Position numbers and translations under genes: made by a program. A model generated the notes under the pieces. The model was not told the origin of the DNA and ran no database searches. It saw only the letters and a program-made list of their open reading frames with translations. A stretch of 52,603 bases of DNA from a virus. How positions within the stretch are numbered: the stretch's first letter is position 1; the number at the start of each line of letters is the position of its first letter. Below, piece after piece: positions 1 through 52,603 of this stretch. The stretch lies in IMG/VR virus record IMGVR_UViG_3300021475_000018, positions 1-52,603 of that record; one strand, given 5' to 3'.

Positions 1-115
1 CTGCGATCGGAATACTATTCTGGTGGGCAGGATCAAATCTAGATGCCTCGCGGGAAAAAGCGATTTGGTGCGGGGCTTCCGGATATTTTTCAAGATGTTG
101 AAGGAAGCCTCGTGA
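1..115 (+). CDS. 3' part of a small gene that crosses the window junction
   Basis: Base 1 completes a codon begun by the last two bases of the window (52602-52603). The frame then stays open for 37 codons to TGA at 113-115. With the GTG at 52587 it gives exactly 44 codons (43 aa), a basic protein with no recognised domain. The stop overlaps the next start by one base (TGATG), the same tight coupling seen along this gene string. The unbroken frame supports a circular or circularly permuted molecule. Function unknown. Confidence 0.6.
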   Translation, partial: CDRNTILVGRIKSRCLAGKSDLVRGFRIFFKMLKEAS

Positions 116-285
116 TGACACAACACAGTCCGTACGCCCAACGCTGGGAAATCGCCGGCCAGCGCGTCAAGGTCATGTACGCGGTCGGCACCGCCATCAC
201 CGAGGACATCGCCGAAGCGCTGCTTTGGCGCAAGTGGTACCCGTCGCTTGGGTTGCGGTGGGTCGTTATCGCGGTGTCGGCATGA
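115..285 (+). CDS. hypothetical early protein, 56 aa
   Basis: Not recognised. The ATG at 115 overlaps the preceding stop (TGATG) and the gene ends in an ATGA overlap with the next start at 282. It therefore belongs to a translationally coupled run of small genes (52587 through 1128). The protein is short and soluble-looking, with a Trp/Tyr-rich middle and a hydrophobic C-terminal end. An in-frame extension to 43 exists but would overlap the upstream gene, so the coupled ATG was preferred. Confidence 0.55.
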   Translation: MTQHSPYAQRWEIAGQRVKVMYAVGTAITEDIAEALLWRKWYPSLGLRWVVIAVSA

Positions 286-428
286 ATGACTTCGGCGGCG
301 GCTTTCTCGCATACGAGCAATTGAAGGATTTGCTTATCGAAGGCACCGCGGTACTGTTTGCCCTTGCTTCGCTCGCGTGTTGCGTCGGAGCGGCTTACTC
401 TCTTTGGAAAGTACTGCGCAATGGATAG
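282..428 (+). CDS. small single-span membrane protein, 48 aa
   Basis: Begins with an ATGA overlap on the previous gene. Residues about 18-38 are a continuous hydrophobic stretch (Leu, Ile, Ala, Val, Cys, Gly) ending in a short basic tail, so one transmembrane helix is likely. It overlaps the next gene, whose ATG at 421 lies inside its last codons. No family recognised. Tiny membrane proteins in phage early operons often alter the host envelope or exclude superinfection, but nothing here proves such a role. Confidence 0.6.
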   Translation: MNDFGGGFLAYEQLKDLLIEGTAVLFALASLACCVGAAYSLWKVLRNG

Positions 429-720
429 CAAGTATTGGGCTGCCTTGATAATTATCGCAGGTGCCAACTGCGTTTGGGTCGTACTCATGAGCATCGCGTT
501 GCGCCGCCGTCGCTATCCGGCCGTACACAAGATGGTGTTCACGCTGCTGGACGATGCCTACGCGAACGGACATTCCGAACCTGGGGAGCGGTGTCACGGC
601 ATGAGCCCCGACGAAATAGCGTACGATATGACGCTTTACGCGCCGGACTGCGAAAACCTTCGACCGGAGTTTTTGACGCCGTACGTACGTGCATGGATGC
701 AACAAAAAGGGCTCGAATAA
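421..720 (+). CDS. membrane-anchored hypothetical protein, 99 aa
   Basis: The N-terminal 25 residues form a hydrophobic segment (IIIAGANC, then VVLMSIAL), followed by an Arg-rich stop-transfer run (RRRR) and a soluble, acidic C-terminal domain of about 70 residues. The topology suggests an N-out/C-in anchored protein with a cytoplasmic domain. The start at 421 overlaps the upstream gene, and the stop at 718-720 overlaps the next ATG (TAATG). No family recognised. Confidence 0.65.
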   Translation: MDSKYWAALIIIAGANCVWVVLMSIALRRRRYPAVHKMVFTLLDDAYANGHSEPGERCHGMSPDEIAYDMTLYAPDCENLRPEFLTPYVRAWMQQKGLE

Positions 721-956
721 TGGACGTACAGGAATTTTCTAAGCTTAGGGTTGACGACGTGATACGGAACGAAATGTCCGGCAGCAACGGCATTGTCGTT
801 GCAGTCGAGAGCATGGGCGTACGGGTGCGTTGGGGCGATGCTGCGCTTGCGGTGCCCGGTATCACGCCAACATTTTTTTATAGCGTGCAGGGCACGGCGT
901 GGTTTCACTGGTCCAAGGTGGCGCAGGATGACGGCGATACTGCGCCGGGCGCGTGA
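720..956 (+). CDS. hypothetical protein, 78 aa
   Basis: Starts in a TAATG overlap. The sequence has a beta-rich feel (short alternating hydrophobic stretches such as GIVVAVESMGVRVRW), resembling small SH3/KOW-like domains that phages use widely, but no signature is firm enough to name. It overlaps the next gene by 29 bases. Part of the coupled early string. Confidence 0.6.
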   Translation: MDVQEFSKLRVDDVIRNEMSGSNGIVVAVESMGVRVRWGDAALAVPGITPTFFYSVQGTAWFHWSKVAQDDGDTAPGA

Positions 957-1128
957 GCTGCAACCGGGCCACAAGCTGTTTTTCACGCTCGAAACCGTGG
1001 TACGGACGTTTACCGATCGCATGACGCCGGAAGGCTACGTGAACGTGACACTGCAAAAGCCGTGCGGGAAGACTCGGACGGCGGTCTACAAGACCTACAA
1101 GCGAATAAAACTGTACATGGACGCTTGA
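928..1128 (+). CDS. hypothetical basic protein, 66 aa
   Basis: The ATG at 928 lies within the upstream coding end; an in-frame start at 793 would overlap more heavily and was rejected. The product is Lys/Arg/Thr-rich with a strongly basic C-terminus (KTYKRIK), suggesting nucleic-acid contact. Its stop codon (1126-1128) lies inside the -35 box of the next promoter, so this is the last gene of the run that started near 50.4 kb. Confidence 0.6.
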   Translation: MTAILRRARELQPGHKLFFTLETVVRTFTDRMTPEGYVNVTLQKPCGKTRTAVYKTYKRIKLYMDA

Positions 1129-1153
1129 CAACGTTTAAACGGTGCCCTACAAA
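1125..1153 (+). promoter_or_regulatory. sigma70-type promoter for the SprT-like gene
   Basis: TTGACA (1125-1130), a 17-bp spacer, then TACAAA (1148-1153). The spacer contains the palindrome GTTTAAAC. The -35 box overlaps the stop codon of the preceding gene. The match to the host housekeeping consensus is good. Confidence 0.7.
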
Positions 1154-1168
1154 GGGCCATCTTAACCC

Positions 1169-1180
1169 CGCTGGAGAGCG
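1169..1180 (+). promoter_or_regulatory. leader hairpin presenting the Shine-Dalgarno (copy 1)
   Basis: CGCTGGAGAGCG: a CGCT/AGCG stem closes a GGAG tetraloop, and GGAG is the Shine-Dalgarno, 8 nt before the ATG at 1185. Copies of the same 12-mer precede genes starting at 36086, 45189, 50130 and 51393, and a base-pair variant precedes 46781. Confidence 0.7.
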
Positions 1181-1184
1181 ACCC

Positions 1185-1796
1185 ATGCCCAACAATTTCC
1201 AAACCCGCGAAGAATGGCTTAACTTCGTCATGGACGAAAGCCGCCCCAAGTTCAAAGAGCTGGGCGCCCCTATCCCGGCCAAGATACGCCTGAGCGTTGG
1301 TTTCACGTCGAACGGCTACCGCGGCAAGGCTATCGGCGAGTGCTGGGACAGCAAGGCATCGGGCGACAAGACCTTTGAAATCTTCGTCAAGCCCGATCAA
1401 GACGAAGCCGTACGCGTTGCCGGCATCTTGGTTCACGAGTGCGTGCACGCCGCGGTCGGCATCGACCACGGTCACAAGCGGCCGTTCAAGCGCGTTGCTG
1501 AAGCTCTGGGCCTTGAAGGCAAGATGACAGCGACCACCGAAGGCGCGCTGTTCAAGGAGTGGATTGGGCCGATCTTGAAGAAGGCCGGGCCGCTACCGCA
1601 CAAATCGTTGCGCGCTTACCGCACCAAGAAGAAGCAGGGCACGCGGTTGCTGAAGTGCGAGTGCATAAATTGCGGCTACGTCGTCCGTACGACTGCGAAG
1701 TGGCTGGACACTGCTGGGGCGCCGTTCTGCGGCACCAAGACACACGGCCGGATGATTTGCGAAGAAATCGAAGATGGTGAAGGAGAGGACGAATGA
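1185..1796 (+). CDS. SprT-like zinc metalloprotease with zinc-ribbon tail
   Basis: 203 aa. A HECVH motif (HExxH, residues 84-88) is followed by a further HGHK-type His, as in the SprT/Spartan family, whose members are usually zinc proteases acting on DNA-bound proteins. A C-terminal ribbon has Cys at about 158, 160, 163, 182 and 192, typical of SprT-like phage proteins. The ATG at 1185 follows the hairpin leader. Expressed from its own early promoter and coupled by ATGA to the next gene. The role in infection is inferred: processing of DNA-protein crosslinks or a host target. Confidence 0.8.
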   Translation: MPNNFQTREEWLNFVMDESRPKFKELGAPIPAKIRLSVGFTSNGYRGKAIGECWDSKASGDKTFEIFVKPDQDEAVRVAGILVHECVHAAVGIDHGHKRPFKRVAEALGLEGKMTATTEGALFKEWIGPILKKAGPLPHKSLRAYRTKKKQGTRLLKCECINCGYVVRTTAKWLDTAGAPFCGTKTHGRMICEEIEDGEGEDE

Positions 1797-1996
1797 ACCG
1801 AGCAGTACGGCAACGCCGGCAGGCACACAGACGACGGCTCGCCTTAGGGCGGGCTATGCACCAAGTACGGGCCGCGCGCTGGGGCTGCCACACCCGCGCG
1901 TGGAAGCTTCGCAAGCCGTGGCGCATTCAAATCCCGCGCATGCTGCGCAAGCACGCCAAGCTACTGCATCACACGATGGCCGTTTTGGGGAGCTGA
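1793..1996 (+). CDS. arginine-rich small protein, 67 aa
   Basis: Starts in an ATGA overlap with the SprT-like gene. Very rich in Arg, Ala and His, with aromatic residues scattered through it, so nucleic-acid binding is plausible. No family recognised. The ATGA coupling and the immediate fit before the next gene at 1998 argue that it is real. A competing frame (1774-2118) crosses the 1998 start and is less credible. Confidence 0.55.
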   Translation: MNRAVRQRRQAHRRRLALGRAMHQVRAARWGCHTRAWKLRKPWRIQIPRMLRKHAKLLHHTMAVLGS

Positions 1997-1997
1997 C

Positions 1998-2306
1998 ATG
2001 GACAAGGCTCTATGCCCCTTCAACTACGCTGGTCAACCGAGTTGCGAATGCTCGCTGCGATGCGCAATATTACAAGGCCAGAAACCGCGTGTACGGGTCA
2101 AAGCGCGCGGTCGAATGATCGGCAACAGTATTCCTTTGGATGCGCAGCCCGGTGATTTGATAGTCGGAAACCGGGGAGCTGCGGCCGTGGTGCAAGAATG
2201 GTGGACATCATCGGGGCTAAGCAGCGTCCTGAACACGCTGCATATCGGCAACGTGAATTACGAGGTCGACCGTAGCACGTATCGGCGGGTATACGATCGC
2301 AGTTGA
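1998..2306 (+). CDS. hypothetical protein with an N-terminal Cys cluster, 102 aa
   Basis: A GGGGAG Shine-Dalgarno sits just before the ATG. Residues 6-22 hold four Cys (CPFN, CECS, CAI pattern) that could bind a metal. The rest looks like a small beta domain (PGDLIVGNRGAAAVV, then HIGNVNYEVD). No family recognised. It closes the rightward early block; its stop overlaps the -35 box of the next promoter. Confidence 0.65.
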   Translation: MDKALCPFNYAGQPSCECSLRCAILQGQKPRVRVKARGRMIGNSIPLDAQPGDLIVGNRGAAAVVQEWWTSSGLSSVLNTLHIGNVNYEVDRSTYRRVYDRS

Positions 2307-2332
2307 TAGCCACGCCCCGAACGTGCTATTGT
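2303..2332 (+). promoter_or_regulatory. promoter for the giant internal virion protein
   Basis: TTGATA (2303-2308), 18-bp spacer, TATTGT (2327-2332). The -10 box matches the one before the leftward gene at 50130. Drives the 2359-7091 transcription unit. Confidence 0.6.
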
Positions 2333-2358
2333 GGGTTCAAATCACGGAGATTTGACCC
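2333..2358 (+). promoter_or_regulatory. translation-start hairpin before the giant gene
   Basis: GGGTTCAAATC and GATTTGACCC pair as a 10-bp stem with one bulged T around the loop ACGGA. The stem ends one base before the ATG at 2359, and the Shine-Dalgarno lies in and beside the loop. Likely modulates initiation; same logic as the GGAG-tetraloop leaders but with a different, longer stem. Confidence 0.6.
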
Positions 2359-5300
2359 ATGGCCAGCGACGATGCCAGCACGTTCGGCGGTGACAGCGCC
2401 CAAACCACGTTCGGGAGCGGGTTGAACTATATCGGCGGAGGCGGCGCAGACCCGGGGAGCAATGGCGCGGACATACCGCCGGGCTCCCCGGCACCCGTGC
2501 AGCCTGCTCAGGCTCCGCAAGCGTCTCCGTCGTTCGGCAGCATGCTGGGCGGTCCGCGCTACGCGCCCCCGGACCCGAACGCGTCGCCGCTTGACCAGAC
2601 TGCGGACACGCTGCAACAGCGCATTCAACGCGCGAACAGCGTCGCGACCAATCCGATGCTTCAGCTTTTCGACCCCGCTTCGGTGCAGAAAGCCCGGGAC
2701 TTTGTGCCGGCGGCTACGGAGCAGTTGCAGAAAATCAAGCAGCAGAAAGCCGATATCGCAGCGGGCCGCGCCGAAGCATCCAGCTTGGGGCTCAACCCCG
2801 GTGACGCGCCCGACGAAGCCACGCACGACGACAGGGTTTCGGTTGCGGTGAACAAGTCGCTGCAAGGCGATCTGAAGACGTTCAAGGGTCTTTCAGCAAT
2901 CGATCCGCAGCGCGCCGCGTCCATTCAAGATCAGGTACACGAGGCCGCATCTACGCATTTGAACAATGCGCAGCTCGCTTTCGACAGTCTGTCATCCGTA
3001 CCAAATCAGGGCCAGTACACCGCGAAGCTCAATCAGCTTCGCAAAGACGGCACCTTGACCGATTTGGAAGCGCTGGGCCTGAAGCTGCCGGAAAGCTATG
3101 ATGCGTTCAACGCCAGCAAGCCGGCGGAAGGCGAACAGCTTCGGCAAGCGCGCGTCGGAATGGAAAATCTCAAAGCGAAGATTGACGAACGTGGCAACGG
3201 TACGCCGATGTCCGCGGACGAACAGAAGACGTACGCCGGCCGGTTGACCACCGAAAGCGGGCAGGCGATCAACAACGGTACGTGGTCGCGGATCAACGGC
3301 AAGCGCGTGTACACCGTGAACGGTCAAGGCGACATTCGCGACCTGGGGACCAAGTTCAATTACGCCAACGCGGATCAGCGCAAGCAGTTTGGCGAAGAAA
3401 CTGCCGCAGCGGTGCCAAAGACCGACTTGGAAAAAGACCGCAATTTTAACCGCCTCTATTCGATTGCGACGGTGGACGCGAAGGGCAACGCAATCCCGGC
3501 ATCCGGCGCCGTGGATGAAAAAGGCAACCGTACATATTTGAACACCAACCCCAACGTACAGCAAGGCATTGCCGAAGGGCTCGCCAGCATGTTGCGCGGC
3601 GGTTCGGGCGGCGCGACAAGCGGTTTGCTCAATATCGAAACCAGCAAGCGCGGCGCCGTACAAGCCGTTCTGGACAAGATCATTTCGAACTATGCCGGCG
3701 GCGTCAATACGTTGACGGGCGATCAGGTCAAGCCGTACCTGTCGCAGATGACACAAGAGCAAATGCGCTCGGTTATGGACGGATTGAAAGGCTACAACGA
3801 CAAGGCCATGAGCGACCGGCTGGCGCCGATTGCGCAGCGCGCCGGAGAGCTGGGTCTTGATGCGTCGGCGCTGGGGCTGGGCAAAGACGAAGTGAAGGGC
3901 GTCCAAGACGCCATCGAAGCCGGTCGGCAAAGCACGATTGCCCGCTTCACCGCGCGCTCGCGTGCGGTCGGCGGCGGCGATGGCGGTATCTTTCTCGACA
4001 ACCCGCCGCCCGTGCTGGTAACGCATCCGGACCACCCGCCGGGCTCCGTACCGGAAGTGCCGCCGCCCGTACAGGGTCAAGGCGGGGCACCGCAGCCATT
4101 GCCGGGCGCAGCGGGAGGCGGCCAGCCCAGTGGTCCCGGTGGTGGCGGTCCCGGTGGTGGCGGCGGGGGCCCCGGTGGTGGTCCTGCGCCGACGCCCATC
4201 ACAATTGCCGGCCAACCGGTCGCGCCTCGCGTGCCCCCAGGTGGGACGCCCGGTTACTTCCCGGCGATGCAGCGCATCGAAAGCGGCAACGAAAAAACGC
4301 CGTGGACCGCGGGCACGCCAAAGACCAGCGCGAGCGGCGCGTTCCAAATGACGGATGCAACGTGGTTGGAAAACCGTCCTGCCGGCGTGACCGCGATGCG
4401 CGCCAAAGACGCAACGCCGGCACAGCAGACGCAGGCCGCCGAAACGTTGACGGCGAAGAATGCCGGAAAGTTGCAGCAAAACAACCTGCCCGTGAACGAT
4501 GTCAATCTGTACGTCGCGCATAACCTGGGCGCGAACGGTGCTGCGAAGTTGTTGCATGCGGACCCGAATGCCGACGCCCGTATGGTTGTCGGCGACACCG
4601 CTGCGAACAACAATCCGATGTTCTACAAGGGCAGGCCAACGGTTGCGGTAGCGATGCAGCGGTACGCCGCGGAAATGGGCAAAGGCACAAGTGCAGCGAA
4701 GCCGGTTGACATCGCATCGCTGCCCGACGTTGGCGCGGCACCGTGGAACGGCGCAACAACGCCCCAAGGTGACCGCGTGGCGACGCCGGCAGAGCGCGCG
4801 GCCGGACCCGTCGTGAGCAACGCGCCCGCGATCGGCAGCACTGTGGGCAGCATTGCCGGTGCGGTTGGCGGCCCCGCGGGCTCAGTGGCGGGTGGCGCTG
4901 CTGGCGGTGGTGCCGGTCAGGCATTTCAAAGTTGGATGCGCGGCGAAAGCCAAGACCCGGTGAAGATCGCGAAGCAAGCCGCGCTTGGTGGCGTCCTGGG
5001 TATCGCGCCGGAAGCAAGGCCGTTGCTTGGCGCTGCGGCTCGTGTTGGCGGCGCTGCGGCAGTTGATGCCGGCGCGACCGCGGCGCAAGGCGGCAGTACG
5101 GCGGACGTAATCGACAGTGCGGTGGAAGGCGGGAGCTACGCGCTCGGCGGCGAAATGCTGGGGCGCTTCATTTCTGCGCTGGGTCCAGCCGCGCACCGCG
5201 TGTTGTCGAATTACAAGCCAGACGCGCAAGTACAAATGTCGGAAATGGCTGGTAAGCTGTCCGAAGCGCGCAAGACGCTGGAAACGGAGGAACCGAAGAT

Positions 5301-6342
5301 TGCCGGGGCCGCGGGCGCCAGCTCGCCCAATCCGAAGTACGACGCGGCGAAGGCGCAGGAAGAAACCGCAAGCGAATTTATCAAGGCGCACGGGCAAAGC
5401 CCTGAAGATATGGTGTACGCGTACGATCAAGCCAAGCAAGGCGTTTCATCTGGCGAGGCGTTCACAATGCGCCGGGCCAACTCGGAACGCAGCAACGTAT
5501 CGGCTGGTTACAATGAACTGCGCCAGCAAGTGAACGATACCGGCGTCGGGGCGCCGAAGCCGAACCAACCCGTACCGGACGGTCCGGTTGCGCAGCTCCG
5601 TACGGCTGACAACATGACCGGCAGCGTTCCCGAACAATTTCGGCCGCAAGCCGAGCATGCCGAAATGCTGATAAAGGCGCCGGCTCAGAATTGGGGCCAG
5701 AAATGGCAACAATTGCAAGATGCCGGTTCGGAGCTGATTAGGCAGCGAATGGACTTCTTGAACGCGGGAGACAAAACCAGCGCCACGGCAATGAACAACC
5801 TATTCCAAGGCGTACGGAACCAACAAAAGGCGGCGGCCGAATACGTGTTCGGCGCTGATCGCGGCAAAGCGATTATCAGCAATCTGGAAAATCTTGACCA
5901 GCGTTACGCCAAGGTGATGAATGCCACCAATGGCATGAATTACGAGAAGATGCGAGCTACGCTCGCGGCAGGTAACACGCCGGAAGCGCGCGAACTGGAA
6001 AAGAATTTCACCGAATTTGCGAAGGGCGATCCATCGGCAATGCGTGCGTTCAACGCAATGAAGGCCGGCGCGAAAGGCGATTGGAAGTCGGAAGCGGCGT
6101 TGATGACGCCCATCATTGCCGGCGAAGCTGCGACCAACGCCAGCGGCATCCCGACGTTGGGTGCGGTAAGTGCTGCGATCGGCGGGTATCGTCTGTACAA
6201 GATTGCGCAAGGCTACATGAACGCGCGCGTTCTGGGCAAAGCAGTGATGTTCAAAGACTTCTTGGCCAACGAAGTGAAGAATGGTTTTCCGAGCCTCGCC
6301 CAAGGAGCGGCGCAGCGCGGAGCCATACAGGGGGCGCAATAG
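2359..6342 (+). CDS. giant internal virion protein with transglycosylase domain
   Basis: 1327 aa, the largest gene. N-terminal third is Pro/Gly/Gln-rich and low complexity. The middle is alpha-helical. A Gly/Pro linker lies around residues 560-620. An SLT-type lytic transglycosylase domain follows (about 630-780) with the catalytic Glu in RIESG at residue 641 and the downstream SASGAFQM motif. A glycine-zipper hydrophobic stretch lies at about 815-870, then a long helical C-terminus. This resembles podovirus core/ejection proteins (T7 gp16 type) that enter the cell with the DNA and open peptidoglycan. Promoter and a start hairpin lie directly upstream. Confidence 0.85.
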   Translation: MASDDASTFGGDSAQTTFGSGLNYIGGGGADPGSNGADIPPGSPAPVQPAQAPQASPSFGSMLGGPRYAPPDPNASPLDQTADTLQQRIQRANSVATNPMLQLFDPASVQKARDFVPAATEQLQKIKQQKADIAAGRAEASSLGLNPGDAPDEATHDDRVSVAVNKSLQGDLKTFKGLSAIDPQRAASIQDQVHEAASTHLNNAQLAFDSLSSVPNQGQYTAKLNQLRKDGTLTDLEALGLKLPESYDAFNASKPAEGEQLRQARVGMENLKAKIDERGNGTPMSADEQKTYAGRLTTESGQAINNGTWSRINGKRVYTVNGQGDIRDLGTKFNYANADQRKQFGEETAAAVPKTDLEKDRNFNRLYSIATVDAKGNAIPASGAVDEKGNRTYLNTNPNVQQGIAEGLASMLRGGSGGATSGLLNIETSKRGAVQAVLDKIISNYAGGVNTLTGDQVKPYLSQMTQEQMRSVMDGLKGYNDKAMSDRLAPIAQRAGELGLDASALGLGKDEVKGVQDAIEAGRQSTIARFTARSRAVGGGDGGIFLDNPPPVLVTHPDHPPGSVPEVPPPVQGQGGAPQPLPGAAGGGQPSGPGGGGPGGGGGGPGGGPAPTPITIAGQPVAPRVPPGGTPGYFPAMQRIESGNEKTPWTAGTPKTSASGAFQMTDATWLENRPAGVTAMRAKDATPAQQTQAAETLTAKNAGKLQQNNLPVNDVNLYVAHNLGANGAAKLLHADPNADARMVVGDTAANNNPMFYKGRPTVAVAMQRYAAEMGKGTSAAKPVDIASLPDVGAAPWNGATTPQGDRVATPAERAAGPVVSNAPAIGSTVGSIAGAVGGPAGSVAGGAAGGGAGQAFQSWMRGESQDPVKIAKQAALGGVLGIAPEARPLLGAAARVGGAAAVDAGATAAQGGSTADVIDSAVEGGSYALGGEMLGRFISALGPAAHRVLSNYKPDAQVQMSEMAGKLSEARKTLETEEPKIAGAAGASSPNPKYDAAKAQEETASEFIKAHGQSPEDMVYAYDQAKQGVSSGEAFTMRRANSERSNVSAGYNELRQQVNDTGVGAPKPNQPVPDGPVAQLRTADNMTGSVPEQFRPQAEHAEMLIKAPAQNWGQKWQQLQDAGSELIRQRMDFLNAGDKTSATAMNNLFQGVRNQQKAAAEYVFGADRGKAIISNLENLDQRYAKVMNATNGMNYEKMRATLAAGNTPEARELEKNFTEFAKGDPSAMRAFNAMKAGAKGDWKSEAALMTPIIAGEAATNASGIPTLGAVSAAIGGYRLYKIAQGYMNARVLGKAVMFKDFLANEVKNGFPSLAQGAAQRGAIQGAQ

Positions 6343-6512
6343 TGGCACGACCAAAAGGGGCCAAGACAGCGCGAACCGAAGCGGAGCGCGCGGCGGTGCA
6401 GGAACGCGAGCGCAAGCGGCAACGCAGATACCAAAAGAGGCGTTACGCACGTAGGAAATTGGAGCGCAATAATGGCACGCAACGAACAGCACATGCATTT
6501 GCCGCTAATTGA
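6342..6512 (+). CDS. small basic protein, 56 aa
   Basis: A GTG start shares one base with the stop of the giant gene (TAGTG). Nearly half the residues are Arg, Lys, Glu or Gln in a long charged helix (ERERKRQRR, then KRRYARRK). Overlaps the next gene by 41 bases. Likely DNA- or capsid-binding, but unassigned. The overlap with both neighbours makes the start choice fairly firm. Confidence 0.55.
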   Translation: MARPKGAKTARTEAERAAVQERERKRQRRYQKRRYARRKLERNNGTQRTAHAFAAN

Positions 6513-6759
6513 TCGGCTAGCGGAGCAGTTGAAAGACAGCGGCACGCCGAGCCACACAGCGCGAGACATGGCGTTATCAATTTTACGTGACCGCGGACAC
6601 GTACACACCAACTCCGAACAGCTCACGGCCGAAGGTGCGCGGCGCGATCAGATGGGAGCCGCCGGCAGGGCGATTGACCGCGCTTCGAAGGCGAGCGGCA
6701 AGCCAGCGGAGCATTACGAATATGACACGAAGATCAATCGCGCCGTACTTAAGAGGTAG
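6472..6759 (+). CDS. hypothetical protein, 95 aa
   Basis: A GGAG Shine-Dalgarno lies before the ATG at 6472. Mostly helical and charged, with no membrane segment or signal peptide. The C-terminus is basic. It sits between virion genes in the same unit as the giant protein. No family recognised. Confidence 0.65.
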   Translation: MARNEQHMHLPLIDRLAEQLKDSGTPSHTARDMALSILRDRGHVHTNSEQLTAEGARRDQMGAAGRAIDRASKASGKPAEHYEYDTKINRAVLKR

Positions 6760-6770
6760 AACGTTTAAAC

Positions 6771-7091
6771 GTGTCGTTATTTCCGTGGCTCAATCAACCA
6801 CCGCCAACGCTCAAAGAGTTGACGCCACGGGAGCGCATGCTCGAACGGCTCAAATTCGGAGTACCGCTGGAGCTTGTGGCCCGTGCGGCCGGACTTCGTC
6901 CGGAAACTTTGAAGGAAGACCCGGAAGTTGACAAGGCGATGGCCGAAGGCGAGATTTTGTTGTTCGAACGCGCGCGAGACAGCAGCGTGACGGGTATCGT
7001 ACGGGCCGCTATGCGTCGGGAAGCGGAGAGCTGGCTGCCCAAGGCGGAACCCAGTTCGGCGGGTTCGCTGGAGGATTTGCTGCGGGACTAG
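6771..7091 (+). CDS. HTH-containing protein, possible small terminase
   Basis: 106 aa, GTG start just after a GTTTAAAC palindrome. The N-terminus carries the recurrent FPW motif (residues 4-6). Residues about 20-60 look like a helix-turn-helix (FGVPLELVARAAG, then LRPETL), followed by a helical region and an acidic C-terminal tail ending LEDLL. Small size, HTH and acidic tail suit a terminase small subunit, but the large subunit is 13 kb away and other DNA-binding roles are possible. Followed by a clear terminator. Confidence 0.55.
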   Translation: MSLFPWLNQPPPTLKELTPRERMLERLKFGVPLELVARAAGLRPETLKEDPEVDKAMAEGEILLFERARDSSVTGIVRAAMRREAESWLPKAEPSSAGSLEDLLRD

Positions 7092-7203
7092 CTGAATAAT
7101 GTTTGTGCGGCTTAAAGTCCGCATTCATCCATGGCGCGCGGTTATTCGCGTCCCGTTTCAAACATGCCGGGATACCCGCGTCATCTTCCCAGGGTAGCGC
7201 CAT
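7009..7203 (-). CDS. small PWED-motif protein, 64 aa
   Basis: The minus-strand ATG at 7203 has GGAG seven bases upstream. The protein opens MALPWEDD, matching the [YFL]PW[EQ] motif found in other proteins of this genome. The tail is Pro/Ala/Asn-rich. It lies downstream of the 7407 membrane protein on the same strand and overlaps the end of the rightward 6771 gene by 83 bases, so the last third is less certain. Function unknown. Confidence 0.5.
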   Translation of the reverse strand: MALPWEDDAGIPACLKRDANNRAPWMNADFKPHKHYSASPAANPPANPPNWVPPWAASSPLPDA

Positions 7204-7222
7204 TTCAGTGCTCCGTATTTGT

Positions 7223-7262
7223 GTGCTGCCGACAATCGTACGCCGGCAGCACGAGTATTTTT
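7223..7262 (+). terminator. rho-independent terminator after the 2359-7091 unit
   Basis: GTGCTGCCG and CGGCAGCAC pair perfectly around a 12-nt loop, followed by GAGTATTTTT. Correctly placed to stop rightward transcription from the giant-gene unit before it runs antisense into the 7261-7407 gene. Confidence 0.75.
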
Positions 7263-7407
7263 AGCGCATATACACAATGCGTTGCGGTTTTGCCGTTACC
7301 GCATTTTGCCAACCGACGATATCAGATGCCGTCAAGATTACGAGCCCCAGCACGACAACGGCGCCGAAACTTAGCAACATTCCTACAAGCAAGCGTGCGA
7401 GCACCAT
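7261..7407 (-). CDS. small single-span membrane protein, 48 aa
   Basis: The minus-strand ATG at 7407 has an excellent Shine-Dalgarno (AAGGAGG). Residues 5-27 are hydrophobic (LLVGMLLSFGAVVVLGLVIL), giving one transmembrane helix, then about 20 polar residues. It has its own promoter at 7470-7498 with a 16-bp palindrome at the expected transcription start. First gene of a two-gene leftward unit (with 7009-7203) inserted among rightward structural genes. Could be a lysis- or exclusion-related peptide; unassigned. Confidence 0.65.
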   Translation of the reverse strand: MVLARLLVGMLLSFGAVVVLGLVILTASDIVGWQNAVTAKPQRIVYMR

Positions 7408-7455
7408 TTCAACCTCCTTTGCGTGTTGTACACATTTTTCTGTACAAACGTAGTA

Positions 7456-7471
7456 TGTACAGCGCTGTACA
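7456..7471. promoter_or_regulatory. 16-bp palindromic operator
   Basis: TGTACAGCGCTGTACA is a perfect palindrome. It abuts the -10 box of the leftward promoter and covers its expected start point, so it is a candidate operator. Further TGTACA copies lie near 7425 and 7441. Confidence 0.6.
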
Positions 7472-7498
7472 CATAGTTCCGTACAAGGAACATGTCAA
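7470..7498 (-). promoter_or_regulatory. leftward promoter for the 7407 gene
   Basis: On the minus strand, TTGACA (7498-7493), 17-bp spacer, TATGTG (7475-7470). The spacer contains GTTCC-N6-GGAAC. Confidence 0.6.
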
Positions 7499-7519
7499 GC
7501 CGCTACATTTAGACCCCCG

Positions 7520-7528
7520 TGTCATACA
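7520..7528. promoter_or_regulatory. operator half-site TGTCATACA
   Basis: One of five copies of the 9-mer TGTATGACA (here inverted). It pairs with the copy at 7557-7565 in a divergent control region; between them is the inverted repeat CTACA-AAA-TGTAG (7530-7542). Confidence 0.6.
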
Positions 7529-7552
7529 TCTACAAAATGTAGTACAAGCCCC

Positions 7553-7581
7553 TTGATGTATGACAATTTGGCGTGTTATCG
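7553..7581 (+). promoter_or_regulatory. rightward promoter with operator for the 7627 structural unit
   Basis: TTGATG (7553-7558), 17-bp spacer, TTATCG (7576-7581). The 9-mer operator TGTATGACA (7557-7565) overlaps the -35 and spacer. A hairpin ATAG-GAGG-CTAT (7612-7623) places the Shine-Dalgarno of the 7627 gene in its loop. Confidence 0.5.
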
Positions 7582-7626
7582 GTGATTTGGTGAAGATTTC
7601 CAACCGGGCCCATAGGAGGCTATACC

Positions 7627-8364
7627 GTGCAAATTGTTAACCAGCCCATCTTGGGCGGCGGTTTCCGCCACTACTCAGGTTTGCTGCCTGCCATCAACGC
7701 AGCCGGCGACCCCTTCCACGCTTCTGTGAGGCTTTTCCACGTCCCGGCTGCGGACACCAACGCGATGTTCCGCGGAGATATCGCCGTTTCGTCATCGGGC
7801 GCGATTGGCACCCAAGGCGGTGCGGACAATCCGGCCAACATCGGACCGCCGGCCGCAACGCCGGCAACGACCGTCATCGGCAACGGCGGCGGCTCAGGTC
7901 TAGGCAACCAATCGATTGCGCCCAATATCACGCGCTGGGTGCCCGCCGATACTACGTCGCTGATTGTCGGTGCCATCGTCGGCTTCGGTCCGATCACGCT
8001 GTACATGGCCAAGAACGGCTTCCAGTACAAGCCGGCGAGTTTCGAAGCATGGTTCTGGGTGGAGACGGACCCGGCCATGGAATTTACCGCAACCGTACCC
8101 ACCGTGCCCGGCACTGCATTCAATTTGCAGCTCATGGATGGCATCGACGTGAAAGCCAACGCCGGCTTTCAATCGACGCGCTTCGGTATTTCGGGCCTGT
8201 CGCTGGACCCTGCCACCATCGCGACCACGGCTACGCTGCCCCTGCGCATCTTGGGTTCGGGCGAGCAGATCGGCAACGACCCAACTTCGCCGGGTTTCGT
8301 TGCCAAGGTGACTTTCAACAAAAGCCGCCACGCATTCGCCAACGGCGCGTTCGTCGCCGACTAA
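7627..8364 (+). CDS. structural protein, possibly abundant
   Basis: 245 aa from a GTG start behind AGGAGG. No signal peptide. Gly/Ala/Thr-rich and beta-strand-like throughout, with alternating hydrophobic residues, typical of decoration or tail structural proteins. It stands first in the fibre/surface region under the operator-bearing promoter, and a terminator at 8997 would raise its expression with the next gene relative to the rest. No family recognised; head decoration, tail or exported surface roles are all open. Confidence 0.65.
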   Translation: MQIVNQPILGGGFRHYSGLLPAINAAGDPFHASVRLFHVPAADTNAMFRGDIAVSSSGAIGTQGGADNPANIGPPAATPATTVIGNGGGSGLGNQSIAPNITRWVPADTTSLIVGAIVGFGPITLYMAKNGFQYKPASFEAWFWVETDPAMEFTATVPTVPGTAFNLQLMDGIDVKANAGFQSTRFGISGLSLDPATIATTATLPLRILGSGEQIGNDPTSPGFVAKVTFNKSRHAFANGAFVAD

Positions 8365-8404
8365 CAGCCCGTCAACCGTAACGTTGAAACGAGGATACAG
8401 GACA

Positions 8405-8983
8405 ATGAAGGAATTTCTTTCCAAGCTGAAGGGCGCAGCGATCGCGGTTGCGGCCGTCGTTGCTTTGATGCTGCCGACCGGTGGCGCTTTGGCCCAGACC
8501 ATCACCGCGCTCCCAAACAACGTCATCATCAACAGCGTTCTGGACATGGGCAACGGCCCCATGGAACTGAAGGTGCTGCAAGGCAACGGGTGGTTGTTCA
8601 CTGCGCAGGGTGCCGGCGTCGGCTCCACGTCGGGTTCGTCCACCACGTTGACGCTCACGGCGACCGCCGCTGCGGACCCGCCATGTGTAGGTTGCGAAAT
8701 TTCCGGCGCCGGCATCACGTCGGGCACCACCGTGGCAGCGTTCAACGGCACCACCACCATCACGCTCTCCGCGGCGATGACGGTTGCGGCGTCCACCCCG
8801 CTTGCATGGGGAATGGCCTGCCCGACCTTCGCAGCGCTGTCCGGCCTGCCCCCGGTACCAAATGTCGGATTGCCGGCTGCCGGCGGCGGTGACTTGCCGC
8901 TGTACACGCAGGCACGGGTCTGTCTTTTGGCGCAGAACGGTCCCGGCCTTACCGTGCTGCCCTTCCCGATCGGCGCGCACTAG
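8405..8983 (+). CDS. exported protein with Sec signal peptide, 192 aa
   Basis: The N-terminus has Lys residues, a hydrophobic core (AAIAVAAVVALML) and an ALA-Q cleavage site near residue 31, a textbook Sec signal. The mature part is beta-rich with Thr/Ser/Gly repeats (GSTSGSSTTLTLTATAAA) and two Cys pairs (CVGC, then later C residues) that could form disulfides in the periplasm. Followed by a terminator. Unusual for a phage structural region; see findings. Confidence 0.7.
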   Translation: MKEFLSKLKGAAIAVAAVVALMLPTGGALAQTITALPNNVIINSVLDMGNGPMELKVLQGNGWLFTAQGAGVGSTSGSSTTLTLTATAAADPPCVGCEISGAGITSGTTVAAFNGTTTITLSAAMTVAASTPLAWGMACPTFAALSGLPPVPNVGLPAAGGGDLPLYTQARVCLLAQNGPGLTVLPFPIGAH

Positions 8984-8996
8984 CAGCGCTTAGCGG

Positions 8997-9020
8997 CCGG
9001 GGGCTTCGGCTCCCGGTTTT
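8997..9020 (+). terminator. rho-independent terminator or attenuator
   Basis: An 8-bp stem (CCGGGGGC with GCTCCCGG) closed by a TTCG tetraloop, followed by TTTT and ACTTT. It lies between 8983 and the next start at 9045 in the same direction, so it probably attenuates rather than ends the unit. Confidence 0.7.
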
Positions 9021-9044
9021 ACTTTCAACCGGAGGACTGCTTCC

Positions 9045-9338
9045 ATGCGTAAATATTTCGCTTGCGCGCTCGCGATGTCGCTTGCTTTCTCCGCTCCGAT
9101 CGCGGTTGCGGCGCAGACTTCTAAGCAGGGCATGCCAACCATTCACGTTCCGTACAGCGGCGCGGTCAAGGTGCCCTTCATGACGACTGCGCAGCTTCCG
9201 ATTTGCGATAGCTTCAACATCGGCATCATTCTTGGCGTCACCGATGCAACGACGCCGACGTACAACGGTGCGCTGACCGGCGGCAGCAACGTTGCCGTGC
9301 TTGTCGTGTGCAACGGTGCTGCTTGGAAATCGATGTAG
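9045..9338 (+). CDS. exported protein with Sec signal peptide, 97 aa
   Basis: GGAGG lies before the ATG. Residues 1-22 form a signal peptide (RKYFACALAMSLAF, cleavage near AVAAQ). The mature part is about 74 residues with two Cys and beta-like segments (IIGVTDATTPTYNGALTG style). Sits between another exported protein and fibre genes. No family recognised. Confidence 0.7.
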   Translation: MRKYFACALAMSLAFSAPIAVAAQTSKQGMPTIHVPYSGAVKVPFMTTAQLPICDSFNIGIILGVTDATTPTYNGALTGGSNVAVLVVCNGAAWKSM

Positions 9339-9353
9339 CAAGGAGCTGCCGCC

Positions 9354-9671
9354 GTGGCTATGAACCCCATCGTTTCCGTTCCGCGCGACTATCAGCAATG
9401 GTCGAACAACGTCATTCCGGTTATCGACTTTCCGTGCAAAGCCGGTGTGTACACGTTCACAGCGACGGCGACGGCTTGGGGTACGGCGCAGCTTCAGCGC
9501 ATGGTCGCGGACCCCGTACTAGGCGCCGAGTATATCAACATCGGCGCCGCGATTGTGGCCAATGGCATGACCGAGTACCACTTGGCGGCGGGGCAGTATC
9601 ATTGGGCCATCGCGGGAACGACTGGCTTTTCCGGCGTGTTCGAACGTACGGGTTCGTGGGCAGGAAGGTAG
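9354..9671 (+). CDS. hypothetical virion/fibre-region protein, 105 aa
   Basis: The GTG at 9354 follows AAGGAG; the in-frame ATG two codons later is an alternative start. No signal peptide. A compact beta-rich protein with conserved-looking aromatic residues (YQQW, YHWAIAGTTGF). Neighbours are fibre and exported proteins, so a role in the tail or fibre is likely but unproven. Confidence 0.65.
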   Translation: MAMNPIVSVPRDYQQWSNNVIPVIDFPCKAGVYTFTATATAWGTAQLQRMVADPVLGAEYINIGAAIVANGMTEYHLAAGQYHWAIAGTTGFSGVFERTGSWAGR

Positions 9672-9675
9672 TTGA

Positions 9676-10275
9676 GTGACGTATACGCCGTCAACCGATC
9701 TTCTCGCGCTGTTGCGGAATACGGCGAACGGCGAACGCGTAACCAGTGTCCCCGGGCTCGATTGGGTTGTTGCTGCGCTTGCGCGCGCCGGTTTGATTAC
9801 TTTGGTTGTGAGCCAAACTGCGCCGACTGTTAATCAAGCAATTACGGCGTGGTTTAAACCAAATATTCCCTCATGGACCGCCGAAGGTGTTTTGTTTTTG
9901 TGGAACGGCACAGCATACGCGCCAGCCACGCCCGCATTGTGGAACCAAGTCATAAGTTCCAGCGGCTCGGCGACGCTGAACTATGTTACGATAAATGCAC
10001 TCGGAACCGGTGCATACGCTGCACAGCCAGCCGATGACGTGATTTTGATTAAGTCAGGTGTAGGCGCACCGTTCACGGTAAACGTTGACTGGAGTGCGCG
10101 CACAAAGAAGCTAACCGTTGTTGACAGCGGATTGGGTGCTTTGGCGAACAACATCACCATTGTACCTAAAGCGGGCCAGACGCAAATGGGCACGTTGAAT
10201 TATCAGTACCCCATCGACAGCAACGGCGGAAGTATCACACTCACGCCACTACCGGACGGTTCGGGAGCCTACTAG
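9676..10275 (+). CDS. fibre-module protein, paralog A, 199 aa
   Basis: GTG start. The first about 95 residues (PSTDLLALLRN, PGLDWVVAALARAGLITL, TAWFKPNIPSWTAEGVLFLWNGTAYAPATPALW) are shared with the proteins at 14647 and 15801, while the C-terminal half is unique and beta-rich. A common N-terminal docking domain with variable distal parts is the usual design of phage fibres. The stop overlaps the next GTG (TAGTG). Confidence 0.7.
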   Translation: MTYTPSTDLLALLRNTANGERVTSVPGLDWVVAALARAGLITLVVSQTAPTVNQAITAWFKPNIPSWTAEGVLFLWNGTAYAPATPALWNQVISSSGSATLNYVTINALGTGAYAAQPADDVILIKSGVGAPFTVNVDWSARTKKLTVVDSGLGALANNITIVPKAGQTQMGTLNYQYPIDSNGGSITLTPLPDGSGAY

Positions 10276-11876
10276 TGAAAAAGCTTTGTTATATCGCCGT
10301 TGCATTGTTGGCGTTCATCGCGCCGGCAACAGCGCAGGTTAACCCCGGCACGTCGCCGCTGTCAATTGCTAAGGGCGGCACCGCGGCGAACACGCGCGCG
10401 GGTGCGGCGATGAATATTCTTCCTGCGTTCACGGGTGACGTGACAAGCAGTTTGGGTGGGTTTGTACTCACGCTTGCAATTGTGAACAGCAATGTCGGTT
10501 CTTTTGGCTCCGCGACGCAATGCGTGAGTTTCACAACGAACGCCAAAGGTTTGATTACGGCCGCTGCCGTGGTGACATGCACGCCGGGCATCGCGGCCGT
10601 TACCGGGCTTGGGACGAACGTTGCTACGGTGCTTGGTGCTGCCGCCAACGGTTCCGGTGGCGTCGTTGCCCCGACACCAACGCGAGCCGGGGACGTCGTT
10701 TATTGGAACGGAACAACGTGGGTCACGCTAGCAGGCAACAATTCTGGAACGAACGTCCTGCAAGAAACTTCGGCCGGCGTGCCGTCTTGGGTTGCTGCTT
10801 CTGGCGGCGGTACGATGCTGAGCTTGACGCCCGGCGGCGGCTTGGTGTCTTCAGTCACCGCAGCATGTTCGCAAACTGCGGTGACCACAAGCGGTACGTT
10901 TTCGGCTGCGCATTGCATCAACGCGCAAAGCGGGACTTCGTACGCTATTCAAGATAGCGACCGCGCAAAAACTATCATTGCCAACAACGCTGCGGCTCAG
11001 GCGTACGCTATCGCGCAAGCAGGTGCCGCTTCTGCGTTCCAATCAGGCTGGTATACCGATATTCAAAACAGTTCGGTTAACGCCGCAGCCATAGTCACCA
11101 TCACTGCTTCAACTTCGCAATTGTGTGCACAAGGAACGTGCGCACCTACGTACAAAATACTACCCGGACAGTTTGCGCGTATTTCATCGGACGGTACGAA
11201 CTACCAAGTTACAATGAACCCGGCGCTAAAAGCGCAGACAAGGCAAGTATTTCTTTCGGGTACCGGCGCTACGTATACGACGCCAACGCCGGCACCGCTC
11301 TATGATGTTATTCGCATGCAGGGCGGCGGTGCCGGCGGCGGCGGTTCGGGCACTGGTGGCGGCGCTGGTACGGTTGGAAATGCAAGCTCCGTTGTCGTGA
11401 GCAGCACCACCATTACCGCAGGCGGCGGCGGTGCGGGTTCGGCGGGCGGCGGTTCGGCATCGGGGGGTACTAATACCAACTGTACGACTGGGATTGTTGC
11501 CGCCGTTACAAGCGCAGTTGGGTATTCAGGCGGAGCCAGCGGTGCGGCTTCCGGGGGAACCAACATTCCGGGCGGAGCCGGTGGGAGTACGTCAACGGGC
11601 GCGGGCGGCGGCGGTGGCAGCACTTCGCCCGGCGCGGGCGGCCCCGGCGCCACGAACAGCGGCGGAGGCGGTGGCGGTGCGGGTGATGGGTCTGTGGGTC
11701 CGTCAGGCAGCGGCGGCGCGGGCGGCGCTTATTGCGAGCTGGTAATATCGCCCGTACCTGCAACTATGACGTACACTGTCGGGGCCACGGCGGCTGCCGG
11801 CTCCGCAGGTACTAGCGGCGCAGCCGGTGGTGTCGGCGCTGCTGGGGATATTATCTTTGAGGAACACTATCAATGA
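10275..11876 (+). CDS. tail-fibre-like protein with signal peptide and Gly-rich tip
   Basis: 533 aa. Residues 1-21 look like a Sec signal (KKLCYIAVALLAFIAPATAQ). A fibre repeat follows (FTGDVTSSLGGFVLTLA, NSNVGSFGSA, KGLITAA), as in many tail fibres, then a mixed middle. The last about 180 residues are extreme Gly-rich (GGG blocks) ending DIIFEEHYQ, the pattern of polyglycine receptor-binding tips of fibres and adhesins. A signal peptide on such a protein is unexpected and suggests export, or a hydrophobic virion anchor. The GTG overlaps the previous stop. Confidence 0.75.
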   Translation: MKKLCYIAVALLAFIAPATAQVNPGTSPLSIAKGGTAANTRAGAAMNILPAFTGDVTSSLGGFVLTLAIVNSNVGSFGSATQCVSFTTNAKGLITAAAVVTCTPGIAAVTGLGTNVATVLGAAANGSGGVVAPTPTRAGDVVYWNGTTWVTLAGNNSGTNVLQETSAGVPSWVAASGGGTMLSLTPGGGLVSSVTAACSQTAVTTSGTFSAAHCINAQSGTSYAIQDSDRAKTIIANNAAAQAYAIAQAGAASAFQSGWYTDIQNSSVNAAAIVTITASTSQLCAQGTCAPTYKILPGQFARISSDGTNYQVTMNPALKAQTRQVFLSGTGATYTTPTPAPLYDVIRMQGGGAGGGGSGTGGGAGTVGNASSVVVSSTTITAGGGGAGSAGGGSASGGTNTNCTTGIVAAVTSAVGYSGGASGAASGGTNIPGGAGGSTSTGAGGGGGSTSPGAGGPGATNSGGGGGGAGDGSVGPSGSGGAGGAYCELVISPVPATMTYTVGATAAAGSAGTSGAAGGVGAAGDIIFEEHYQ

Positions 11877-12172
11877 TGCCGGACCCAAAAGTAAGGTGCC
11901 CCGCAACAGCCTTCACGCGCACATGCCGTGAAATCCTGGGGGAGTGCGACTGTCCGAAATTCGTCAGTGTCAAGGGCCACGACCCGCAAACCGGCGCCGT
12001 TGTTGATCGGCATGGTTGCGTGGACAGCTTCTTGCCGCTACTATTGATTGAAAATGCTCAGGTGTCGCGGCAAACTGGCGCGGCTGTCGAAAGCCTGCGT
12101 AACGAAATTGTCAAGAGTGCTGAAGATCGGCAGGTTGCGCTCGCAGCGGCTCAGCAACGATTTCTGAGGTAA
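11873..12172 (+). CDS. hypothetical protein with Cys motif, 99 aa
   Basis: Starts in an ATGA overlap with the fibre gene. The N-terminal half has Cys at CPATAFTRTC, ECDCPKF and HGCV, a likely metal-binding or disulfide knot. The C-terminal half is an amphipathic helix, coiled-coil like (ENAQVSRQTGAAVESLRNEI). Small proteins of this type are common next to fibre and lysis genes, but function is unknown. Confidence 0.7.
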   Translation: MMPDPKVRCPATAFTRTCREILGECDCPKFVSVKGHDPQTGAVVDRHGCVDSFLPLLLIENAQVSRQTGAAVESLRNEIVKSAEDRQVALAAAQQRFLR

Positions 12173-12178
12173 AGAGTC

Positions 12179-12469
12179 ATGCAAATCTATAACCGGGGAA
12201 CGACAGTGCATCACCACCTTGACACCCTTAACTGGCCGGTGCTGGGCGTGAACGCCGCTGTTTTACCGTGGTTGAACGATCTGTGGACTTACGTTCCGGC
12301 TCCCACAGCGATCTACATGATTGTGTCGGCGGCCTTTATGTTGTTCCAGATGTCTGATAAGCTGGGCTTGCTGCACCGTTTCAAGCGGCACGCACCGGAG
12401 ACGGCAGAAGATCGGCGGGCAACTTCCATCATCAAGGAGCTGCCGGATGTCCCACAACAGGAGCACTGA
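12179..12469 (+). CDS. membrane protein, holin candidate, 96 aa
   Basis: One clear hydrophobic helix (about residues 42-60, TAIYMIVSAAFMLFQM) and a weaker hydrophobic stretch before it (WPVLGVNAAVLPWLNDLW), followed by a basic and then acidic C-terminal tail. Size and topology fit a class II/III holin. The gene at 19868 is another holin candidate nearer the endolysin, so this may be an accessory or antiholin. Confidence 0.6.
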   Translation: MQIYNRGTTVHHHLDTLNWPVLGVNAAVLPWLNDLWTYVPAPTAIYMIVSAAFMLFQMSDKLGLLHRFKRHAPETAEDRRATSIIKELPDVPQQEH

Positions 12470-12472
12470 GCG

Positions 12473-12802
12473 ATGACTGCTTTCAAAGGCCACAAGACGG
12501 GCTTCAATCCCAAGGGCAGCAACGCATGCGTGCCCAACGAAATGGGTCCGCCAACGACGAAGTTCAACGGGCGCCCTGCGGTGCCGGCTGGACCGCTGAA
12601 GCGCTACCCGGGCGCGGCTGCGGACATTTCGAACGGCAATCGTCGGCTCGCGAAGGCCAACCATGGCGAAGGCGATGGCAGCGGCGTGACTTTCAGCGGC
12701 GCCCCCAGCGGCTTCAAGAATACCGGAGGAATGTCCAGCGGTCGCAAGCCTGGGGGTATGGGCGGCAAGCGCAGCAAGGATATGTCGGACAATCGGAAAT
12801 AA
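12473..12802 (+). CDS. Gly/Lys-rich hypothetical protein, 109 aa
   Basis: Low-complexity, basic, rich in Gly, Lys, Asn and Pro; probably disordered. Starts three bases after the previous stop. No family recognised. Such basic disordered proteins can bind nucleic acid or act as glue in virions. Confidence 0.6.
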   Translation: MTAFKGHKTGFNPKGSNACVPNEMGPPTTKFNGRPAVPAGPLKRYPGAAADISNGNRRLAKANHGEGDGSGVTFSGAPSGFKNTGGMSSGRKPGGMGGKRSKDMSDNRK

Positions 12803-12807
12803 CGACG

Positions 12808-13020
12808 ATGGGCAAAGACGCGAAGGGCCACGGTTCTGCTGCTCGCGGCGGCCGGCAAACAAAAATGACCGCCATGCGTTTTGAACACGCGGCCCGTACG
12901 GGCGTGCTTGGTTCAAAGTTCAAGTCGAAAGCGGTGCGTAGCGGTAAGCAGGCGAAGATGACGAAACTAAGATCGTCGTTTCGTTTCAACGCTGCGTTAA
13001 AGTCGCCACGTTCGAAGTAG
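12808..13020 (+). CDS. basic hypothetical protein, 70 aa
   Basis: ATG at 12808, just after the previous gene; a much longer upstream extension of the same frame overlaps that gene and was rejected. Highly basic, with Lys/Arg/Ser/Met and motifs such as RGGRQTKM and SGKQAKM that look like an internal duplication. No family recognised. Confidence 0.6.
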   Translation: MGKDAKGHGSAARGGRQTKMTAMRFEHAARTGVLGSKFKSKAVRSGKQAKMTKLRSSFRFNAALKSPRSK

Positions 13021-13032
13021 AAGGGAACTTAC

Positions 13033-13446
13033 GTGTTCTATCGCCCAGGCGGCACGGCCAAAGCGCCCAATCGTCAGTACGATACGGTCTATGCCGACAC
13101 CATCGGCATGGCTACCGATTGGCTGCCGATCAACAAGGGCGATACGATCGCGGTCAACATCGCGCGCGCCTCCATCGTGTTCGCGAGCGCTGCGCAGAGC
13201 ACGGTGACCGCGACGCCGTTCGCGCCGGAAATGAGCGTAGTTATGGAACTGGCCGTTTTGGGCGGCGCGGCTCCGATCAAGTTTCCAATCGATAACTGGG
13301 AAAACGTAGTCGTTGCTACGTCACGTCGGGCGCATCGCGCGGGTTTTGTACGGTTGAAGATTTTGAACATCAATAACGGCGACGGTACGGGCCTTTTGAT
13401 GGGCTTGCAAATCAGCCGTACGGGCGAGAGCGGAGCGGTGACATGA
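13033..13446 (+). CDS. hypothetical structural protein, 137 aa
   Basis: GTG start 12 bases after the preceding stop. Beta-rich with alternating hydrophobic residues (DTIAVNIARASIVFASAA, FVRLKILNINN) and no signal peptide. Looks like a small virion protein. Coupled by ATGA to the next gene. Confidence 0.65.
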   Translation: MFYRPGGTAKAPNRQYDTVYADTIGMATDWLPINKGDTIAVNIARASIVFASAAQSTVTATPFAPEMSVVMELAVLGGAAPIKFPIDNWENVVVATSRRAHRAGFVRLKILNINNGDGTGLLMGLQISRTGESGAVT

Positions 13447-13592
13447 ACGAACAAGAAATTCGAGCTTGCGTGATGCATGTTCGCGGCGCCATAGCGAACA
13501 ACGACGAAAAGGCAGCGTTGGATGCGATTGAAATCCACAAGGATTTCAATCGCATCGCCGATGCGCTCGAAAAGATGGCGAGCAAGGGGTAG
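13443..13592 (+). CDS. small helical protein, 49 aa, with an internal DNA inverted repeat
   Basis: Starts in an ATGA overlap. Acidic/helical, no family recognised. Its middle coding sequence (13521-13556) is a perfect 16-bp inverted repeat with a 4-nt loop, encoding a stretch centred on IEIHKDF. The gene is small but well placed between two coupled neighbours. Confidence 0.6.
   Translation: MNEQEIRACVMHVRGAIANNDEKAALDAIEIHKDFNRIADALEKMASKG
13521..13556. repeat. perfect 16-bp inverted repeat inside a gene
   Basis: GATGCGATTGAAATCC, loop ACAA, then GGATTTCAATCGCATC. The transcript would fold into a 16-bp hairpin. No T-run follows, so it is not a classical terminator. Confidence 0.85.
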
Positions 13593-13595
13593 CGC

Positions 13596-14225
13596 GTGGG
13601 CGGTTTCGACAACGGGTCAATTCAAGGCGGCGTCTTTTTTCAGGCCAAGCAATTCGGCTCGGTATTGCGCGGCGCCGGCCCGCCCGTGCCCCAATCCGGC
13701 GTTGTCGGCGACGTCTATATCGATACGCAGTCATGGTTTTTGTACGCCAAGCGGAGCGCAGATAATACGGACCCTTGGGGGCACTATTTGTTTCAAGTGC
13801 CCGTGACGTACCGTACGGCGCTGAAGTGGTTTAGCGCATCCGCGCCGGATAGCAGCATAGGCGTGCCCGGGGACTACTGCTTACTTTGGAGCGGCTGGTC
13901 TAACTACGGCATGCAGCCTTCGATCTACGGACCGAAGCAAGCCGCGGGATGGCCCGAAAACGGCAATGGCGGCACTGTTCCGATCGCAGCCGCGGGCGCC
14001 GGAACTGTGTTGCCAGTCGGTTTGCTGGACGAAGGGGCGCCGTTGACGTACAGCACGTCAACGCAGTTGATCGCAGTTGGTTTGGCGGATGAATTTATCC
14101 TCGCTGTTCCGGTTACTGCGGCTGCCGGCGACCCAGTAACGCAGCAAGGATTGCAGTCCGGACCGGCTGCGGTCGCCGTCGTGCTCAATCCGCTGTACAC
14201 CGCCCAGGACGGTCATGGTGTTTAA
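13596..14225 (+). CDS. fibre-module protein, family B copy 1, 209 aa
   Basis: GTG start. The first about 125 residues match the next gene closely in pattern (GFDNGS/TIQGGVFFQ.KQFGS, DPWGHYLFQVP, GDYCLLW, Y.PKQAAGWP). The C-terminal 80 residues form a separate Ala/Val/Thr-rich beta domain. Tandem duplication with divergence is typical of fibre or host-range loci. The stop TAA lies within a GTTTAAAC palindrome. Confidence 0.7.
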   Translation: MGGFDNGSIQGGVFFQAKQFGSVLRGAGPPVPQSGVVGDVYIDTQSWFLYAKRSADNTDPWGHYLFQVPVTYRTALKWFSASAPDSSIGVPGDYCLLWSGWSNYGMQPSIYGPKQAAGWPENGNGGTVPIAAAGAGTVLPVGLLDEGAPLTYSTSTQLIAVGLADEFILAVPVTAAAGDPVTQQGLQSGPAAVAVVLNPLYTAQDGHGV

Positions 14226-14228
14226 ACG

Positions 14229-14657
14229 ATGTCCGGCTTTGACAACGGGACACTTCAAGGCGGTGTCTTCTTCCAATCGAAACAATTTGGTTCGATTATT
14301 CGCGGTTTAGGTCCGCCCGGGCCGGCTGCCGGCGTACAAGGTGATCTGTACATCGATGTCTTGTTGTGGTTCCTGTACGCCAAGCGCGCAATTGACGACA
14401 CAGACCCGTGGGGTCACTACCTGTTTCAAGTGCCCGCGACGTACCAAGCGCAGCTCAAGTGGTTCGGCAATTCCATACCGACGAATGATGTCGGCATCAA
14501 CGGCGATTACTGTTTGATCTGGGGCGGCTATCCGAACTACGGTCTGCAACCTTCAATCCTCGGTCCGAAAGCCGCGGGTGCATGGCCGGGCTCGCCCAAC
14601 GCGGTCGCTGTGACGTTGAACCCGCTGTACACGGCGGAGGACACGCATGGTTTATAA
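14229..14657 (+). CDS. fibre-module protein, family B copy 2, 142 aa
   Basis: Shorter paralog of the preceding gene, lacking its extra C-terminal domain but ending with the same LNPLYTAEDTHG-like tail. Probably a fibre adaptor or small structural module. Overlaps the next start at 14647 by 11 bases. The two copies could bind different fibres to the same virion site. Confidence 0.7.
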   Translation: MSGFDNGTLQGGVFFQSKQFGSIIRGLGPPGPAAGVQGDLYIDVLLWFLYAKRAIDDTDPWGHYLFQVPATYQAQLKWFGNSIPTNDVGINGDYCLIWGGYPNYGLQPSILGPKAAGAWPGSPNAVAVTLNPLYTAEDTHGL

Positions 14658-15801
14658 CCCAGCAACAGACTTTCTCGCACTTTGGCGCAACATCGCTGGC
14701 GTCGTCTCCAAGGTAGAAATGCCGGGGCTCGATTACGTTGTCGCCGCGCTCGCGCGTGCCGGCGTGATCACGCTGTCTGTTTCAGCGACCGCGCCAGTCG
14801 TCAGTCAGTCGACGACGGCATGGCTGCAAACGGCTGTCCCAAGTAATTCGGCCGAAGGCGTATTGTTTCTGTGGAACGCGGTCACAAGCGCGTACGTACC
14901 CGCTACGGCCGCGTTATTTCTCGATCTTTTGGAGGCATCGGCCGGGCAAAGTGGCGTCTCATGGTGGACTTCAGTCGGTGGGCCGCCACTTAATACAGTC
15001 GGCAATAACGGTGATTTTGCTGTCCGTACAGACGAACCAAACGGCATTTACGGCCCGAAAGCCTTGGGCGTGTGGCCCGCCTCTCCGCTGCCCGGCACCG
15101 CTGACGTACTCACGAGCAGTGCGCTTGACAACACGTTCGGCGCAACGGAGGGCGAGCTAGTCTACCGCGGCCCGCTTTTATGGCAAGGGCTCGGCATCGG
15201 CGCCGCCGGGACAGTCTTGACGCCTTCCGGCGGTGTGCCTGCATGGGAAGCACTGTCCGCGCTGCTTGACGCCGTGTTCGGCAACGTGCAGGGCGATATT
15301 TTGTACCGGGACACTGCCGCATGGAAGACGCTTGCCCCGGGTGTGGCGGGCACGGTTTTGACTACCGGGGGTGCGGGCGCCGACCCGTCGTGGCTGTCGT
15401 CGCCGTCCACCTTTCCATCCGGCACAGTCATGCTGTTTCAACAGACCGCGGCCCCCGTGGGCTGGACAAAGCAAACGGCTTTCAATGACTACGGCTTGCG
15501 CGTGGTGTCTGGCGCGGTCGGTTCGACGCCGGGCACCGCTTTTAGCACCGTGTTTGCGCAAACTTCAGTTGGCAATACGGCGCTGAATGCCTCGCAGATA
15601 CCCGCGCATACGCATCCAGTTAGCGCGTTGCAATTCAACACGACGGATAACGGCACCATCGCTGCGATCGGGTACTATTCCAATTCTGGCGGTGCCGGCG
15701 GCGTTGTTACGGATAACAATACAGGCGGAGGCGGTGCGCATAATCACTCGGTCAGCTTGGCTCTGTCGTACGTCGATATGATACTTGCGAGCAAGAACTA
15801 A
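14647..15801 (+). CDS. tail fibre with collar-type C-terminal domain, 384 aa
   Basis: N-terminal about 95 residues are paralogous to those of the 9676 and 15801 genes. The middle repeats the NGDFAV/GPKALGVWP type module seen in family B. The C-terminus (PSGTVMLFQQTAAPVGWTK, ASQIPAHTHP, GGGGAHNHSVSLALSYVDMILASKN) is a phage tail-collar domain with its His-rich AHTH and AHNH metal-binding motifs. So this is a true tail fibre, likely receptor-contacting at the distal end. TAATG overlap with the next gene. Confidence 0.8.
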   Translation: MVYNPATDFLALWRNIAGVVSKVEMPGLDYVVAALARAGVITLSVSATAPVVSQSTTAWLQTAVPSNSAEGVLFLWNAVTSAYVPATAALFLDLLEASAGQSGVSWWTSVGGPPLNTVGNNGDFAVRTDEPNGIYGPKALGVWPASPLPGTADVLTSSALDNTFGATEGELVYRGPLLWQGLGIGAAGTVLTPSGGVPAWEALSALLDAVFGNVQGDILYRDTAAWKTLAPGVAGTVLTTGGAGADPSWLSSPSTFPSGTVMLFQQTAAPVGWTKQTAFNDYGLRVVSGAVGSTPGTAFSTVFAQTSVGNTALNASQIPAHTHPVSALQFNTTDNGTIAAIGYYSNSGGAGGVVTDNNTGGGGAHNHSVSLALSYVDMILASKN

Positions 15802-16409
15802 TGTACAACCCGTCAACCGATTTTCTTTCGTTGCTGCGAAATACAGGCAGTGGCAAAAGCGTGCTCAACATGCCGGGGTTGGATTGGACCGTTGCAGCGC
15901 TCGCTCGCGCGGGTCTTATCAACTTATCGGTTGGGCAAACCGCGCCAATGGTCAATCAGCCGACTACGGCATGGTTTAAACCATCGCAACCGTCATGGGT
16001 TGCAGAAGGCGTGCTTTACTTGTGGAACGCCAGCGCGGCTCAGTACCAAGTTGCTACGCCGTCACTGTGGCAGGCTGCGCTTTCCGGTACGAACAGTTAC
16101 GCATTCCAATCGGCGAAGTCTGCATCGAACCTCGTTAATGCGGGAACGACATTGTTGGCAATCCAACGTGCAGGGCCGTCTGCGACGACGCTTATACTCC
16201 CGCCGCTTAATCAGCGCATTGCAGGCCAGCTTTTGAAGGTCGTCGATTGGTCAACAGCGGTTGTCAATCATGCCGTAACCATCACGACTACGGATGGTTC
16301 GTCAATCATGCAAGAAACTTCTTGGGGCTTGCTATCGACGGCTGTACAACTTGCCGGTATTGGTTTATACCCGTCTCCTGATCTCAATGGGTGGGTCATT
16401 GCACCATGA
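15801..16409 (+). CDS. fibre-module protein, paralog C, 202 aa
   Basis: The N-terminal about 95 residues resemble the 9676 and 14647 products (PSTDFLSLLRN, TAWFKPSQPSWVAEGVLYLWN); at DNA level both this gene and 9676 keep a GTTTAAAC in the shared W-F-K-P codons. The unique C-terminal domain is beta-rich. Likely another exchangeable fibre unit. ATGA overlap with the following exported fibre gene. Confidence 0.7.
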   Translation: MYNPSTDFLSLLRNTGSGKSVLNMPGLDWTVAALARAGLINLSVGQTAPMVNQPTTAWFKPSQPSWVAEGVLYLWNASAAQYQVATPSLWQAALSGTNSYAFQSAKSASNLVNAGTTLLAIQRAGPSATTLILPPLNQRIAGQLLKVVDWSTAVVNHAVTITTTDGSSIMQETSWGLLSTAVQLAGIGLYPSPDLNGWVIAP

Positions 16410-17944
16410 AATTTGGAAAACTCGAAGTTGTTCTTTTTGTACTCTTCAATATGTTGGTTGCTTCGCCTGCGATTGGGCAGTGGCAGACGCCCGCGCACTC
16501 TGTCCCTATCGGACAGGGCGCCGGCATCACCGGCTTCGGCAGTGCGGGCCCGGCTGCCGCGGGCGTTCCGTTTGTCGGTAGCGGACCTACATCGGACCCG
16601 GTATTCGCGCCGCTTAATTTGGGTACGGCGGTAACTGGTAATATCATAACTTCGGCTGTGGGCTGCGTGAGCGCTACGCCATGCGTCGGGGATAGCGGCA
16701 TCGCTGCCGCGAACGGTACAATGACCTTCACCAAAAACAGCCTGACTTCATTGACATTCCACGACGCAGTAAGTTCGCCAGACACGGGCACATTCGGTAC
16801 GGCGCAATCCGTACAATGCGACCCGGGTTACATCATGACGGGCGGCCCGGGCCCCGGACCTTGTACGCAGCTAGGCTTTACGCCAAATCCCAGTAGCGTA
16901 TGGAGCGCGTTGCTTCTAGGGGGCTTCAATGCGCGTGCCGTCATGGGCTCGTACGGCGGTGTCGAAAACCCTGAAATAATCTGCGCCGACACGAACGTTT
17001 TTGGAGTGCAGATCGGCAATGGCGGTAACCAATCAGGTTGCGGATATCTCGGCGCCGCGCGGATCGGCGCCGGCTCCCCGGTGTCTTTCAACATGACCGC
17101 TGGAGGCTTTCCTCAGACTAGCGTCACGGCTTCGTTTGTCACGGGCAGCGGTAACGGCAAGATGACAGTTACGGCGCAATCAGGTTCGCCGATCGTTTTC
17201 GGGGAGACTTTCGTCGGGGCTGGAATTACTGCTCTTAACCCGCATGGTGCGCAAATCACTGGCACCGCCGCAATAGGTTCGGGGAACTGCTCCCCAGCGT
17301 GCACGGGTACCGGTGGCGTCGGCACCTACGCGGTCAATATCAACTCGGCGATCGGCTCGGAAACCATGATTGGCGGCCCTTCCGGCGCTGAAAATTCGAT
17401 GACGCTGGATTTGTGGGGTTTTTCGCTCGCGGGTGACACACAGAATGGTGTTTTCGTTTTCAGCGGCTCGCAAGTTGCGGCGTGGGGTAATTCGCCCGGG
17501 GGTGCGTCGCCGGCCGGCAGTCGCAATGGCGAATTCGCTGGTACGGGCATGGCGGGAGACGGACTGTACACACAAACGGAAACCGGCAGCCGTAATTTTT
17601 ATTTTGACGTAGGCTGTACGGGCACGCACACGGACGGTTCTTATCAGTGTGCCAATAACGATGTTGGGCGGCTTGCGCCGAACGCAATCGCTCCGGAACG
17701 CGTCACCAACGTATTTGATAGTGCGGGTAACCTTTTGCTTGGCGCCAATGGGAGCAGTGCTGGTTTCGCTGCGTTCGGCAACACGATAACCGGGCAAACC
17801 AGCAATTCGTTGGTATTCTATCCAGCTTCAGGCAACCCGACAGGCAACCCGCCATCTGGCGGAGGTTTGCTTTACACGCTCGGCGGTGCTTTGAAGTACA
17901 AATCCGGCGTGGGGACCGTTACCACTATTGTAGCGGGACCGTAG
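16406..17944 (+). CDS. fibre- or adhesin-like protein with signal peptide, 512 aa
   Basis: Residues 1-26 are a signal-like segment (EVVLFVLFNMLVASPAIGQ). The mature region is Gly/Ser/Thr/Asn-rich with beta repeats (GQGAGITGFGSAGPAAAGVPFVGSG, STG repeats), four or more Cys and a C-terminal fibre-type end (NSLVFYPASGNP, LGGALKYKSG). Resembles tail-fibre-like surface proteins of soil alphaproteobacteria, here in a phage fibre locus. The start overlaps the previous stop (ATGA). Export or virion location is unresolved. Confidence 0.7.
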   Translation: MKFGKLEVVLFVLFNMLVASPAIGQWQTPAHSVPIGQGAGITGFGSAGPAAAGVPFVGSGPTSDPVFAPLNLGTAVTGNIITSAVGCVSATPCVGDSGIAAANGTMTFTKNSLTSLTFHDAVSSPDTGTFGTAQSVQCDPGYIMTGGPGPGPCTQLGFTPNPSSVWSALLLGGFNARAVMGSYGGVENPEIICADTNVFGVQIGNGGNQSGCGYLGAARIGAGSPVSFNMTAGGFPQTSVTASFVTGSGNGKMTVTAQSGSPIVFGETFVGAGITALNPHGAQITGTAAIGSGNCSPACTGTGGVGTYAVNINSAIGSETMIGGPSGAENSMTLDLWGFSLAGDTQNGVFVFSGSQVAAWGNSPGGASPAGSRNGEFAGTGMAGDGLYTQTETGSRNFYFDVGCTGTHTDGSYQCANNDVGRLAPNAIAPERVTNVFDSAGNLLLGANGSSAGFAAFGNTITGQTSNSLVFYPASGNPTGNPPSGGGLLYTLGGALKYKSGVGTVTTIVAGP

Positions 17945-17945
17945 T

Positions 17946-18395
17946 ATGAAGATTTTGCTTTCCACGCTTTTCATAATCGCCGTGATGACTTCAGCCGTGG
18001 CCCAAACCGCCGCGCAAAAACAGCAGCTCTTAGAAGATCGAAAGTTCTTCGGCTTTGGCGATTGTCGTACGCGTCGTGAAGACCCCCGGATACTCGATAC
18101 CCCAGATGATATCAAAGTGCGCGACATTGTTGATGCGCGCATAGGCAGCCGCATCGACCGGCAACGCGTGGCTCAGGGCGGCATTGCCGATAATCCGATC
18201 ATAACTGCCGCCGATATCGAGCTGCATCGCACCGCGCTCGCGTTAATCCGTACGTGGGCTTTGATGCTTCCGGAAAGCCGCGTACGGCAAACGTACCTAT
18301 GCGTGGTGCAAATATACGTACGTGACCTTGACGAAGCCGCGGACGAACTGGTAACGCATAGGCTGCAAAAACAGGTAGCACCCTCGAAAGGTTAG
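17946..18395 (+). CDS. exported protein, 149 aa
   Basis: Sec signal peptide (residues 1-19, LLSTLFIIAVMTSAVAQ). The mature region is helical and charged, with two Cys far apart. No family recognised. It lies immediately upstream of a second exported protein and the endolysin, so a lysis or envelope role is plausible. Confidence 0.65.
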   Translation: MKILLSTLFIIAVMTSAVAQTAAQKQQLLEDRKFFGFGDCRTRREDPRILDTPDDIKVRDIVDARIGSRIDRQRVAQGGIADNPIITAADIELHRTALALIRTWALMLPESRVRQTYLCVVQIYVRDLDEAADELVTHRLQKQVAPSKG

Positions 18396-18398
18396 CTC

Positions 18399-18692
18399 AT
18401 GTTCCACCGCATTGCCGTTATTTCGCTGCTCGTCATCGCACCCGCATTCGCTCAACAACCGGTCGCGACGGAAGACCCGGTTGTCAAGGCAGATAGCTAC
18501 TGGCAGCGCTACCACGCACAGCGCGAAGCAGCGGCAGGCCAGCAAGTAGTTTCGTTGGCGCGTCGCATCGATGATTTGGCCGCTCAGATTGAAATTCTCA
18601 AGGGCGAGCTGGCGGCAAAAGCTTCTTGCGTACTTGCGGTGCCGCAGCCTCCGGAAGCTCCGAAAGTTGACATCCCAGAACCGCCCAAATGA
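18399..18692 (+). CDS. exported coiled-coil protein, spanin-like candidate, 97 aa
   Basis: N-terminal hydrophobic segment (residues 4-18) serves as signal or anchor, followed by a heptad-like helix (SLARRIDDLAAQIEILKGELAA) and a Pro-rich end (PQPPEAPKVDIPEPPK). Placed directly before the endolysin with an ATGA overlap. An inner-membrane spanin (Rz type) has this layout: anchor, periplasmic coiled coil, Pro-rich tip. A matching lipoprotein outer spanin was not seen, so the call is tentative. Confidence 0.5.
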   Translation: MFHRIAVISLLVIAPAFAQQPVATEDPVVKADSYWQRYHAQREAAAGQQVVSLARRIDDLAAQIEILKGELAAKASCVLAVPQPPEAPKVDIPEPPK

Positions 18693-19210
18693 GTAGCTTT
18701 TACGATACCGTCATCCGCAATTCGAAAGCGTTTCGATCGGACGCCGTGTGCAAAGACATGGCGATGCTAGAGCCCGGTACGCGTGCGGCGGTGCTTGCGC
18801 TGGTAGCTGATGCCAAAGCCGAAGGCATCGATTTGCGGGTGCTGGAAACGTACAGAAGCCAGACTCGGCAAAGCTACCTCTTTACGAAGCACGTTACTCA
18901 GCTACGCATCGTCGGTTGTCACGGGTATGGCGTCGCGGCCGACTTCGGCGTATTCGTGAACGGGGTTTATCAGGAAAAGAACGGTCCGTACGTTTTCCTG
19001 CGCGTACTGGCGCGCAAGCACGGGCTTATCAGCGGACAGGACTGGGGTCATGCGAAAGAGGGCAGCTTCGTTGATAGCGGGCACGTACAGCGCGTTCCCG
19101 TGTGGCGCCAGACAGCGCTGTTCAACAGCTCATGGTATCCTCCGGTCGATTACGACCCGTACAAAGACAGCGTGGCCAACCATCACGCCGACGTGGTAGC
19201 TAAGGTTTGA
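18689..19210 (+). CDS. M15-type peptidoglycan peptidase, endolysin
   Basis: 173 aa, no signal peptide. Carries the M15/VanY-like zinc ligands: H78 and D85 in HGYGVAADFG, and H132 in SGHVQ, with the RSQTRQSY segment before them. The family includes L-alanyl-D-glutamate peptidases such as the T5 endolysin. Probable role: cut stem-peptide bonds at lysis. Overlaps the spanin-like gene by ATGA. Overlaps by a few bases the end of the leftward 19200-19630 gene. Confidence 0.8.
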   Translation: MSSFYDTVIRNSKAFRSDAVCKDMAMLEPGTRAAVLALVADAKAEGIDLRVLETYRSQTRQSYLFTKHVTQLRIVGCHGYGVAADFGVFVNGVYQEKNGPYVFLRVLARKHGLISGQDWGHAKEGSFVDSGHVQRVPVWRQTALFNSSWYPPVDYDPYKDSVANHHADVVAKV

Positions 19211-19630
19211 GTACCGTCGCCACGTCGCCGACTTCATTCGCTTTGACCGTCTGAAGCTCGCCTTCCGTGCCGTGGTAAGCGTTGCCGTCGTCCCACCCCT
19301 TGGGGTTAGGCTGGGCTGCCTGCAAAGCGGCGAGAGCTGCGGACCCGGGCGAGGCTTCACAGTAGGCAGCACGCCGGACGCCGTACCGGCCTGCGAAGTA
19401 GGGGGAGCCGCCTGGGTAAACTCCGCCATTTCGTCACGCATTTCCTTCAAGTCGGAAATTTCCGCATCCATAGCGTTTAGATGGGCAGCGCGGGCCTGTC
19501 CGCGGGCTTCTTCCACCTTGGCGCCGTAGGCGATTACTTCGTCGTACATGGCTGCGCTGGCGTCCATCTGCGCCCCAACGACGCCCATAGCTTGACGCCG
19601 TTTAGCCTTCAGTTCCTCTTTGGTCGCCAT
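19200..19630 (-). CDS. hypothetical protein broken by a frameshift
   Basis: The minus-strand ATG at 19630 follows AGGA and opens a helical, Ala/Glu-rich protein. After about 75 residues, coding character moves to the -1 frame and runs to TAG at 19200 (GWDDGNAYHGTEGELQ). That second frame has no ATG or GTG start and begins just after a stop, so the two halves belong to one gene. The switch lies near a run of five C (19401-19405 as G on the plus strand). Either one base is missing here or there is -1 frameshifting. Function unknown. Confidence 0.55.
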
Positions 19631-19719
19631 GCGCTGTTTCCTGTATATCCGTATGATTGCGGTCAAGTCGTTAAGCGACACGGCGCGGAAGGGAGCCCGG
19701 CCGGGCGGTCTTAGCACAA

Positions 19720-19763
19720 ACGACGGAGCCGGTTCGGAAGGCACTCGTTTCCGGCTCCGTCGT
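19720..19763. repeat. large stem-loop, 13-bp arms
   Basis: ACGACGGAGCCGG (19720-19732) and CCGGCTCCGTCGT (19751-19763) are perfect inverted copies around an 18-nt loop. It sits between the start of the leftward 19630 gene and the holin promoter. A weak T-rich tail exists only on the minus strand. May be a terminator or cruciform. Confidence 0.65.
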
Positions 19764-19799
19764 CCCTGGAGGCTCAAACGCGACTTTTGTAAGACAAAT

Positions 19800-19828
19800 T
19801 TGCCACCGCGTCAACCAAATGCTATAGG
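19800..19828 (+). promoter_or_regulatory. promoter for the holin gene
   Basis: TTGCCA (19800-19805), 17-bp spacer, TATAGG (19823-19828), 40 bases before the ATG at 19868. Confidence 0.6.
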
Positions 19829-19867
19829 TTGCGGGCGGCTAGACCGCATCACAAAGGAGCAATCAAC

Positions 19868-20176
19868 ATGAACCAAACGCAAGTACAGACGACGGCGGCA
19901 CCGCTTATCGCCGTCGCGGCAGGCTACGCGGCAGCGCACGGTTGGCTTGGGCTAGGCCAAGGCGACTGGGGGACCGTCATCACCGCGCTGGGCGCGGCGG
20001 CAGTTGTGCTGTGGCCCGCCCTCGTGACCCGGGCGCAGTCGCTCAAGAACACGGTGGGCAACATGGATCATACGACCGTGGTCACCGACAAAGCGTCGGC
20101 CGACGCCCTGCCCGAAAACAAGTCTGTCGTCGCCGTCACGCCTGAAATCGTCGCGGCGATCAAGAAGGCGCAGTAA
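19868..20176 (+). CDS. putative holin, 102 aa
   Basis: Two hydrophobic segments near the N-terminus (residues about 11-27 and 36-52, APLIAVAAGYAAA and TVITALGAAAVVLWPAL) with a short loop, then a basic turn and a long soluble C-terminal tail. This is like the two-span holins of alphaproteobacterial phages. It lies 660 bp from the endolysin but has its own promoter. Expected role: inner-membrane hole formation at lysis. An in-frame upstream start at 19829 lacks a ribosome site. Confidence 0.65.
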   Translation: MNQTQVQTTAAPLIAVAAGYAAAHGWLGLGQGDWGTVITALGAAAVVLWPALVTRAQSLKNTVGNMDHTTVVTDKASADALPENKSVVAVTPEIVAAIKKAQ

Positions 20177-20193
20177 GCTTTGTTTGTCAGAGC

Positions 20194-20226
20194 GCGCCCG
20201 GCAAGCTATCATGCAGCGCCGGGCGC
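20194..20226. repeat. GC-rich stem-loop before the terminase gene
   Basis: GCGCCCGGC and GCCGGGCGC pair as a 9-bp stem with a 15-nt loop. No T-run follows. Located between holin and terminase genes; could slow transcription or shape the leader. Confidence 0.55.
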
Positions 20227-20275
20227 CGCTCGTGTGGGCTCCTTCACGGGTGCGAACTAACGCCATGGGTGCTCG

Positions 20276-21856
20276 GTGACCGTCTACCCCTGGGAGCAGC
20301 CTCCGTCTTTTTATCCGTGGCAGCAACCGCAACCTACGGAAGCGGAGCGCAAAGCGGCGATGCGGGCCAAGCTCCGCGATTTTGATTTCTATCGAGAGCG
20401 GTTCCTGCGCATCCGTCCGCGTGCCGGCGGCGAGCGCATCCCGTTCATTTTGAACAACGCCCAGCGCGTGTTGCATGCGCGTTTGGAAGAAGAGAAGAAG
20501 CGGTTCGGCATGATACGCGCGCTCGTGCCCAAGGCGCGGCGTATGGGCGTAAGCACGTATATTGGTGGACGCAACTTCCATCAAATCGGAACCATGTTCG
20601 GTCGGCGTGCGCAAGTGGTGGCGCACCGCGGCGACAGTGCAGCTAACCTGCATCGTGAAATCAAGGAGTTTGCCAACAGCTTGCCGGGCGCCGTACAGCC
20701 GTCGATTGGTGCCACCAACTCTTATGAAGTGATCTTTGACAAGCTCAAATCGCTTTACAAGGTGGCGTCGGCCGAAGGCGGCGATATTGGCCGTTCCGAC
20801 GATTTCCATAACCTGCATTTGTCGGAAGCCGCTTTCTTTGATAACACGGAAGACCTTTCGTCAGGTTTGCTGCAAACCGTACAAGACTTGCCCGGTACGG
20901 AGATTATAGAAGAGAGCACCGGCAACGGCCAGTCCGGCATGTTTTATAATCAATGCGAGGAAGCGGCGCGGCAGGGCAACAAAGGTCCGTGGCGCATCCA
21001 CTTCTTGCCGTGGCCCGTCATGCCAGAATATCGCCAAACTGTGCCGATCGGCTGGAAAGCACCGCAGGACTTTGAAGAGTACGCGCGCATGCATGGCGTG
21101 GACCGTGAACAACTGCATTGGTTCTGGACCAAGAACTATACGATAGCCGTCATGAACGGCGGGCAACCGGAGAAAATTCACCGGCTCACGCGTCAGGAGT
21201 ATCCGGCCATCTATAGCGAATGTTTCATGGCTGACAGTACGCTTGATTTCTTCCCGGCTTCCACCGTATCCGCGGCAATGGTGCGCAAACCGAACCCGTC
21301 CGCTGGGGCGCTGAAGCTGCTTTGCGTGGACCCAGCCGGTGACGGGCAGGACAAGCCTTTTGTCTGCGATCGGCAAGGCTCCGCGATCGGCGCTAAGGTT
21401 TGGGGCGAGCTGACAAGTCGGGACTACAACGTGCAAGCTGACTGGCTTGTGGCTACGTTTAAACGCTTCGATATGGATGCCATCCTTATTGACGTGACTG
21501 GCACTGGCAAAGGCCTGCTTGATGCCGTGCGGCTCCGCATGCGCGCGTACGGTCCCGAAAAAGTGGTTGCGGTCAACTTTGCCTGGGGTGCTTTGAACGA
21601 TACGTTGTACGGCAACCGACGTGCGGAGCTTCATGATAAATTTCAACGTTTCTTGCAAAGTGACGTGTACATACCGAATGACAAGATGTTGCAGGATGAA
21701 TGCGCCGCTTATAAATGGGGTGTGGGTGGTTGCCGCCGTGACGAAAAAGCGCGGCTGTTCATGACCCCAAAAGAGAAAATTAAAAAGGAGCTGAAGCCTA
21801 CGCGCTCGCCCGACCGTTTGGACGCCTGCGTTGTTTCGATGGCAATGGAGCTTTGA
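20276..21856 (+). CDS. large terminase subunit (TerL)
   Basis: 526 aa from GTG. ATPase part: Arg-rich Walker A-like PKARRMGVST (residues 85-94) and Walker B LHLSEAAFF with E184. Nuclease part: Asp-352 (VDPAGDG), Asp-406 (LIDVTGTG) and Asp-513/516 (SPDRLDA). It packages DNA into procapsids and cuts it. The N-terminus carries two copies of the recurrent motif (YPWE 4-7, YPWQ 13-16). A four-codon mini-frame (ATG at 20264) ends on top of the GTG, which may couple initiation. Confidence 0.9.
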   Translation: MTVYPWEQPPSFYPWQQPQPTEAERKAAMRAKLRDFDFYRERFLRIRPRAGGERIPFILNNAQRVLHARLEEEKKRFGMIRALVPKARRMGVSTYIGGRNFHQIGTMFGRRAQVVAHRGDSAANLHREIKEFANSLPGAVQPSIGATNSYEVIFDKLKSLYKVASAEGGDIGRSDDFHNLHLSEAAFFDNTEDLSSGLLQTVQDLPGTEIIEESTGNGQSGMFYNQCEEAARQGNKGPWRIHFLPWPVMPEYRQTVPIGWKAPQDFEEYARMHGVDREQLHWFWTKNYTIAVMNGGQPEKIHRLTRQEYPAIYSECFMADSTLDFFPASTVSAAMVRKPNPSAGALKLLCVDPAGDGQDKPFVCDRQGSAIGAKVWGELTSRDYNVQADWLVATFKRFDMDAILIDVTGTGKGLLDAVRLRMRAYGPEKVVAVNFAWGALNDTLYGNRRAELHDKFQRFLQSDVYIPNDKMLQDECAAYKWGVGGCRRDEKARLFMTPKEKIKKELKPTRSPDRLDACVVSMAMEL

Positions 21857-22229
21857 AGAATAGCGGCCCGCGCGTACGGATGTATGCCAGCATCAGATTG
21901 GATAAAATGTTCTGAATTGCGTAAGCTTCCAGCTCTGAAGACGGCTTGGTTTCGCCCATCTGTTTCCGGATATCCCGCCAGACGTGCATCGCTTCGTGGG
22001 CCAGCAATTCGATAGTTTCTCGCGGGATGCGATCTTGCACGGTGACAATGGCAATCGGCGTTCCCGTGTCTTTCCGTACGAGCAACGACGTAGTGCCAGC
22101 GCTTTCCGGGTAACGCGAAGGCCCGCGGCTCATTTTGGACGTTGCCACTTTCCAAGCCCGCTCGCTGGGGCAAAAAGCATAGCTGTACGGAAACCAACCA
22201 GCCTCAAACCACACAAGTTTATGCTTCAT
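21798..22229 (-). CDS. HExxH metalloprotease-like protein, 143 aa
   Basis: LLAHEAMHVW gives HExxH at residues 78-82, with Glu residues at 99-101 (SSELEAYA) as a possible third zinc ligand, the gluzincin pattern. No signal peptide, so cytoplasmic. Transcribed opposite to TerL and overlapping its 3' end by 59 bases. Divergent from the 22321 gene. Small soluble HExxH proteins occur in several phages but their targets are unknown. Confidence 0.65.
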   Translation of the reverse strand: MKHKLVWFEAGWFPYSYAFCPSERAWKVATSKMSRGPSRYPESAGTTSLLVRKDTGTPIAIVTVQDRIPRETIELLAHEAMHVWRDIRKQMGETKPSSELEAYAIQNILSNLMLAYIRTRGPLFFKAPLPSKQRRRPNGRASA

Positions 22230-22248
22230 TTCTCCGCGCTCCCCGGGG

Positions 22249-22277
22249 TTGACGTGTACACATTCGTACAGTATGAC
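22249..22277 (+). promoter_or_regulatory. promoter for the histone-like gene
   Basis: TTGACG (22249-22254), 17-bp spacer containing TGTACA, TATGAC (22272-22277). A good sigma70 match, 44 bases before the ATG at 22321. Confidence 0.7.
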
Positions 22278-22320
22278 GAAGCCGTGTTCAAGCTAACATC
22301 ACCATTAAGGAGCTGATTTT

Positions 22321-22749
22321 ATGGACATCGAAACCGAGTTGTTGGAGGCCAGCGAGCGGGCAACCCCGGAACCGGCGAAGAAGGCCCCCAGGAAGCCGCG
22401 TCCCAGCGAGATTGCGGCCAAGGAAGCAAAGGCCGCAGCGAAAAAGGAACCGGCCGTCAAGGCGAAACCGAAGAAAAAGAAGGCTGCGAAGGCCAAGAAG
22501 AAATTCGTCAAAACGGCGAAAAAGCAGGCGCCGGCTCGCAAGGCGAAGCGCTCGGTTCCGAAGAAGGTCAAGAAGAAGAAGTTCGCCAAGAAGATGGGGA
22601 AGCCGCCCTTGACCGGCCCGGCAGCGCTCACACATCGGCTGGACTTGCGCGTCAACCGCGCCACCAAGGCTCGGGTTACGGCGTACGCGAAGAAGAAGGA
22701 GCAGACCATTTCGGCCGTCGTCATCGGTCTGATTGACAAGCTCAAATAG
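22321..22749 (+). CDS. histone-H1-like protein fused to a ribbon-helix-helix
   Basis: 142 aa. Residues about 10-98 are Lys/Ala/Pro repeats (KKAPRKPRP, KAKPKKKK, AKKKFAKK) like bacterial H1-like proteins. The last 40 residues (RLDLRVNRATKARVTAYAKKKEQTISAVVIGLIDKLK pattern) look like a ribbon-helix-helix/Arc-type DNA-binding domain. AAGGAG precedes the ATG. Predicted to coat or condense DNA, perhaps the phage or host chromosome. Strong promoter and a bidirectional terminator isolate it as its own unit. Confidence 0.7.
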   Translation: MDIETELLEASERATPEPAKKAPRKPRPSEIAAKEAKAAAKKEPAVKAKPKKKKAAKAKKKFVKTAKKQAPARKAKRSVPKKVKKKKFAKKMGKPPLTGPAALTHRLDLRVNRATKARVTAYAKKKEQTISAVVIGLIDKLK

Positions 22750-22819
22750 CTTCGCGCGGTGCTGATACGGTGAAAGCCGCTTTCTCGGTTGAACGGGGGC
22801 TGACCCGGCCGCAAACTAA

Positions 22820-22851
22820 AAGGCTCCGGCGATAAACCGGGGCCTTCTTTT
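22820..22851. terminator. bidirectional rho-independent terminator
   Basis: AAGGCTCCGG pairs with CCGGGGCCTT (10 bp, one T-G) around a 7-nt loop. CTTTT follows on the plus strand, and TTTTAGTTT follows on the minus strand. Serves the converging 22321 and 22870 genes. Confidence 0.8.
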
Positions 22852-22869
22852 CACGGAACCGTACGAGCC

Positions 22870-23541
22870 TTACAGGCCGTTGAAGTGCTTCTGAAGCCCG
22901 ACGCGGAAGGTGGTGTCGTCAGGTAGGCCTTGCTGAGCCGGCGAGTTGTAGAGCTGCGCATAGGTGGACCAGCCCGCCGAAACGACATAATCGATTTCCG
23001 CGCCCACGGCCATGACCGAGAGGCCATGACGTTGCACACCGCCAAAAATGAAAGCCGGTGTGGACGCAGCCAAAAAGTTAGCGGACACCAAGTTGAGAAA
23101 GGGATTTTGGGATGCCGCCGGGGCTTGGGTTGCCGATGACGGGAAGAAGTTGTAGCCGAGCTTAATAAACTCAGTCCCGACGAAGTTGCCCCCGGCCGGC
23201 TTTACGCCCGCGGGCGAAAACTCATAACCCCCGGTCAACTCGATACCGGCGAGCCACTGGCCGGTCCAAAGCTGGTAGCCGCCGCCGGCAAAGATATCGA
23301 GCCCATCCGAAAACGCACTGTTGACGCCGTTCGCAAGAATGTTCGGAGTGCCGACGTTGTTCTGAGCCCCCATGCCGAAGCTCGCGAACCAACCGGAACA
23401 GTTGCCGGCGGACTGGCACGGCTGTACGGCGGGAACGGCCGGGGCCTTGACGAAGGTCGCGAGCTTCGGCAAATCGGCAGCAACAGCGGAAGATGCCAGC
23501 GCAGCAAGCGCGACGCCGGCAAGAAGTGCAGATTTGAACAT
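22870..23541 (-). CDS. outer-membrane beta-barrel protein
   Basis: 223 aa. Signal peptide MFKSALLAGVALAALASSAVAA with AVA-A cleavage, followed by the ADLP start typical of Bradyrhizobium-group outer-membrane proteins. The mature part has glycine and aromatic residues in alternating strands (GWFASFGMGAQ, GGGYQLWTGQWLAGIELTGGYEF, YVVSAGWSTYAQL, FRVGLQKHF). Short barrels such as phage Lom modify the lysogen or infected-cell surface. AAGGAG before the ATG. Ends at the bidirectional terminator. Likely acquired from a host relative. Confidence 0.75.
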   Translation of the reverse strand: MFKSALLAGVALAALASSAVAADLPKLATFVKAPAVPAVQPCQSAGNCSGWFASFGMGAQNNVGTPNILANGVNSAFSDGLDIFAGGGYQLWTGQWLAGIELTGGYEFSPAGVKPAGGNFVGTEFIKLGYNFFPSSATQAPAASQNPFLNLVSANFLAASTPAFIFGGVQRHGLSVMAVGAEIDYVVSAGWSTYAQLYNSPAQQGLPDDTTFRVGLQKHFNGL

Positions 23542-23647
23542 GTTTCTAGCTCCTTGTAAGGTTCGAATGAACCGTACCTTTGCTAGCCGGTTTCTTTGCC
23601 TTAATTAAGACCCCCTAACTAGAATGTCGGCGAGTGTTGCTGTACGG

Positions 23648-24205
23648 TTACACCCTAATGCGCCAGCCGTCCCCCGTGAACATGCCTTTCGAGCTGTCTT
23701 TGCCGTCTTTGACGTTCTCGGTGTACTTGCCGTTCAAATCTTTGTTGCGCGGGTCCATGCCGGCGTAGAGACTGCGCAGCGTCCCGCGGTGACGCTTACG
23801 GATATGTTCGCCGATCTTCTTGTGACGCGCCATAAGCACGGGGCGGTAAGCCTTGCCCATCTTATCGGTGCCCGCCACCAAGTCTTGAAACAGTTCCGTC
23901 ATTTCCGGCGCCGTGATGCGCTTCCATCCCTTGTTGTGCGCGTCGGCGACTTCCTGGGGGATTTCGTTGATGATGCGAAACTCGTACTCCGGATACTGAT
24001 CGCGGTTCGGAATGAACAGCTTCAGCGGCCGGTCAAGCACGAGCTGCGCAATGATGCCGTCTACGTCTTGCGCTTCGATAAACGGTGATTTCGGCGTGGC
24101 GTCGCCGGCCCCGGGGGCCTCCGGAATGAACCCCGGCGGATTGGGGCGGAGATTTTCCGGAAGCCCCGCGCCGGGGAACGGGCTCGCTGATTGAAACGGG
24201 TCCAT
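23648..24205 (-). CDS. virion-region hypothetical protein, 185 aa
   Basis: Pro/Gly-rich N-terminus (PFQSASPFPGAGLPENLRPNPPGF), then a helical charged core with many Lys/Arg and Asp/Glu and a basic C-terminus. Lies just downstream of the scaffold gene in the leftward portal unit, so a capsid-assembly or structural role is likely. No family recognised. Confidence 0.65.
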   Translation of the reverse strand: MDPFQSASPFPGAGLPENLRPNPPGFIPEAPGAGDATPKSPFIEAQDVDGIIAQLVLDRPLKLFIPNRDQYPEYEFRIINEIPQEVADAHNKGWKRITAPEMTELFQDLVAGTDKMGKAYRPVLMARHKKIGEHIRKRHRGTLRSLYAGMDPRNKDLNGKYTENVKDGKDSSKGMFTGDGWRIRV

Positions 24206-24208
24206 AGC

Positions 24209-24877
24209 CTACTTCTTCCCTTTGTTGTTCTGATGCGTGCGGTAGTGGCTCGCGAGCGCATCGGTGATGAATTTTTCGCGAACCTCCTTCTTGGCGCCTT
24301 CCGGTACGAACCGATCGGCGGAACGCTTGACTTCCTTCTGGATGTCGGCCGGCGCGTCCGCCAGCTTCGTCCACGGACCGGACTTCGCACGGGTGGCGGA
24401 ACCGCGGCTCAGATCGCCGTCTTTCGGGCCGTCCGTGGCGCGCTGCTTGCTGGGCGCGGGTTTGCTCTCCGCGGCCCCTTCGCCCTCGCCTTCTTCGGCT
24501 GCTTCGCCCTCGTCTTCTTCGGCTGCTTCGCTTGCCGCGGTAGCGGGTTTAAATTCTTCTTCCACCGCTTTGATAACCGCATCGGCCATCGCTTCGGCGC
24601 TGGCAAACTTCTTGGGGTTCATGGTTTTGGCAAACTCGTTTGCCTTGGCGGACTTCTTGGGGTCCACGCCGAGCCACGGCGCTTTCGCTTCCGCGGCAAG
24701 CCACACGTCGTTGTTGGTGAAGGCCACGGCTGGTTTCGGCGCCGTGGCAACGTCAAGCTTCGCGATGTCGTCGGCAAGCTTCCGAGCGGCTGCGGTATCG
24801 CCGGCAGTCACCGCGGCGTCAAGTTGTGACTGCAATCCGTTGCGCGCTTGATCGCGCATCATCATATTCAAATCCAT
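24209..24877 (-). CDS. scaffolding protein
   Basis: 222 aa, nearly all helical and highly charged. A central low-complexity acidic stretch (EAAEEDEGEAAEEGEGEG) and a basic C-terminal end are the hallmark of podovirus scaffolds that line the procapsid and bind the capsid protein through a basic tail. Located between the portal/GroES genes and a structural gene. The ATG at 24877 follows AAGGAGCCGTACAG. Named from composition and context; no motif is unique. Confidence 0.65.
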   Translation of the reverse strand: MDLNMMMRDQARNGLQSQLDAAVTAGDTAAARKLADDIAKLDVATAPKPAVAFTNNDVWLAAEAKAPWLGVDPKKSAKANEFAKTMNPKKFASAEAMADAVIKAVEEEFKPATAASEAAEEDEGEAAEEGEGEGAAESKPAPSKQRATDGPKDGDLSRGSATRAKSGPWTKLADAPADIQKEVKRSADRFVPEGAKKEVREKFITDALASHYRTHQNNKGKK

Positions 24878-24889
24878 CTGTACGGCTCC

Positions 24890-25408
24890 TTATTTCTTGT
24901 ACACAACGCGTTCACGGACGCCGGTATCTTCCGGCAGCGGCTTATCGAACAATCCGGGCGGGCTTCCACGCGCCATTTCTTGCGCCGCGGTTTGCAGGTT
25001 GTCCAGCACGCCTGCATCTGTCCATTCCAGCGTTGACGCATCTGGCATCGCCGATGCCGGAATGATCTTGATGACATCTTGGAAGGTGGAGAGGTAGCGC
25101 CACCCGCTGATACTGTTGAGAATGCCCTTGCCGGCTTGGAACATGGTTCCGGCACCCCAGCGTATCAGCACCCAATCGCCGATGTCGGCGCGCTGGCGCT
25201 TCAAGCCTTCGCCGTCTTTGTAGGTGAAGGCCATCGGACCCATGGCACGGATAACGCCGGCTTGCACGCCGTGTTCGCCGAGCTGGCGCGCAAGATCGGG
25301 AATAAGAATACTGCCAACTTTTGACGGCGGGTACGGAATTTGTACGGCGATGATATCGCGGCACGGTTCGCCGGCATCGTGGGGGATGTCGAAACCATAG
25401 ATGCTCAT
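24890..25408 (-). CDS. GroES-like co-chaperonin
   Basis: 172 aa. Residues about 15-115 follow the Cpn10 pattern: DIIAVQIPYPPSKVGSILIP, then a variable loop, GVIRAMG, ADIGDWVLIRWGAG and a final strand ending IPASAM. The C-terminal 50 residues are an extra, probably flexible, tail. Phage cochaperonins (such as T4 gp31) replace host GroES to fold the capsid protein. Here it lies between portal and scaffold. The start overlaps the upstream stop by ATGA. Confidence is good for the fold, moderate for the role. Confidence 0.7.
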   Translation of the reverse strand: MSIYGFDIPHDAGEPCRDIIAVQIPYPPSKVGSILIPDLARQLGEHGVQAGVIRAMGPMAFTYKDGEGLKRQRADIGDWVLIRWGAGTMFQAGKGILNSISGWRYLSTFQDVIKIIPASAMPDASTLEWTDAGVLDNLQTAAQEMARGSPPGLFDKPLPEDTGVRERVVYKK

Positions 25409-25641
25409 GCCTTATGCTCCTGTTTTAAGGCGACGGAAAATTCTTTCGCAACAACTTCCGGCGTGCAGCCTAGAAGCTGTTCAATTTCACGAAGGCCCGC
25501 TGCCTTGCCCTGCATCAGGGGGTCCACTGGCCTGCCCGCCAGGAATTGGTACACCGCCTCCCGCTGGCGCTGGCGCAGGAAGTTGAGCAGCAGCTTGGTT
25601 TCCGGACTGGCCAACCATTCCGTCAATTGTAGAGCTAACAT
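25405..25641 (-). CDS. small helical protein nested in the portal 3' end, 78 aa
   Basis: The ATG at 25641 lies 155 bases inside the portal gene, in another frame of the same strand. Contains a helical core (RQREAVYQFLAGRPVDPLMQGKAAGLREIEQLL) with normal amino-acid balance, and ends in an ATGA overlap with the GroES-like gene. The portal end it overlaps is a Pro/Gly/Ala-rich tail, which may tolerate such sharing. Perhaps a portal- or assembly-associated factor; no family recognised. Confidence 0.6.
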   Translation of the reverse strand: MLALQLTEWLASPETKLLLNFLRQRQREAVYQFLAGRPVDPLMQGKAAGLREIEQLLGCTPEVVAKEFSVALKQEHKA

Positions 25642-27424
25642 CAGCGCTTTCCTGCATCATTTGCTGTACGGCGTGCTCAAGCTGCGCCATCTGCAACAGC
25701 CCTAAACGTTGGTCCTGCATACCGCCGCTAGCTTGTACCATGTTAAGTACGGCTTGTGTCAACTGTTGCGCAACGGCGCCAATAACCTTGATGTTTTCGT
25801 TGCGCTGCTTCAGCATCCCAATCATGCCTTGCATTTTTTCGTGCGGGGTGGCCTGGGGCTGCGGCGGCTGGCCTAGCAGTTTTTCTGGATTGGGAAGCCG
25901 CAGGCATTTGTACAGCCGCATGCGAACTTCGTCCCACTTCGTCATGGGGTCTTTCATCAACTCCATGTAGATGCCGGCAAGCGCGCTGCGCTGCATTTCC
26001 GTCGCCAATTGCGGGTCCGCGGTGACCGCTACGCCGTTGCCATCGGACGGCGAGACGCCACTAGGCAGCATTTCGTAAGCATCAGCCATGACGACGAACA
26101 TGCGAAATTCTTGCGTCAGCATCGCCACAAGCCGGCGATGCACAGCCGATTGCACTTGCCCGCTGCTATCGATGATACCCTTGGCCATCGTTGCCGACAT
26201 CGATGCCGGCGCGTTTTCGAGAAGGTTTAGCGTACCGGCCAAGCGATCGGCTAGCGTAATGATCTTGTCGAGTATTTGTACGGATGATGGCGAAACTTGC
26301 TTCGTTGGGAATTGCGAAAACGTGTCGGATAGCGGCCGTCCATCCGTGGGCAACACGTTAACGCGGTTGGTCTTAAGTTCGATTTTGTCGGGAAGCCCGA
26401 ACGAACTACCTCCCAGCACGCCGCCATCGGATGCGGAGCTTTCCGCGGTGTCGATGATGGCAGCTAGCAACCGATCGGCGGAGCCCTCAACACGGTTTAA
26501 CAGTTTGCCGAAGCCCATCGGAAAGAAACCGCCCTTGGGGTCCGGCAGTAATCGGTACGGATAGAAGCGATGAATGGGGTTGAAAAAAAGCTTTTCGTCA
26601 TCGTCAACCACGGTTTTGCGCGACCAACGCGGCTTGATTTTGACGACTTCCGCCACGTCGTCTTTCGAGATAACGACGGTCCAAGGTTCGTCTACGCCGT
26701 CGCCGTCAAGATCAAGCCAGCAGTCGCATTCGGCGAAATTCTTTGGTGCTTGGGGGTCCGCTTCGTCGAACACCGGACCGTACGAAATCCAATTTTTGCG
26801 CTTTATGGCGCGCTGGATTTCGTACGGGTAACGCTCAAATTCATCGGTGATGCGGGGCGCGCGCTCCACCGAGCGAACGTTTTTGTTGATCTTGACCCGG
26901 GTGCACGGCAGCCATTCGGTATGAAAAGCTTTTTCCACTTCGTCAAAGCTGCGCTTGCGCCACGCGAGCCCGGTAGCTGCCATGTGCACAACTAACGGGT
27001 CTGTGTCCAAAATCCAATTTGGATCGTTTGTACGGACCTGACTGGACACCCAGGAGGCAAGTTTTTCGCCGCCCTCTTCGCTGGAGCGGGCTAGGTCCGG
27101 TTCGCCTAGCAAAGCATCCGTGGCGCGCGCGGAAAACTGGATGACGGCCCCTAGCGTCAATTCGGTTGCTGGCGGTGGTTCCTCCCCCGAGCCTTCTTGT
27201 TCGCGGTTCTGCGGCGTGGCGTTGCCGCTATCTTCGCTGTCCAGCTTGTCAAGGTAGCCTTGGGCCTCCAAAAGCCAGTCCGACATAGAGCTATCGTCAA
27301 TGGCTATCAGTTCCAGAAGGTCGTTTGCGAGGATGCGCCGATCATCCTCCGTCAACTTTTCGGCCACGTTGCCAAAGGTTTCGGGTTTCTTCAGGTCTAG
27401 GTCTAGAACTGTGATTTCGCGCAT
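25487..27424 (-). CDS. portal protein
   Basis: 645 aa from the ATG at 27424. Long alpha-helical protein with an acidic N-terminal region, conserved-looking DPNWILDTDPL, RDVV/DGDGV-type loops and helices rich in Gln/Met near the C-terminus (QQLTQAVLNMVQ, AVQQMMQE), ending in a Pro/Gly/Ala tail. Size and place next to the capsid and GroES genes fit a P22/T7-type portal, the DNA channel and assembly nucleus. Its promoter carries two TGTATGACA operators, one on the -10, one in the spacer. Confidence 0.8.
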   Translation of the reverse strand: MREITVLDLDLKKPETFGNVAEKLTEDDRRILANDLLELIAIDDSSMSDWLLEAQGYLDKLDSEDSGNATPQNREQEGSGEEPPPATELTLGAVIQFSARATDALLGEPDLARSSEEGGEKLASWVSSQVRTNDPNWILDTDPLVVHMAATGLAWRKRSFDEVEKAFHTEWLPCTRVKINKNVRSVERAPRITDEFERYPYEIQRAIKRKNWISYGPVFDEADPQAPKNFAECDCWLDLDGDGVDEPWTVVISKDDVAEVVKIKPRWSRKTVVDDDEKLFFNPIHRFYPYRLLPDPKGGFFPMGFGKLLNRVEGSADRLLAAIIDTAESSASDGGVLGGSSFGLPDKIELKTNRVNVLPTDGRPLSDTFSQFPTKQVSPSSVQILDKIITLADRLAGTLNLLENAPASMSATMAKGIIDSSGQVQSAVHRRLVAMLTQEFRMFVVMADAYEMLPSGVSPSDGNGVAVTADPQLATEMQRSALAGIYMELMKDPMTKWDEVRMRLYKCLRLPNPEKLLGQPPQPQATPHEKMQGMIGMLKQRNENIKVIGAVAQQLTQAVLNMVQASGGMQDQRLGLLQMAQLEHAVQQMMQESADVSSTIDGMVGQSGNQAAAQLPAPAPAGGGVPIPGGQASGPPDAGQGSGPS

Positions 27425-27431
27425 GGTGCCC

Positions 27432-27460
27432 CGTGTATGACAAAAGTGTATGACAGTCAA
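27432..27460 (-). promoter_or_regulatory. portal promoter with two operators
   Basis: Minus-strand TTGACT (27460-27455), 17-bp spacer, TACACG (27437-27432). Direct repeats of TGTATGACA lie at 27434-27442 and 27447-27455, 13 bp apart, covering the -10 and the spacer next to the -35. Repressor binding there would block polymerase. Confidence 0.7.
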
Positions 27461-27479
27461 GGCGTTACCGTACACTAAT

Positions 27480-27508
27480 TTGACGAAATCCGCAGCATCG
27501 GCTATTTT
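27480..27508 (+). promoter_or_regulatory. major capsid promoter
   Basis: TTGACG (27480-27485), 17-bp spacer, TATTTT (27503-27508), 60 bases before the ATG at 27568. The operators lie 25-46 bp upstream and could activate or be neutral for this promoter. Confidence 0.7.
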
Positions 27509-27567
27509 GTACCAATTCGCACGCGCCGGCCTGCAACGCCGGGGAACCATTGAAAGGGGTTATTCGC

Positions 27568-28500
27568 ATGCAGGTTATCGACCGCTCGCTGCAATCATCG
27601 CAGTACTGGCCCGGGCTGTTCGCGCTGTTCGGCATGGATTACGAACGCCTGTCACCGATCTACAAGCAGTTCTACGACGCCAAGCCCTCGGAAAAGGCGT
27701 TCGAAGAATTTATGACGGAGCGCGCTGGCCTGGGCCTCGCCGTACAGCAACCGGAATTGGAGCCGGTGCAGTTCGACGTTCCCAACGAAGGCTACCGCAC
27801 CCAGGTCACCCACGCGTCGTACGGGCTCGCCGTGGCGATCTCGCGCGAAGCCAAAGACGACAACCTGTACGAGGATGTCGGCGGCCGAATGATGAAAGAG
27901 CTGGCGTTTTCGGCGCGGCAGACGGAAGAGTACATAGCGCATGCTCCGTTGCAGGTCGCGTTCGATGCCGTCAATGGCCTGCGTGCGGATGGCGTGCCGG
28001 TTTGCTCGCCATCGCATCCGACCGCTGTTGGTCTCCAGTCCAACCAGCTCATTTCCGCCAACGCGTCGGAATTGGCATTCGAGAATGCGGTTATCCAGAT
28101 CGCGTATACTCGCAACGGCCGCGGCTTCGTCGTCAACGTCCTGCCCAAGCGCGTCATCACGTCGCCGGAAAACGGTCCGGAAATCCGGCGTATCCTGGGT
28201 TCGCCTTTGCAGTGGAATGCACAGACGAACAATATCAACGTGCTGCGTTCGACCGGCGCACTGCCGGAAGTTATCGAGACGCCCTACTTGGTCGATAAGG
28301 ACAACTACTTCGTCCAGACTTCCGAGCAGGACAAAGACAACGGGCAGGGCTTCACTTTCTGGGAACGTTCGTCGCTGGAAACTCGTGAAGATAGCAACTG
28401 GAGCAATCAGGCGTCCCTGATCGCGATCTGGTTCCGCTGTGCGGCTTCCGTCGTGGACTTCCGCACCGTGTACGGTTCGGCCGGTTCCGACAATCTGTAA
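27568..28500 (+). CDS. major capsid protein
   Basis: 310 aa. Pattern of HK97-fold major head proteins encoded by small genomes: an N-terminal helical arm (SPIYKQFYDAKPSEKAFEEFMTERAG), P-loop/E-loop region with GLAVAISREAKDD, then strands and spine helices (ENAVIQIAYTRN) and a C-terminal beta end. Length fits such capsids. AAGGGG precedes the ATG. Strong promoter, a terminator after it and divergence from the portal mark it as a highly expressed single-gene unit. Confidence 0.8.
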   Translation: MQVIDRSLQSSQYWPGLFALFGMDYERLSPIYKQFYDAKPSEKAFEEFMTERAGLGLAVQQPELEPVQFDVPNEGYRTQVTHASYGLAVAISREAKDDNLYEDVGGRMMKELAFSARQTEEYIAHAPLQVAFDAVNGLRADGVPVCSPSHPTAVGLQSNQLISANASELAFENAVIQIAYTRNGRGFVVNVLPKRVITSPENGPEIRRILGSPLQWNAQTNNINVLRSTGALPEVIETPYLVDKDNYFVQTSEQDKDNGQGFTFWERSSLETREDSNWSNQASLIAIWFRCAASVVDFRTVYGSAGSDNL

Positions 28501-28598
28501 GGGGTTGACGCCCGCTTTGGAGTAGCGTACGTAAGCAGTGTGCGGTGGCATCTTGCTATCGCTGCCCTCCTTGGGCGTTTCCTCCCTATTGACTTGGC

Positions 28599-28629
28599 GG
28601 CCCCGCTGTACGACGCGGGGCCGTTCTTT
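28599..28629 (+). terminator. rho-independent terminator after the capsid gene
   Basis: GGCCCCGC pairs with GCGGGGCC around the 8-nt loop TGTACGAC, followed by GTTCTTTC. Lies between the converging capsid and ParB-like genes. Confidence 0.75.
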
Positions 28630-28631
28630 CA

Positions 28632-29531
28632 TCAGGCGGCCTTCGCCATCGGTGGCAGCCAATCGGGCGGCGCCGGCAGTTCCTCCCCAGGAGCCAAACG
28701 CGCGTTAGCCGGCCGGCGAAAGTCAATCACGGACAGCAACGCCCGCCCCGCCTCTTCTGCCTTCGGCCTGGGGCCTACCGAGCGCGCGGCCATGTCGATA
28801 CGCGGCCAACCCAGGTCAAGCAACCGGCGGGCGTGGTCACGAAACGCAGGGTAGTTGTGCACGAGCCACACAAAGCCAAGCGTCGCGTGTTCCGTTACCA
28901 GCGCATTCGGCGGGGCCAGCGTGGCGATCATTTCCAACGCGGTCACAAGCTCGCCCGGCGGTACAGGGGTTGCTCGTTTGGCGTAGCTTGCGCTGCCGTG
29001 ACCGTACAGCGATTTCAACGCGCCGACGCAAGCAAGTTTCGGCACGGTAAATTCGTCGCGTTGGTTGTTGGCGTCCACAACGGCCAAGCCGGCGTTCTGC
29101 ACGAGCCGGTTGAGCTGCACGGCGCTTTCGTCACCAGCCGCAACTTCCGCCATGAACAACATGGTTTGCGGCACCTTCCGCATTTTGGTGTTGCGCGAAA
29201 GAAAAATCTCGATTTCGCGCTTGCGGTCATGCACGTTGTAAATATCGCACGGAACGAACAGACGCGCGGACGCTTTCGCGCCTTCCCAGCGGTGCCGCCC
29301 GTCCACGACAAACAGCGCACCGTTTGCGCGCCGTACGACCATGAGCCGGCCGAACAGTGTCAAGTCGAAAGTCTTACCGATTTCCTTTACCAGCCGTGGG
29401 TTGCGCGGCTTCATTGCTTGATACGTCGTATCGACATTCAACAGTCCAATCGGAACCTCGGTTGGTTCCGGTTTTTCTTCGATGATAACGACGGGTTTCT
29501 GTTCCCAAGGGAACATCTTCGCGGTACTCAT
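28632..29531 (-). CDS. ParB/Srx-like domain protein, 299 aa
   Basis: The ATG at 29531 follows AGGAGCCGTACAA. Residues about 25-100 are a ParB N-terminal-type fold (GLLNVDTTYQAMKP, RLMVVRRANGALFVVDGRHRWEGAK), whose DGRHRW motif is the nucleotide-binding or nuclease core of this superfamily. The rest is helical with an HNHH-free DNA-binding-like region. The N-terminus has the FPWE motif (residues 7-10). Single-gene leftward unit with its own promoter. Could act in DNA partition, regulation or host nuclease; unproven. Confidence 0.7.
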   Translation of the reverse strand: MSTAKMFPWEQKPVVIIEEKPEPTEVPIGLLNVDTTYQAMKPRNPRLVKEIGKTFDLTLFGRLMVVRRANGALFVVDGRHRWEGAKASARLFVPCDIYNVHDRKREIEIFLSRNTKMRKVPQTMLFMAEVAAGDESAVQLNRLVQNAGLAVVDANNQRDEFTVPKLACVGALKSLYGHGSASYAKRATPVPPGELVTALEMIATLAPPNALVTEHATLGFVWLVHNYPAFRDHARRLLDLGWPRIDMAARSVGPRPKAEEAGRALLSVIDFRRPANARLAPGEELPAPPDWLPPMAKAA

Positions 29532-29570
29532 TTGTACGGCTCCTTTGCTAGCTGCGCCCCTACGTGAGTA

Positions 29571-29599
29571 CAAATACGGATGACGTGTGAATATGTCAA
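29571..29599 (-). promoter_or_regulatory. promoter for the ParB-like gene
   Basis: Minus-strand TTGACA (29599-29594), 17-bp spacer, TATTTG (29576-29571). Confidence 0.7.
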
Positions 29600-29680
29600 T
29601 ACCAAGCTTGACTTGCGGCGGCAAATCACCGCATGTGCGCACAACTGCACACTTCACAGTCAGGGCGGAGGGGGCGCTAC

Positions 29681-29926
29681 ATGCAGGGGTACTGGTGGGC
29701 ACGGACACCCGAAAATGCGCTATTTGTAGTCATGGTGGTGGGTGAAAAGGGCTATGTTCCCGGGGTGGAAGGTGCTATAGATTTAGGCGACTTTTTCATG
29801 ATCGAGCCCGTCCCATGGCCGCGACCCGCAACCCAAAGCCAAAATTCGGTTCTGCCGTCACCTGGGGCGCGTGCTCTCGTTGCAACGCCCGGGTCAAATA
29901 TTCTACCCTTTGTCGCGAGAGGTTGA
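29681..29926 (+). CDS. hypothetical protein, 81 aa
   Basis: GGAGGGGG lies before the ATG. The first about 50 residues (QGYWWARTPENALFVVMVVGEKGYVPGVEGAIDLGDF) are compact and beta-like. The last 30 lie in the same stretch as the start of the next gene in another frame and look less protein-like. It leads the rightward tail-adaptor unit. Unknown function. Confidence 0.55.
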   Translation: MQGYWWARTPENALFVVMVVGEKGYVPGVEGAIDLGDFFMIEPVPWPRPATQSQNSVLPSPGARALVATPGSNILPFVARG

Positions 29927-30423
29927 CTGGCCTTCTGGTTTGCGGGCCCGCCAGTGGCCGGCCGGTCCGCTACTGCCTTGATCCGTGGCCCCCGGTGTAC
30001 GACTTCCAAGCCTTTCCAGATAAGTCAATCGAGCCGCCGGCCGAACCGCTGCCGCTGCGCTACAACCTGGATGCTATCTGGGGCAACGGTCCGGTGTCCG
30101 GCAATACCAGCGACTTCGCTAACGCGCCCGCCGCGGCGCCGGACGACGCTACCCGGTTGAACAACTTGCTTCGCATGGTTCCGTATTACGCGGCTGCCGG
30201 CAAGACGGCTGCGTTCACGCCCCGAACGCAGGGTATCGACGTTGAAGTCGCAAAGGTGCTTTTAATCAATCCAGCGAATTACGACGGTACCTTTCTTCCG
30301 TCTAGTTCTGTACGGACGGTGACGCCGCCAATCGAAAGTCCGTCCAGCGTCACGCAGACGGATAAAGACGTGCCTTCCGATCAACTTTGGACGCCCCCAT
30401 GGGCGGTAAACCAAGGCGTTTAA
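29815..30423 (+). CDS. head-tail region protein with Cys motif, 202 aa
   Basis: ATG at 29815. The N-terminus has CSRCNARVKYSTLC and later C residues (LVCGPASG, VRYCLDPW), probably a zinc site. The C-terminal two thirds is Pro/Asp-rich with a helical segment (ATRLNNLLRMVPYYAAAGKTAAF). It sits before the gp4- and gp10-like genes. Its stop codon is the TAA of a GTTTAAAC palindrome. No named family; probably a head-completion or adaptor accessory. Confidence 0.65.
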   Translation: MAATRNPKPKFGSAVTWGACSRCNARVKYSTLCRERLTGLLVCGPASGRPVRYCLDPWPPVYDFQAFPDKSIEPPAEPLPLRYNLDAIWGNGPVSGNTSDFANAPAAAPDDATRLNNLLRMVPYYAAAGKTAAFTPRTQGIDVEVAKVLLINPANYDGTFLPSSSVRTVTPPIESPSSVTQTDKDVPSDQLWTPPWAVNQGV

Positions 30424-30425
30424 AC

Positions 30426-31115
30426 ATGACCACGACTGCGCTTGCTGTCATCACCGAAGCCATGCGACTGTTTGGCATCATTGACGTGATGGAAAACCCA
30501 ACTACGCAAGACGTGGCGAACGTGGTTATTACGCTCAACAACCTATTGCGCAACGAACACGCGGACGGCGCGGCGCAGTATCTCATGAGTTTGCAAACCG
30601 TGACACTGCCGCCGGGTGTTCTCGGTAGCGTGTACAGCTTCAGCATCGGTACGGCGCAAAGCAGCTATCTTGTGCAGCAAGACGCCGTAGGTCTGAAATC
30701 GCTGTGGATGAATGACATTCAATTGACGGTCAACCGTGAGACGCGCCAAGCTCCGAAAGCCGATATTGTCCGTACGACCTACCCCGGCATCATCACGAAG
30801 TGGCATACCGAAAAACAGGTAGACGGTTCGATACTGGTCTACGCTTGGCAACCGCCGCGCGCTTCTTCGCAGGCGTTGATTGAAATCGGCGGACGCATTC
30901 CGGCTCTGACGAATAGCGCCGGTACGGATATCGTTGCGCTACCACCGGAAGGTATCCACGACGCAACGCTGTTACTGGGCTTGACGATATGCGGCTCGTA
31001 CGGGCGTCCGGTTGACAAGATTGATCCTGTGCTGGCTGCGCGTGCGAAGTCCGTTGATGACCGATGGAAGCAATGGGCGCGAGGACAGCAATGGTTGCGG
31101 CTTGTGAGAGCTTAG
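30426..31115 (+). CDS. head-tail adaptor, P22 gp4-like
   Basis: 229 aa. N-terminal helices (VITEAMRLFGIIDVMENPTTQDVANVVITLNNLLR) then a mixed region (WMNDIQLTVNRETRQAPKADI, DGSILVYAWQPP) and a C-terminal helix ending RGQQWLRLV. This is the pattern of small adaptor proteins that bind under the portal and hold packaged DNA. Followed at once by a gp10-like gene, as in P22-type genomes. Assigned by pattern and synteny. Confidence 0.7.
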   Translation: MTTTALAVITEAMRLFGIIDVMENPTTQDVANVVITLNNLLRNEHADGAAQYLMSLQTVTLPPGVLGSVYSFSIGTAQSSYLVQQDAVGLKSLWMNDIQLTVNRETRQAPKADIVRTTYPGIITKWHTEKQVDGSILVYAWQPPRASSQALIEIGGRIPALTNSAGTDIVALPPEGIHDATLLLGLTICGSYGRPVDKIDPVLAARAKSVDDRWKQWARGQQWLRLVRA

Positions 31116-31116
31116 G

Positions 31117-32592
31117 ATGCCAGCAATCAATGTAATGGGGTCTTTTCAAGACCCTTTAAATCTGGATCAGGGCGCCGGCAAGCTCGTGAACGTGCGCGTT
31201 GTCCCGCGCGAAATGAAGGAGGGACGCGTCGCCAAGGTGCGTTTCCTCGGTTCGCCGGGGCTTACCACCGTATGCCAGCCCACCGCGCAACCTTGTATCG
31301 CGCTCTGCCACGCGCTCGATACGATATGGAGCGGTCACGGTGACGGTTCGATATACTACGGCATTGAAACCGGAGTACCCGTGTTGGCGGGCTTCGTTGC
31401 CGTACAAGCCGGCCAGCCGGTAATTCGGTTTGCGGAAGATCGCACGGCGCTTGCCATCGCATCAAATAAGAACATTCTCAATCCGTTGCTGTTTGGTACG
31501 GGTTACGTTGGTGTGAAGACCCCCACGGCCGGCATAACCAACGCCGGCTTTGACACGTCGATTGATTTTGATCCGTCCACCGTGGCAGAGCTGGACAACA
31601 TGACGATATGGTCCGGCGCGTCAAATGTGTACGCCAATCAAGATAGTAAGATGTACAACTCGAACCCGCTCGCGCCGGGCACGGTGCAGCCGAATAGCTT
31701 CGCCACGAAAGAAGCCCGCGCCGATCGCGTGGTTGACTTGGCGATTTCCGGCCGCGTCATGTGGCCGCTGGGTTCCCGGTCACTGGAGCAATGGTACGAT
31801 AGCGGCAACGGCGCCGATTTCCCGTATCAGGCGTTCCCCAATTCACTCAATTCGGTAGGCATCGCATCGCGGCTCACGTTGGCGGTGCTCCGCGACCGTA
31901 TCATGTTCGTGGGCACCAACCGTCGTGTGTGGCTTTGCTCGGGTCAATCCGGGGCCCCGGTGTCGCCGACCTGGGTTGACAATCTGCTGCAAGAGTTGAC
32001 GCTTACGCAGTTAGGCCAACTCACGGCCTATGCCTACGCACACGCGGAAAGTGACTTCTATGTACTCACGCTCCCTGGGTCTTGGACCATTGAGCTGTCC
32101 GGCGCGACGGGTTCGTGGTCTTACCGTCAGTCACCCGGGCGGCTTGACCATGCCAGCCGATGCGCTACGGAACACGATGGGGGTTCGACTTACGTCGGTC
32201 TGGATACGGGCCACATATGTACGGCTGATATGAACAATCAGACCGAGCCCGCCGGTACGATTTCCCGAATAATTGTGACCCCATGGGTTGGCGACGAAGA
32301 ATACCGCAGCACGTATGCTACGGTTGACGCAACGTCATCCATGGGTCCGCAAGCCGGCACCTTTCAGCTCGATTGGTCGGAAACTGCTGATGTCACCGAA
32401 GGCGGCGTCGTGGTGTCGAACCGTACGTGGCGCGGAGTACGACAAATTCAGATGCCGACGCCGGGCGTGCAACGCGCGATCGGACGTGATTTTGGTACGG
32501 GCCGGCGCCGTCAATTCCGATTGCAGTACAGCGGCACGCAAGCGCCCTTCACAATTGACGAAATGTTTATCAATACGATCAAAGGGACTTAA
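31117..32592 (+). CDS. packaged-DNA stabilisation protein, P22 gp10-like
   Basis: 491 aa (P22 gp10 is 472). N-terminus NVMGSFQDPLNLDQGAGKLVNVRVVP is the usual start of such proteins, followed by a repeated beta-propeller-like series (GSPGLTTV, TIWSGASNVYANQDSKMYN, VVDLAISGRVMWPLGSRSLEQWYDSG). Forms part of the tail plug beneath the gp4 layer. Overlaps the stop of the leftward 32589 gene. Confidence 0.8.
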   Translation: MPAINVMGSFQDPLNLDQGAGKLVNVRVVPREMKEGRVAKVRFLGSPGLTTVCQPTAQPCIALCHALDTIWSGHGDGSIYYGIETGVPVLAGFVAVQAGQPVIRFAEDRTALAIASNKNILNPLLFGTGYVGVKTPTAGITNAGFDTSIDFDPSTVAELDNMTIWSGASNVYANQDSKMYNSNPLAPGTVQPNSFATKEARADRVVDLAISGRVMWPLGSRSLEQWYDSGNGADFPYQAFPNSLNSVGIASRLTLAVLRDRIMFVGTNRRVWLCSGQSGAPVSPTWVDNLLQELTLTQLGQLTAYAYAHAESDFYVLTLPGSWTIELSGATGSWSYRQSPGRLDHASRCATEHDGGSTYVGLDTGHICTADMNNQTEPAGTISRIIVTPWVGDEEYRSTYATVDATSSMGPQAGTFQLDWSETADVTEGGVVVSNRTWRGVRQIQMPTPGVQRAIGRDFGTGRRRQFRLQYSGTQAPFTIDEMFINTIKGT

Positions 32593-32813
32593 GAAGCGGA
32601 CGTAAATTCGCGGGCGTAGCTACTGAGCATCGCTACCGGGCGGTTTCGCAATTCTTGGCGAATAGCCTTGGTAATCGGAGTGGTCTGTTCGTACACGGCG
32701 ATAATGGGACGCTGAAACCGGGACAGGTGCTTTACGAGTACATAGCGCCTATCGCTGTCAAGTGTCTGCATAAGATGCGCGCCGCTGGACGCTTCGTATT
32801 GGATAGTAAACAT
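32589..32813 (-). CDS. hypothetical protein, 74 aa
   Basis: The ATG at 32813 follows GAGGTTGAC. Basic, with compact alternating hydrophobic residues (FTIQYEASSGAHLMQT, RYVLVKHLSRFQRPIIAVYEQ). Leftward gene in a rightward tail block with its own promoter, so probably an early or regulatory function. The 38-codon upstream extension lacks a ribosome site and lies over the promoter. Confidence 0.6.
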   Translation of the reverse strand: MFTIQYEASSGAHLMQTLDSDRRYVLVKHLSRFQRPIIAVYEQTTPITKAIRQELRNRPVAMLSSYAREFTSAS

Positions 32814-32841
32814 GTCAACCTCGTATGTTGATTTGTACACA

Positions 32842-32870
32842 AATATACGGCAACTCTGTGGATAAGTCAA
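32842..32870 (-). promoter_or_regulatory. promoter for the 32813 gene
   Basis: Minus-strand TTGACT (32870-32865), 17-bp spacer, TATATT (32847-32842). Contains TGTACA just beyond the -10. Abuts the start of the rightward 32871 gene. Confidence 0.7.
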
Positions 32871-33308
32871 ATGGTGAACACACCGCAAAAATTCCCGCCG
32901 CCGCCGTTCTTGGTCGGTACGGACCAAAACACGCAGATGCTTAACCGCTGGTTACTGGAAGTGCAGAATGTGCTTGCCGCTGCCGGTGGCGTAGACCCGA
33001 GCAACATTGCAGGCTTTACAGCACTCCAAACTCAAGTCGCAACCAATACGACCGACATTGCGACGTTGGAGGCTGGACAAGGCGGCCAAGCGGGAGCTAT
33101 CGCCACGCTTCAGTTTGAAGTGACTGCGTTGAACGCCGACATAGCCACTATCAACGGGCAGCTTACGACGCTAGAAAGCAATGCTGTTGTACGGAACGGT
33201 ACTGCTGCGCCAGCTAACACGCTCGGTAATAACGGAGATTGGTTCGGCGATACGACGAATAAACATATTTATATCAAAGTTGCAGGTGCGTACGTAATGA
33301 TAGTTTAA
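32871..33308 (+). CDS. tail needle/fibre-like protein, 145 aa
   Basis: The middle holds a heptad-like coiled coil (TALQTQVATNTTDIATLEAG, ATLQFEVTALNADIATINGQLTTLES), as in trimeric tail needles. The C-terminus is a small fibre-type domain (NGTAAPANTLGNNGDWFGDTTNKHIYIKV) also echoed in the 14647 fibre. N-terminus is Pro-rich. The stop TAA is shared, through a GTTTAAAC palindrome, with the converging VRR-NUC gene. Confidence 0.7.
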   Translation: MVNTPQKFPPPPFLVGTDQNTQMLNRWLLEVQNVLAAAGGVDPSNIAGFTALQTQVATNTTDIATLEAGQGGQAGAIATLQFEVTALNADIATINGQLTTLESNAVVRNGTAAPANTLGNNGDWFGDTTNKHIYIKVAGAYVMIV

Positions 33309-33721
33309 ACGAACAGCATTAAAGCGTTAACTGCGCCCTGAAACTCCGCAAGCGTCCGTACGATAAGGTACACGTTATCGGCGGCTTCCCAGGCACGTTG
33401 AAATTGCGCTTGGCCTTTTCGCTGTTTGCCGTCCGGACGTTTCAGCTCGATTGCAACAGAGCGATCCGGCAGGAACGCTAGATAGTCGGCCACGCCATCG
33501 CGCACGCCCAGCCGCTTGAAATGCATAATGGCGCCGATGCCGCCCATGCGTTCGTTAGGGACGTGGAAAATCAGGAGCCGGCGCCAGATGCCCGACTTTT
33601 CGAGCCACTGCTGGGCATTCATGTGCAGGCATTCCTCGCCGAAGTCTTCCGGATTGCCGGGCGTCTTTGGCGGGGTTTTGCGGGCCTTCTTAGCGCGCTT
33701 TCTCGGGGGGTGCGAGGCCAA
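33305..33721 (-). CDS. VRR-NUC domain nuclease
   Basis: 138 aa from a TTG at 33721 (an ATG at 33622 with an AGGA site is the likely shorter start, 105 aa). Contains FHVPNE, GVRDGVADYLAFLPDRSVAIELKRPDGKQRKGQAQFQ, the core of VRR-NUC (PD-(D/E)xK superfamily) with catalytic Asp and Glu-x-Lys. Such phage enzymes act in recombination or host DNA degradation. Read with the RHH gene just upstream, with which it overlaps. Confidence 0.8.
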   Translation of the reverse strand: MASHPPRKRAKKARKTPPKTPGNPEDFGEECLHMNAQQWLEKSGIWRRLLIFHVPNERMGGIGAIMHFKRLGVRDGVADYLAFLPDRSVAIELKRPDGKQRKGQAQFQRAWEAADNVYLIVRTLAEFQGAVNALMLFV

Positions 33722-33893
33722 GTTGTTTCAACCTTCTCTCTTCTTCTGGGAGCCACGTTTCTAGGGCTGCACGGACCGCTTTGGAGCGGTTGGTAGCGCC
33801 GCCTTCCGTATTCCGGGTCACGAAGTCAACCCGCTCCACAAGGGCGCGCGGGAGCCGCGCGGAAATCATTGGGCTTTTGCATTCGTCCGCCAT
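33690..33893 (-). CDS. ribbon-helix-helix DNA-binding regulator
   Basis: 67 aa. PMISARLPRALVERVDFVTRNT, then NRSKAVRAALETWL, the strand-helix-helix of Arc/CopG/MetJ-like repressors. Its promoter contains TGTCATACA, and the same 9-mer lies at the portal (two copies) and 7.6 kb (two copies) promoters. So it is the best candidate for their repressor and its own. Starts at the ATG at 33893; overlaps the VRR-NUC gene. DNA binding at those sites is inferred, not shown. Confidence 0.75.
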   Translation of the reverse strand: MADECKSPMISARLPRALVERVDFVTRNTEGGATNRSKAVRAALETWLPEEERRLKQLGLAPPEKAR

Positions 33894-33899
33894 GGGGTA

Positions 33900-33928
33900 T
33901 AGTTAGACGAATTGTCATACATTTGCAA
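33900..33928 (-). promoter_or_regulatory. promoter with operator for the RHH gene
   Basis: Minus-strand TTGCAA (33928-33923), 17-bp spacer, TAACTA (33905-33900). The 9-mer TGTATGACA (minus strand, 33921-33913) occupies the spacer beside the -35, the same placement as one portal operator. Confidence 0.7.
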
Positions 33929-33939
33929 GGGCTTCTGAC

Positions 33940-34566
33940 ATGTCATCTTTCGGCGCGGGCCTGGGCTCGGTTATTGGCAGTTCCCTGGGGGCGAGTGACT
34001 TGCAGGGCGGTTTGAACGACGTAGGCAACGACACGGCGAATTTTGGCGCCATCGTGCAGCCGTACAATTCGTTCGGACAATCGATGCTCCCCGGCGCCAC
34101 CAATTCGATCAACAACATTAACAACGTCGCCAGCACGGGGCCGGAAGGGTACGAACAGTTCCTTCAGGGCTACCAGATGACGCCGGGCGCCCAGTATCAA
34201 GAGGGCGTAGCGAACGCAACGCAGAACAATAGCGCCGCGGCGAACGGTCAATTGCTGTCCGGCTCGAATGAGCGGGCGCTGTCAACGATCGATCAGGGCA
34301 TCGCGAACACAGATGCCAACAGTTCGTACAATGAGTACCTGCAAGGCAACAATCAACAGTTCGGCCAACTCGAAAGCGCCCTGGGCAACATGTTCAACGC
34401 GATCGGCGTCGGCACCACCGCCACTGGACAGAACGCCAGCGTGACGAATGCTGATATCGGCGCAACTTCGCAGATCGCACAAGCTCAGGCAAAGAACGAC
34501 CAATCGAAGGGCTCCGGTATTGGTTCGATGTTTAGCGGGCTCGGCAGCTTCGCAGCGTCGTTCTAA
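33940..34566 (+). CDS. DNA ejection / internal virion protein
   Basis: 208 aa. Gly/Ser/Asn/Gln/Ala-rich with the pattern of P22 gp7/T7-like ejection proteins: GLGSVIGSSLGAS start, EGYEQFLQGYQMTPGAQYQEGVANATQNNSAAANGQLL and a flexible tail ending SMFSGLGSFAASF. Expected to leave the capsid with DNA and form part of the trans-envelope channel. Rightward, separated from other virion genes by leftward units. Confidence 0.7.
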   Translation: MSSFGAGLGSVIGSSLGASDLQGGLNDVGNDTANFGAIVQPYNSFGQSMLPGATNSINNINNVASTGPEGYEQFLQGYQMTPGAQYQEGVANATQNNSAAANGQLLSGSNERALSTIDQGIANTDANSSYNEYLQGNNQQFGQLESALGNMFNAIGVGTTATGQNASVTNADIGATSQIAQAQAKNDQSKGSGIGSMFSGLGSFAASF

Positions 34567-34685
34567 CGGGGAAGGCACAGCCAAGGCGTAGGTTTCCAGT
34601 TGCGAGATTTCCATTGGAAACGGATTTCGCGGTACGCCAGAACTGTGAGCGTAGCGGCGCCGATTAAAGCAAGTACGTAAGTCAT
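34563..34685 (-). CDS. small membrane protein, 40 aa
   Basis: Minus-strand ATG at 34685; stop overlaps the end of the ejection gene. Residues 2-16 are hydrophobic (TYVLALIGAATLTVLA), the remainder basic. No clear ribosome site. Possible minor early membrane peptide; modest support. Confidence 0.4.
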   Translation of the reverse strand: MTYVLALIGAATLTVLAYREIRFQWKSRNWKPTPWLCLPR

Positions 34686-34730
34686 GTGGGTTGCTCTGTT
34701 GTGATGTTAGCGCGAACGTTGCGAAGGCGG

Positions 34731-34985
34731 CTACTTAGCCAATCGATCTAAACCTTGCGCTGTGATTTTGTACATCCAGACGGCTCTACATCCCGGATTG
34801 TAACCTTTGCGTTCCGCCAACTTGGCCCTTACCAGTTTGGCCAATGTCGCGCTGTGATGCGACCCGTTCGTGCCGCCGCAGTCTAGAGGCTTTGCCCACC
34901 CATCGCGAAAACCGATCTGCATATGGTTGCGGTTAGCAGCCTCAAGCTCGCGAAGGGTTTCGATGTCTCGGTCGGATAGCCTCAC
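34731..34985 (-). CDS. winged-helix-like DNA-binding protein, 84 aa
   Basis: GTG at 34985 behind AAAGGAAG. Contains a helical start (LSDRDIETLRELEAAN), a recognition-helix-like SATLAKLVRAKLAERKG and a wing (YKITAQGLDRL), resembling MarR-type or phage wHTH proteins. Could regulate this leftward early block. The upstream 32-codon frame ends on its GTG. Confidence 0.65.
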   Translation of the reverse strand: MRLSDRDIETLRELEAANRNHMQIGFRDGWAKPLDCGGTNGSHHSATLAKLVRAKLAERKGYNPGCRAVWMYKITAQGLDRLAK

Positions 34986-35080
34986 GGCGCTTCCTTTGAC
35001 TGCTGATTAAAGATAGCTGCCCGGCTTTCTTCCCGCGCGCCGGGCAGCGCGGCTCGTAATCCAATCTCCTGAGGTCGCAT
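34982..35080 (-). CDS. possible leader peptide, 32 aa
   Basis: ATG at 35080 opens a 32-codon frame whose TGA overlaps the GTG of the wHTH gene (GTGA). No strong ribosome site. The region also folds as GCCCGGC/GCCGGGC. Could be a coupling leader; weak support. Confidence 0.3.
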   Translation of the reverse strand: MRPQEIGLRAALPGAREESRAAIFNQQSKEAP

Positions 35081-35115
35081 ACAGGCTGTTGCCAGCTAAA
35101 AGATCAGACCGAAGC

Positions 35116-35319
35116 TCATGCCACGCTATTAGTAAGGTTCACCAGTACGTCAGGATGCGACAGGAACCAATCGTCATCGAAAATACCGACTGAGATATTG
35201 CCGCGGGGCGTAGGATTGTCGAAATGTATATGCAGACCGTCCTCTTCGATGGCGTAAACTCTTCCCTCTTCATTGCGGATAAGGTGCTTAACGCGGTCTC
35301 CGAATTTGAACTTGTCCAT
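35116..35319 (-). CDS. small beta-barrel-like protein, 67 aa
   Basis: Starts at the ATG at 35319. FGDRVKHLIRNEEGRVYAIEEDGLHIHFDN resembles a KOW/SH3-like small barrel, and the rest is acidic/hydrophobic. Many small early phage proteins have this fold. No ascription beyond that. Lies between the GNAT and wHTH genes. Confidence 0.65.
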   Translation of the reverse strand: MDKFKFGDRVKHLIRNEEGRVYAIEEDGLHIHFDNPTPRGNISVGIFDDDWFLSHPDVLVNLTNSVA

Positions 35320-35338
35320 TTCTCAAACCTTTCGTTTT

Positions 35339-35851
35339 CTACCTAATAATGCTGTATACGTACGCGTCTTGCGGTTCCGTACTCACATTAGGAAAATGCG
35401 CATACCGTCGCAACCGGCCTTCGCATTTCGCGCCCATGCGCTCCAATACACGTTGTACGGGTACGTTGTCAACGTGGCAATAAGCCCAGGTCCGCCAAAT
35501 ATGCGGGTGCGACATAATCCACTGTACGAATGGCTTGGAAAACTCCCGGCCGGCGCCGCGGGCCTTCCAGTCGCGTCGAAACATGATCGTTACCGCGGCT
35601 TGGTGACCTTGCACTTCCAAACCGACGATGCCCAGGATATCCGGTGGGCTGTCTTCTTGGCACACGGCTTGCCACCGTGCCTTGCTCTGCTGATAGAGCT
35701 GGATTAGCGCCGTGGCGTCGTCCACCGACTTATGTACGGGGAAGCCCATGTAGCGCATCACGTTGTGGTCGCCGGTCAAGGCAAACACCCCCGGGCCTTC
35801 CCAGGGGTGAATGTCGCGGATGATGAAACGACTATTTCCGACTTTGGCCAT
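35339..35851 (-). CDS. GNAT-family acetyltransferase, 170 aa
   Basis: Starts at 35851. N-terminus RFIIRDIHPWEGPGVFALTGDHNVMRYMGFPVHKS is a RimJ/RimL-like start. A strand-helix block with DILGIVGLEVQG and RDWKARGAGREFSKPF follows, then WAYCHVDNVPVQRVLERMGAKCEGRLRRY, the acetyl-CoA loop and end strand of GNATs. A phage-encoded acetyltransferase may modify a host or phage protein or small molecule. Transcribed leftward in the early region. Confidence 0.7.
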   Translation of the reverse strand: MAKVGNSRFIIRDIHPWEGPGVFALTGDHNVMRYMGFPVHKSVDDATALIQLYQQSKARWQAVCQEDSPPDILGIVGLEVQGHQAAVTIMFRRDWKARGAGREFSKPFVQWIMSHPHIWRTWAYCHVDNVPVQRVLERMGAKCEGRLRRYAHFPNVSTEPQDAYVYSIIR

Positions 35852-35852
35852 T

Positions 35853-36086
35853 CTATCCCTGTCCGTACGAACCCAGGGAGACGCCGGTTTTGCGGGTCAA
35901 ATGATAAGCGTAGGCCAGCGGCAACGGGTCATACTCGCTGAAGGCCCCGGCGTATTCGAAGCCGCGGAAACCGGAACCGGGCTTGGCGACGCTATAAATG
36001 TGCAGACCACGCGCAAAGTCAGTGCGGTACGTAGCGTGATGAAACTCGCGAGCGGCAAAGAGGGTCTTAAGTTGATCTATGGTCAT
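35853..36086 (-). CDS. hypothetical early protein, 77 aa
   Basis: The ATG at 36086 follows leader hairpin copy 2 and its own promoter. Beta-rich, ending TRKTGVSLGSYGQG; no family recognised. A ten-codon upstream extension of the same frame overlaps the leader and was rejected. Confidence 0.65.
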   Translation of the reverse strand: MTIDQLKTLFAAREFHHATYRTDFARGLHIYSVAKPGSGFRGFEYAGAFSEYDPLPLAYAYHLTRKTGVSLGSYGQG

Positions 36087-36089
36087 ATT

Positions 36090-36101
36090 CGCTCTCCAGC
36101 G
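36090..36101 (-). promoter_or_regulatory. leader hairpin presenting the Shine-Dalgarno (copy 2)
   Basis: CGCTGGAGAGCG on the minus strand, before ATG 36086. Same element as copy 1. Confidence 0.7.
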
Positions 36102-36102
36102 G

Positions 36103-36342
36103 TTAGGATGCCACAACTATGCACATTTGTACGGGCGCGTCAAGCACTATTTTGACCCCTCTGAAACAAAATCTATGGGTTTTTGGCGGAGCGCGTCGAA
36201 TGTTGTTCGACCGAAGCCAACGCCCCGAACCGCATTCGCACACGCAAAACCACGAAATAGCGCCGTGTATCGTGGCTTTTTCTGCTCGGTATGCGATGGT
36301 GACCAAGCCGAACTTCTTCCCGGGTTCTATAAAATCGTTCAT
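36103..36342 (-). CDS. zinc-binding HNH-associated-type protein, 79 aa
   Basis: Start at 36342, overlapping the adenine methylase stop by ATGA. IEPGKKFGLVTIAYRAEKATIHGAISWFCVCECG, then LRSNNIRR, C pattern, resembles the short Cys-rich domains that accompany HNH or AP2-type endonucleases in phages. No nuclease core follows, so it may be a stand-alone or degenerate DNA-binding piece. Its tail overlaps the promoter of the next gene. Confidence 0.55.
   Translation of the reverse strand: MNDFIEPGKKFGLVTIAYRAEKATIHGAISWFCVCECGSGRWLRSNNIRRAPPKTHRFCFRGVKIVLDAPVQMCIVVAS
36116..36143 (-). promoter_or_regulatory. promoter for the 36086 gene
   Basis: Minus-strand TTGACG (36143-36138), 16-bp spacer, CATAGT (36121-36116). 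Overlaps the 3' end of the upstream gene. Confidence 0.6.
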
Positions 36343-37019
36343 TTGGGTGCCAACATAAAGAGCTTTTCATTAGTGATATGATCGCGCAATTTCGTACGGA
36401 TGGCAGTCTTACTTTCTATTTTCGCTAACACGTATTGCGAAGGCCCTGTAAATTCACTGACAAAAACCAACACGCCGCGTTTTGCCTGCCATTCACACCA
36501 ATTCCAAAATAACTTGTGATCGAAGGCCGGCAGTCCTCCGTACGTCGTGGTGCCCATGTACGGAGGGTCGCAATATAGCGTGTCGCCGGGCTGAGGGTCA
36601 ACCCAGAAATAATCACGGTGTTGGAAATGGACGCTACGGGTAGCATTGATTTTTCTAAGCAACGCGTTCTTGCCCTGTCTTGCATAACTCGGGTTTTTCG
36701 CGTTGTCTTTGGCGTAACCCGCGTACCACTTTCCGGAGTAGGAACAGCAAAACCCGACGAACGCTTCTAACGGAGTGCCGCTCCCACGAACTTTAAAATA
36801 GGTTTCCTCGGTTACTATTTCCGGCGGTTCCCAGCCAGCGCGTACGGCAGCAATTAAGCGTGTCAATGGTTCGAAACTATCACTAGCAACGTACGGCTGT
36901 AAAGCAACCGTAGCGCTTAAGCCGCCGTGAAATGGTTCGAATAACCGACCTTGCTTACGCGGTAGGATGTGCGCTGCCAACCATTTTGCCAGCTTATGCT
37001 TACCACCAAGATACTGCAT
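36339..37019 (-). CDS. D12-class N6-adenine DNA methyltransferase
   Basis: 226 aa. MQYLGGKHKLA start, then FEPFHGG (SAM motif, residues 27-33), and the catalytic DPPY (151-154) preceded by YFWVDPQPGDTLYC. This is the D12/Dam-like architecture. Methylates adenine in DNA, usually to protect phage DNA from restriction or mark it. Recognition sequence not inferable; GTAC-containing words are over-represented in the genome, which invites testing. Confidence 0.85.
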   Translation of the reverse strand: MQYLGGKHKLAKWLAAHILPRKQGRLFEPFHGGLSATVALQPYVASDSFEPLTRLIAAVRAGWEPPEIVTEETYFKVRGSGTPLEAFVGFCCSYSGKWYAGYAKDNAKNPSYARQGKNALLRKINATRSVHFQHRDYFWVDPQPGDTLYCDPPYMGTTTYGGLPAFDHKLFWNWCEWQAKRGVLVFVSEFTGPSQYVLAKIESKTAIRTKLRDHITNEKLFMLAPK

Positions 37020-37053
37020 CAGTACGGATTAGCCGGCGACCAACGAACTATCA

Positions 37054-39080
37054 TCATTTGCGCATCCTATCCGCTTCGTACCCCTCGCAATCCAGCGGCA
37101 GCCCGGCAGTCCACGGCCGCGGCCGGCGCATAATTTCGCGCATCTGCTCTGAGCGCTGCTTGGCAATGTGAGCCGGCGCCAGCGAGAGTATGCTATCATA
37201 GACATCAAGGACCAACACAACATCCGGCAGCTCGTTCTCTATGTCAGCTTCCGCCGCGGTCACCAAGTCACGCGTACAGCTTGACAGAAGATTTCGAGCA
37301 GCGAACCGCCGAAAGCTTTCTGTCGCATCATGGCACCAAACTTCGCCCGGAAAAACTGCATTTCTCCGGTTGGCGAAATGTGTGCAGAGTAGTGCGGTAC
37401 CGCGCGACCGGACGGCAACAACATCCACACCGTACCATGACTGTCTTTTTGGAACGCGATTTTATTGTTGACTGGGAAGATACGGCCGTGCTGTTCATAG
37501 ATCGCAAATTTGAAGGCATCGGCCAAGTCGTACCAAAGCCGTACGAGTAGCGGGTTGGCTTGGCGATAACCGTTGATATCGATCATGGCTTTTTGGTCGG
37601 TTATCTCGTGACGCTTCAAACCGTTTTCCGCGGCCGTACGGATAAGGAACGCGAGATATGTACGCCAACCGAGCTGATAGTTGCCGCCAAGCGTGACGCT
37701 CTTGAATGTCTGCCGTTCTTTTGGATGCGTGGATTTGGTAGCGGTTTCTGGCAGGTTCAGACACTTCCGAGCGTTGTACATATACAAATCGCTGCCCGGC
37801 GTCGCAATGATATTTAAACGTTCCGTGTCGCCAGCGAGCCAAAGCGCGAAACGCAATTCCGCCTGGGAAGCATCGTTATCGCATACCATCCAGCCTGTAG
37901 GTGCCACGATGCAACCGCGAAGGCAGTCTGTCAGGGCGCTATTGCCTAGCGACGTATGACCCTGCTTCAGCCGGTCAATAAGCTGGTCTATCGTGGCGCG
38001 GCCTTCCTTGCCGTCGTACTTGCCGGACGGGCGCGCAATGTTGAACATATTCGCGCCTTCGGATGTGCCGCGCCCCGATCGCGCGCCGAAGTACCGTGTA
38101 GCGTCTTTGTAAAAACCGTTGACGTGCCGGTCTAGCAACGCTTGCGCTTTAAGCGGCGCGGAGCCACCCTCCGCCTGCAACAGCTCCAGAACAATCCGTA
38201 CGTCTGGGTGCAGGTTTTCGTCAGTAAGTTTTTCCGCGATAATGTGCTTCTGCGTATTCTCCAGTCCGGCAGCGCGGTTACCGCTATTGGCCCAATCGAG
38301 TATCCGCTGCCGCTGCGAAAGCTTGGTCACCGCGTTGTTGGTGATTTCCATAAGCTTCGCGGTGCTCTCCTGCTCGATTTCTTGCCGACGCATCGCAATC
38401 GCGGTTGCCAGATTAATATCGATCGGGAGCCCGATTTCGTTTTTACGCCATGTGCGCTCAAAGATCAGACGTTCGGCCGGTGACAGCGGAGGCAAGCGTG
38501 CGTCAACATCCATGAGGCATTCAACGTCGCGCAAGTTGTACGCGAGCAGCTTGACGAACGTTTCGATTTTTTCGTGGAACGTGCCGTCTTTCTGCGGCTT
38601 GCACGTCAGCGTCACGAGCGCGCGGCCTTGCGGGTCTTTGCCCCGGATACCAAGCGCCATACATAATTCATCAAGGCCGCCCGGGAACGCGATAGCTTGG
38701 GCGCGGCCCATTGTGCAATCAATCTTGCTCAAATCGATTTGTACGAACGGATTTTGCCGCTTAATCACGTTCACGTCGAAATTGGCGTGATGCGCAACGA
38801 AGCGCCGGCATTGCCGGATATCTTCGTAAAAGTCCGCCATCGTATGGGAGCCGATAGACGGATGTAATGTGCATGCAGTTTTGTACACACCGCGGAACCA
38901 CCAACACGCCGTGGTTATCTGGGTGGATGGGCATGCTGCATAGCGTCGCGCGCCCGCCGTCTTCAGGTTCGTACGGCTGCGTGTTTCTACATCGGCGAAT
39001 AAGTCGTCAAGCTGCGGCACGTAGCACGCTTTCAAAGTTGAGAGAGCGGGTAAAGCCCTTCGTCTGCCAATTCGATGCAC
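37054..39080 (-). CDS. DNA polymerase A, frameshifted near the C-terminus
   Basis: Family A polymerase with exonuclease. Exo motif at LFADVETRS, then DinB-free palm: motif A DNDASQAELRFALWLAGD, motif B ERQTFKSVTLGGNYQLG. The first frame stops at 37260 soon after FGGSLLEIFCQAV, exactly where such enzymes continue AxARDLL. The continuation (TRDLVTAAEAD, then motif C-like LDVYDSI) is in the -1 frame and runs to 37054. One base seems to be missing near 37274-37280. Start is GTG at 39080 or 39020; neither has a clear ribosome site. Motif C has Tyr-Asp-Ser in place of His-Asp-Glu. Confidence 0.85.
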
Positions 39081-39142
39081 CGCGCCGGGAAACCGGAAAA
39101 ATCGACGCGTTGACCATTCCCGCTACGTCCGGTTGACACTCT

Positions 39143-39172
39143 CAAAAAAGTGCCCGGGACCGAAACCCCGGG
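39143..39172 (-). terminator. rho-independent terminator after the ssDNA-binding gene
   Basis: Minus strand: CCCGGG, 8-nt loop, CCCGGG, then CACTTTTTTG. Ends the 42215-39182 leftward unit; the polymerase downstream then needs its own promoter or readthrough. Confidence 0.75.
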
Positions 39173-39181
39173 TAGTTCGTA

Positions 39182-40096
39182 TCAGCGCGAAGGCCAAGCA
39201 CCGCCCTGCGTAGCGGCGCCTGGGAAGGTTTGCTGCGGCTGGTTAGAAGGGAATGTCGCATTCCCATTTGGCGCGCCGGGCATCCCACCATGGGCCTGGG
39301 CACCCCCGAAAGCAGGCCCCGCCGTATTCTGAGGGGCAAACCCCCCTTGCGGGCCTTGATGTGGGTTCCCAGGGAAACCGTTGCCGTTCTGCGGTCCCTG
39401 GGGTGCCGTAAAACCCCCATGCTGCGGAGCCCCGCCGAAGCCCTGGGGCGCGGTCCCAAAGCCTCCGTTCTGCGGACCGCCAAACCCACCCGGCGACGGA
39501 TTGAAGCCCGCCGGCCGGTAGCCCTGGGCCTGGGCAGCCTGCATCAGCTCGGCTCCGCTGATCGAGTTGCCGATAGCGATTTCCTCGCCGGGCGCCGTGA
39601 ACACCACGTTGTTGATGTAGAGCTTGATTGCACGGGCATTCTGCGAGTTGACCGCCACCGCTCCGCCGACGATGCAGAAATCGCCGGGCTTCACGATGTT
39701 GCCGCGGGCCTGGAGCGGCACGAGCGTGGCGCCCTGGGACAGTTCGACTTTGATCGCGTCACCGGAATTACCGGAAAACATCCACTGGCCGCGCGCCCAA
39801 TCAGCCGGCGGCTGCTGGGGGTCTTGCGGCATGTCACCGTCACGAATGGGCCACGTCACTTGCTCGTAACCGAGCCCGCCCATGGTCGCGGCGTGAATTT
39901 TCTGCATCGCACCCCAAAGGTTCTGGAAGACGGGCTCCATAGACCAATGCGACTGCGTTTTCGGCACGAGGAAACCGCCGAGCCAATTTGGCTTCGTTGT
40001 CTGGCCTCTGAAGTCGGTGCTGGGTTGCCAAAGATTTTTCATTCCGTATACTCGCGCGCCGAAACACATAAAGTTTTCGTACTGCTTTTTCGCCAT
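39182..40096 (-). CDS. phage ssDNA-binding protein (DUF2815-like)
   Basis: 304 aa. N-terminal about 190 residues are an OB-like core (FGARVYGMKNLWQPS, KPNWLGGFLVPK, GDFCIVGGAVAVNSQN, IKLYINNVVFT), matching DUF2815 single-stranded DNA-binding proteins. The C-terminal about 100 residues are Gly/Gln/Pro/Asn/Phe repeats, a disordered tail ending AWPSR. Binds ssDNA during replication and recombination and recruits partners through the tail. Located with nuclease, helicase and polymerase genes. Confidence 0.8.
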   Translation of the reverse strand: MAKKQYENFMCFGARVYGMKNLWQPSTDFRGQTTKPNWLGGFLVPKTQSHWSMEPVFQNLWGAMQKIHAATMGGLGYEQVTWPIRDGDMPQDPQQPPADWARGQWMFSGNSGDAIKVELSQGATLVPLQARGNIVKPGDFCIVGGAVAVNSQNARAIKLYINNVVFTAPGEEIAIGNSISGAELMQAAQAQGYRPAGFNPSPGGFGGPQNGGFGTAPQGFGGAPQHGGFTAPQGPQNGNGFPGNPHQGPQGGFAPQNTAGPAFGGAQAHGGMPGAPNGNATFPSNQPQQTFPGAATQGGAWPSR

Positions 40097-40109
40097 AGCT
40101 TCGTATCCT

Positions 40110-40181
40110 TCATTTCTTCACACCGGAAGCCGCCGGCACGGTACGCCAACCGTACAAGACGGCCGGAATTAGGTCAATCAC
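40110..40181 (-). CDS. possible tiny protein, 23 aa
   Basis: GTG at 40181 overlaps the upstream stop (GTGATTGA). IDLIPAVLYGWRTVPAASG pattern, partly hydrophobic. Very short; may only be a coupling leader between 40174 and the ssDNA-binding gene. Weak. Confidence 0.3.
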   Translation of the reverse strand: MIDLIPAVLYGWRTVPAASGVKK

Positions 40182-40374
40182 CTTTGAAAGAAAACTCGCG
40201 AATTTTGCCGGTCCAAAAATCTTGCGCTTTGGCCGCAGCTTCACAGTCGGCTTTCGTCTTGCCATATGTGACGACGTGCACGCGTTTGCCATCCCACCCG
40301 ATAAGCAAAACTTGCTTCAGATTGTACTTGTCGGCGATATTTTCGGCTGCGAGTATCGGAATACGCTTTGGCAT
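40174..40374 (-). CDS. hypothetical protein, 66 aa
   Basis: ATG at 40374. Compact alpha/beta sequence (LKQVLLIGWDGKRVHVVTYGKTKADCEAAAKAQDFW) with normal composition. Lies between the DUF2800-like nuclease and the ssDNA-binding protein, so probably a replication/recombination accessory. Unassigned. Confidence 0.65.
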   Translation of the reverse strand: MPKRIPILAAENIADKYNLKQVLLIGWDGKRVHVVTYGKTKADCEAAAKAQDFWTGKIREFSFKGD

Positions 40375-40375
40375 G

Positions 40376-41365
40376 TCAGTATCTCGCTGTTAGTTCGCCG
40401 GGTGGTTTGTGCGCACCGACCGCTGCATATTGCTTGCCGGCGAGCCCTAGCTTTTCCGCCTGGGCCGGCGTCACGGGCTTGACGCCTTTGTATCCAAATT
40501 GCTGATGTAAGTACGTTGCGGCTTGTGTGGCGTCATTCCATACGCGCCATGAACGCTTCGGCTCCAGCGACGCGCCATCGGCTTGCCGGCCCATCTTCAA
40601 ATGCGTAGTCAGCGCATCCTTGTACACCGGCTCCACGTCGCCGAGCGCGCGGATAAGGCGCAACAGCCGTACAAGGTCTTCCGTCGTCAGGTCTTCAATG
40701 CGCCGTGTCATCGCGCCCATGACGAAACCGGCGTCGGTGGACATCGCGGGGCATTGCTGAAATGCCTTGCACCAACGGCACCACGGTCCAGGGCGCGGCG
40801 GGCTGCGATCGGCGATGGCGCGCAACATGCGGTCGCGGTGCGCTTCAACCTGGGAGCGATGCGCTACCCACTGTTTAAACGGTTTTTCGTCCAGTCCGTT
40901 CGGTTGGAAGATCACGAAGCGCCACCATTCGGCATCCGTCATCGGCAGCGCCATAGCGCCGTACGAGAGCATTTGCGTGTTGTGGTGCGCATCAACGTCC
41001 CACTTGCCGTTTTTCAAATCGAGCCAAGTGACGATGCGCGGCGCTTCGTTCCAAAGATCGGTCGTTCCGCCGCATTCTTCGGTAAGGCGGAGTTTCAATT
41101 CCGTATGGATGGTGCCGGGTTCTAGCTGCCGTACAAAATCAAGCCCTAGGGCGATGGCGTCGGCTGCGGTGTCGCCTTCTTCCGGCATTTCCATTTCGGA
41201 AATCGCCACTTCGAACAGCGTGTGTACGCGCGTGCCTTCGTCGGCGGCAAGCTTCGTCTTCAGCGGCTTCGGCGGTTCCGGCACGCTGTGGCGAGCGCTG
41301 TACGTGCACTCTAGCCATGTTGACGAACTGGACGGCGCGTAAATGTCGTGGTGTTGATCGGACAT
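40376..41365 (-). CDS. RecB/Cas4-type nuclease (DUF2800-like)
   Basis: 329 aa. The start APSSSSTWLECTYSARHS, the DEGTRVHTLFEVAISE helix, TDLWNEAPRIVTWLDLKNGK (PD-(D/E)xK core, IVTWLDLK) and a Cys cluster (CRWCKAFQQCP) fit phage DUF2800/Cas4-like exonucleases, which often carry an Fe-S or zinc site. Acts on DNA ends in recombination or host takeover. Starts in a TAATG overlap with the small 41365 gene. Confidence 0.8.
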   Translation of the reverse strand: MSDQHHDIYAPSSSSTWLECTYSARHSVPEPPKPLKTKLAADEGTRVHTLFEVAISEMEMPEEGDTAADAIALGLDFVRQLEPGTIHTELKLRLTEECGGTTDLWNEAPRIVTWLDLKNGKWDVDAHHNTQMLSYGAMALPMTDAEWWRFVIFQPNGLDEKPFKQWVAHRSQVEAHRDRMLRAIADRSPPRPGPWCRWCKAFQQCPAMSTDAGFVMGAMTRRIEDLTTEDLVRLLRLIRALGDVEPVYKDALTTHLKMGRQADGASLEPKRSWRVWNDATQAATYLHQQFGYKGVKPVTPAQAEKLGLAGKQYAAVGAHKPPGELTARY

Positions 41366-41532
41366 TACTTCGCGCCTTTCTCGCGGAACCGCGTTGCAAG
41401 TTCCCCGAACGTGATCTTCTCGCCGTAGTGGTCAAAGACTTCTTCGATGTCCGGCTTTTCATCGCAGCCCAGCTCATTCATGGCGAGCTGTTCCGCTGTG
41501 AACCTTCGAAAGAAATCGTCTGCTCCGCACAT
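41365..41532 (-). CDS. small acidic protein, 55 aa
   Basis: ATG at 41532 follows AGGAGACGTACA. Acidic, two Cys near the start, with EEVFDHYGEKITFGELATRFREKG towards the end. Coupled by TAATG to the DUF2800-like nuclease; probably its partner. Downstream of the structured leader region at 41559-41693. Confidence 0.7.
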   Translation of the reverse strand: MCGADDFFRRFTAEQLAMNELGCDEKPDIEEVFDHYGEKITFGELATRFREKGAK

Positions 41533-41558
41533 TGTACGTCTCCTGAAAATGGTGGCCG

Positions 41559-41693
41559 GGGTGACTAGGCTTCGCAGCCGGCTGCCTAGTCACCCTTGCG
41601 GCCCGCTGGCTATTTAAGGAGTGGAAGGCACCAACCCCGCGCCAGCGTTTTCGAATTGAGTGACTGGGACCGCAGTGCGGCTGCGGTCCCAGT
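41559..41693. ncRNA. three-hairpin structured leader or RNA candidate
   Basis: Minus-strand order: a 13-bp perfect hairpin (41663-41675 with 41681-41693, 5-nt loop), a 7-bp stem (41604-41610 with 41641-41647, 30-nt loop), then a 12-bp stem (41559-41570 with 41584-41595, 13-nt loop). All sit in a 200-bp gap between the 41733 gene and the 41532 gene. No T-run follows any of them. It could be an attenuating leader, a small RNA or a packaging signal. Confidence 0.5.
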
Positions 41694-41732
41694 ATGAACG
41701 AAATCGGCCCGCGAGAGTACCGTTCCGTTCAA

Positions 41733-42215
41733 TCAGCCGCCCATCAACTTCGCCATGTTCTCCAACTGAGGCATGCCGAGCGTGGGAACCTTGAACTGCC
41801 AAATCTGATCCGGCGTCATGTTGGCCAGATCGGGCGTGTTGCCGCACTGGCCGCGGAGCCACGACAAGGCCTGAGCGGCGCTTTCCGTGCTCATGGCGGC
41901 GCCGGCATCGTACTTGGCCTTGATGCGCTCGATAAGGGCCGCAGCCGCGGGCGCTGGCTGGGGGGCGCCTTGCGGATGCGCGTTCGGGAAGCCCCCGCTT
42001 GCCGCCTGCCCGGCGCCGGGGAAACCGCCCTGAGCGGCGCCCGAGTCGAAAGTCTGCGTTTGGGGCGGCATGATCGGGTTTGGCGCGATATGGCCGCCCG
42101 CGGCACCCGCCGTACCGGTTTCGGGTTCGTCCGCACCGCCCTTGCCGCCGCGCGTGCCTTTCAACCGCTTGACAAATTCCTGCACTTCTTCGACCGAACT
42201 AAATTTCAATTCCAT
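41733..42215 (-). CDS. Pro/Gly-rich early protein, 160 aa
   Basis: ATG at 42215. The N-terminus is a helix (KFSSVEEVQEFVKRLKG), the middle is a low-complexity Gly/Ala/Pro/Gln linker, and the C-terminus is helical (PAAAALIERIKAKYDAGAAMSTESAAQALSW...ANMTPDQIWQFKV). First gene of the recombination/replication unit under a strong promoter. Looks like an adaptor that links DNA-processing enzymes; unassigned. Confidence 0.65.
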   Translation of the reverse strand: MELKFSSVEEVQEFVKRLKGTRGGKGGADEPETGTAGAAGGHIAPNPIMPPQTQTFDSGAAQGGFPGAGQAASGGFPNAHPQGAPQPAPAAAALIERIKAKYDAGAAMSTESAAQALSWLRGQCGNTPDLANMTPDQIWQFKVPTLGMPQLENMAKLMGG

Positions 42216-42247
42216 GGTGTTTGACTCCTAAAAGTTGTGAGACGCCT

Positions 42248-42276
42248 TATCTAGCGCGTGTCGTGAACGGCGTCAA
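42248..42276 (-). promoter_or_regulatory. promoter for the 42215 unit
   Basis: Minus-strand TTGACG (42276-42271), 17-bp spacer, TAGATA (42253-42248). Close to the sigma70 consensus. Confidence 0.7.
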
Positions 42277-42299
42277 TAGGTTCACGATATCCGTACAAG

Positions 42300-43973
42300 T
42301 CATCTTTGATGCAAAACCCCGTGCACGTCATAAACGCCGCCGACAAGATACCGGCCGTTCTGCGCCCGCTTCAAATAGACCGAATGCGGCGCGGGCAAGT
42401 CTTCGTACGGCCAAATCGCTGTAGCATACATAGTCGTGAGCAACCAACCGCCCGCGCTGTTCTTGACCGGTGGGGAAACGATTTGCTGCCACGGGTTCTT
42501 TTCAATCAGGGCTTTGACGTTGACGGCTTCAGCCCCGCCGCCGCGCGTCTTCAGGTCTTTGCCCGGAGCCTGCGATATCGTGTTGTCGAAACCGCAGAAC
42601 GGGCACAGCGGGTGCAGGAACGCGGCGTACACTTCTTCGCATGCGGCACATTGCTTGACTTCAGTTTGCTGCTGTCCGCAATGAGGGCAGCGCATGCCGT
42701 GGAAATGCGGGTCAAAACGCTCCGTACACATTTTGCACTTGGGCGCGCTCTTGTGGATTTCGCCGCAGCCCGGGCACGTCTTGCCGTGCTCCCAGGTTTC
42801 CCACTCTCTGCCGCAACCGACGTACAGCTTGCCGCCCTTGGTGATTTCTTCGCATGTCAACGCGCGGCCGGGCGAGGCCATCACAGCGTCAAGCGTGCCG
42901 TGCCGGTCAAGATTGCCGCCAAAATCGGATAGTAGACAGTTGGCGGCGTACGGCGTGATCCGCGCACCGCGGCCCAAGCCTTGCGCGTAGTAGACGGCTG
43001 ATTTGGTGGCGCGACAGAAAGCCATATAATCGATATGCAGCATGTCAAAGCCGGTGTTGAACATGTTGCACGAAACTAGCAGCGGTACGGCTCGCGCCTT
43101 GAAGGCAATCACTGCCTTGTCGCGCTTGCCGGGTGGCGATTGCGAATGAACGCCAACGGCACAACCTGGGTGTATTTTATTGAGCTGCCACTCCAGCTTA
43201 TCGACGTGTTCGACATTGCAGCAGAACGCGAGCGCGCAACGCCGGTTAAATTTCGTCATTACTTCGATTATCGTTTTGGCGTGCGAAGGCGCGAGCTTGA
43301 TCGCCCTGGGCGCTTGTTCGTCGAGATCGAAGTCACCCTTGACAACAGCGAGCCCGGCAACATCGATTATTTCATCTTCGCCGGCATCGACGGGAACGAT
43401 GGGCTTCACGTAACCGTCGCGCAATGCGTCCAAGAAGGTGTAGCGGAATACGATCGGGCCGAACGTCTTTGCTAAATCGCCCGTGCCGTCGGCGCGGAAA
43501 GGCGTGCCAGTGAGCCCGTGGACTTTGGTGTGCGAGAGCTTTTCGAACAGCCGGCGATATTGCGACGACTTGGCCGGCGGCACCATGTGCACTTCGTCCA
43601 CCAAGATTGCAACGACGTCGCGGAACAGATTGACGCGGTTGATGATGGTGCCGATGGTGCCCACCGTCACGCGCGCAAAGGCATTTGTACTTATCGACGA
43701 CGAACAGATACCCGGGCTTATGCCGTGGTTCTTTGCCGCGGCGGCGTTGTGGCCTACCAGCTCTTTGTTGTGGGCAACGATCAGGACGCGGCCGAACTGG
43801 CTGTAATGTAGCGCCAGCATGCCCAGCATGTCGCTCTTTCCCCCAGCAACGGTTATTTCGGCCACCGAGAAGCGTCCCTCGTACGCGATCAGGGCGGAGA
43901 CGCCGGCCGTTTGGTGCGGCCTGGGCGTCCACAGTACGGGCGTTAGCGCTGTTGTGTTGTTCCAGAAATTCAC
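42300..43973 (-). CDS. superfamily 2 helicase with zinc ribbons, 557 aa
   Basis: GTG start. Walker A variant VAGGKS (residues 42-47), DEVH (126-129), TGTPFR (155-160) and QGLGRGAR (331-338) are the SF2 helicase motifs. The last third has several CxxC pairs (CPGCGEIHKSAPKCKMC, CPHCGQQQ, CAAC, CPFCG), zinc ribbons. Likely unwinds DNA or translocates for replication or recombination, or processes transcripts. Last gene of the 45189 leftward unit. Confidence 0.85.
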   Translation of the reverse strand: MNFWNNTTALTPVLWTPRPHQTAGVSALIAYEGRFSVAEITVAGGKSDMLGMLALHYSQFGRVLIVAHNKELVGHNAAAAKNHGISPGICSSSISTNAFARVTVGTIGTIINRVNLFRDVVAILVDEVHMVPPAKSSQYRRLFEKLSHTKVHGLTGTPFRADGTGDLAKTFGPIVFRYTFLDALRDGYVKPIVPVDAGEDEIIDVAGLAVVKGDFDLDEQAPRAIKLAPSHAKTIIEVMTKFNRRCALAFCCNVEHVDKLEWQLNKIHPGCAVGVHSQSPPGKRDKAVIAFKARAVPLLVSCNMFNTGFDMLHIDYMAFCRATKSAVYYAQGLGRGARITPYAANCLLSDFGGNLDRHGTLDAVMASPGRALTCEEITKGGKLYVGCGREWETWEHGKTCPGCGEIHKSAPKCKMCTERFDPHFHGMRCPHCGQQQTEVKQCAACEEVYAAFLHPLCPFCGFDNTISQAPGKDLKTRGGGAEAVNVKALIEKNPWQQIVSPPVKNSAGGWLLTTMYATAIWPYEDLPAPHSVYLKRAQNGRYLVGGVYDVHGVLHQR

Positions 43974-43985
43974 GGGAGTTAGCCT

Positions 43986-44255
43986 TCAGGTTCCGTGACG
44001 GCCGCATGTGATGACTGGCCCGCAGTACGGACACCGCGCGGGCGGTTCAACGATATTACCGGCGTTATCAAGCTCTACGGTTTCGAACCGTCCATTTCTA
44101 AAACACAGCGCTGTCGGCTTGTTCGGTTCGCGACCGCCCGTCAAGGTTTCGCGAAAAGATTTTTCAAGCGCAGCCTCGAAGTAGGCGCGCGTTTGCGGGC
44201 TGATTTCTTCGCTTCCGCATTCGATTACTTTATATTCGATGGTGTACTCGGTCAC
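43986..44255 (-). CDS. small zinc-binding protein, 89 aa
   Basis: Begins at the ATG at 44255, which overlaps the previous stop. TEYTIEYKVIECGSEEIS..., ending PPARCPYCGPVITCGRHG, a zinc-ribbon-like C-terminus. Charged helical middle. Unassigned. Member of the small-gene string upstream of the SF2 helicase. Confidence 0.7.
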   Translation of the reverse strand: MTEYTIEYKVIECGSEEISPQTRAYFEAALEKSFRETLTGGREPNKPTALCFRNGRFETVELDNAGNIVEPPARCPYCGPVITCGRHGT

Positions 44256-44542
44256 GGCTTGCGCCCCGTCATGTACTGCAAATCGCGGTCCACGTACTCA
44301 CGTAACTTCGCGATGGTGGCATTGAGCACGTCCTCTTTGCCGACGTGCCTGCCGACGACAAGCAAAGCTAAGACGCCGGCCAAGCCGTTGACGTACTCGG
44401 CGTGTACGGATTTGCCTACGGCATGATCGCGGATGATGACGGGCGTGAAGGTCTGCAAGTGGTCCCGCATCGTGTCGCGGATGGTCACGGAAGCTGCGGT
44501 TTCGAGCCGCAGGCCCAGCTTGCCGTCTTTGTCGGTTATCAT
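44252..44542 (-). CDS. hypothetical protein, 96 aa
   Basis: ATG at 44542, overlapping the previous stop (ATGATA) and the next start. Compact, with a helical second half (GKEDVLNATIAKLREYVDRDLQ). No family recognised. Confidence 0.7.
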   Translation of the reverse strand: MITDKDGKLGLRLETAASVTIRDTMRDHLQTFTPVIIRDHAVGKSVHAEYVNGLAGVLALLVVGRHVGKEDVLNATIAKLREYVDRDLQYMTGRKP

Positions 44543-44640
44543 TGCAACATCCCCGTTGGCAGCTCAACCCATGCTGCGAGCCAAATTGCGGCGAGACATA
44601 GCACGCCGCACAGTTCGAATGCAATTTGAGTTTTGGTCAC
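44539..44640 (-). CDS. small membrane peptide, 33 aa
   Basis: GTG at 44640 behind AAGGTG. Residues 6-26 are hydrophobic (IAFELCGVLCLAAIWLAAWV), one transmembrane span. Overlaps both neighbours by a few bases. Role unknown. Confidence 0.55.
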   Translation of the reverse strand: MTKTQIAFELCGVLCLAAIWLAAWVELPTGMLQ

Positions 44641-44801
44641 GATGTCACCTTGGGTTCGTCGTAAACCGTTCCTTCAACATCGCCCAGTAGTTCCAACTCT
44701 TCCCGGTGCGGCGGGATGCTTTTGACGCGCTCGCGGGACATATCGCCGATGATGCGGACCAGTGCGTAGCGGGCGATGCGGTCGTGTTGCTTCTTGTTCA
44801 T
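44637..44801 (-). CDS. hypothetical protein, 54 aa
   Basis: ATG at 44801, coupled on both sides by overlaps. Basic first half (NKKQHDRIARYALVRIIG) and acidic second half (EELELLGDVEGTVYDEP). Unassigned. Confidence 0.65.
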   Translation of the reverse strand: MNKKQHDRIARYALVRIIGDMSRERVKSIPPHREELELLGDVEGTVYDEPKVTS

Positions 44802-44980
44802 GACCGCGCTCCCTTGATACGTTCTTTCATTTCGAGGCGGTTCCTCAAATCACGCGCCTCGGCAAAAGCTTCCGTTCTTTTGACAAAAGCAGCAGTCGTG
44901 TTGACGATGCCACCTTCGGAATTGCGAACTTGTCCAACATAGCCGTCTTTGGTCCAAGTTGTTGTAATGCGGTATGCCAT
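44798..44980 (-). CDS. hypothetical protein, 60 aa
   Basis: ATG at 44980. Residues 1-35 resemble a small beta sheet (YRITTTWTKDGYVGQVRNSEGGIVN), followed by a charged helix. Longer upstream frames cross the next gene and were rejected. Unassigned. Confidence 0.65.
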   Translation of the reverse strand: MAYRITTTWTKDGYVGQVRNSEGGIVNTTAAFVKRTEAFAEARDLRNRLEMKERIKGARS

Positions 44981-44985
44981 GGCCC

Positions 44986-45189
44986 TTACTCCCAATTCGC
45001 GGCAAGGCAGGTAACCGCGGTCATGCCAGTCAGGGCAAGGCGGGCTTCGGCGTAGCCGGAACGCATCTGCAAGCCCAGGTAATACGAATAGGGCTTGGTG
45101 ACGCGGCCGTTGGCCTTTGACCATGCAAAGTCTTCCTTGGCGCGGGCGTGGGCTTCGGTCATGATCTTGGAAAGAAGGGGCTTGAACAT
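44986..45189 (-). CDS. hypothetical early protein, 67 aa
   Basis: ATG at 45189 follows leader copy 3 and a sigma70 promoter. Basic start (FKPLLSKIMTEAHARAKEDF), aromatic middle (YSYYLGLQMRSGY) and hydrophobic end. First gene of the leftward small-gene unit that ends with the SF2 helicase. Confidence 0.65.
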   Translation of the reverse strand: MFKPLLSKIMTEAHARAKEDFAWSKANGRVTKPYSYYLGLQMRSGYAEARLALTGMTAVTCLAANWE

Positions 45190-45192
45190 CTT

Positions 45193-45204
45193 CGCTCTCC
45201 AGCG
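45193..45204 (-). promoter_or_regulatory. leader hairpin presenting the Shine-Dalgarno (copy 3)
   Basis: CGCTGGAGAGCG on the minus strand, before ATG 45189. Identical to copies 1, 2, 4 and 5. Confidence 0.7.
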
Positions 45205-45220
45205 GGTTTGTGTGTACATA

Positions 45221-45249
45221 TCTGTACAGAAGTCCGCTTAACCCGTCAA
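45221..45249 (-). promoter_or_regulatory. promoter for the 45189 unit
   Basis: Minus-strand TTGACG (45249-45244), 17-bp spacer, TACAGA (45226-45221). An AT-rich inverted repeat ATTTTCAA/TTGAAAAT (45255-45274) lies just upstream and may be an operator. Confidence 0.65.
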
Positions 45250-45273
45250 GCGTTATTTTCAACTTTTTGAAAA

Positions 45274-45582
45274 TTAATGCAGGGCGTCCCAAAATCCGAC
45301 GATTAGGCCCTCGTCGTCTTGCAAGAAACCGCCGCGCTCCAGCCGAACCCATTCATTCCAGCTCGGATAGGACGTGTATATACGGCGCCATGGGCTATCC
45401 GTACTCTCGATTACCGCCAGATTTGGCGTCTCAAGAGGTTCAGTTTGCTGGCAAATGTCCACGCAGGCCAGATAAGCGCCCCGACCGGGCGGGCGAGTAT
45501 GGATGGCACGTATCTCGTTGGCATATGCCGGGGGCGCTAGAGGGCTGCCGGCGACGAATGAGAAAGGCCAATAGCGTGTCAT
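45274..45582 (-). CDS. hypothetical protein, 102 aa
   Basis: ATG at 45582 behind TTGGAGGTACTGCC. Mixed alpha/beta with many aromatic residues (RYWPFSFVAGSP, SPWRRIYTSYPSWNEWVRL). A longer upstream frame lies over the next gene and was rejected. No family recognised. Last gene of the 50130 leftward unit. Confidence 0.6.
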   Translation of the reverse strand: MTRYWPFSFVAGSPLAPPAYANEIRAIHTRPPGRGAYLACVDICQQTEPLETPNLAVIESTDSPWRRIYTSYPSWNEWVRLERGGFLQDDEGLIVGFWDALH

Positions 45583-45917
45583 GGCAGTACCTCCAAACCT
45601 AGTTCGTGCGCCGTCTCCCAAACCTGCTTCACAAGCTCGCGTACGGACGCAATGTAGGGCGTGTTTGGCTGGGGCATGCCGACGTCCTGAAATTCGAGCG
45701 TGCTGCCGTCCGTGAACTTGCACTCTCCCCGTGGGATGATTTGACCCCTGGGCGTGTTCACAAGCCGTTGCAGCGCCGGATGCTTGCTATGGACCAGTAC
45801 GCCCGTGAGCTGTACGGCAATGGCAAAATCACGTTGCAGGGCCGCCACCTTGTCTTCAGTGGTCGGCTGCGCCGGTACGGGCGGCTCCCAGGGGTATCGT
45901 TGGATTTCGTTGCTCAT
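45579..45917 (-). CDS. hypothetical protein with N-terminal YPWE motif, 112 aa
   Basis: ATG at 45917 in an ATGA overlap with the upstream gene. RYPWEPPVPAQP at residues 7-18 is one copy of the recurrent [YFL]PW[EQ] motif. The rest is a soluble beta-like domain (TGVLVHSKHPALQRL, RGECKFTDGSTLEFQDVG). Unassigned. Confidence 0.65.
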   Translation of the reverse strand: MSNEIQRYPWEPPVPAQPTTEDKVAALQRDFAIAVQLTGVLVHSKHPALQRLVNTPRGQIIPRGECKFTDGSTLEFQDVGMPQPNTPYIASVRELVKQVWETAHELGLEVLP

Positions 45918-46078
45918 TCTTTTTTTACCCACTGCTGGCAGCTGTCACTTCCGTATTTGACCGTGCCGAGTTTCAAACACGGCGCTTTCTGCTTTCCAGT
46001 TTCGTCGGCAGCTCCAGCGCTGCCGTACCACATGTTGCAGCGTGAACACGTACGGAGCGGAAGCGGATCAATCAGCAT
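45914..46078 (-). CDS. small zinc-binding protein, 54 aa
   Basis: The ATG at 46078 sits seven bases after GAGG; an upstream ATG at 46087 has it too close. CSRCNMWYG and later C..C (PCLK, SDSCQQ) suggest a zinc site. Unassigned. Confidence 0.6.
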   Translation of the reverse strand: MLIDPLPLRTCSRCNMWYGSAGAADETGKQKAPCLKLGTVKYGSDSCQQWVKKE

Positions 46079-46340
46079 TTCTGTCATCCTCGATTGGAGC
46101 GCATTCATCGCAACGCAGCTCTCCGCCGTCGCTGTCTTGGCCGGTTTCGTCCGTACCGCACCACCAACCGCATCCGACGCACTCAAATACGAGTTGGTCA
46201 AGCGTGGCGCAAAACGTTGCGTTATCGACGTACTCCGCCGGCAGTTCAAGTGTTTCTAAAACTTCAGACAGCGATATAGTGGTATCGCGAATTTCATCCG
46301 CAACTAGTTCTGCGGCTTCCACTGGTCCGATCGTTCCCAT
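46068..46340 (-). CDS. zinc-ribbon protein, 90 aa
   Basis: ATG at 46340 overlapping the previous gene's tail. Acidic, with a C-terminal ribbon (CVGCGWWCG, then CDEC). Part of a run of small metal-binding early genes. Unassigned. Confidence 0.65.
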   Translation of the reverse strand: MGTIGPVEAAELVADEIRDTTISLSEVLETLELPAEYVDNATFCATLDQLVFECVGCGWWCGTDETGQDSDGGELRCDECAPIEDDRNAD

Positions 46341-46564
46341 GGTAACGCCTTTCGTAAGTACGTTGCATCTTCAGGATAGATTATCGCGCCTAAATCTTCG
46401 TTATAGGCGTCTGTCCAAACCACGGCAATAGTTCCGGCTTCAACGACAGTGACGGTTCCGCGGCTAGCGCCGGAACAGACAACATCGCCCACGGCATACT
46501 TTGGAGGCTCAGATGCGTGGCTCCAAGGATACACCGCTTTCCGTCCGCTGTCGTCTTGCCGCAT
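46304..46564 (-). CDS. small protein with two PW motifs, 86 aa
   Basis: ATG at 46564 (a TTG at 46615 is an upstream alternative). YPWSHASEPPKY near the start and LPWE at residues 74-77 both fit the recurrent motif. The core (VGDVVCSGASRGTVTVVEAGTIAVVWTD) looks like a small KOW/SH3 barrel. Overlaps the next gene by 37 bases. Another frame from 46599 opens with LPWEDWDG and a CKCG pattern and may be real in part. Confidence 0.6.
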   Translation of the reverse strand: MRQDDSGRKAVYPWSHASEPPKYAVGDVVCSGASRGTVTVVEAGTIAVVWTDAYNEDLGAIIYPEDATYLRKALPWERSDQWKPQN

Positions 46565-46601
46565 TTGCAAATCCCGTCCCAGTCTTCCCAGGGGAGCATG
46601 G

Positions 46602-46781
46602 TTACCCTTTTTCAATGATGCGTCGCGCCGCCATCATCACTGTGGCTTCTTCCGTTATGGAAGGGCGGCGCTGTGTTGCTGCATACGTGCTCCAGTACAG
46701 CAACACGAATTTGTAGCGTTCGGCGCATGTCGAGCATTCGCACCGATGATCGTTGCCGTCTGGCGTGACTAATTTTGCCAT
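46602..46781 (-). CDS. small Cys-rich protein, 59 aa
   Basis: ATG at 46781 behind a variant leader (copy 6) whose 12-mer also encodes the end of the primase-helicase. CECSTC at residues 14-19 suggests a metal site. Basic C-terminus. Overlaps the primase-helicase stop by 13 bases. Confidence 0.6.
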   Translation of the reverse strand: MAKLVTPDGNDHRCECSTCAERYKFVLLYWSTYAATQRRPSITEEATVMMAARRIIEKG

Positions 46782-48832
46782 GGGTAGCTCTCCAGCTTGG
46801 TTGTCGGTGTTTGAACGGTCCAGTTAACCGTAAGAGGCTGTTGTACGTTTCCGGCGGGCGAATAAACCGCATAAAAAGGGCATCCGCGCATCGTACGGAA
46901 GTGTCCCGAATTTAGCAAGCTCTGCATGCCCTCTTTTTCAAATAATTTTAGGGCAGCATCCTTGCTGATGACGAAGGCCGGCACGGAACCGTGTACGGAT
47001 GCACCCAGTTCGGCGGCGACACTATCAAAGGGAACCATGTTGCCGGCGCGAAGCGCGTCCATTCCGCCGCTAGTGACGCCGGGCAGCATCGCGCCGAGCC
47101 GTATCATGGCACTCTGTTCGCGTTGCTGCGGTGTTGTAATGATTTCGCGTTTAAACACATTCACCGTTGTTGCACGCCCCTTGCTGTCGTTGCCGTAGTG
47201 TTCGGAAATAATTCTCCCGGTGTAGCTCTTTGCCTTTGGCGCGCCGCGCGCTTTACCGCAGTCGATTGACACCGTGTCTTGCCGGCCAGCGGTGACGCGA
47301 TACATGAAACCGCTATTGCCGGCCTTGGCGCCGTTGCCTTTCTGCCAAGCATCCTCATTGCCGAGCGGCAAATGGTCCGTAACAACCATCGCTGCGCCCG
47401 TACGAAATGCGACATTTTTCAAAATGAACATCGCCTTTAAAACGCTTTCGGTATCGTTGTCGGCAAAGCAAAGCCCCGACGACGCCCAGGTATCCAGCAC
47501 GAGCAAGTCAACGCGCATGCCCATGGCGGCCATCGCAGCAACTTGGCCTAGGCAATCTTGTTCGAAGGAGCCGGAATTGACGCGCGGTATTAGATGGAAG
47601 CGTGAAGCTAGCTCGTTGCCGTTCGGTTCCTGCCGGATAAGATGCCTTACGCGTCGTTCTGTGCCGTAATCGTCTTCAGCGGCAACCCATAAGACATGAC
47701 CGTCCGTACGTTCCACTTCCGCGTCAAGCCATGCTCGGCAAGTGAGATAAGACACGCAAAGGTCGCTAACGACAGATGATTTTCCGGCTCCGCTGTGTCC
47801 GGTAAAGAAGTGAACTTCGCTACACAAAACGCGTTGATATAGTAGCCATGGTAACTCATTTGTGCTGTCCTCCAGTTTCAGCTCAAAGCCCGTACGAGCC
47901 TGCAACGTCGGCGCCGTTTGTCCGTCATGCAAACCTTGAAGAAACGTACGGCGCGACATGATAGCTTGCATTATCAGATTGCCGCGCAACACCGGCAACT
48001 GATCATGGCGCATGATTTCTTCGCCCAGGACGCGCCCGCCGTGACCTTCGGATAACGAGTGACCCGCGCTGGTTATCGCAGTTTCGATTTCCTCTCGTGT
48101 GCACATGCCGTTCTGCTCGGCGAACTTCAGCACCCCGACAAGCGAAAAAATCGTGGACCCGCGGCCCTCCGTACGGCCCATCAAGTCTTGCTTGAGCAGT
48201 CCTAAGTATCGTTTAGTGGCGTCGCGGCCGGCTTGCCATTCATCTTGCGTTCTAGGAATAGCTTCTGAAAGTTCGTCAGCTCCAGCGGTTTCGTGCTCGG
48301 CTCCGAACCGCAGGGACGTACCAGCCTGACGCGGCACTTCTGCAAGAATATGCTGAAGCTGTGCTGTTGTAATTTGCGGCCACTCTGCATCCCAATTCTC
48401 CCATTCGTACGGCTGTCCGGTGTCTTTGTGCGGGCCGAAGGCGACGAATTGTCCGCCCATCAATTGGAGCTTATCGCCGTCCGGAAATGTGAAAGTGCGA
48501 CCCTGTACGGGTGCGTCACGCAGAAAGAACGGTATCAGGAAACGCGGCCGTCTTCCCCATCGGATAGGAGTGTTCGGGCCGAGTATAGTACGAAACGCCT
48601 GCAAGAGACGCCCAGACATTTCGGGGTTTGATACGTCACAGTCAAAAGCGGTAAGGCCGTTGTCTCCGCAGCGGAGGCCCACGCTGCCGGCGCCTGGGTG
48701 GGGGATTGGTGATGTCCAGACATTCCAGCCGTCTCCTATGGGAGCTTTAGAACCCCTTGCGATAGCTAGCGGAAACAGTCCGCGCTGTACGGCTTGCGTC
48801 CAGAAGTCCTGAATGGTAAGAGGTAAAGGCAA
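46769..48832 (-). CDS. primase-polymerase / DnaB-type helicase, 687 aa
   Basis: TTG start (TGATTG, GGGGGC site). N-terminal about 210 residues resemble a primase-polymerase (TAFDCDVSNPEM metal-binding Asps at 64/66, RWGRRPRFLIPF). A RecA-like ATPase follows: Walker A GHSGAGKSS (345-353), LLVLDTWASSG Walker B and TDHLP. So it can prime and unwind at the fork. Ends ESYPWQN, one copy of the YPWQ motif. A bidirectional terminator is just upstream, so expression is controlled there. Confidence 0.85.
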   Translation of the reverse strand: MPLPLTIQDFWTQAVQRGLFPLAIARGSKAPIGDGWNVWTSPIPHPGAGSVGLRCGDNGLTAFDCDVSNPEMSGRLLQAFRTILGPNTPIRWGRRPRFLIPFFLRDAPVQGRTFTFPDGDKLQLMGGQFVAFGPHKDTGQPYEWENWDAEWPQITTAQLQHILAEVPRQAGTSLRFGAEHETAGADELSEAIPRTQDEWQAGRDATKRYLGLLKQDLMGRTEGRGSTIFSLVGVLKFAEQNGMCTREEIETAITSAGHSLSEGHGGRVLGEEIMRHDQLPVLRGNLIMQAIMSRRTFLQGLHDGQTAPTLQARTGFELKLEDSTNELPWLLYQRVLCSEVHFFTGHSGAGKSSVVSDLCVSYLTCRAWLDAEVERTDGHVLWVAAEDDYGTERRVRHLIRQEPNGNELASRFHLIPRVNSGSFEQDCLGQVAAMAAMGMRVDLLVLDTWASSGLCFADNDTESVLKAMFILKNVAFRTGAAMVVTDHLPLGNEDAWQKGNGAKAGNSGFMYRVTAGRQDTVSIDCGKARGAPKAKSYTGRIISEHYGNDSKGRATTVNVFKREIITTPQQREQSAMIRLGAMLPGVTSGGMDALRAGNMVPFDSVAAELGASVHGSVPAFVISKDAALKLFEKEGMQSLLNSGHFRTMRGCPFYAVYSPAGNVQQPLTVNWTVQTPTTKLESYPWQN
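46786..46797 (-). promoter_or_regulatory. variant leader hairpin (copy 6, compensatory change)
   Basis: AGCTGGAGAGCT: same GGAG tetraloop, but the outer C-G pair is A-T. The hairpin lies within the primase-helicase tail and serves the ATG at 46781. Confidence 0.65.
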
Positions 48833-48873
48833 TCACGCCCCCAGCGTGGTTGGCGAGCCTTTCAGGCTCAGGT

Positions 48874-48904
48874 AAAACCCCGACGTTCACCGCGTCGGGG
48901 TTTT
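48874..48904. terminator. bidirectional rho-independent terminator
   Basis: AAAACCCCGACG pairs perfectly with CGTCGGGGTTTT around a 7-nt loop; T-runs lie on both strands (GGTTTTGCTTTT and GGTTTTA). Between the Acb2-like gene and the primase-helicase, so leftward readthrough is limited. Confidence 0.8.
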
Positions 48905-48909
48905 GCTTT

Positions 48910-49098
48910 TCAGAAATCAGCGTGGTTGAAGATCGCGCGGCGCATCGCCATAAAGCCCTTTTGCAAATCGGTTTTGGCGATTGCGAGCCAACGCTTGTCA
49001 ACGTTGGGCTGGGTTTCAAGGTGCGATATCAGGTTCGCCAGCGCTTCGGCGTGCGGTCCCATGAGTGAAGCGTTTTCTTCCGGACTGTAGTTCGGCAT
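48910..49098 (-). CDS. Acb2/Tad1-like cyclic-nucleotide sponge
   Basis: 62 aa. The helical core LMGPHAEALANLISHLETQPNVDKRWLAIAKTDLQKGFMAMRRAIF follows the pattern of small anti-CBASS/anti-Thoeris proteins (RW.AI..TDLQ.G.MAL.RA). Those proteins bind cyclic nucleotides made by host defence systems and stop effector activation. AAGGAG before the ATG at 49098. Leftward early operon, as expected. Identification is by pattern; no search was done. Confidence 0.75.
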   Translation of the reverse strand: MPNYSPEENASLMGPHAEALANLISHLETQPNVDKRWLAIAKTDLQKGFMAMRRAIFNHADF

Positions 49099-49131
49099 GT
49101 GCGAGGCTCCTTGTTTGCAGGGGGCTTTGCT

Positions 49132-49656
49132 TTACGACGATTGCCACGGATAAGTCAAATTGCTTTCCATGGTATTTTGTACCGTTTCGCAGCCTATGGC
49201 GCGCATGGCCGCCGGCAACTCGTATTGCGCGAGCCGGGCTTTCAAGACTTGTACTTCGGCGAACAGTTCGCTGTTGCGTGAGTACAGCCCAGCTAGTTCC
49301 TCCGCCACCGTTGCTTTGTACATACGAAGCTGTTCCAGCTCCGTAGTATCAATGGGTGCTTGCGCCGGGGTGCTCTGTACGGTGGGCCTTGAAGTGCCGC
49401 CGCGGGAGCCCGGGCCGCCATTTTTGCGCTCAGCGCGACAAGTTGGGCAGTTGCGGAGCAGCAAGCCGGCATTCTTGGTAAAGCCTTGCAAGGCTTTCCG
49501 TGAAACGCTCAGGCTGATCTCGCCGCGGCACGTCGCGCATGGTCGGGTTACGCGGTATAGGTGGATGTAATCGCCGTTCCAGTATTTCGTGGTTGCTTCA
49601 CCGCCGCTCCAGCCTGCGGGGAGCGGACCGTCGAAAGGTGCTTGCATGTTGGCCAT
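49132..49656 (-). CDS. Cys-containing protein with YPWQ tail, 174 aa
   Basis: The ATG at 49656 overlaps the upstream stop (TGATG). Zinc-ribbon-like region: CATCRGEI and CPTCRAE, with Lys/Arg loops. A coiled-coil-like second half (EQLRMYKATVAEELAGLYSRNSELFAEVQVLKARLAQYELP) follows, ending YPWQSS. May be a multi-contact adaptor. Unassigned. Confidence 0.65.
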   Translation of the reverse strand: MANMQAPFDGPLPAGWSGGEATTKYWNGDYIHLYRVTRPCATCRGEISLSVSRKALQGFTKNAGLLLRNCPTCRAERKNGGPGSRGGTSRPTVQSTPAQAPIDTTELEQLRMYKATVAEELAGLYSRNSELFAEVQVLKARLAQYELPAAMRAIGCETVQNTMESNLTYPWQSS

Positions 49657-49790
49657 CAGTTTTTCCGCATGTCTTGAATTTCTTCGGACAGCTTCTTCCA
49701 CGCGTTCACTATGACAGGATATTTTGCGCGCCAGCGTCCAAGCATGTCGCGAAGTTCGTCGTCAGTTGGCAGCCTGCTAGGTAGCTTCAT
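49656..49790 (-). CDS. small hypothetical protein, 44 aa
   Basis: The ATG at 49790 directly follows the previous stop, and its TGA overlaps the next ATG. Helical and charged (DDELRDMLGRWRAKYPVIV). Unassigned; supported by tight coupling. Confidence 0.6.
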   Translation of the reverse strand: MKLPSRLPTDDELRDMLGRWRAKYPVIVNAWKKLSEEIQDMRKN

Positions 49791-49943
49791 TCAAATGCTC
49801 CCGTCAACAACGCGAAACATGACGTACGCGAATGCGCCCAGCATGGCAAGCAACGCGATTTGCACAGCCGTACGGGCCGCGCGCTCGCCGAATGCAAACG
49901 CTATCAGGCCGACGATGGCGATTAGTCCGATGCCGACGTGCAT
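49791..49943 (-). CDS. two-span membrane protein, 50 aa
   Basis: ATG at 49943 behind CGGAGGAG. Two hydrophobic segments (GIGLIAIVGLIAFAF and ALLAMLGAFAYVMF) joined by RAARTA. Early leftward unit, so lysis is unlikely; may alter the host membrane or exclude other phages. Confidence 0.6.
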   Translation of the reverse strand: MHVGIGLIAIVGLIAFAFGERAARTAVQIALLAMLGAFAYVMFRVVDGSI

Positions 49944-49947
49944 GCTG

Positions 49948-50130
49948 TTACTCCTCCGCCTTCTCGTTTGTGCGCAGGTACTCCAATCGCCCAGCCCAGT
50001 AGCGATCTTGCTGCTCTGCATCGTACACCGTGACGTTTGCCACGCTTCCGGTGAAAGAAGTATCCAAGCCGTCGCGCAAATGCAAACGACCTTGCGAGCC
50101 GGTTACTAGGTAATGCGTTGGGTATTTCAT
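49948..50130 (-). CDS. hypothetical early protein, 60 aa
   Basis: ATG at 50130 behind leader copy 4. Small beta-like protein (YPTHYLVTGSQGRLHLRDG, VANVTVYDAEQQDRYWAGRLEYL). First gene of the leftward unit that includes the sponge and the primase-helicase. Confidence 0.65.
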   Translation of the reverse strand: MKYPTHYLVTGSQGRLHLRDGLDTSFTGSVANVTVYDAEQQDRYWAGRLEYLRTNEKAEE

Positions 50131-50134
50131 TTGT

Positions 50135-50146
50135 CGCTCTCCAGCG
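50135..50146 (-). promoter_or_regulatory. leader hairpin presenting the Shine-Dalgarno (copy 4)
   Basis: CGCTGGAGAGCG on the minus strand, before ATG 50130. Confidence 0.7.
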
Positions 50147-50164
50147 GTTTGCTTTGATATCCGC

Positions 50165-50192
50165 ACAATAGCAGGTTTTAGGTGCCTGTCAA
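50165..50192 (-). promoter_or_regulatory. leftward promoter of the 50 kb control region
   Basis: Minus-strand TTGACA (50192-50187), 16-bp spacer, TATTGT (50170-50165). The 19-bp palindrome at 50193-50211 touches its -35, so it is probably regulated. Confidence 0.7.
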
Positions 50193-50211
50193 CACCTTAA
50201 TTATTAAGGTG
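50193..50211. repeat. 19-bp palindrome
   Basis: CACCTTAAT-T-ATTAAGGTG, perfect on both sides of the central T. Abuts the -35 box of the leftward promoter. Operator or part of an origin. Confidence 0.7.
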
Positions 50212-50223
50212 CTGTGAATTCGT

Positions 50224-50299
50224 CTTTTCACCATAAATTTACAGTAAATTTACAACAGAACTTGCTGTAAATTTATGGTGAAAAGCTGTAAATTTACAG
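50224..50299. other. AT-rich inverted repeats, candidate origin or switch
   Basis: A perfect 21-bp inverted repeat (50224-50244 and 50265-50285), with inner GTAAATTTAC at 50244-50253 and a 14-bp palindrome CTGTAAATTTACAG at 50286-50299. The core TAAATTTA occurs four times. Located between diverging early transcripts; typical of iteron origins or operator clusters. The gap 50131-50422 has no gene that I could support. Confidence 0.6.
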
Positions 50300-50422
50300 C
50301 GTACATAATCAATCAGCCCCCGAAGTGATGGGGTGTGAAGAGACGAACGAATACACACCCACTAGACGGGGGGACGGAAGCGGAGTAACGTCGAAAAAGA
50401 AACACGGTACGGAAATACCGCC

Positions 50423-50869
50423 ATGACAAAACTCCCGGCTACCCGGCTTTCACAGTATGCGATGCAATCGGCTTGTGAAGAGATTGCACGGATACGGCCA
50501 TTCGTACGGAAGGAAAGCACGGCTTTGACAACGGCTTGCAGACAGGCGGGCATGCCTATGGAGCTGGCGGAAGTATGCGGCGGACTACTCGCCTCCGTAG
50601 TTGATGATTTAGTTGCTGCAAGCGGCTTGCCCAAATCGAGCTTTGAGCGTACCAAGCGAATGGTTCGCGTTTTGAAGACCGCCCAGGAGCCGGCCAGTCA
50701 CGCGCTACGGTTGGCCATGGCAGCGTCGCCAATCAACGGGGAAGCGGCTGTGATGCACTGGGACGCTATTTGCGAAGATCGCGAAAGAGGCAAGTTAGCG
50801 TGGCTGCTCGGCATGAGCACTGAGGCAGCTTGGAAGTACGGCAAGCGCATGGAAAAGATGACGGCATGA
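50423..50869 (+). CDS. hypothetical helical protein, 148 aa
   Basis: ATG at 50423 preceded by CGGTA-CGGAAA-TACCG (50405-50420), which places the Shine-Dalgarno in a loop. Helical, with many Ala/Glu/Arg, a Cys pair, and DAICEDRERGKLAWLLGMSTEAAWKYGKRMEKM at the end. It is the first rightward gene beside the repeats, so a replication initiator or regulator is possible. No family recognised. Confidence 0.65.
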   Translation: MTKLPATRLSQYAMQSACEEIARIRPFVRKESTALTTACRQAGMPMELAEVCGGLLASVVDDLVAASGLPKSSFERTKRMVRVLKTAQEPASHALRLAMAASPINGEAAVMHWDAICEDRERGKLAWLLGMSTEAAWKYGKRMEKMTA

Positions 50870-51075
50870 GCTACCGCCCGTACAAATGCGAAGCATGCAA
50901 CCACGTCACGCAGCACCCCAGCGTGCTGCGCTCGATACCACGCTGTCCGAAGTGCAGCGGTCCGATGGAAAACATGCAAATCGCAGCAGCGTTCGGCGGG
51001 CACGGTAAACAGGATTATGACCAATATCTGCTAAGTCAACGGCGGGGGCCGATCAATGAGGGCAACACGGATTAA
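50866..51075 (+). CDS. zinc-ribbon protein, 69 aa
   Basis: ATG at 50866 in an ATGA overlap. CEACNHVTQHPSV...CPKC are two CxxC pairs of a small ribbon, followed by a Gly/His-rich and charged tail. Unassigned early gene. Confidence 0.7.
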   Translation: MSYRPYKCEACNHVTQHPSVLRSIPRCPKCSGPMENMQIAAAFGGHGKQDYDQYLLSQRRGPINEGNTD

Positions 51076-51220
51076 AGCTTGGCAACACATTTGCGTGATA
51101 TCTCGTGAGTACATGGCCGTTGTTGAGCTGATGCACGCGTACGAATGGGAGAAAGACTATGAACGAACCCACAACCGTCCAGTACGACCGTATCGTACAG
51201 GCGGAAAAGGCGCTTACTGA
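51056..51220 (+). CDS. possible small protein, 54 aa
   Basis: ATG at 51056 behind GGCGGGGGCC, overlapping the preceding gene by 20 and the next by 62 bases. Helical start (TRIKAWQHICVISREYM). Less certain because of overlap. Confidence 0.4.
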   Translation: MRATRIKAWQHICVISREYMAVVELMHAYEWEKDYERTHNRPVRPYRTGGKGAY

Positions 51221-51332
51221 CGGCGGTTTCGTACGGGACAACCGAGCGGCTATCTGGGTTAATGACGCCGGACAGCGCGCCAAGGTGATGCGCGACGAAG
51301 TGACGAAGAAATTTTACGTTTTGCAAAAATAG
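51159..51332 (+). CDS. hypothetical protein, 57 aa
   Basis: ATG at 51159 behind GGGAGA. Compact (TVQYDRIVQAEKALTDGGFVRDNRAAIWVNDAG). Last gene before the 51336 promoter. Unassigned. Confidence 0.6.
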   Translation: MNEPTTVQYDRIVQAEKALTDGGFVRDNRAAIWVNDAGQRAKVMRDEVTKKFYVLQK

Positions 51333-51335
51333 GGC

Positions 51336-51364
51336 TTGACGGCGCATTTGTACGGGTCCATATT
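51336..51364 (+). promoter_or_regulatory. rightward early promoter
   Basis: TTGACG (51336-51341), 17-bp spacer, CATATT (51359-51364). A leader with ACACAAACC and the GGAG hairpin follows, nearly the same as before the 45189 gene. Confidence 0.7.
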
Positions 51365-51378
51365 GCGTACACACAAAC

Positions 51379-51390
51379 CGCTGGAGAGCG
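51379..51390 (+). promoter_or_regulatory. leader hairpin presenting the Shine-Dalgarno (copy 5)
   Basis: CGCTGGAGAGCG before the ATG at 51393. Confidence 0.7.
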
Positions 51391-51392
51391 AC

Positions 51393-51710
51393 ATGACCAT
51401 CCAAATCAACACCGCTGAAGACGCCACTGCCGCCGCGCTGTTCAATTCGGCTAACGCCGTTGACGAGCTTGGGCTTATCAAGGCGCAGATCGCCGAATTG
51501 GAGCAGAAGGAGAAGGCGCTTACCGAAGCGCTTAAGGCGACCGGCAAGACCAGCTTCGCTGGTACGTTCTATGACTGTTCGATTTCGCATAGCGAGCGTG
51601 CCAACTTCGATATCAAGCAGCTCCGCGCCGATCTGGGCGAAGATGCTTGCGCGCCGTACGTCAAGGCGCCGACCAAGGTCGTGACGCTCAAGCTGACTGC
51701 GAAGAAGTAA
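51393..51710 (+). CDS. helical protein, phage early type, 105 aa
   Basis: ATG at 51393. Coiled-coil-like first half (GLIKAQIAELEQKEKALTEALKATG), then a beta end (FAGTFYDCSISHSERANFDIKQL, TKVVTLKLTA). Pattern common in phage early genes near recombination loci, sometimes regulating or inhibiting host nucleases; unproven. Confidence 0.65.
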   Translation: MTIQINTAEDATAAALFNSANAVDELGLIKAQIAELEQKEKALTEALKATGKTSFAGTFYDCSISHSERANFDIKQLRADLGEDACAPYVKAPTKVVTLKLTAKK

Positions 51711-51720
51711 GGGGGCAGCC

Positions 51721-52149
51721 GTGAAACTGACAACCAACACACATTTCGAAGCGGTTAAGGTCGTTACGCCGCAGGAAGCTGTGACATACGTCGTTCTCCA
51801 GCGTGCCAATCGACGTTACGGCAGAGGCATGACCATGGCCAAGAAAGAGCAGATCAACTGGAACAGCTTCACCAAAGCGGAGCTAATCAAAACTATCCGT
51901 ACGTTGCACACGCGGCAGACTAAGTTGCTCAACCGCATTGCGGAGCTGGAGGCTCAAGTTGGTAAATACGATCTGCCCGATATCTCGAAATTGGAGCAGC
52001 CTCGGGACGCCGGCAGCACGGCCGTACAAGGGCCGGCGTCCCACATGGTGGGCGCCGCGCAACGGTATCCCTGGGAAACGCAGCTCGCCAACACCGTGAC
52101 GTACGAGCCCACCAACGGCAAGCCGAACTGTCGGAAGGAAAACGAATGA
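51721..52149 (+). CDS. protein with YPWE motif, 142 aa
   Basis: GTG at 51721 behind AAGGGGGC. Coiled-coil-like middle (NWNSFTKAELIKTIRTLHTRQTKLLNRIAELEAQV) and a flexible C-terminus with RYPWETQLAN (116-119). Unassigned. ATGA overlap with the next gene. Confidence 0.65.
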   Translation: MKLTTNTHFEAVKVVTPQEAVTYVVLQRANRRYGRGMTMAKKEQINWNSFTKAELIKTIRTLHTRQTKLLNRIAELEAQVGKYDLPDISKLEQPRDAGSTAVQGPASHMVGAAQRYPWETQLANTVTYEPTNGKPNCRKENE

Positions 52150-52334
52150 GCGACGACAAGCCAACCATCGACCTGACGAAGGCGGAGCAGCCCAGATACG
52201 GCGCCGTCAACGCCAGCCGGCAGGACCATATCAACCGGCTCCGTACGCGAACCCGCAACGCCAGCAACACCAATCCGGCGCTTGCTGCCGTCATTCAAGG
52301 CATCCTTGACTTGATCGCGGACGACGGGGTATAG
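52146..52334 (+). CDS. hypothetical protein, 62 aa
   Basis: Starts in an ATGA overlap. Charged, with a basic middle (RLRTRTRNAS) and hydrophobic end (ALAAVIQGILDLIADDG). Unassigned. Confidence 0.6.
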   Translation: MSDDKPTIDLTKAEQPRYGAVNASRQDHINRLRTRTRNASNTNPALAAVIQGILDLIADDGV

Positions 52335-52365
52335 ACGTACGGTCACAACACTGGGAGCTAACCAC

Positions 52366-52590
52366 ATGCGTAATAATCTCGTAATCGGCGTCATCGCTGC
52401 GGTTCTTATCGTGCTCGGGTACTTCGATGCCGCGGCGCAGAACATGAGCGGCATGGGTCGCATTGCCGACCCGCCGCCGGCACCGTACACGCGTGCTGAC
52501 TTCGAACGTGACTGCATCGCCATGGCGCCAAAGACCGAACCGGCGCGGCGCGAGTGGATTACCAAGACCTGTCGCAAGGAAGCGCCGTGA
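52366..52590 (+). CDS. exported protein, 74 aa
   Basis: GGGAG before the ATG. Signal peptide (residues 1-24, NNLVIGVIAAVLIVLGYF) with cleavage near AAAQ, then a short Pro- and Cys-containing mature part. Early-region exported protein; possible envelope effect. Overlaps the junction-spanning gene by four bases. Confidence 0.65.
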   Translation: MRNNLVIGVIAAVLIVLGYFDAAAQNMSGMGRIADPPPAPYTRADFERDCIAMAPKTEPARREWITKTCRKEAP

Positions 52591-52603
52591 AACGCGTTCT
52601 CAT
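52587..52603 (+). CDS. 5' part of the junction-spanning gene
   Basis: GTG at 52587 overlaps the stop of the previous gene (GTGA). Five complete codons plus two bases lie here; the frame continues at base 1 and ends at 115. See the first entry. Confidence 0.6.

Follow-up and report, generated by a model that had tools for sequence, protein, structure and literature searches.

Why do several genes of one phage start behind the same short leader, and does that leader work as a letter sequence or as a folded RNA? We asked this of a 52,603-base IMG/VR virus record, here called the window and analysed over its whole length, which encodes a Pol I-type polymerase, helicase, primase, exonuclease, terminase and head-closure gene. 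A preliminary description had reported six early genes with a shared leader hairpin that carries the Shine-Dalgarno (SD) sequence as its loop. The core GCTGGAGAGC is found at all six places, reading CGCTGGAGAGCG in five copies and AGCTGGAGAGCT in one (Table 1). Six cores are about 85 times the chance expectation of 0.07 (sd 0.29), and none of 100 shuffles reaches six. Each copy precedes the ATG of an open reading frame of 59 to 203 codons. Promoter-like sequences accompany five of the leaders, as reported: the five C..G copies have TTGAC(A/G) 46-50 nt 5' of the GGAG and a -10-like hexamer with 3-4 of 6 matches. The copy at 46781 is without a promoter and overlaps the final primase codons (KLESYPWQN-stop). 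The six genes are taken to be early from their position, since all lie outside the structural block (~2.4-34.6 kb).

Table 1. Coordinates of leader hairpins, promoter-like sequences and other features of the window
Feature	Position	Strand	Remarks
Hairpin CGCT-GGAG-AGCG	1169..1180, core 1170-1179	+	Before ATG 1185 (203 aa, weak SprT-like match)
Leader hairpin	36090..36101, core 36091-36100	-	Before ATG 36086 (77 aa)
Leader hairpin	45193..45204, core 45194-45203	-	Before ATG 45189 (67 aa)
Variant hairpin AGCT-GGAG-AGCT	46786..46797, core 46787-46796	-	Before ATG 46781
Leader hairpin	50135..50146, core 50136-50145	-	Before ATG 50130 (60 aa)
Leader hairpin	51379..51390, core 51380-51389	+	Before ATG 51393 (105 aa)
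Promoter-like TTGACA-17-TACAAA	1125..1153	+	
Promoter-like TTGACG-16-CATAGT	36116..36143	-	
Promoter-like TTGACG-17-TACAGA	45221..45249	-	Weak -10
Promoter-like TTGACA-16-TATTGT	50165..50192	-	
Promoter-like TTGACG-17-CATATT	51336..51364	+	
RF00519 (suhB/MmgR, alphaR8-like) small RNA	28557-28638	+	Rfam; anti-SD motif UUUCCUCCCU
RF02496 (Atu_At1, Rhizobiales small RNA)	39039-39148	-	Rfam, 88 bits
All-helical 148 aa protein, conserved	50423..50869	+	Between divergent early promoters; candidate trans-acting factor

Two further features of these early regions were observed. The peptide YPWQ/YPWE occurs at the C-terminus of the primase (46769-48832, minus strand), at that of another early protein (49132-49701, minus strand) and near the N-terminus of a third (45579-45932, minus strand). 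Recurring palindromes, which may be repressor operators, are seen in promoters of element-led genes, for example 5' of 51393 and in many relatives: GTACGTAC lies close to the -10, and CCCTAGGGA close to the -35 or in the spacer.

The annotated phage collection held no near DNA match to window positions 1-20000, and polymerase identity to it was at most 28.3% among the best 30 of 1175 records. Relatives were gathered from IMG/VR through the polymerase and primase. Contigs whose polymerase is at least about 68% identical make up clade A, and those at 58-63% make up its sister clade, clade B. Near-identical or contained contigs (G013, G023, G031, G032, G035, G038, G056, G065) and unrelated contigs (G061-G064, G066-G068, G070) were left out of the counts, and clade B counts refer to 9 of its 16 contigs.

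The leader is widespread in clade A. Across 39 contigs the exact core occurs 148 times, and 135 of these copies sit 0-8 nt before a start codon in the sense orientation. Two of the remaining 13 are, by eye, true leaders near contig ends; the others resemble coding sequence and include a recurring site taken as the polymerase gene. Among the first 30 non-redundant contigs, 112 of 800 GGAG sites before an ATG reading frame have the exact core, spread over 25 contigs. The wider consensus is AA(C/A)C-GCTGGAGAGC-(G/A), with the ATG 6-10 nt after the GGAG. A search with all stems gave 167 element sites, two of which (GTT/GAC) are probable background, leading genes from 106 unrelated downstream families. 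At nearly all sites (158 of 167) neither nearest neighbour is a conserved structural gene: 139 have non-structural genes on both sides and 19 are at a contig end. The other nine touch the structural block. In clade B there were no exact cores among 189 GGAG starts in nine contigs, a pattern search found the core in none of the 16, and de novo k-mer counts gave no clear substitute leader. A viral scan for the element returned 56 stretches. Of eleven followed up from outside the contigs then known, ten were chance-like, without a close homologue of a window gene, and L164 was a clade A relative.

The most common element-led family, of 130-136 aa, has a second match in most contigs that resembles part of the exonuclease gene. 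Family rows 'without element' are mostly matches within this apparent exonuclease gene and were not taken as losses. A few elements come straight after terminator-like hairpins with T-runs (G020, minus strand 31884; also G004).

If the leader folds, changes in one stem arm should be matched in the other. The relatives bear this out: their three inner pairs show compensatory as well as wobble changes, and the opposite pattern, letters held and pairing lost, was looked for and is not what they show. The paired inner stems are GCT/AGC, GCT/AGT (with a G·U pair), GTT/AAC, GAT/ATC and ACT/AGT. For an unbiased count, sites were defined blind to the stem as AA(A/C)(A/C), three bases, GGAG, three bases and an ATG 6-9 nt after the GGAG. 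Clade A has 150 such sites, 94 with the main stem and 56 with another. Column composition predicts 4.7 fully paired sites among these 56, and 26 are observed (GCT/AGT 11, GTT/AAC 7, GAT/ATC 5, ACT/AGT 1, plus two stems seen once). With deduplicated rows, 20 of 49 are paired against a permutation mean of 6.4, and with one stem per genome 15 of 44 against 4.4; neither value was reached in 20,000 permutations. The covariation score is 0.267, compared with 0.115 +/- 0.023 for shuffled alignments (0 of 500 reach it) and at most 0.186 for slid registers, in an alignment of 63 distinct 17-mers that includes unpaired background (cells paired, 63%). Sites in context with one or two changes keep pairing in 24 of 29 cases, while 17% of the possible single and 11% of the possible double changes would do so. 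Without the AA requirement, pairing is lost in 44 of 64 sites with two changes, and many of these are presumably background.

The same exchanges are seen in homologous genes, with C-G to A-U in three families and G-U to A-U in one. Of the 21 members of the 130-136 aa family, 19 have GCT/AGC, one has GCT/AGT and one GAT/ATC. Two other families have GAT/ATC in one genome and GCT/AGC in the others. In a 93 aa family, GCT/AGT in G010 and ACT/AGT in G011 represent the G-U to A-U step. A clear element with a broken pair also exists, GCTGGAGCGC in G033 (GCT/CGC), where the closing pair is lost. The 50423 protein tree groups four alternative-stem genomes (G002, G036, G037, G039) in one supported clade and places G042 apart, and the independent stem changes are therefore few. 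Within this set of sequences, the inner three-base-pair stem genuinely covaries. As a contrast class, genes of about 141-150 aa with a promoter and GGAG (G010 at 2635, G019, G026, G007, G011, G015) have leaders that share the context and not the paired stem.

The outermost pair behaves differently. The exchange of C-G for A-T in the variant window copy had been put forward as a compensatory change, and as evidence of pairing it is poor. The outer letters of the 134 main-stem sites are C-G 62, C-A 52, A-A 7, T-A 5, A-T 4, A-G 2, T-G 1 and C-T 1, and 62 sites (C-A, A-A, A-G or C-T) do not pair there. The outer pair is intact in 72 of 134 main-stem sites compared with 16 of 16 G-U stems (p=0.0002, by a statistic that ignores relatedness). 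This suggests an optional pair, required chiefly where the stem is weak. Only four copies have the A..T form. All lie at the primase gene end, three sharing one frame and G006 using another, and they are best counted as one event. A similar copy in G027 reads A..A. The idea that primase codons alone hold the A-T letters was softened, because G006 has identical letters in a different reading frame.

The loop is constant. Main stems with GGAG scored 120 and any other loop at most three, with double-register sites counted twice; G005 has one extra loop base and retains the stem. The context is also held, with AA at -7,-6 in 126 of 167 element sites compared with 37 of 309 other GGAG starts. These features bear on whether the leader is a plain good ribosome-binding site, spread by duplication, in which the pairing is meaningless. 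GGAG 6-10 nt from an ATG is indeed an ordinary SD. However, the AGGAG extension occurs in none of the 167 elements compared with 63 of 187 other GGAG starts, and predicted pairing with a 16S tail, whose sequence we assumed, is slightly weaker for elements than for other GGAG starts (-7.1 vs -7.7, p=3e-7). The element is therefore not merely a stronger SD. Conservation of the flanks and covariation of the stem are also left unexplained by a plain site; covariation already disfavours it, and we consider it very improbable.

A short dyad just 3' of a transcription start could instead bind a transcription factor as a DNA operator. The dyad exists at the DNA level too, and TTGAC is present at about -60 to -20 of the GGAG in 113 of 167 elements. 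However, it is missing in the other 54, and in 20 of the 167 an upstream frame of at least 100 codons runs open into the element, so the element is not tied to promoters. Further, GGAG lies on the sense strand ahead of the start codon, the G-U type GCT/AGT is kept at 16 sites, and no element site shows the mirror change ACT/AGC, in which A would face C. Different stems coexist in one genome (G036). We give a DNA operator hardly any weight. The fixed orientation to the start codon, the tolerance of G-U and not of its mirror, the copies without TTGAC or within reading frames and the mixed stems of one genome argue, each indirectly, for RNA rather than DNA. From orientation, position, loop constancy and stem covariation, all established by comparing the genomes, we infer that the element would act as RNA at translation initiation.

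How would such an RNA act? The main rival to recognition by a factor is local presentation of the SD. Here the hairpin alone would keep GGAG unpaired and shield the ribosome site from the downstream coding sequence, which would make the translation of newly acquired genes dependable with no factor required. The median predicted probability that GGAG is unpaired is 0.68 in the 167 elements, compared with 0.08 in 119 other GGAG starts of reading frames of at least 150 aa (p=3e-18). Use by 106 unrelated families fits this explanation, as does the freedom of stem letters to vary when pairing is retained. Predicted hairpin energies are weak, at -0.8 to -3.8 kcal/mol. However, the letters are tighter than pairing demands. 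One stem accounts for 134 of 167 sites, all five covarying stems close with U-A, and the GGAG loop and upstream AA are kept; moreover, a four-base loop would probably have to open for the ribosome anyway. Local presentation is thus a real possibility, at about one chance in three by our estimate.

A reader in trans could also be a small RNA. The window has a match to RF00519, with a terminator-like hairpin and directly 3' of the 27550-28500 gene. An alphaR8/MmgR-like RNA with UUUCCUCCC could pair with the GGAG loops, or the hairpins might serve to evade it. At E<=0.001, RF00519 matches 13 of 27 records from clade A and none of nine from clade B, with seven matches above the Rfam cut-off, and passages on Caulobacter call the same motif anti-SD and tie it to repression of many targets (PMC12559287). 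Against this, predicted pairing with the RNA core is alike for elements and other GGAG starts (-9.7 vs -10.0, p=0.42), and with no preference for elements the anti-SD RNA was rejected as the reader. The motif alone is weak, since exact TTTCCTCCC has 15 copies in the 39 clade A contigs against about 12 by chance, and RF00519 is not matched in the alternative-stem genomes G002, G036, G037, G039 and G042. This explanation is unlikely.

The window's second Rfam match, RF02496, overlaps the 5' end of the polymerase reading frame and was found in G000 and G001 only among 36 records. The two small RNAs are named for Rhizobiales or known from Alphaproteobacteria, and therefore suggest an alphaproteobacterial host for clade A phages. 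A host search of genome contigs aligned with the polymerase found no relative.

The closest known element is the Start-Associated Sequence (SAS) of cluster K mycobacteriophages, for which a published passage gives the 13-bp consensus GGGATAGGAGCCC (PMC3203893). Its function is given as unknown or ill-defined in passages of three papers (PMC3203893, PMC12699233, PMC11373665). As far as those accounts go, both are short repeated motifs that contain the SD, lead many non-structural genes from unrelated families at a distance of a few bases, are conserved beyond the SD and have outer letters that can pair around it. The clade A elements share the SAS traits of including the SD, lying a few bp before start codons, following gene orientation (135 of 148 exact cores) and being confined to non-structural regions (158 of 167 sites). 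SprT-like genes occur in both phage groups. Unlike SAS as described, the clade A element has other letters, a loop other than the seven-base loop of SAS and other hosts; its core is GCTGGAGAGC and differs from the SAS consensus. In six SAS phages we found 108 sites, 85 of them exact, and only one of the 23 variants keeps all three pairs. Covariation is thus absent from SAS in these six phages and present in the clade A element.

Other systems resemble the element in part. T4 RegB targets GGAG in the SD of early mRNAs, with a consensus quoted as GGAGRAYARAA (PMC3014915). All elements here likewise have GGAG in the initiation region of messages that are early as judged by position. However, GGAGAGC of the clade A element does not fit the consensus as quoted, and RegB (PF10715) was found in 0 of 24 records (21 clade A, 3 clade B) at E<=1, a search that a diverged nuclease would escape; RegB was set aside as the phage reader. 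CsrA/RsmA sites have GGA in hairpin loops overlapping the SD, with an ANGGA core. The element is likewise a short hairpin at the SD with GGA in its loop, but the main stem reads GCUGGA, with C for the A of ANGGA, and only GAT/ATC stems read AUGGA. A phage CsrA gave no match in the same 24 records and was likewise rejected. RNA-phage coat operators, and the T4 gp43 operator as described, are hairpins at or near an initiation site with a held shape and partly fixed letters, as here. They differ in that each serves one gene, compared with more than 100 families here. Searches of open-access full texts for such phage hairpins gave, among the matches listed, nothing on the clade A element.

Taken together, the hairpin probably marks clade A genes for shared control of protein production, a reading drawn from sequence comparison. 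We propose an RNA stem-loop in the initiation region, 5'-AA(A/C)(C/A)-(3 bp)-GGAG-(3 bp)-short spacer-AUG, with the AUG 6-10 nt after the GGAG and the SD core as the four loop bases. The closing U-A pair and upstream AA would be held, and the outer two stem pairs would be free to vary if paired. The element would be a portable tag on a large, shifting set of early and accessory genes in one phage group. A trans-acting factor, probably phage-encoded, may recognise the hairpin, and the tagged messages would then be switched or timed together. With so weak a stem, ribosomes should still open the hairpin without the factor. We hold this reading with about even confidence and favour it over local SD presentation, because a constant loop, closing pair and upstream AA on a shape-constrained stem would typify recognised hairpins.

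One candidate reader is the protein encoded at 50423-50869. It is present in 30 other clade A contigs among those searched and in 0 of 9 clade B contigs, although co-occurrence with the clade alone proves nothing. No family matched it, and its structural model (pLDDT 94) had no Foldseek match below E=0.001. The best structural Z in a second look was 5.0, which is uninformative for a helical protein.

SD-containing leaders of the SAS type have been known since 2011, without an assigned function. With the compensatory changes described here, conserved letters become an RNA structure open to testing, for which the natural variants are ready-made. More tentatively, the hairpin may define a phage-wide translational regulon, in which an SD-displaying tag on more than 100 early gene families is read by a phage-encoded factor. 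Genes would then join or leave the regulon by gain or loss of a 14-base leader. If the hairpins are read in trans, many unrelated, fast-changing phage genes would be controlled as one translational set.

Follow-up and report, generated by a model that had tools for sequence, protein, structure and literature searches.

Two gene pairs in the tail/lysis cluster of the window, the entire 52,603-nucleotide stretch analysed here (IMG/VR record IMGVR_UViG_3300021475_000018), may each encode a single tailspike split in two, and on balance we lean slightly towards this reading: a virion-borne adaptor would be joined at lysis by a receptor-binding body that is exported by Sec and probably disulfide-bonded. 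The usual view places both the synthesis and the assembly of tail fibres in the cytoplasm. The proposal builds on features read from the sequences, namely signal peptides (SPs), a cleavage motif, overlap of the paired genes, a match of type between adaptor and fibre, exchange of fibre bodies, interchange of the pair with a fused tailspike, and cysteine enrichment. The phages with these SP fibres form a short-tailed and mostly uncultured group. Genes are named here by their start positions.

Sec SPs were found at the N-termini of six genes of the cluster (8405, 9045, 10275, 16406, 17946, and 18399). The sequence-only reading had proposed as much, and this part of it was borne out: all six open reading frames begin at the proposed starts and run without interruption, their N-termini show the n/h/c pattern on inspection (for example MKKLCYIAVALLAFIAPATA/QVNP in 10275 and MKFGKLEVVLFVLFNMLVASPAIG/QWQT in 16406, where the slash marks the putative cleavage site), and relatives show conservation. 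Both 10275 and 16406, which have the basic n-region, hydrophobic core, and small residues at −3 and −1 of the Sec/signal peptidase I pattern, were called by the one heuristic SP caller used, which is our own and not SignalP. Among genes of at least 80 aa in the window, SPs were present in 6 of 18 in the tail cluster versus 1 of 40 elsewhere (Fisher p 0.0026), a cluster count that includes 17946, which the gene caller missed and which we entered by hand. Applied to control phages, the same caller detected SPs in 1/43 genes of P22, an Rz spanin, and in 1/41 genes of BcepC6B, gp19, an annotated tail fibre. Open reading frames below 80 aa were omitted from SP calling and cysteine counts, and those below 70 aa from locus comparisons. 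Starts were placed too early or too late in L042, L043, L044, L019:4684, and L032:2874, which accounts for most homologies between SP and non-SP proteins. On the minus strand, 22870-23541 encodes one more SP protein, which by eye looks to be of the outer-membrane type.

Table 1 Genes of the tail/lysis cluster discussed in the text.
Positions	Strand	Product	Features
8405..8983	+	SP protein, 192 aa	conserved domain, 4 mature Cys; 94% identity to close relative L011
9045..9338	+	SP protein, 97 aa	2 mature Cys; 97% identity to L011
9676..10275	+	adaptor (module), no SP, 0 Cys	type-2 C-terminal domain; 1-nt overlap with next gene
10275..11876	+	type-2 SP fibre	IAKGGT motif, Gly-rich tip, 8 mature Cys
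13596..14225	+	short conserved tail-cluster protein, no SP	
14229..14657	+	short conserved tail-cluster protein, no SP	related to 13596 gene by eye
14647..15801	+	conventional fibre, no SP	module N-terminal domain fused to HxH-motif tip
15801..16409	+	adaptor (module), no SP, 0 Cys	type-1 C-terminal domain, TSP4-XD1/gp9 fold; 4-nt overlap with next gene
16406..17944	+	type-1 SP fibre	SP followed by a conserved N-terminal stretch (about residues 25-80) and a unique body; 10 mature Cys
17946..18395	+	SP protein, 149 aa	2 mature Cys; not fibre-like
18399..18692	+	SP or signal-anchor protein	heptad-like part followed by a Pro-rich one (by eye); overlaps endolysin gene
18689..19210	+	endolysin, VanY-type peptidase	

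Among the six SP proteins, 10275 and 16406 are described as fibre-like by indirect likeness, and the other four were not counted as fibres. Searches of the window's SP proteins against PHROGs and Pfam, 10275 and 16406 included, gave no match, and 16406 matched nothing in the PDB by sequence; the label of 10275 comes from a stretch in common with an annotated tail protein, and that of 16406 from relatives that match Beta_helix (L007) and PHROG tail families (L005, L010, L011). We rejected 8405 and 9045 as fibres since they are 94-97% conserved between close phages and lack fibre-like exchange; longer SP proteins in L016 and L017 have the former as their N-terminal domain, and the latter has relatives in L005, L007, and L028. 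Neither 17946 nor 18399 is fibre-like or has relatives within the locus set, and both were rejected as well; they probably have lysis or other roles, and 18399, given its overlap with the endolysin gene, is probably lysis-associated. These four genes are what one would expect if the SP genes were unrelated accessory genes lying among tail genes by chance. For 10275 and 16406 such a mixture is strongly disfavoured, and as a general account we consider it very improbable, because across some 30 independent contigs the SP fibres of types 1 to 3 (T1-T3) are families with a fixed position, gene overlap, and a type-matched partner. The conventional fibre 14647 had one weak sequence match in the PDB (E 0.29); its tip presumably resembles those of gp12/gp37.

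The partner is a gene of ~200 aa without an SP, here called the module, which lies directly upstream of the SP fibre and overlaps it in 33 of 33 pairs. Module C-domains fall into three types, with mean identities of 0.50-0.80 within types versus 0.17-0.19 between them, and the type agrees with that of the downstream SP fibre in all 33 pairs; the eight genomes with two pairs were all matched, across three gene arrangements. As the matched segments adjoin, this agreement could be partly linkage. The N-domains barely separate the types (0.58-0.69) and are interchangeable, and that of 9676 is one common to fibre genes. T1 fibres stand without an upstream module in L052, L057, and L058, and L028 carries an orphan T3-type module. 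In L029, the slot that holds a T2/T3 pair in five others is occupied by a one-chain tailspike; this 808-aa SP-less chain consists of the module N-domain and a body read as a beta-helix. Near-identical contigs were left out of the comparison (L006, L015, L022, L023, L031, L033, L038-L040, L045, L049-L051, L054-L056, and L018 in favour of L042), L046 and L048 (92.8% identical) were both retained, and IMGVR 3300050821_004060 was rejected as independent support, being 100% identical over the stretches compared. By fold, the module C-domain matched XD1 of CBA120 TSP4 (Z 11.4, rmsd 2.3 over 96 residues, TSP4 78-176; the domain is given as residues 80-178 in PMC8825819) and T4 gp9 (Z 7.7). Since that source assigns XD1 domains a spacer role in TSP4, and glycan binding to domains of this fold in CpaA and StcE, the module itself could, by analogy, be a receptor binder.

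SP-fibre bodies are replaced between near-identical phages, as host-range proteins are. In the close pairs window/L011 and L007/L005, neighbouring genes are mostly 85-100% identical and the SP fibres are alike only over the first ~70-120 aa, so that both pairs display the conserved N-terminal region and horizontally exchanged C-terminal body by which receptor-binding proteins are recognised. KpV74 has, in a T7-type tail fibre without an SP, a tip also present in the SP fibre of L027, and the C-terminal tip of the L019 SP fibre is predicted to adopt a TNF-like lectin fold (Z 13.2; pLDDT about 45-77). The SP-fibre structure model was weak (pLDDT 60), and of its fold comparisons we relied on the VIA result for residues 281-411 alone; Foldseek matches to capsids and toxins in the PDB (TM about 0.25, rmsd near 19) were judged meaningless, and a BFVD search returned mostly phage proteins without names. 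Using tblastn, we detected no match to 16406, 15801, or the T1 N-terminal region in cultured phages, and no relative of T1 fibres and modules was found in bacterial genomes.

All 31 members of the 16406 family (T1) have a signal-peptidase-type site, [AVSTI]x[AG]/Q, a pattern that itself fixes positions −3, −1, and +1; Ala occupies −1 in 30 of them, and the site is kept while the hydrophobic core drifts. The T1 table contains 30 rows, with 27 called SP, L026 a 41-aa stub, and L042 and L052 SP-like at their N-termini by eye. Hydrophobic N-termini alone do not separate a signal from an anchor, and signal-anchor-release segments are used in phage endolysins, according to PMC6116005. The segment might thus be an uncleaved anchor or virion-insertion element, with the fibres cytoplasmic or at the inner membrane. 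We regard this as improbable given the retained site, the residence of the common N-terminal domain in a different, SP-less protein, and raised, even cysteine numbers that fit the periplasm; the first two points also disfavour the earlier suggestion that the segment serves as a virion anchor.

The cysteine comparison covered the first locus set, from which 270 of 571 proteins were kept as non-redundant and 199 on the plus strand were counted (52 SP and 147 non-SP). Mature SP proteins were richer in cysteine (1.80 vs 0.68 per 100 aa), with an even count in 40 of 47; among T1-T3 fibres, 6 of 32 had odd counts. Cysteine content alone was rejected as proof, since the SP-less P22 tailspike has 8 and BcepC6B gp18 has 9.

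Under the split-tailspike proposal, the module (9676 or 15801) would remain in the cytoplasm and enter the virion through the N-terminal domain common to one-chain fibres, its C-terminal connector-type domain acting as a socket. The SP fibre (10275 or 16406), co-translated from the overlapping gene, would be exported across the inner membrane by Sec, lose its signal peptide after AxA/AxG, and trimerise in the periplasm, where it would probably become disulfide-bonded. Once the cell is opened by holin and endolysin, the periplasmic fibres would come into contact with virions, and the type-specific N-terminal region of each fibre would dock on the matching module. We advance more tentatively the specific claim that tailed phages fold the receptor-binding halves of tailspikes outside the cytoplasm: after export by Sec and oxidation in the periplasm, these halves would snap into the type-matched sockets of finished virions while the cell lyses, and the envelope or the lysate would be where virion assembly ends. 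Of the three roles first offered for the SP fibres, joining virions after export fits best because of the cognate adaptor genes, the exchange of bodies typical of receptor-binding proteins, and the fused SP-less tailspike that replaces the pair; their presence on virions is itself a prediction from these sequences.

In the main rival reading, the exported fibres would not join the virion. Matched to the receptor that the phage itself uses, they would work in the periplasm, at the infected-cell surface, or after release by lysis, whether by acting as decoys, by blocking superinfection, by neutralising debris, or as free depolymerases. This reading, too, accounts for the Sec signals and their cleavage sites; a receptor-matched body would likewise be exchanged with host range, and several phages, such as L009 and L014, encode more than one large, putatively exported protein. 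Phage proteins exported to the envelope are known, some encoded near receptor-binding genes: T5 Llp acts from the periplasm to block FhuA (PMC9586334), and the lambda Lom gene lies between tail-spike and tail-fibre genes (PMC12309495). Llp is however a small outer-membrane lipoprotein and Lom a beta-barrel, whereas the present fibres have lengths of about 250-730 aa and bodies that are exchanged; inspection by eye of T1-T3 fibres showed neither a lipobox nor a barrel anchor, and +1, where a lipoprotein of the Llp type has Cys, is Gln in 31/31 T1 members. An off-virion role would also leave without reason both the type match of module C-domain to SP-fibre N-region and the fused SP-less tailspike in the slot of the pair, and by eye no other large variable fibre was seen in the clusters of L009, L012, L013, L016, L017, and L019, all of which lack the 14647 gene. 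We think this rival unlikely, though a serious possibility.

The proposed split tailspike can be compared with known phage systems. In the branched tailspike complex of CBA120, as PMC8825819 describes it, an N-terminal adaptor of TSP4 with XD domains recruits TSP1-3. The likeness would lie in a virion-anchored chain with an XD-type domain, the module C-domain having the XD1 fold, and separate tailspikes; the differences are that TSP2 uses an XD2 domain of its own to bind TSP4 (PMC8825819) whereas the partner here has a Sec signal, and that the adaptor here is one XD1-like domain without XD2/XD3. Like P22, the window encodes the Hc3/gp10 family and tail-needle-like and DNA-ejection-like matches. 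Tailspikes can add late and spontaneously to P22 heads in vitro, but the P22 tailspike gp9 consists of a single chain, and the SP caller did not flag it. SP fibres also occur in cultured phages: BcepC6B gp19, Xanthomonas PBR31 orf035, and Tunturi_4 ORF113 (with ORF111 if started upstream) combine an SP with fibre-like sequence, and each of the first three has homologues among the SP fibres of relatives of the window. Both gp19 and orf035 adjoin a tailspike gene on its 3' side and precede lysis genes. These fibres are, however, annotated merely as tail or structural proteins, an unsystematic look identified no TSP4-XD1-type module beside gp19, orf035, or the Tunturi_4 fibres, and the gene 5' of gp19 is a complete tailspike, not a bare adaptor. 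In open-licence PMC literature we found no description of Sec-exported tail fibres and no report of proteomics on these SP fibres; the accessible part of PMC3556154 concerns endolysin and spanins, not Sec-exported fibres, and that of PMC3426561 concerns BcepC6B gp15, not gp19.

Together, a signal on the fibre and a type-matched SP-less adaptor suggest that host-recognition spikes are completed outside the cytoplasm. The SP fibres of three cultured phages make the question open to direct test. If true, a Sec-routed fibre class would give phages access to disulfide-stabilised receptor-binding proteins, virion maturation would depend on lysis, host Sec, and disulfide enzymes, and phenotypic mixing of fibres among virions would be possible after lysis. 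In annotation pipelines, host-range genes of this kind may be mistaken for secreted proteins resembling those of the host.

The window is an entire IMG/VR record (52,603 bases) and, by its gene content, a short-tailed phage of P22-like design, with tail-needle-like and DNA-ejection-like matches besides the genes tabulated below. The sequence-only reading had named six genes with Sec signal peptides (SP) here, designated by their start coordinates (8405, 9045, 10275, 16406, 17946, and 18399), and all six are indeed open frames with a signal peptide at the start. With a heuristic caller, SP genes made up 6 of 18 genes in the tail cluster (17946 having been added by hand) versus 1 of 40 in the remainder of the window (Fisher p 0.0026); in the control phages P22 and BcepC6B, the counts were 1/43 and 1/41. 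SP genes similar in size to that of the 223-aa SP protein in the table also lie close to the terminase, on the minus strand, in loci L012, L016, L018, L021, and L030.

Coordinates of features in the window; (-) marks the minus strand
Feature	Position	Observation
Tail and lysis genes	about 7600-19200	last gene a VanY-type endolysin
Large terminase	20276-21856	matches in 188 of 50,697 cultured phage records, every one below 60% identity
SP protein, 223 aa	22870-23541 (-)	by eye like small alphaproteobacterial outer-membrane proteins; 98% identical in L011; Pfam and PHROG searches without match
ParB-like partition protein match	28635-29531 (-)	phrog_1033, E 1.7e-9; no integrase noticed in the same phage
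Head closure Hc3	31117-32592	E 1e-31

A search with the N-terminal domain common to the SP-less fibre genes 9676, 14647, and 15801 recovered 31 viral loci, and after duplicate removal the comparison set comprised 35 loci and the window; one contig, which did not differ from the window in the stretches compared, was left uncounted. The SP fibres belong to types T1 (16406 in the window), T2 (10275; marked by an IAKGGT motif), and T3 (marked by HAFAIGKG). The caller recognised the signal peptide in 27 of 30 T1 rows, the exceptions being L026 (a stub of 41 aa), L042 (start called too early), and L052 (N-terminus signal-like by eye). In a second list, longer by one locus, an [AVSTI]x[AG]|Q site precedes the mature motif in 31/31 members, with Ala at -1 in 30, whereas 16406 of the window has Gly; the search pattern itself fixes these positions, and the count means that no member is without such a site. 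Judged from these sites, T1 signal peptides are conserved and of a cleavable kind. It had been proposed that the segment might anchor the protein in the virion, but a cleavage-type site in every T1 member, together with a hydrophobic core whose sequence is not conserved, argues against an uncleaved anchor. Relatives also encode further large SP proteins (L009:12463-19355, several in a row; L014:595-4395; L020:2130-5138, with 30 mature Cys; L032:3794-8152; L013:870-5240), which reach 1266 aa and some of which share by eye a 'FWQSRDSNYN'-like start.

SP fibres of all three types are preceded by an SP-less gene of about 200 aa, here called the module (9676 and 15801 in the window), and Cys is absent from 34 of 35 complete modules. 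The module lies directly upstream in 25 of 30 T1 rows; of the remainder, L041 has its upstream gene cut by the contig end, L042 has a miscalled start, and in L052, L057, and L058 other genes occupy this position. Every one of the 33 pairs has overlapping module and fibre genes: the overlap is 4 nt in 23 pairs, 1 nt in 3, and 16-19 nt in the 7 for which the gene caller chose an upstream start. Bacterial genomes, scanned once with T1 fibres and once with modules, yielded no relative of either.

Module residues 1-92 are similar irrespective of the downstream gene (mean identity 0.58-0.69), whereas the remaining ~110 residues, the C-domain, form three types (0.50-0.80 within, 0.17-0.19 between) that agree with the type of the downstream SP fibre. 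The nearest C-domain in another genome had the identical downstream type in 33/33 cases, compared to 28/33 for the nearest N-domain; label shuffles, which ignore relatedness, reached the observed contrast in 0 of 2000 for the C-domain and in 9 of 2000 for the small N-domain contrast. Two modules of 35 were unlabelled: that of L020, followed by a protein with QWQVPNYAVPIGRG that is by eye a T1 relative, and L028:9995, which is T3-like and has a second module after it. Part of the type matching could stem from linkage between neighbouring segments. Eight genomes carry two pairs each, all type-matched; L008 has its T1 pair in first position and most others have it last, and the T2 pair of the window is found several kb upstream of the slot that it takes in L005 and L007.

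14647, a conventional SP-less fibre, and its relatives carry the module N-domain too, fused there to a tip containing HxH motifs. In L029, an 808-aa chain without SP (6955-9381; no match in a Pfam search) joins this N-domain to a tailspike-like body, FLDFGAVADGATNND, which we read as a β-helix. Its gene is flanked by the 14647 relative and the T1 pair, a slot held by a T2 or T3 pair in L005, L007, L010, L011, and L027, so that pair and single chain appear to be equivalents. SP fibres are absent from L034, and L030 has just a short SP protein of 106 aa; in both, long collagen-like fibres lacking an SP are encoded.

The predicted module model (pLDDT 79.7; residues 1-26 below 50) matches CBA120 TSP4 (E 4e-5), its C-domain (98-202) superposing on residues 78-176 of TSP4 (Z 11.4; rmsd 2.3 across 96 residues). 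Further C-domain matches were T4 gp10 (Z 9.3) and gp9 (Z 7.7), an Acinetobacter phage tailspike in its C-terminal part (Z 11.1), and CpaA (9.1). This predicted fold fits a connector without proving one, since, in the available text of one study (PMC8825819), XD1 of TSP4 (residues 80-178) is called a probable spacer and gp9 is said to associate with the long tail fibre, while CpaA and StcE have glycan-binding domains sharing the XD1 fold. For the mature T1 fibre of L019, the prediction was poor (pLDDT 60.3); within that poor model, the last 130 residues matched the TNF-like lectins PLTL (Z 13.2) and BC2L-C (12.9).

Between the window and its close relative L011, the terminase is 98% identical and tail genes mostly 85-98%, but the likeness of 16406 to its counterpart is limited to residues 1-82 (44%), and that of 10275 to its residues 1-121 (47%), there with an SP protein of another type. 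Likewise, most proteins of L007 and L005 are 86-100% identical, but the SP fibres of the two phages are alike over residues 1-71 and 1-83 only. A kept start with a replaced body is the usual mark of host-range proteins. In these close pairs, modules (61-75%) and 14647 (79-86%) vary moderately, and 8405, 9045, and their counterparts, unlike the SP-fibre bodies, are 94-100% conserved. Relatives of parts of 10275 and 16406, where present in the set, are SP proteins.

Three proteins of cultured phages also have signal peptides at the start: BcepC6B gp19, Xanthomonas phage PBR31 orf035, and Tunturi_4 ORF113. For the latter two, the available text of the PBR31 (PMC10975493) and Tunturi (PMC11924767) papers does not discuss a signal peptide. 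The sole SP call in BcepC6B, gp19 is annotated as a tail fibre protein and lies directly downstream of tailspike gp18. It shows homology to the first ~110 residues of T1 SP fibres (E about 2e-6) and to the tip of the T3 SP fibre of L027 (45% over 142 aa, E 3e-24). In Klebsiella phage KpV74, this tip forms the end of the tail fibre, a protein whose N-terminal domain is of T7 type and which lacks an SP. Tunturi_4 ORF111 is annotated from 6654, which probably leaves out an N-terminal extension: beginning instead at 6297 of L037, the Tunturi_4 locus, with an alternative start codon in the same frame (translated as Leu, hence TTG or CTG), adds a signal peptide. The extension of this longer frame (6297-9392) resembles that of ORF113.

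Mature SP proteins contain 1.80 Cys per 100 aa versus 0.68 in SP-less neighbours (non-redundant set), and among proteins with at least two Cys the number is even in 40/47 versus 28/44; it is even in 26 of 32 complete T1-T3 fibres. In six long SP-less fibres from sister phages, the content is 0-0.84 per 100 aa, but two tailspikes without SP also carry Cys (P22, 8 Cys, 1.20; BcepC6B gp18, 9 Cys, 1.41). The pattern supports oxidative folding of the SP proteins, without proof. Possibly the SP fibres are exported and never join the virion, for which T5 Llp (PMC9586334) and lambda Lom (PMC12309495) are comparison cases, as portrayed in the available text. Exported endolysins, as that of a further source describes (PMC6116005), are known in tailed phages, which thus do use Sec. 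The likeliest reading, to which we give roughly an even chance, is that the SP fibres would dock on the virion after export.

Follow-up and report, generated by a model that had tools for sequence, protein, structure and literature searches.

Cluster A mycobacteriophages carry stoperators, the sites of the L5 repressor, which are asymmetric 13-bp sequences located mainly in short intergenic regions and oriented with transcription. The ArdC-type antirestriction proteins of plasmids bind single-stranded DNA through their N-terminal domain, and we know of no iterated site for ArdC. In cyanobacteria, HIP1 and the alternate HIPs are octameric palindromes iterated throughout the host genome which, in the portion of the source drawn on here, go together with DNA methyltransferases (PMC4390886).

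The stretch of DNA analysed here, hereafter the window, comprises one IMG/VR virus record in full (52,603 bases, 58% GC), which encodes tailed-phage genes (terminase, head closure, DNA polymerase A, helicase and primase/polymerase) and contains exactly ten copies of the octameric palindrome GTTTAAAC, a density of approximately one per 5 kb. The computations revealed a strong enrichment of the octamer, an all-or-none association with a single gene, conservation at the level of codons, and covariation between the octamer and a basic arm of the encoded protein. Judging from these sequence patterns, we consider it highly probable that a phage-encoded SprT-like protein recognises GTTTAAAC and that its arm and zinc ribbon would read the octamer.

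Enrichment and placement of the octamer in the window

The preliminary description had given ten positions for GTTTAAAC and fewer than one expected copy, and both statements held: all ten coordinates were exact on recount, and the background-corrected expectation was approximately 0.3–1. Dinucleotide shuffles of the window gave an expectation of 0.98 copies and reached ten or more in none of 100 cases, and Markov models of orders 1, 2 and 3 expected 0.86, 0.30 and 0.30 copies, respectively. These counts rule out chance or base composition as the source of the excess. Among all 8-mers in the window GTTTAAAC had the highest z (17.8, order 2), and the HIP-type signature of an octameric palindrome far above its Markov expectation is found here (10 vs 0.30, rank 1 by z). 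The higher values from orders 5 and 6 (4.1 and 8.1 copies) arise because the 6- and 7-mers on which these models draw come largely from the ten sites themselves. When up to one mismatch was allowed, the window contained 19 matches in total compared to 18.7 in the shuffles, and the enrichment in the window is therefore restricted to the exact octamer. In the pooled site-rich genomes, the near-misses in excess were chiefly those that differ at the outer base (ATTTAAAC 3.1-fold, CTTTAAAC 1.9-fold), and GTGTAAAC was enriched 1.7-fold. Duplication of a longer repeat was ruled out as well, as similar flanks were seen only at 9852 and 15974; these two sites lie in paralogous-looking genes and are thus not fully independent. 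Some genomes, among them the window (P 0.009), had evenly spaced sites and others had them in clusters, and therefore no single role is apparent from their spacing.

The first site (1133..1140) is located, as previously described, in a promoter spacer, namely the 17-bp spacer between TTGACA (1125-1130) and TACAAA (1148-1153) of the SprT-like gene. GTTTAAAC follows the TTGAC of the -35 element of this gene likewise in G025, G027 and G032, that is, in four of four carrier lineages examined including the window. Three further sites supply stop codons in the manner first reported for them. The site at 14220..14227 provides the stop of the gene at 13596-14225 immediately ahead of an ATG at 14229, the one at 30418..30425 ends the gene at 29815-30423 and has the same position in four of four carriers, and the one at 33303..33310 gives TAA to two converging genes (32871-33308, plus strand, and 33305-33721, minus strand), also in G027. 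The site at 6763..6770 lies between the genes at 6472-6759 and 6771-7091, and the same junction is occupied in G025 and G032. The remaining five sites are intragenic. Those at 9852..9859 and 15974..15981 lie within the genes at 9676-10275 and 15801-16409, respectively, and the one at 21457..21464 within the terminase large subunit gene (20276-21856), with the same codons in G032. The site at 40873..40880 falls in the exonuclease gene (40376-41365, minus strand), where the codons CCG TTT AAA CAR are kept in four of four carriers and in none of 13 non-carriers, even though some non-carriers encode the same P-F-K-Q with other codons. Similarly, the site at 47149..47156 in the primase/polymerase gene (46769-48832, minus strand) has the same codons in all four carriers and in 0 of 13 non-carriers.

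The general claim that the palindrome sits at gene boundaries thus stands in part: for four of the ten sites (6763, 14220, 30418 and 33303) a gene end is no more than 12 bp away, and a fifth is in a promoter, but half are inside genes. Since only 5% of positions qualify as near a gene end, the four sites are more than expected (binomial P 0.001), with genes defined as homology-selected ORFs in a list compiled in this analysis. Stop codons are probably an easy place to accommodate GTT-TAA-AC. A general promoter rule was ruled out, as TTGAC is hardly enriched beside the octamer overall and adjoins only 10 of 426 site-orientations, compared to 4.5 expected. Selection at the DNA level would maintain about one exact copy per 5 kb, and could be satisfied through codon choice inside genes and as a stop codon at gene ends.

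Several other features were observed in the window and its relatives. The word GCTGGAGAGC is over-represented (in the window, for example, at 1170-1179, and in G007, G018, G022 and G026), mostly ending 3-6 bases ahead of ATG or GTG; in the window it precedes a start in six of six cases, as an unusually long conserved ribosome-binding leader. A second inverted-repeat family resembling TCCYNNRGGA (CCCTGGGA, CCTAGGGA, CCTAAGGA, CTTAAGGA) varies among the window, G010, G017, G019, G022, G023, G026 and G028. GTAC-centred words (CCGTAC, TCCGTACG, ATTTGTAC) are over-represented in the window and relatives, and G007 and G030 contain the words GTATGACA/GTCATACA. The relative G035 (L117-L118), which is without GTTTAAAC, has many GTTGACAATCAAC-like words, with 19 copies of GTTGACAA vs 1.1 expected, and these resemble a stoperator that incorporates the -35 hexamer. 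Two Rfam families were matched above their gathering scores, the Rhizobiales sRNA Atu_At1 at 39039-39148 on the minus strand (88.3 bits) and suhB/mmgR at 28557-28638 on the plus strand (58.3 bits), mmgR being found also in the relative G007; the two matches suggest a host of the Rhizobiales type and phage-borne sRNAs. A ParB-like gene (phrog_1033; 28632-29708) is present in some relatives, independently of octamer carriage.

Carriage among relatives and the SprT-like gene

Searches with the terminase and the helicase brought in another 39 records, which were for the most part close relatives. Six were rich in GTTTAAAC, with 7 copies in 33 kb (G001), 10 (G002), 4 in 10 kb (G011), 12 (G025), 15 in 34 kb (G027) and 16 (G032), whereas three of the remaining records had a single copy and thirty had none. 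Carriers hold 7-16 copies, and 19 non-carrier relatives together contained one copy in 856,555 bases, compared to 5.5 expected from an order-2 model. G002 shares approximately 90% nucleotide identity with the window over 44 kb aligned, and in this record the sites at 1133, 6763, 21457, 40873 and 47149 were retained and the one at 14220 altered, the other four not being alignable or readable.

When the genes of the window were compared with three carriers and 15 other records, only one gene occurred in each of the three carriers while being absent from all 15 others. This gene is the SprT-like ORF 1062-1796, whose true start is probably the ATG at 1185, the longer ORF from 1062 being mechanical. 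Likewise, a profile search detected the SprT-like gene in the window, G001, G002, G025, G027 and G032 and in 0 of the 19 non-carriers, and gave no SprT-like match in the 10-kb fragment G011 with its four GTTTAAAC copies. The distant G037, with no copy of GTTTAAAC, gave a partial match only, from a different, arm-less SprT. The preliminary description would have been refuted by an unremarkable background-corrected count or by disappearance of the sites in relatives. The count is unusual, and among relatives the sites disappear only where this one gene is absent.

In the predicted protein (1185..1796, plus strand; 203 aa; phrog_6361, 4e-52), the proposed reader of GTTTAAAC, a SprT-like metalloprotease domain precedes a basic arm of the form K-K-Q-x-T-R and a zinc ribbon. 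The HExxH metalloprotease motif, here HECVH, is encoded at 1434..1448 (residues 84-88), the arm K-K-Q-G-T-R, which would be the base-reading element, at 1629..1646 (residues 149-154) and the ribbon CxC..C...C...C at 1656..1760 (residues 158-192), all on the plus strand. Across 48 sequences (alignment A3), H84, E85, H88 and H97 are invariant, so that HExxH and the third zinc ligand are present, and Q151, T153 and R154 are nearly invariant. The match of the window protein to PF10263 (E 0.025, 14.9 bits) lies under the curated cut-off of 25.6; the homologues L290 (38.6 bits) and L250 (25.7 bits) pass it and three others do not. An AlphaFold2 model of the protein had a pLDDT of 92.3, and its best match in a VIA structural comparison was human Spartan (6mdx; Z 8.1, rmsd 3.3, 99 residues), a borderline match in which the zinc ribbon was barely tested. 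Foldseek returned no match below E 0.001 for this model, and a fold search with a first AlphaFold2 model, built from 3 sequences (pLDDT 61.9), was empty. A sequence-profile search of solved structures yielded mostly Rubisco, by chance, with Spartan at E 0.27, and NCBIfam and PADLOC gave nothing useful for this protein.

The protease domain is absent from the homologue in G025, where only the arm and the ribbon are left (59 residues), and this genome keeps its 12 sites. Similarly, HExxH has been lost in G080, G081 and G083, which keep 25, 31 and 15 sites, respectively. In 22 of 39 genomes, the genome's own octamer is found within 170 bp upstream of the SprT-like gene, compared to 3.3 expected, and when contigs chosen by the promoter pattern were left out the ratio was 18 of 31 vs 1.8. 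Because the promoter of its gene contains one of the copies, the protein may bind there and limit its own expression. The other copies would then dock the protein along the genome, either as a regulator with dispersed sites or for delivery of the protease to the phage's own DNA. We infer the autorepression, what the dispersed copies do, and the binding itself.

Recurrence, covariation and host genomes

The DNA-only pattern TTGACA-N1-4-GTTTAAAC was found at no fewer than 119 loci. Among the matches listed, a SprT-like gene was present in 13 of the 19 loci with at least three further sites, compared to 1 of 100 with fewer (Fisher 4.6e-12); the six other site-rich loci among these matches had no SprT-like gene in whole records of 7-17 kb. 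Nine of the densest among the matches listed contained 7-47 copies, with GTTTAAAC ranking first of 256 palindromes in each, and eight of the nine had a SprT-like gene. A protein search gave 156 confirmed places, 80 of which were kept, and of the 40 records tested for both octamers, 28 contained three or more GTTTAAAC plus GTTTACAC. A homologue is encoded by 163 named phages, of which 12 were tested. GTTTAAAC occurs 17 times in Dinoroseobacter R5C, 8 times in Alexa, 5 times in ECO1230-10 and 4 times each in Mano and Persinger, and GTTTACAC is the top 8-mer in Microbacterium phage Floof (16), Arthrobacter phage Reedo (27) and Microdon (43). Katzastrophic, Skylord and Epa5 had neither octamer, and FP1 had one GTTTACAC. 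Counts were small in W03 and W04 (4 each) and in W12 (5, with 0.97 expected).

An all-against-all comparison of 24 site-rich genomes, which form about ten groups (a group sharing more than 15 ORFs), showed the SprT-like gene to be the single gene common to nearly all 24, as its queries matched up to 22 others and those of the next gene 10. G075 stands outside this result, since the end of its contig with the SprT-like gene was not in the compared sequence. The octamer GTTTACAC, found in actinophages, has 8 bp and is asymmetric. In G073 it is one-sided (24 of 24), and TTG[AC][CG] occurs within 22 bp ahead of 15 of the 22 sites in the part examined, whereas site orientation in W06 is balanced (21/22). 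G073 (L403-L404) also contains near-identical short promoters in series on one strand (a TTGCGC-like hexamer, GTTTACAC, a -10 element and ATG), which precede genes starting with ATGACGAA.

The strict 8-bp palindrome, which we take to be the PmeI site, and its HIP-like density in some contigs, e.g. 47 copies in 58 kb, would suit iteration driven by a methyltransferase or a restriction-modification pair, as proposed for HIP1 in cyanobacteria. Such a pair is nevertheless very improbable here, as some octamers are non-palindromic (GTTTACAC) and no methyltransferase gene is common to the site-rich genomes. The N6/N4 DNA methyltransferase family PF01555 was present in 2 of 26 records and not in the window. 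As far as this family and the shared-gene comparison reach, a phage methyltransferase as the common factor was rejected, and the methylation raised as a check in the preliminary description is not supported.

In bacterial genomes, a scan turned up 64 loci, the majority of them small Sphingomonadales contigs. In these pooled loci (904,564 bases) GTTTAAAC occurred 129 times vs 1.7 expected, compared to 4 vs 3.1 for GTTTACAC, and in many of the loci one GTTTAAAC falls within the coding sequence of the SprT-like protein. In contrast, whole genomes, of which eight were searched (3.4-8.4 Mb), contained only 5-15 copies each, not above the reversed control. In several of these, most copies were on the SprT contig, for example five of seven on a 28-kb contig of a 3.4-Mb genome, contig identity being inferred from matching site spacing. 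Iteration throughout the host genome, which defines HIPs, was thus absent in eight of eight genomes searched. Phages often follow the composition of their hosts, and host sequence habits or a host protein could in principle explain the octamer. This explanation is scarcely credible, as carriers and non-carriers within one family differ in an all-or-none manner, and iteration driven by the host was rejected on the counts in these eight genomes. On the sphingomonad plasmids, the SprT-like gene lies beside parA and rep, with GTTTAAAC dispersed in the plasmid stretches read. The Sphingomonadales contigs L428-L491 also contain the iterated words ACTAAGCG and TACCCCAA, which are perhaps replication iterons.

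In the aligned proteins, Q-x-T-R adjoins the ribbon whether the genome is one with GTTTAAAC or one with GTTTACAC, and the arm sequence leaves the preference between these two octamers unexplained. Where the arm differs, the octamer tends to differ as well. G044, with Q-x-T-S, has no GTTTAAAC and 46 copies of CTTTAAAG, and G052, the only other genome in which a Q-x-T-S protein was seen, has 11 CTTTAAAG in 15 kb, as predicted beforehand, compared to 0-2 in 39 other records; G044 and G052 are relatives, and the CTTTAAAG pair therefore represents one lineage. G045 (KADTNR) contains 7 copies of GTGTACAC vs 0.4 expected, and G065 (KAQKNR) 7 copies of GTGTCCAC vs 0.4. In both genomes the octamer is present in the promoter of the SprT-like gene as well; for G065 this promoter was viewed together with the word list. 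In the KQPTR clade (G061, G062, G069 and G070), ATTTAAAT tops the palindromes. The four octamer-less phages (W08-W11) have lost the Q-x-T-R arm. No convincing octamer was present in their sequences or in that of G040, and none was clear in G047, G060 and G064, which were counted for the known octamers only; the G090 contig is too short to judge. G049 is an exception, with the altered arm AQKGR and yet 8 GTTTAAAC. When the octamer labels were mapped onto a tree of 34 proteins, 6 changes were required, compared to 11.5 with shuffled labels; the labels therefore cluster by descent, with few independent switches. The covariation with the arm and the retention of sites in protease-less lineages are among the reasons for proposing that arm and ribbon read the octamer.

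An alternative is that another phage regulator reads GTTTAAAC, with the SprT-like protease as its target or as an antirepressor (ImmA-like) and the promoter site as its operator. Metalloproteases acting on repressors are known, and the sites do occupy operator positions of the SprT-like gene. We nevertheless regard this as unlikely: the site-rich genomes share no second gene, the octamer tracks the arm of the SprT-like protein itself, and the protease-less G025 and the HExxH-less G080, G081 and G083 retain their sites.

Possible roles and comparison with known systems

If the SprT-like protein is the reader, it may act as a repressor whose sites are scattered in the manner of stoperators, and in phages with an integrase, such as Floof, it could be the lysogeny repressor that is missing, a role that we put forward tentatively. 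It would fit the octamers in the proteins' own promoters (22 of 39 genomes) and the one-sided sites of G073 (24/24, with 15/22 after TTG[AC][CG]). In the part of the source drawn on here, Floof and Percival have an integrase and no identified repressor gene (PMC7302621). Half of the window sites are intragenic, however, the orientation is balanced in W06 (21/22), and the proximity to TTGAC is weak.

The octamers may instead bring the protease onto the DNA of the element itself, where it would clear bound or crosslinked proteins in a Spartan-like manner or counter silencing or restriction. This is possible but rather doubtful. The invariant catalytic residues (H84, E85, H88 and H97 in 48 sequences), the borderline match to Spartan 6mdx (Z 8.1, rmsd 3.3, 99 residues) and the spread of sites across whole genomes are consistent with it, but the sites stay where the protease has been lost (G025, G080, G081 and G083).

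An aid to segregation or replication, with the protein as a centromere-binding type of partner beside parA and rep on plasmids, appears improbable. A homologue is encoded in 70 plasmid records, 41 of them typed as conjugative. In the four plasmids inspected, a ParA gene adjoins the homologue on pRSMS3 and pSCLO_5, an AAA ATPase gene does so on pSF4, and ParA lies 1.2 kb off on MGMAQ_p. These are, however, four of 70, and the window has no ParA among the families searched. A bolder reading, somewhat less likely than not, is that SprT-like proteins with a Q-x-T-R zinc ribbon form a widespread, undescribed class in mobile elements, with cognate octamers dispersed as marks over the genomes of phages and plasmids. 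These would serve both regulation, possibly by the unrecognised repressor of temperate phages such as Floof, and protease docking, and the specificity would shift through one or two residues of the arm.

If the SprT-like protein does read the octamer, a large set of phage proteins, whose annotation at present goes no further than SprT-like protease or transcription elongation protein SprT, would gain a function and a predictable DNA code. The octamers iterated in sphingomonad plasmids and in the phages that infect Proteobacteria and Actinobacteria would be accounted for. The switch in protein-DNA specificity would be directly testable, and the missing repressor of some integrase-bearing actinophages may be supplied. 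No sequence-specific, genome-iterated cognate site for SprT-like proteins was found in the literature searched, nor any paper that connects either GTTTAAAC or GTTTACAC with the genomes of phages or with SprT-like proteins, most subscription journals being outside the search.

Compared to described systems, the proteins studied here resemble ArdC in being mobile-element proteins that would join DNA binding with a SprT-like metalloprotease domain. They resemble SprT-like/Spartan (SPRTN) DNA-dependent metalloproteases in the HExxH domain, the predicted, borderline Spartan-like fold and the C-terminal zinc-binding part, but some members here are without the protease. The position of the gene next to parA and rep on sphingomonad plasmids recalls ParB/parS, from which the system differs in protein fold and in its dispersed sites, which occur also in phages. 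HIPs, in the portion of their description drawn on here, are likewise palindromic octamers that recur at high frequency, and other lineages have alternates (PMC4390886), whereas the present octamers are confined to mobile elements and no common methyltransferase was found. The arrangement is also like that of the stoperators of cluster A phages, with many dispersed copies of one short site at promoters and elsewhere, an apparently phage-encoded reader and a site that differs between relatives. Unlike the asymmetric 13-bp stoperators, the site in the window is a strict 8-bp palindrome, and GTTTACAC, though asymmetric, has 8 bp. Moreover, in contrast to the mainly intergenic stoperators, which are oriented with transcription, five of the ten window sites are intragenic, and an orientation bias is seen only in some GTTTACAC genomes. 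Overall, an 8-mer that is mostly palindromic and often intragenic is here paired with the gene for a SprT-like zinc-ribbon protein. Since stoperators and HIPs, which resemble the present octamers in form, differ from them in defining features that were tested, and no report of the pairing was found in the literature searched, we propose that the reading of an octamer by this protein would be a categorically new system. The same pairing of protein and address in many unrelated phages and some plasmids points to a DNA-targeting system distinct from those described.

Follow-up and report, generated by a model that had tools for sequence, protein, structure and literature searches.

Unrelated proteins of a clade of uncultured soil phages share a short Pro-Trp peptide at their termini, probably a docking tag

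Why should one phage repeat the same four-residue peptide near the ends of proteins as different as a terminase, a ParB-like protein and a primase-helicase? The question was raised by the genome analysed here, a 52.6-kb record of an uncultured phage (the window, taken at its full length), which belongs to a little-known clade of uncultured soil phages comprising 26 genomes with the window included. A sequence-only reading had listed [YFL]PW[EQ] peptides in nine of its proteins and suggested that they may dock their carriers to one hub. Every listed motif was found in frame, in the proteins and at the positions named (Table 1), but the FPWL of the 106-aa protein is a variant with a hydrophobic fourth residue. 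Gene calling on the window and 25 other clade records gave 2250 proteins, and the strict tag was defined as [YFLMWV]PW[EDQ], counted as N-terminal within the first 20 residues and as C-terminal within the last 15. The gene caller and its choice of starts were our own and are approximate, and the ORFs at 7009-7203 and 46304-46564 in the window were overlooked by it; since the same gene set was used for the shuffles, approximate calling does not create the motif excess described below. A genome scan found neither prophages of the clade nor a host.

Table 1. Coordinates of tagged proteins in the window and of untagged proteins relevant to the search for a partner
Protein	Position	Strand	Peptide (residues; nucleotides)	Match	Occurrence in family or clade
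106-aa protein	6771..7091	+	FPWL (4-7; 6780-6791)		N-terminal hydrophobic-PW in 13/19 members
64-aa protein	7009..7203	-	N-terminal LPWE (3-6; 7186-7197)		
Terminase large subunit (TerL)	20276..21856	+	YPWE (4-7; 20285-20296), YPWQ (13-16; 20312-20323)	phrog_2, E 5e-19	
ParB-like protein	28632..29531	-	FPWE (7-10; 29502-29513)	phrog_1033, E 2e-9	tag in 6/6 members
Family A DNA polymerase (PolA), candidate hub	37260..39080	-	untagged	phrog_17, E 6e-49	26/26 genomes
Phage SSB, candidate hub	39182..40096	-	untagged		26/26 genomes
41733 core protein, candidate hub	41733..42215	-	untagged		25/26 by gene family
SF2 helicase	42300..43973	-	PWQ, 61-64 residues before the C-terminus		invariant in 26/26 genomes
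112-aa protein, no assigned function	45579..45917	-	YPWE (8-11; 45885-45896)		strict motif in 15/20 called members
86-aa protein	46304..46564	-	N-terminal YPWS (12-15; 46520-46531), C-terminal LPWE (74-77; 46334-46345)		C-terminal tag in 9/12 members
ORF with CxCGK..DGxRC..GATH domain	46390..46599	-	N-terminal LPWE (46585-46596)		
Primase-helicase (Prim-Pol + AAA_25)	46769..48832	-	YPWQ (683-686 of 687, inside the last five residues; 46775-46786)	PF13481/PF09250	
174-aa Cys-rich/coiled-coil-like protein	49132..49656	-	YPWQ (169-172; 49141-49152)		C-terminal tag in 18/20 members (relaxed pattern)
142-aa coiled-coil-like protein	51721..52149	+	YPWE (116-119; 52066-52077)		

The peptide is far too frequent at protein ends to be fortuitous. 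Across the clade, the strict tag occurs 52 times at N-termini and 62 times at C-termini, against 2.1 and 1.4 expected from shuffled proteomes, that is, 114 terminal instances versus 3.5, an enrichment of about 30-fold. The interior of the proteins shows no excess over the same 26 genomes (10 observed versus 11.9 expected). The 114 instances count orthologues repeatedly, and a count free of that repetition gives 25 non-homologous families with the strict tag versus 3.5 by shuffling (maximum of 7 in 200 shuffles). Scrambled motifs of identical composition yielded 0-4 terminal matches and no comparable excess, and a polar or charged first position ([DENKGSTR]PW[EDQ]) yielded nine. Relaxing the fourth position instead gave 53 terminal matches, which for the most part represent this tag carrying A, S, T, G or N there. 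Chance or composition as the origin of the peptide is ruled out by the shuffles, the terminal-only shuffles and the scrambled motifs, and its recurrence near the ends of unrelated proteins proved stronger than originally claimed. Over the 25 families the consensus reads [KR][MFYL]PW[EQD], with Lys or Arg often placed one position ahead of the hydrophobic residue. The preferred tag residue differs among the genomes of the clade; within a genome, the first residue agrees between unrelated proteins in 39% of cases, a level reached by none of 5000 permutations (26% when permuted). Such agreement would be expected of tags shaped by one partner, although the shared ancestry of the genomes may also contribute to it.

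A repeated DNA element overlapping gene ends, such as an operator, a terminator or a Shine-Dalgarno-like site, could in principle generate such a peptide, given that the motif sits at gene ends and that TTCCCnTGGGAA is nearly palindromic. However, the 90 instances of the first 19 genomes are encoded by 50 distinct 12-mers, in which every one of the four Pro codons occurs, as do both Glu codons and, at the first position, eleven different codons, including ones as unrelated in sequence as ATG, TAC, TTT, CTC and TGG. Moreover, eight of the 12 DNA-level matches in the window lie in frame and in the sense orientation of called genes, and the two uncalled ORFs explain some of the remaining four. 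Codon usage and frame thus refute an origin in a DNA element, to which we assign a negligible probability, and together with orthologue conservation they bear out the earlier view that the peptide is kept at the protein level.

With regard to the individual proteins of the window, one instance had escaped the sequence-only reading, namely that of the ORF at 46390-46599, which starts with MLPWEDWDG. Between 46304 and 46599, the minus strand encodes two conserved, overlapping ORFs in different frames, and both are PW-tagged. The YPWS of the 86-aa protein counts for little, because its DNA also encodes the conserved C-x-LGATH of the overlapping ORF. Homologues of the 112-aa protein found in primase loci carry N-terminal WPWE, MPWE, FPWD, YPWE or FPWE. 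In the 142-aa protein, YPWE lies 23 residues short of the C-terminus, and two relatives keep YPWE or FPWE near theirs. The relatives of the 64-aa protein share IPxxLKRDANN and an N-terminal PWE tag, some having a C-terminal one in addition. The 106-aa protein, possibly a small terminase subunit, has no match in Pfam or PHROGs. An HPWE in a GNAT protein (35339-35851) is probably unrelated to the tag, since it is conserved in the closest relative only.

Orthologues retain the tag while the surrounding sequence drifts. Nearly all of about 60 TerL relatives with at least 60% identity harbour an N-terminal PW tag, often duplicated and with divergent linkers, as illustrated by the starts MTVYPWEQPPSFYPWQ, MFPWEASPV, MPWETPPVQ, MLPWEQAAIQQRMPWERP and MNFPWQFPWAI; in a few of them Ala or Pro precedes PW (APW/PPW) instead of a hydrophobic residue, and TerL relatives at about 32% identity lack the tag. 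Among 28 relatives of the primase-helicase, nearly all keep a C-terminal PW followed by at most a few residues, the exceptions being those of L036 and G006. In subclade 2, a different primase family of about 760 residues, also of AAA_25 type, again ends in [ML]PW[EQ]. The tag is mobile between families and between termini: it is C-terminal in relatives of the CACGK-domain family and N-terminal in the window, and in G007 a C5 methyltransferase, with both FPWE and MPWE, has the CACGK domain fused to it. Tandem tags occur in several families. Some members of the tagged families are devoid of the strict motif, which speaks against the docking reading proposed below.

The tag is also present on enzymes that seem to have been acquired from other phages. 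The N6/N4 methyltransferase of G004 ends in RIEPYPWEMP; its homologues in Pseudomonas and Klebsiella phages, 62-69% identical, can be aligned up to residue 234-235 and then continue into unrelated, untagged tails. A second type of methyltransferase ends in KMPWEA/T or AMPWD in three phages of the clade and is untagged in its homologues (53-58% identity) from Synechococcus phage S-CBS3 and Alteromonas phage XX1924. This comparison alone gives no direction of change, but all five homologues read outside the clade are untagged, so that acquisition of the tag within the clade is the more parsimonious reading. In single clade genomes, Dam-like, C5-type and radical-SAM-like proteins carry it as well.

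The recognisable tagged proteins mostly act on DNA or package it, a description that covers only these, since several tagged proteins lack an assigned function. None of the core genes identified in the virion region, among them those of the portal, the head closure protein Hc3 and a DNA-ejection-like protein, carries the strict tag. A peptide maintained at the protein level on unrelated carriers probably serves to dock them, and the statistics, the conservation among orthologues, the replacement of one primase family by another and the tags on seemingly acquired enzymes argue strongly for docking. We therefore propose, with a probability of roughly 70%, that the tag is a terminal docking motif through which non-virion proteins that process or package DNA reach a single common partner, probably some part of the phage replication machinery that is bound to DNA. 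On this proposal, [KR]-[MFYL]-P-W-[EQD], borne by a flexible tail at either terminus and often in tandem, would allow the primase-helicase, TerL, the ParB-like protein, DNA methyltransferases and small accessory proteins to bind that partner and thereby become concentrated on phage DNA. As to the single hub suggested by the sequence-only reading, no partner was singled out, and we infer it together with its location at the replication site. A more general address code, whereby any DNA-acting protein, foreign enzymes included, could be tagged to reach the site of replication and packaging via a phage-encoded DNA-bound hub, has in our estimate somewhat less than an even chance.

Two other roles for a terminal peptide were considered. 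The tag might load proteins into the capsid for entry into the host along with the DNA, in the manner of an encapsulin cargo peptide or of the T4 capsid-targeting sequence; its use at either terminus of unrelated cargo would suit such a role, and a primase, methyltransferases and ParB could conceivably help upon entry. Yet TerL, which acts outside the capsid, is tagged in nearly all relatives, and no cleavage pattern follows the tag, which makes capsid loading most improbable. A degron or stability signal, compatible with a terminal position at either end, is rated just as low, as the carriers (primase, terminase, methyltransferases) are needed in quantity during infection, and we know of no bacterial degron of the hydrophobic-PW-[EQD] form.

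Docking peptides common to several DNA enzymes are known for clamps and SSB. The PIP box and other clamp-binding peptides (PCNA, T4 gp45, bacterial beta clamp) are, like the tag, short and borne on the flexible termini of many unrelated DNA enzymes, and the location of the tag (52 N-terminal, 62 C-terminal, 10 interior) on several such enzymes agrees with this pattern; the tag, however, departs from the QxxPhi or QL[SD]LF (QLxLF) consensus of clamp motifs. No bacterial-type beta clamp (PF02767) was detected in eight genomes of the clade; the host would have its own sliding clamp. In T4, the clamp-binding peptide is C-terminal on the gp43 polymerase and N-terminal on RNase H (PMC3012046). The C-terminal tip of SSB (DDDIPF) shares a hydrophobic-Pro-aromatic core with the tag, but it consists of an acidic stretch and PhiPF with a free carboxylate, whereas the tags are N-terminal in nearly half of the cases, contain Trp in place of Phe, are often preceded by Lys or Arg, and can be internal to the tail. 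In addition, the SSB tip is carried by SSB itself, whereas the SSB of the clade has no tag, and the direction differs, one tail serving many partners in the former case and many tags presumably converging on one partner in the latter. In T7, the C-terminal tails of the gp4 primase-helicase and of the gp2.5 SSB dock on gp5, a family A polymerase; these tails are acidic and end in Phe, and the clade SSB has none of this kind. A literature search, with most subscription papers outside its scope, brought up only the eukaryotic PEX39 motif: the (R/K)PWE of PEX39 and PEX13 docks two unrelated proteins on PEX7 through its PWE core (PMC12339391). There the basic residue stands directly before Pro, a position mostly occupied by M, F, Y or L in the tag, and the common core is presumably convergent. 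By the sequence features compared, the tag appears to act like a PIP box or an SSB tip while being a member of neither; its conserved short core, divergent flanks and recurrence in unrelated proteins are those of a generic short linear docking motif.

Candidates for the partner were sought among the untagged non-virion core genes of the clade, namely PolA, the SF2 helicase, a Cas4-like exonuclease, SSB, the 41733 protein and a VRR-type nuclease. The nuclease is more likely a client than a hub, because its C-terminus reads WPW[VAS] in four genomes of subclade 2, and the PWQ of the SF2 helicase, which lacks the hydrophobic residue of the tag, may be structural. Covariation of the tag residue with core proteins made no family stand out, and 46% of the variation follows genome relatedness. 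SSB, whose fold matches DUF2815 (4klk, E 5e-8) and Enc34 SSB (5odk, E 6e-7), is tentatively ranked first. It has a long Pro/Gly-rich tail with a conserved tip of its own, mostly NPFxPR or AWPxR-like, unlike the usual acidic tip. In a structure model of a natural read-through in G004 that joins SSB and a tagged methyltransferase, the methyltransferase half mostly has a pLDDT below 50. PolA comes second, as a doubtful candidate; its gene (37054-39080, minus strand) is interrupted in this record by a frameshift near 37263. Since the closest relative and other members of the clade read through, an error of sequencing or assembly is the probable cause. The 41733 protein, placed fourth after a host factor, is quite unlikely to be the partner. 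Profile searches detected it in all seven tagged genomes tested, and its model comprises a short N-terminal helix, a disordered linker and a helical domain of about 70 residues, with no fold match in the PDB. Every tagged genome tested contains both SSB and the 41733 protein, and the untagged outgroup G027 has neither; G027 being a distant record, this absence says little. Some partner other than these four is improbable.

Beyond the clade, K-M-P-W-E-stop was matched by at least 120 viral contigs, versus some tens expected by chance in a rough estimate that assumes the collection size. Among the matches listed, most of those read are the C-termini of TOPRIM/DnaB-type (T7-gp4-like) primase-helicases of about 570 residues from low-GC phages, with variable linkers. 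The remainder comprise SSB-like proteins of the DUF669 and DUF3127 types, one exonuclease-like protein and a small peptidase-like protein bearing FPWEKMPWE. This double tag ends small M90-peptidase-like proteins in another low-GC phage group (L207, L213, L218 and L332). A single protein per record carries the tail among the records read, and five KMPWE records read whole contained no second convincing tag, apart from one possible LPWE. A DNA-pattern scan for tandem MPWE gave one clade match together with records almost all devoid of C-terminal tags. PF00476 (PolA) was not detected in the extra-clade records whose KMPWE primase tail was examined; phage PolA, rejected on this ground, cannot be the universal partner of KMPWE tails.

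That unrelated phages with no detectable family A polymerase carry KMPWE tails on primase-helicases, and that covariation singled out no phage partner, would also be in keeping with a tag that addresses a host factor (replisome, polar organiser, chaperone or protease adaptor) instead of a phage protein. A common host factor would, however, be expected to attract more widely than the single proteins seen in the extra-clade records read, and the preferred tag residue differs between clade genomes; we consider a host factor, third in our ranking, to be unlikely.

If the shared-partner docking proposed above is correct, the tag would be a clear natural case of modular addressing, involving 25 families, both termini and acquired enzymes within one small phage clade. 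Its four residues would provide a handle with which to find the organising protein of the phage, allow tagged proteins without known function to be assigned to a common process, and perhaps serve for cargo recruitment in laboratory systems. Since primase-helicases of unrelated phages have this core at their C-terminus too, a replication motif of wider distribution may exist.

The gp4-like primase-helicases of cultured flavophages, including Cellulophaga phi10:1 (L325), and of a sewage phage end in an SSB-tip-like [DE]PhiPF or KEIPF (records L325, L345, L346 and L348), while their uncultured relatives end in [DE]KMPWE. An SSB-like protein beside the KMPWE primase ends in DDLPF or EDLPF, which suggests that PhiPF and KMPWE, alternatives on the primase, are probably distinct signals. 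In the window itself, a 51-bp segment (18539-18589) has 91% identity with Bradyrhizobium phage ppBeUSDA76-1; positions 10000-30000 have no other nucleotide match in the phage collection.

Follow-up and report, generated by a model that had tools for sequence, protein, structure and literature searches.

A palindromic site cluster and its candidate zinc-finger/coiled-coil reader at a possible replication origin of uncultivated phages

The lambda origin contains four repeats bound by the dimeric O protein, with an A+T-rich stretch adjoining them, and this organization is also found in Stx phages (PMC7466680). In the pRN1 replicons, a Prim-Pol-helicase protein is accompanied by a conserved stem-loop, located 3' of the replication gene, that is required for replication, and such stem-loops have been proposed as origins, several phages included (PMC4234260). 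The repressor sites of cluster A mycobacteriophages are asymmetric, tied to lysogeny, and serve as operators and stoperators (PMC9283540, PMC6550527). In phage T7, the tail of the gp4 helicase binds the gp5 polymerase, and the T7 tails are highly acidic (PMC8472574).

We analyzed a phage DNA of 52,603 bases from an IMG/VR virus record, referred to here as the window. Its genome is circular or circularly permuted, since a second contig joins the two ends of the window with 8 bases between them. To our knowledge, no phage of this group has been cultivated, nor has an origin been described for any of them. The site region separates leftward replication genes from a rightward gene set that begins with a conserved gene for a 148-residue protein of unassigned function (50423-50869, plus strand; the 50423 protein). 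The leftward genes encode a Prim-Pol-AAA helicase fusion of 687 residues with Prim-Pol and AAA_25 matches (46772-48832, minus strand), a helicase, a DUF2800 exonuclease, an Enc34-type ssDNA-binding protein, and an A-family polymerase, while the terminase and head genes run rightward for the most part; gene calls other than those named come from a simple codon model. A leftward cassette within the mostly rightward half (about 22.9-29.7 kb) contains a gene for a ParB-like protein (28635-29708, minus strand). No regulator domain was seen in either gene flanking the site region (49948-50130, minus strand, and 50423-50869).

The sequence TAAATTTA occurs four times (at 50234, 50245, 50268, and 50289), always in the intergenic region, where 0.01 copies are expected, and nowhere else in the 52,603 bases. 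A perfect 21-bp inverted repeat (50224-50244 and 50265-50285) with a 20-nt spacer is also present; when the intergenic region was put through 300 dinucleotide shuffles, perfect arms reached a length of at most 12. The repeats are thus real, and the initial annotation was correct in describing the inverted repeat, the fourfold shared sequence, and an AT-rich location between divergent early gene sets (69% A+T, compared with 42% for the genome; the sites, too, are rich in A+T). The core is more accurately seen as four palindromic sites near TGTRAATTYACA, with centre spacings of 11, 23, and 21 bp. Predicted binding site 1 (CCATAAATTTACAG, 50231-50244) has a homologous site in the group A relatives, site 2 (CAGTAAATTTACAA, 50242-50255) is an additional copy at a distance of 11 bp from it, and site 3 (CTGTAAATTTATGG, 50265-50278) pairs with site 1 as the perfect 21-bp inverted repeat. 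Site 4 is a perfect 16-bp palindrome, GCTGTAAATTTACAGC (50285-50300), of which the 14-bp palindrome reported earlier (50286-50299) is only the core. The sequence GCTGTAAATTTACAGC is also found in L034-L043, except L038, mostly as single sites. The 19-bp palindrome CACCTTAATtATTAAGGTG (50193-50211), for which 0.01 are expected allowing up to 3 mismatches, is present as annotated, and it abuts the leftward -35 box, a minus-strand TTGACA at 50192-50187. Relatives do not conserve it, and it is a separate element, apart from the four-site core. A search of the inverted repeats against Rfam gave only microRNA models, far below the gathering score. A LexA-like box was rejected, as the CTG-to-CAG spacing is 8 here and 10 in the E. 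coli consensus.

Beside site 4 there is a conserved hairpin, which the initial annotation did not mention, at 50317-50373 (plus strand), with outer arms that start at 50317 and end at 50373 and an inner stem of 50331-50337 and 50354-50360. The pairing is maintained among relatives, with 4 pairs altered on both sides compared with 0.9 in shuffles. Site 4 is the first site beside the hairpin, is conserved in all group A phages, and lies at a fixed distance from it. The TAAATTTA-type sites cluster only at this locus, at offsets of 5, 26, and 49/50 from the hairpin anchor in the three phages measured, and the same site spacings recur in further phages. Phages with other protein subtypes carry different GC-rich hairpins. 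The hairpin was rejected as a terminator, since neither strand has a T-run.

The two flanking promoters are guesses from consensus. The predicted leftward promoter (50165-50192, minus strand) has a TATTGT -10 box (50170-50165) in addition to the -35 box given above, and is kept in a relative that lacks the sites. The predicted rightward promoter (50363-50391, plus strand) has a weak consensus, with a -35-like TAGACG (50363-50368) and a -10-like TAACGT (50386-50391); the CTAGAC at its -35 position is nearly invariant across group A. Another motif, [AC]GCTGGAGAG, occurs in the window at 50146, 46797, 45204, and 36101 on the minus strand and at 1169 and 51379 on the plus strand. Five copies are in a AACCGCTGGAGAGCG-like leader directly before start codons, downstream of TTGAC-type promoters, and the copy at 46797 is within the primase gene. 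The two leaders flanking the divergent region have 20 identical bases in common, in opposite orientation.

Which protein reads the sites? It had been stated that no recognized repressor or initiator is nearby except, perhaps, the 50423 protein. This is literally true, but an unrecognized candidate, P0002, is encoded about 0.6 kb from the sites. P0002 has 174 residues (49135-49656, minus strand, stop codon at 49132-49134), with the start set at the ATG at 49656, although the GTG farther upstream, at 49701, could also be the start. It has a CxxC...CxxC zinc-finger-like N-terminal domain, a coiled coil, and the C-terminal tip YPWQSS, and the family pattern is CxxC...CxxC/H, coiled coil, and PW tip. 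Searches of PHROGs, Pfam, and the PDB with the family gave coiled-coil matches only, and no relative was confirmed in bacterial genomes. Nor did isolated phages give any tblastn match to P0002, the primase, or the 50423 protein, in collections that may omit records close to the window's own genome. The AlphaFold2 model (mean pLDDT 82.6) surrounds the cysteines (residues 17-78) with three strands and some short helices, followed by a helix at 104-155; the N-terminal domain modelled alone has a pLDDT of 85.1. No confident structural neighbour was found for the full model or the lone domain, which does not make the fold new; the best rows for the domain were CarD/CdnL N-terminal domains, with Z of 3.4 over 52 residues, within noise. 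Because the model has no confident structural neighbour, the case for DNA binding by P0002 rests on covariation.

We found 14 near-complete relatives with the same locus and differing repeat sets, and a primase search gave 28 loci. Nearly all of those reaching far enough share the divergent arrangement with a 50423 homologue, and the intergenic repeats vary by phage. Ten records, including the window and with two nearly identical, have the TGTRAATTYACA type; the types in other phages include, among others, TCCYTARGGA, GTCYTARGAC, and AATCCATSTA. Across 22 phages, zinc-domain similarity tracks that of the intergenic region, with r = 0.81 and a partial correlation of 0.80 given the primase and the 50423 protein. 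The permutation p is 0.0002, and without the TAAATTTA group the partial correlation is 0.52 (p = 0.0002); these p-values assume exchangeable phages, relatedness enters through the partial correlations only, and the phages are few. The primase and the 50423 protein hardly track the intergenic similarity. In an unbiased comparison covering 15 genomes and 30 gene families shared among them, the P0002 family came first, with a partial r of 0.78, compared with 0.38 for the next family and 0.07 for the 50423 protein. The closest relative of the window, L006, has a primase with 94% identity and a 99% identical 50423 protein, but no TAAATTTA sites. Since this nearly identical homologue adjoins quite different repeats, the earlier suggestion of the 50423 protein as reader is contradicted, and we rejected it.

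A protein-only search with P0002 returned nine contigs, including the newly examined L052, and all nine have sites in the predicted place. Exact TCCYTARGGA sites are present in 3/3 genomes with the matching protein and in none of the 12 others, and exact GTCYTARGAC sites in 2/2 and 0/13, respectively; the exact motifs of subtypes D1 and D2 are restricted to genomes encoding the matching protein. Two natural swaps, the window compared with L006 and L018 compared with L026, have C-termini and primase tips in common, while the zinc domain and the repeats differ. As far as sequence comparison can tell, related phages swap the sites together with the predicted DNA-reading end of the P0002-type protein. 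We consider it likely that P0002-type proteins read these sites, and the four palindromes are most likely docking sites for P0002.

In L007, L008, L009, L011, and L022, TCCYTARGGA palindromes are located within the -35/-10 spacer of repeated early promoters, and several phages have D1 sites in spacers such as TTGACAG-TCCCTAGGGA-CGTGTGTACA. These spacer motifs mark a predicted dispersed promoter regulon in subtype D1 phages.

The C-terminal tip of P0002 resembles that of the adjacent primase-helicase, which ends in LESYPWQN, so that both have a PWQ tip. Tails of the form [hydrophobic]PW were counted in 66 of 814 coding-strand ORFs and 7 of 769 on the other strand, counts that are descriptive, as the ORFs overlap and the genomes are related. 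Three unrelated types of DNA methyltransferase have MPWE-like or WPWE tips (L010:7631-8434, L018:10803-11291, and L022:9917-10528), which resemble the primase-helicase tip.

GC skew had been suggested as a check for an origin. The minima do fall at the locus: among 15 genomes, 9 to 10 have the detrended minimum at most 300 bp away, and all have it no farther than 2.6 kb. At first look this appeared decisive, but gene orientation flips twice, once at the locus and once near the antipode, which confounds the signal, and we dropped it as proof of an origin once the strand switch near the antipode was seen. When the model includes gene strand, the locus continues to rank first as origin among 50 positions, and 14 of 15 genomes are positive; if only third codon positions are considered, the replichore term becomes weak (9/15 genomes), and another position scores best.

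We propose that this element serves as the recognition part of a type-specific phage replication origin bound by P0002, and we give this reading, as well as origin function of the locus itself, a probability of about 0.5. It is supported by the unique cluster, the fixed hairpin offsets, the compensated hairpin, the shared tip, the enrichment of PW tips, and the skew minima at the locus. The initial guess is partly supported, and its better half, the iteron origin, gains support: the unique locus, its rigid geometry with the hairpin, and a cognate protein with the primase-helicase tip favour it, but the skew does so only with the confounding by gene orientation. Since the skew argument weakened on inspection, a purely regulatory role keeps appreciable weight. 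P0002 could regulate both divergent early promoters as well as its own operon and play no part at an origin, its sites being phage-specific like those of immunity repressors. This is the main rival, because the cognate motif of one subtype sits inside promoter spacers, although we think it somewhat unlikely. The paralogous D1 motif, located in the spacers of several dispersed promoters, has the look of a transcription regulator's site, and it is found there even in L011 and L022, whose divergent locus pairs with another subtype. The window sites are between two predicted promoters, and in L015, L025, and L033 a P0002 homologue is the first gene past the sites. However, the window sites lie clear of both promoter cores, no other promoter in the genome contains TAAATTTA, and the geometry is fixed to the hairpin rather than to the first leftward gene. 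Furthermore, a pure regulator would have no need of the primase-helicase tip. Origin and operator roles may both hold within one protein family.

The proximity of P0002 to the sites, less than 1 kb away within the same exchanged stretch, raises the question of whether another phage or host protein reads them while P0002 covaries by linkage. This is improbable, as other linked genes, for the primase and the 50423 protein, do not covary, the leader and promoter that separate the two segments are conserved between the window and L006, and the D1 motif is also found kilobases away, only in genomes encoding the D1 protein. A lambda-type bistable switch, which had been offered along with the iteron origin, or a plasmid-like partition site would also place palindromic sites between divergent genes, and a ParB-like protein is encoded in the window. 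But we recognized neither a repressor pair nor a helix-turn-helix regulator nor an integrase, and only the P0002 family stood out in the covariation test, which makes either of these very improbable. ParB partition was rejected because no other family among the 30 compared came near P0002 in that test, despite the ParB-like gene. No integrase or lysogeny gene was found among the called genes at E 0.001, a threshold at which a diverged copy could be missed.

In the proposed P0002-dependent origin, the zinc domain at the N-terminus would bind the four palindromic sites, and P0002 would dimerize, probably through the coiled coil. With about one or two helical turns from one site to the next, the bound protein could form a compact nucleoprotein complex beside the hairpin and the A+T-rich stretch. 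The PW tip shared with the adjacent primase-helicase would then help to gather the phage replication machinery at the locus, and P0002 probably starts genome copying at the site cluster. The same complex probably also affects both flanking early promoters. More tentatively, the family may be a modular origin recognizer, a zinc-finger/coiled-coil family without known relatives, in which a swappable N-terminal domain sets the origin sequence type, the PW tip is a docking code shared by helicase-primase, methyltransferases, and other proteins, and one branch turned into a dispersed promoter regulator.

The pairing of repeat sets with protein subtypes makes origin recognition testable, as about seven natural protein types with their site sets are available. 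If the proposal is true, a phage lineage can change its origin or early-switch identity by swapping half a gene and the cognate sites, and the results point to a motif at the C-terminus through which proteins dock to a replication hub.

Two sRNA matches were observed elsewhere in the window. Rfam RF02496 (Atu_At1, a Rhizobiales sRNA) matches 39039-39148 on the minus strand with 88 bits (cut-off 60), between the polymerase and ssDNA-binding protein genes, and also the genome of L006 (L054), which points to a host among the rhizobia and to an sRNA carried by the phage. RF00519 (suhB/mmgR) matches 28557-28638 on the plus strand with 58 bits (cut-off 41), in an intergenic gap, and is also found in L054; a 53-bp stretch at this spot shows 91% identity with unannotated sequence from Bradyrhizobium phage ppBeUSDA76-1.

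How does this locus compare with the described systems? The resemblance to T7 is a looser analogy, in C-terminal tails of replication proteins, with a short PW[E/Q]-like tip here. As in cluster A mycobacteriophages, type-specific pairs of protein and site diversify among related phages, and some sites are dispersed, here those of subtype D1; however, the sites here are palindromic, the TAAATTTA set is at one locus, and no lysogeny genes were recognized. With lambda (PMC7466680), the locus shares several short repeats clustered at one place in the genome, A+T-rich surroundings, and a candidate phage-encoded initiator. In contrast to lambda, no O or P homologue was found, apart from coiled-coil matches P0002 lacks relatives in PHROGs and Pfam and close ones among solved structures, and the sites (50231-50300) are upstream of the candidate initiator gene (49135-49656) rather than inside it. 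Furthermore, the helicase is a phage Prim-Pol fusion, and there is a conserved hairpin. The pRN1 replicons differ in needing no iteron cluster and in having an SF3 helicase, where the match here is AAA_25, and the hairpin described here is in the divergent region alongside the repeats; what the two have in common is a Prim-Pol-helicase replication protein together with a hairpin, which in these phages is conserved with covariation.
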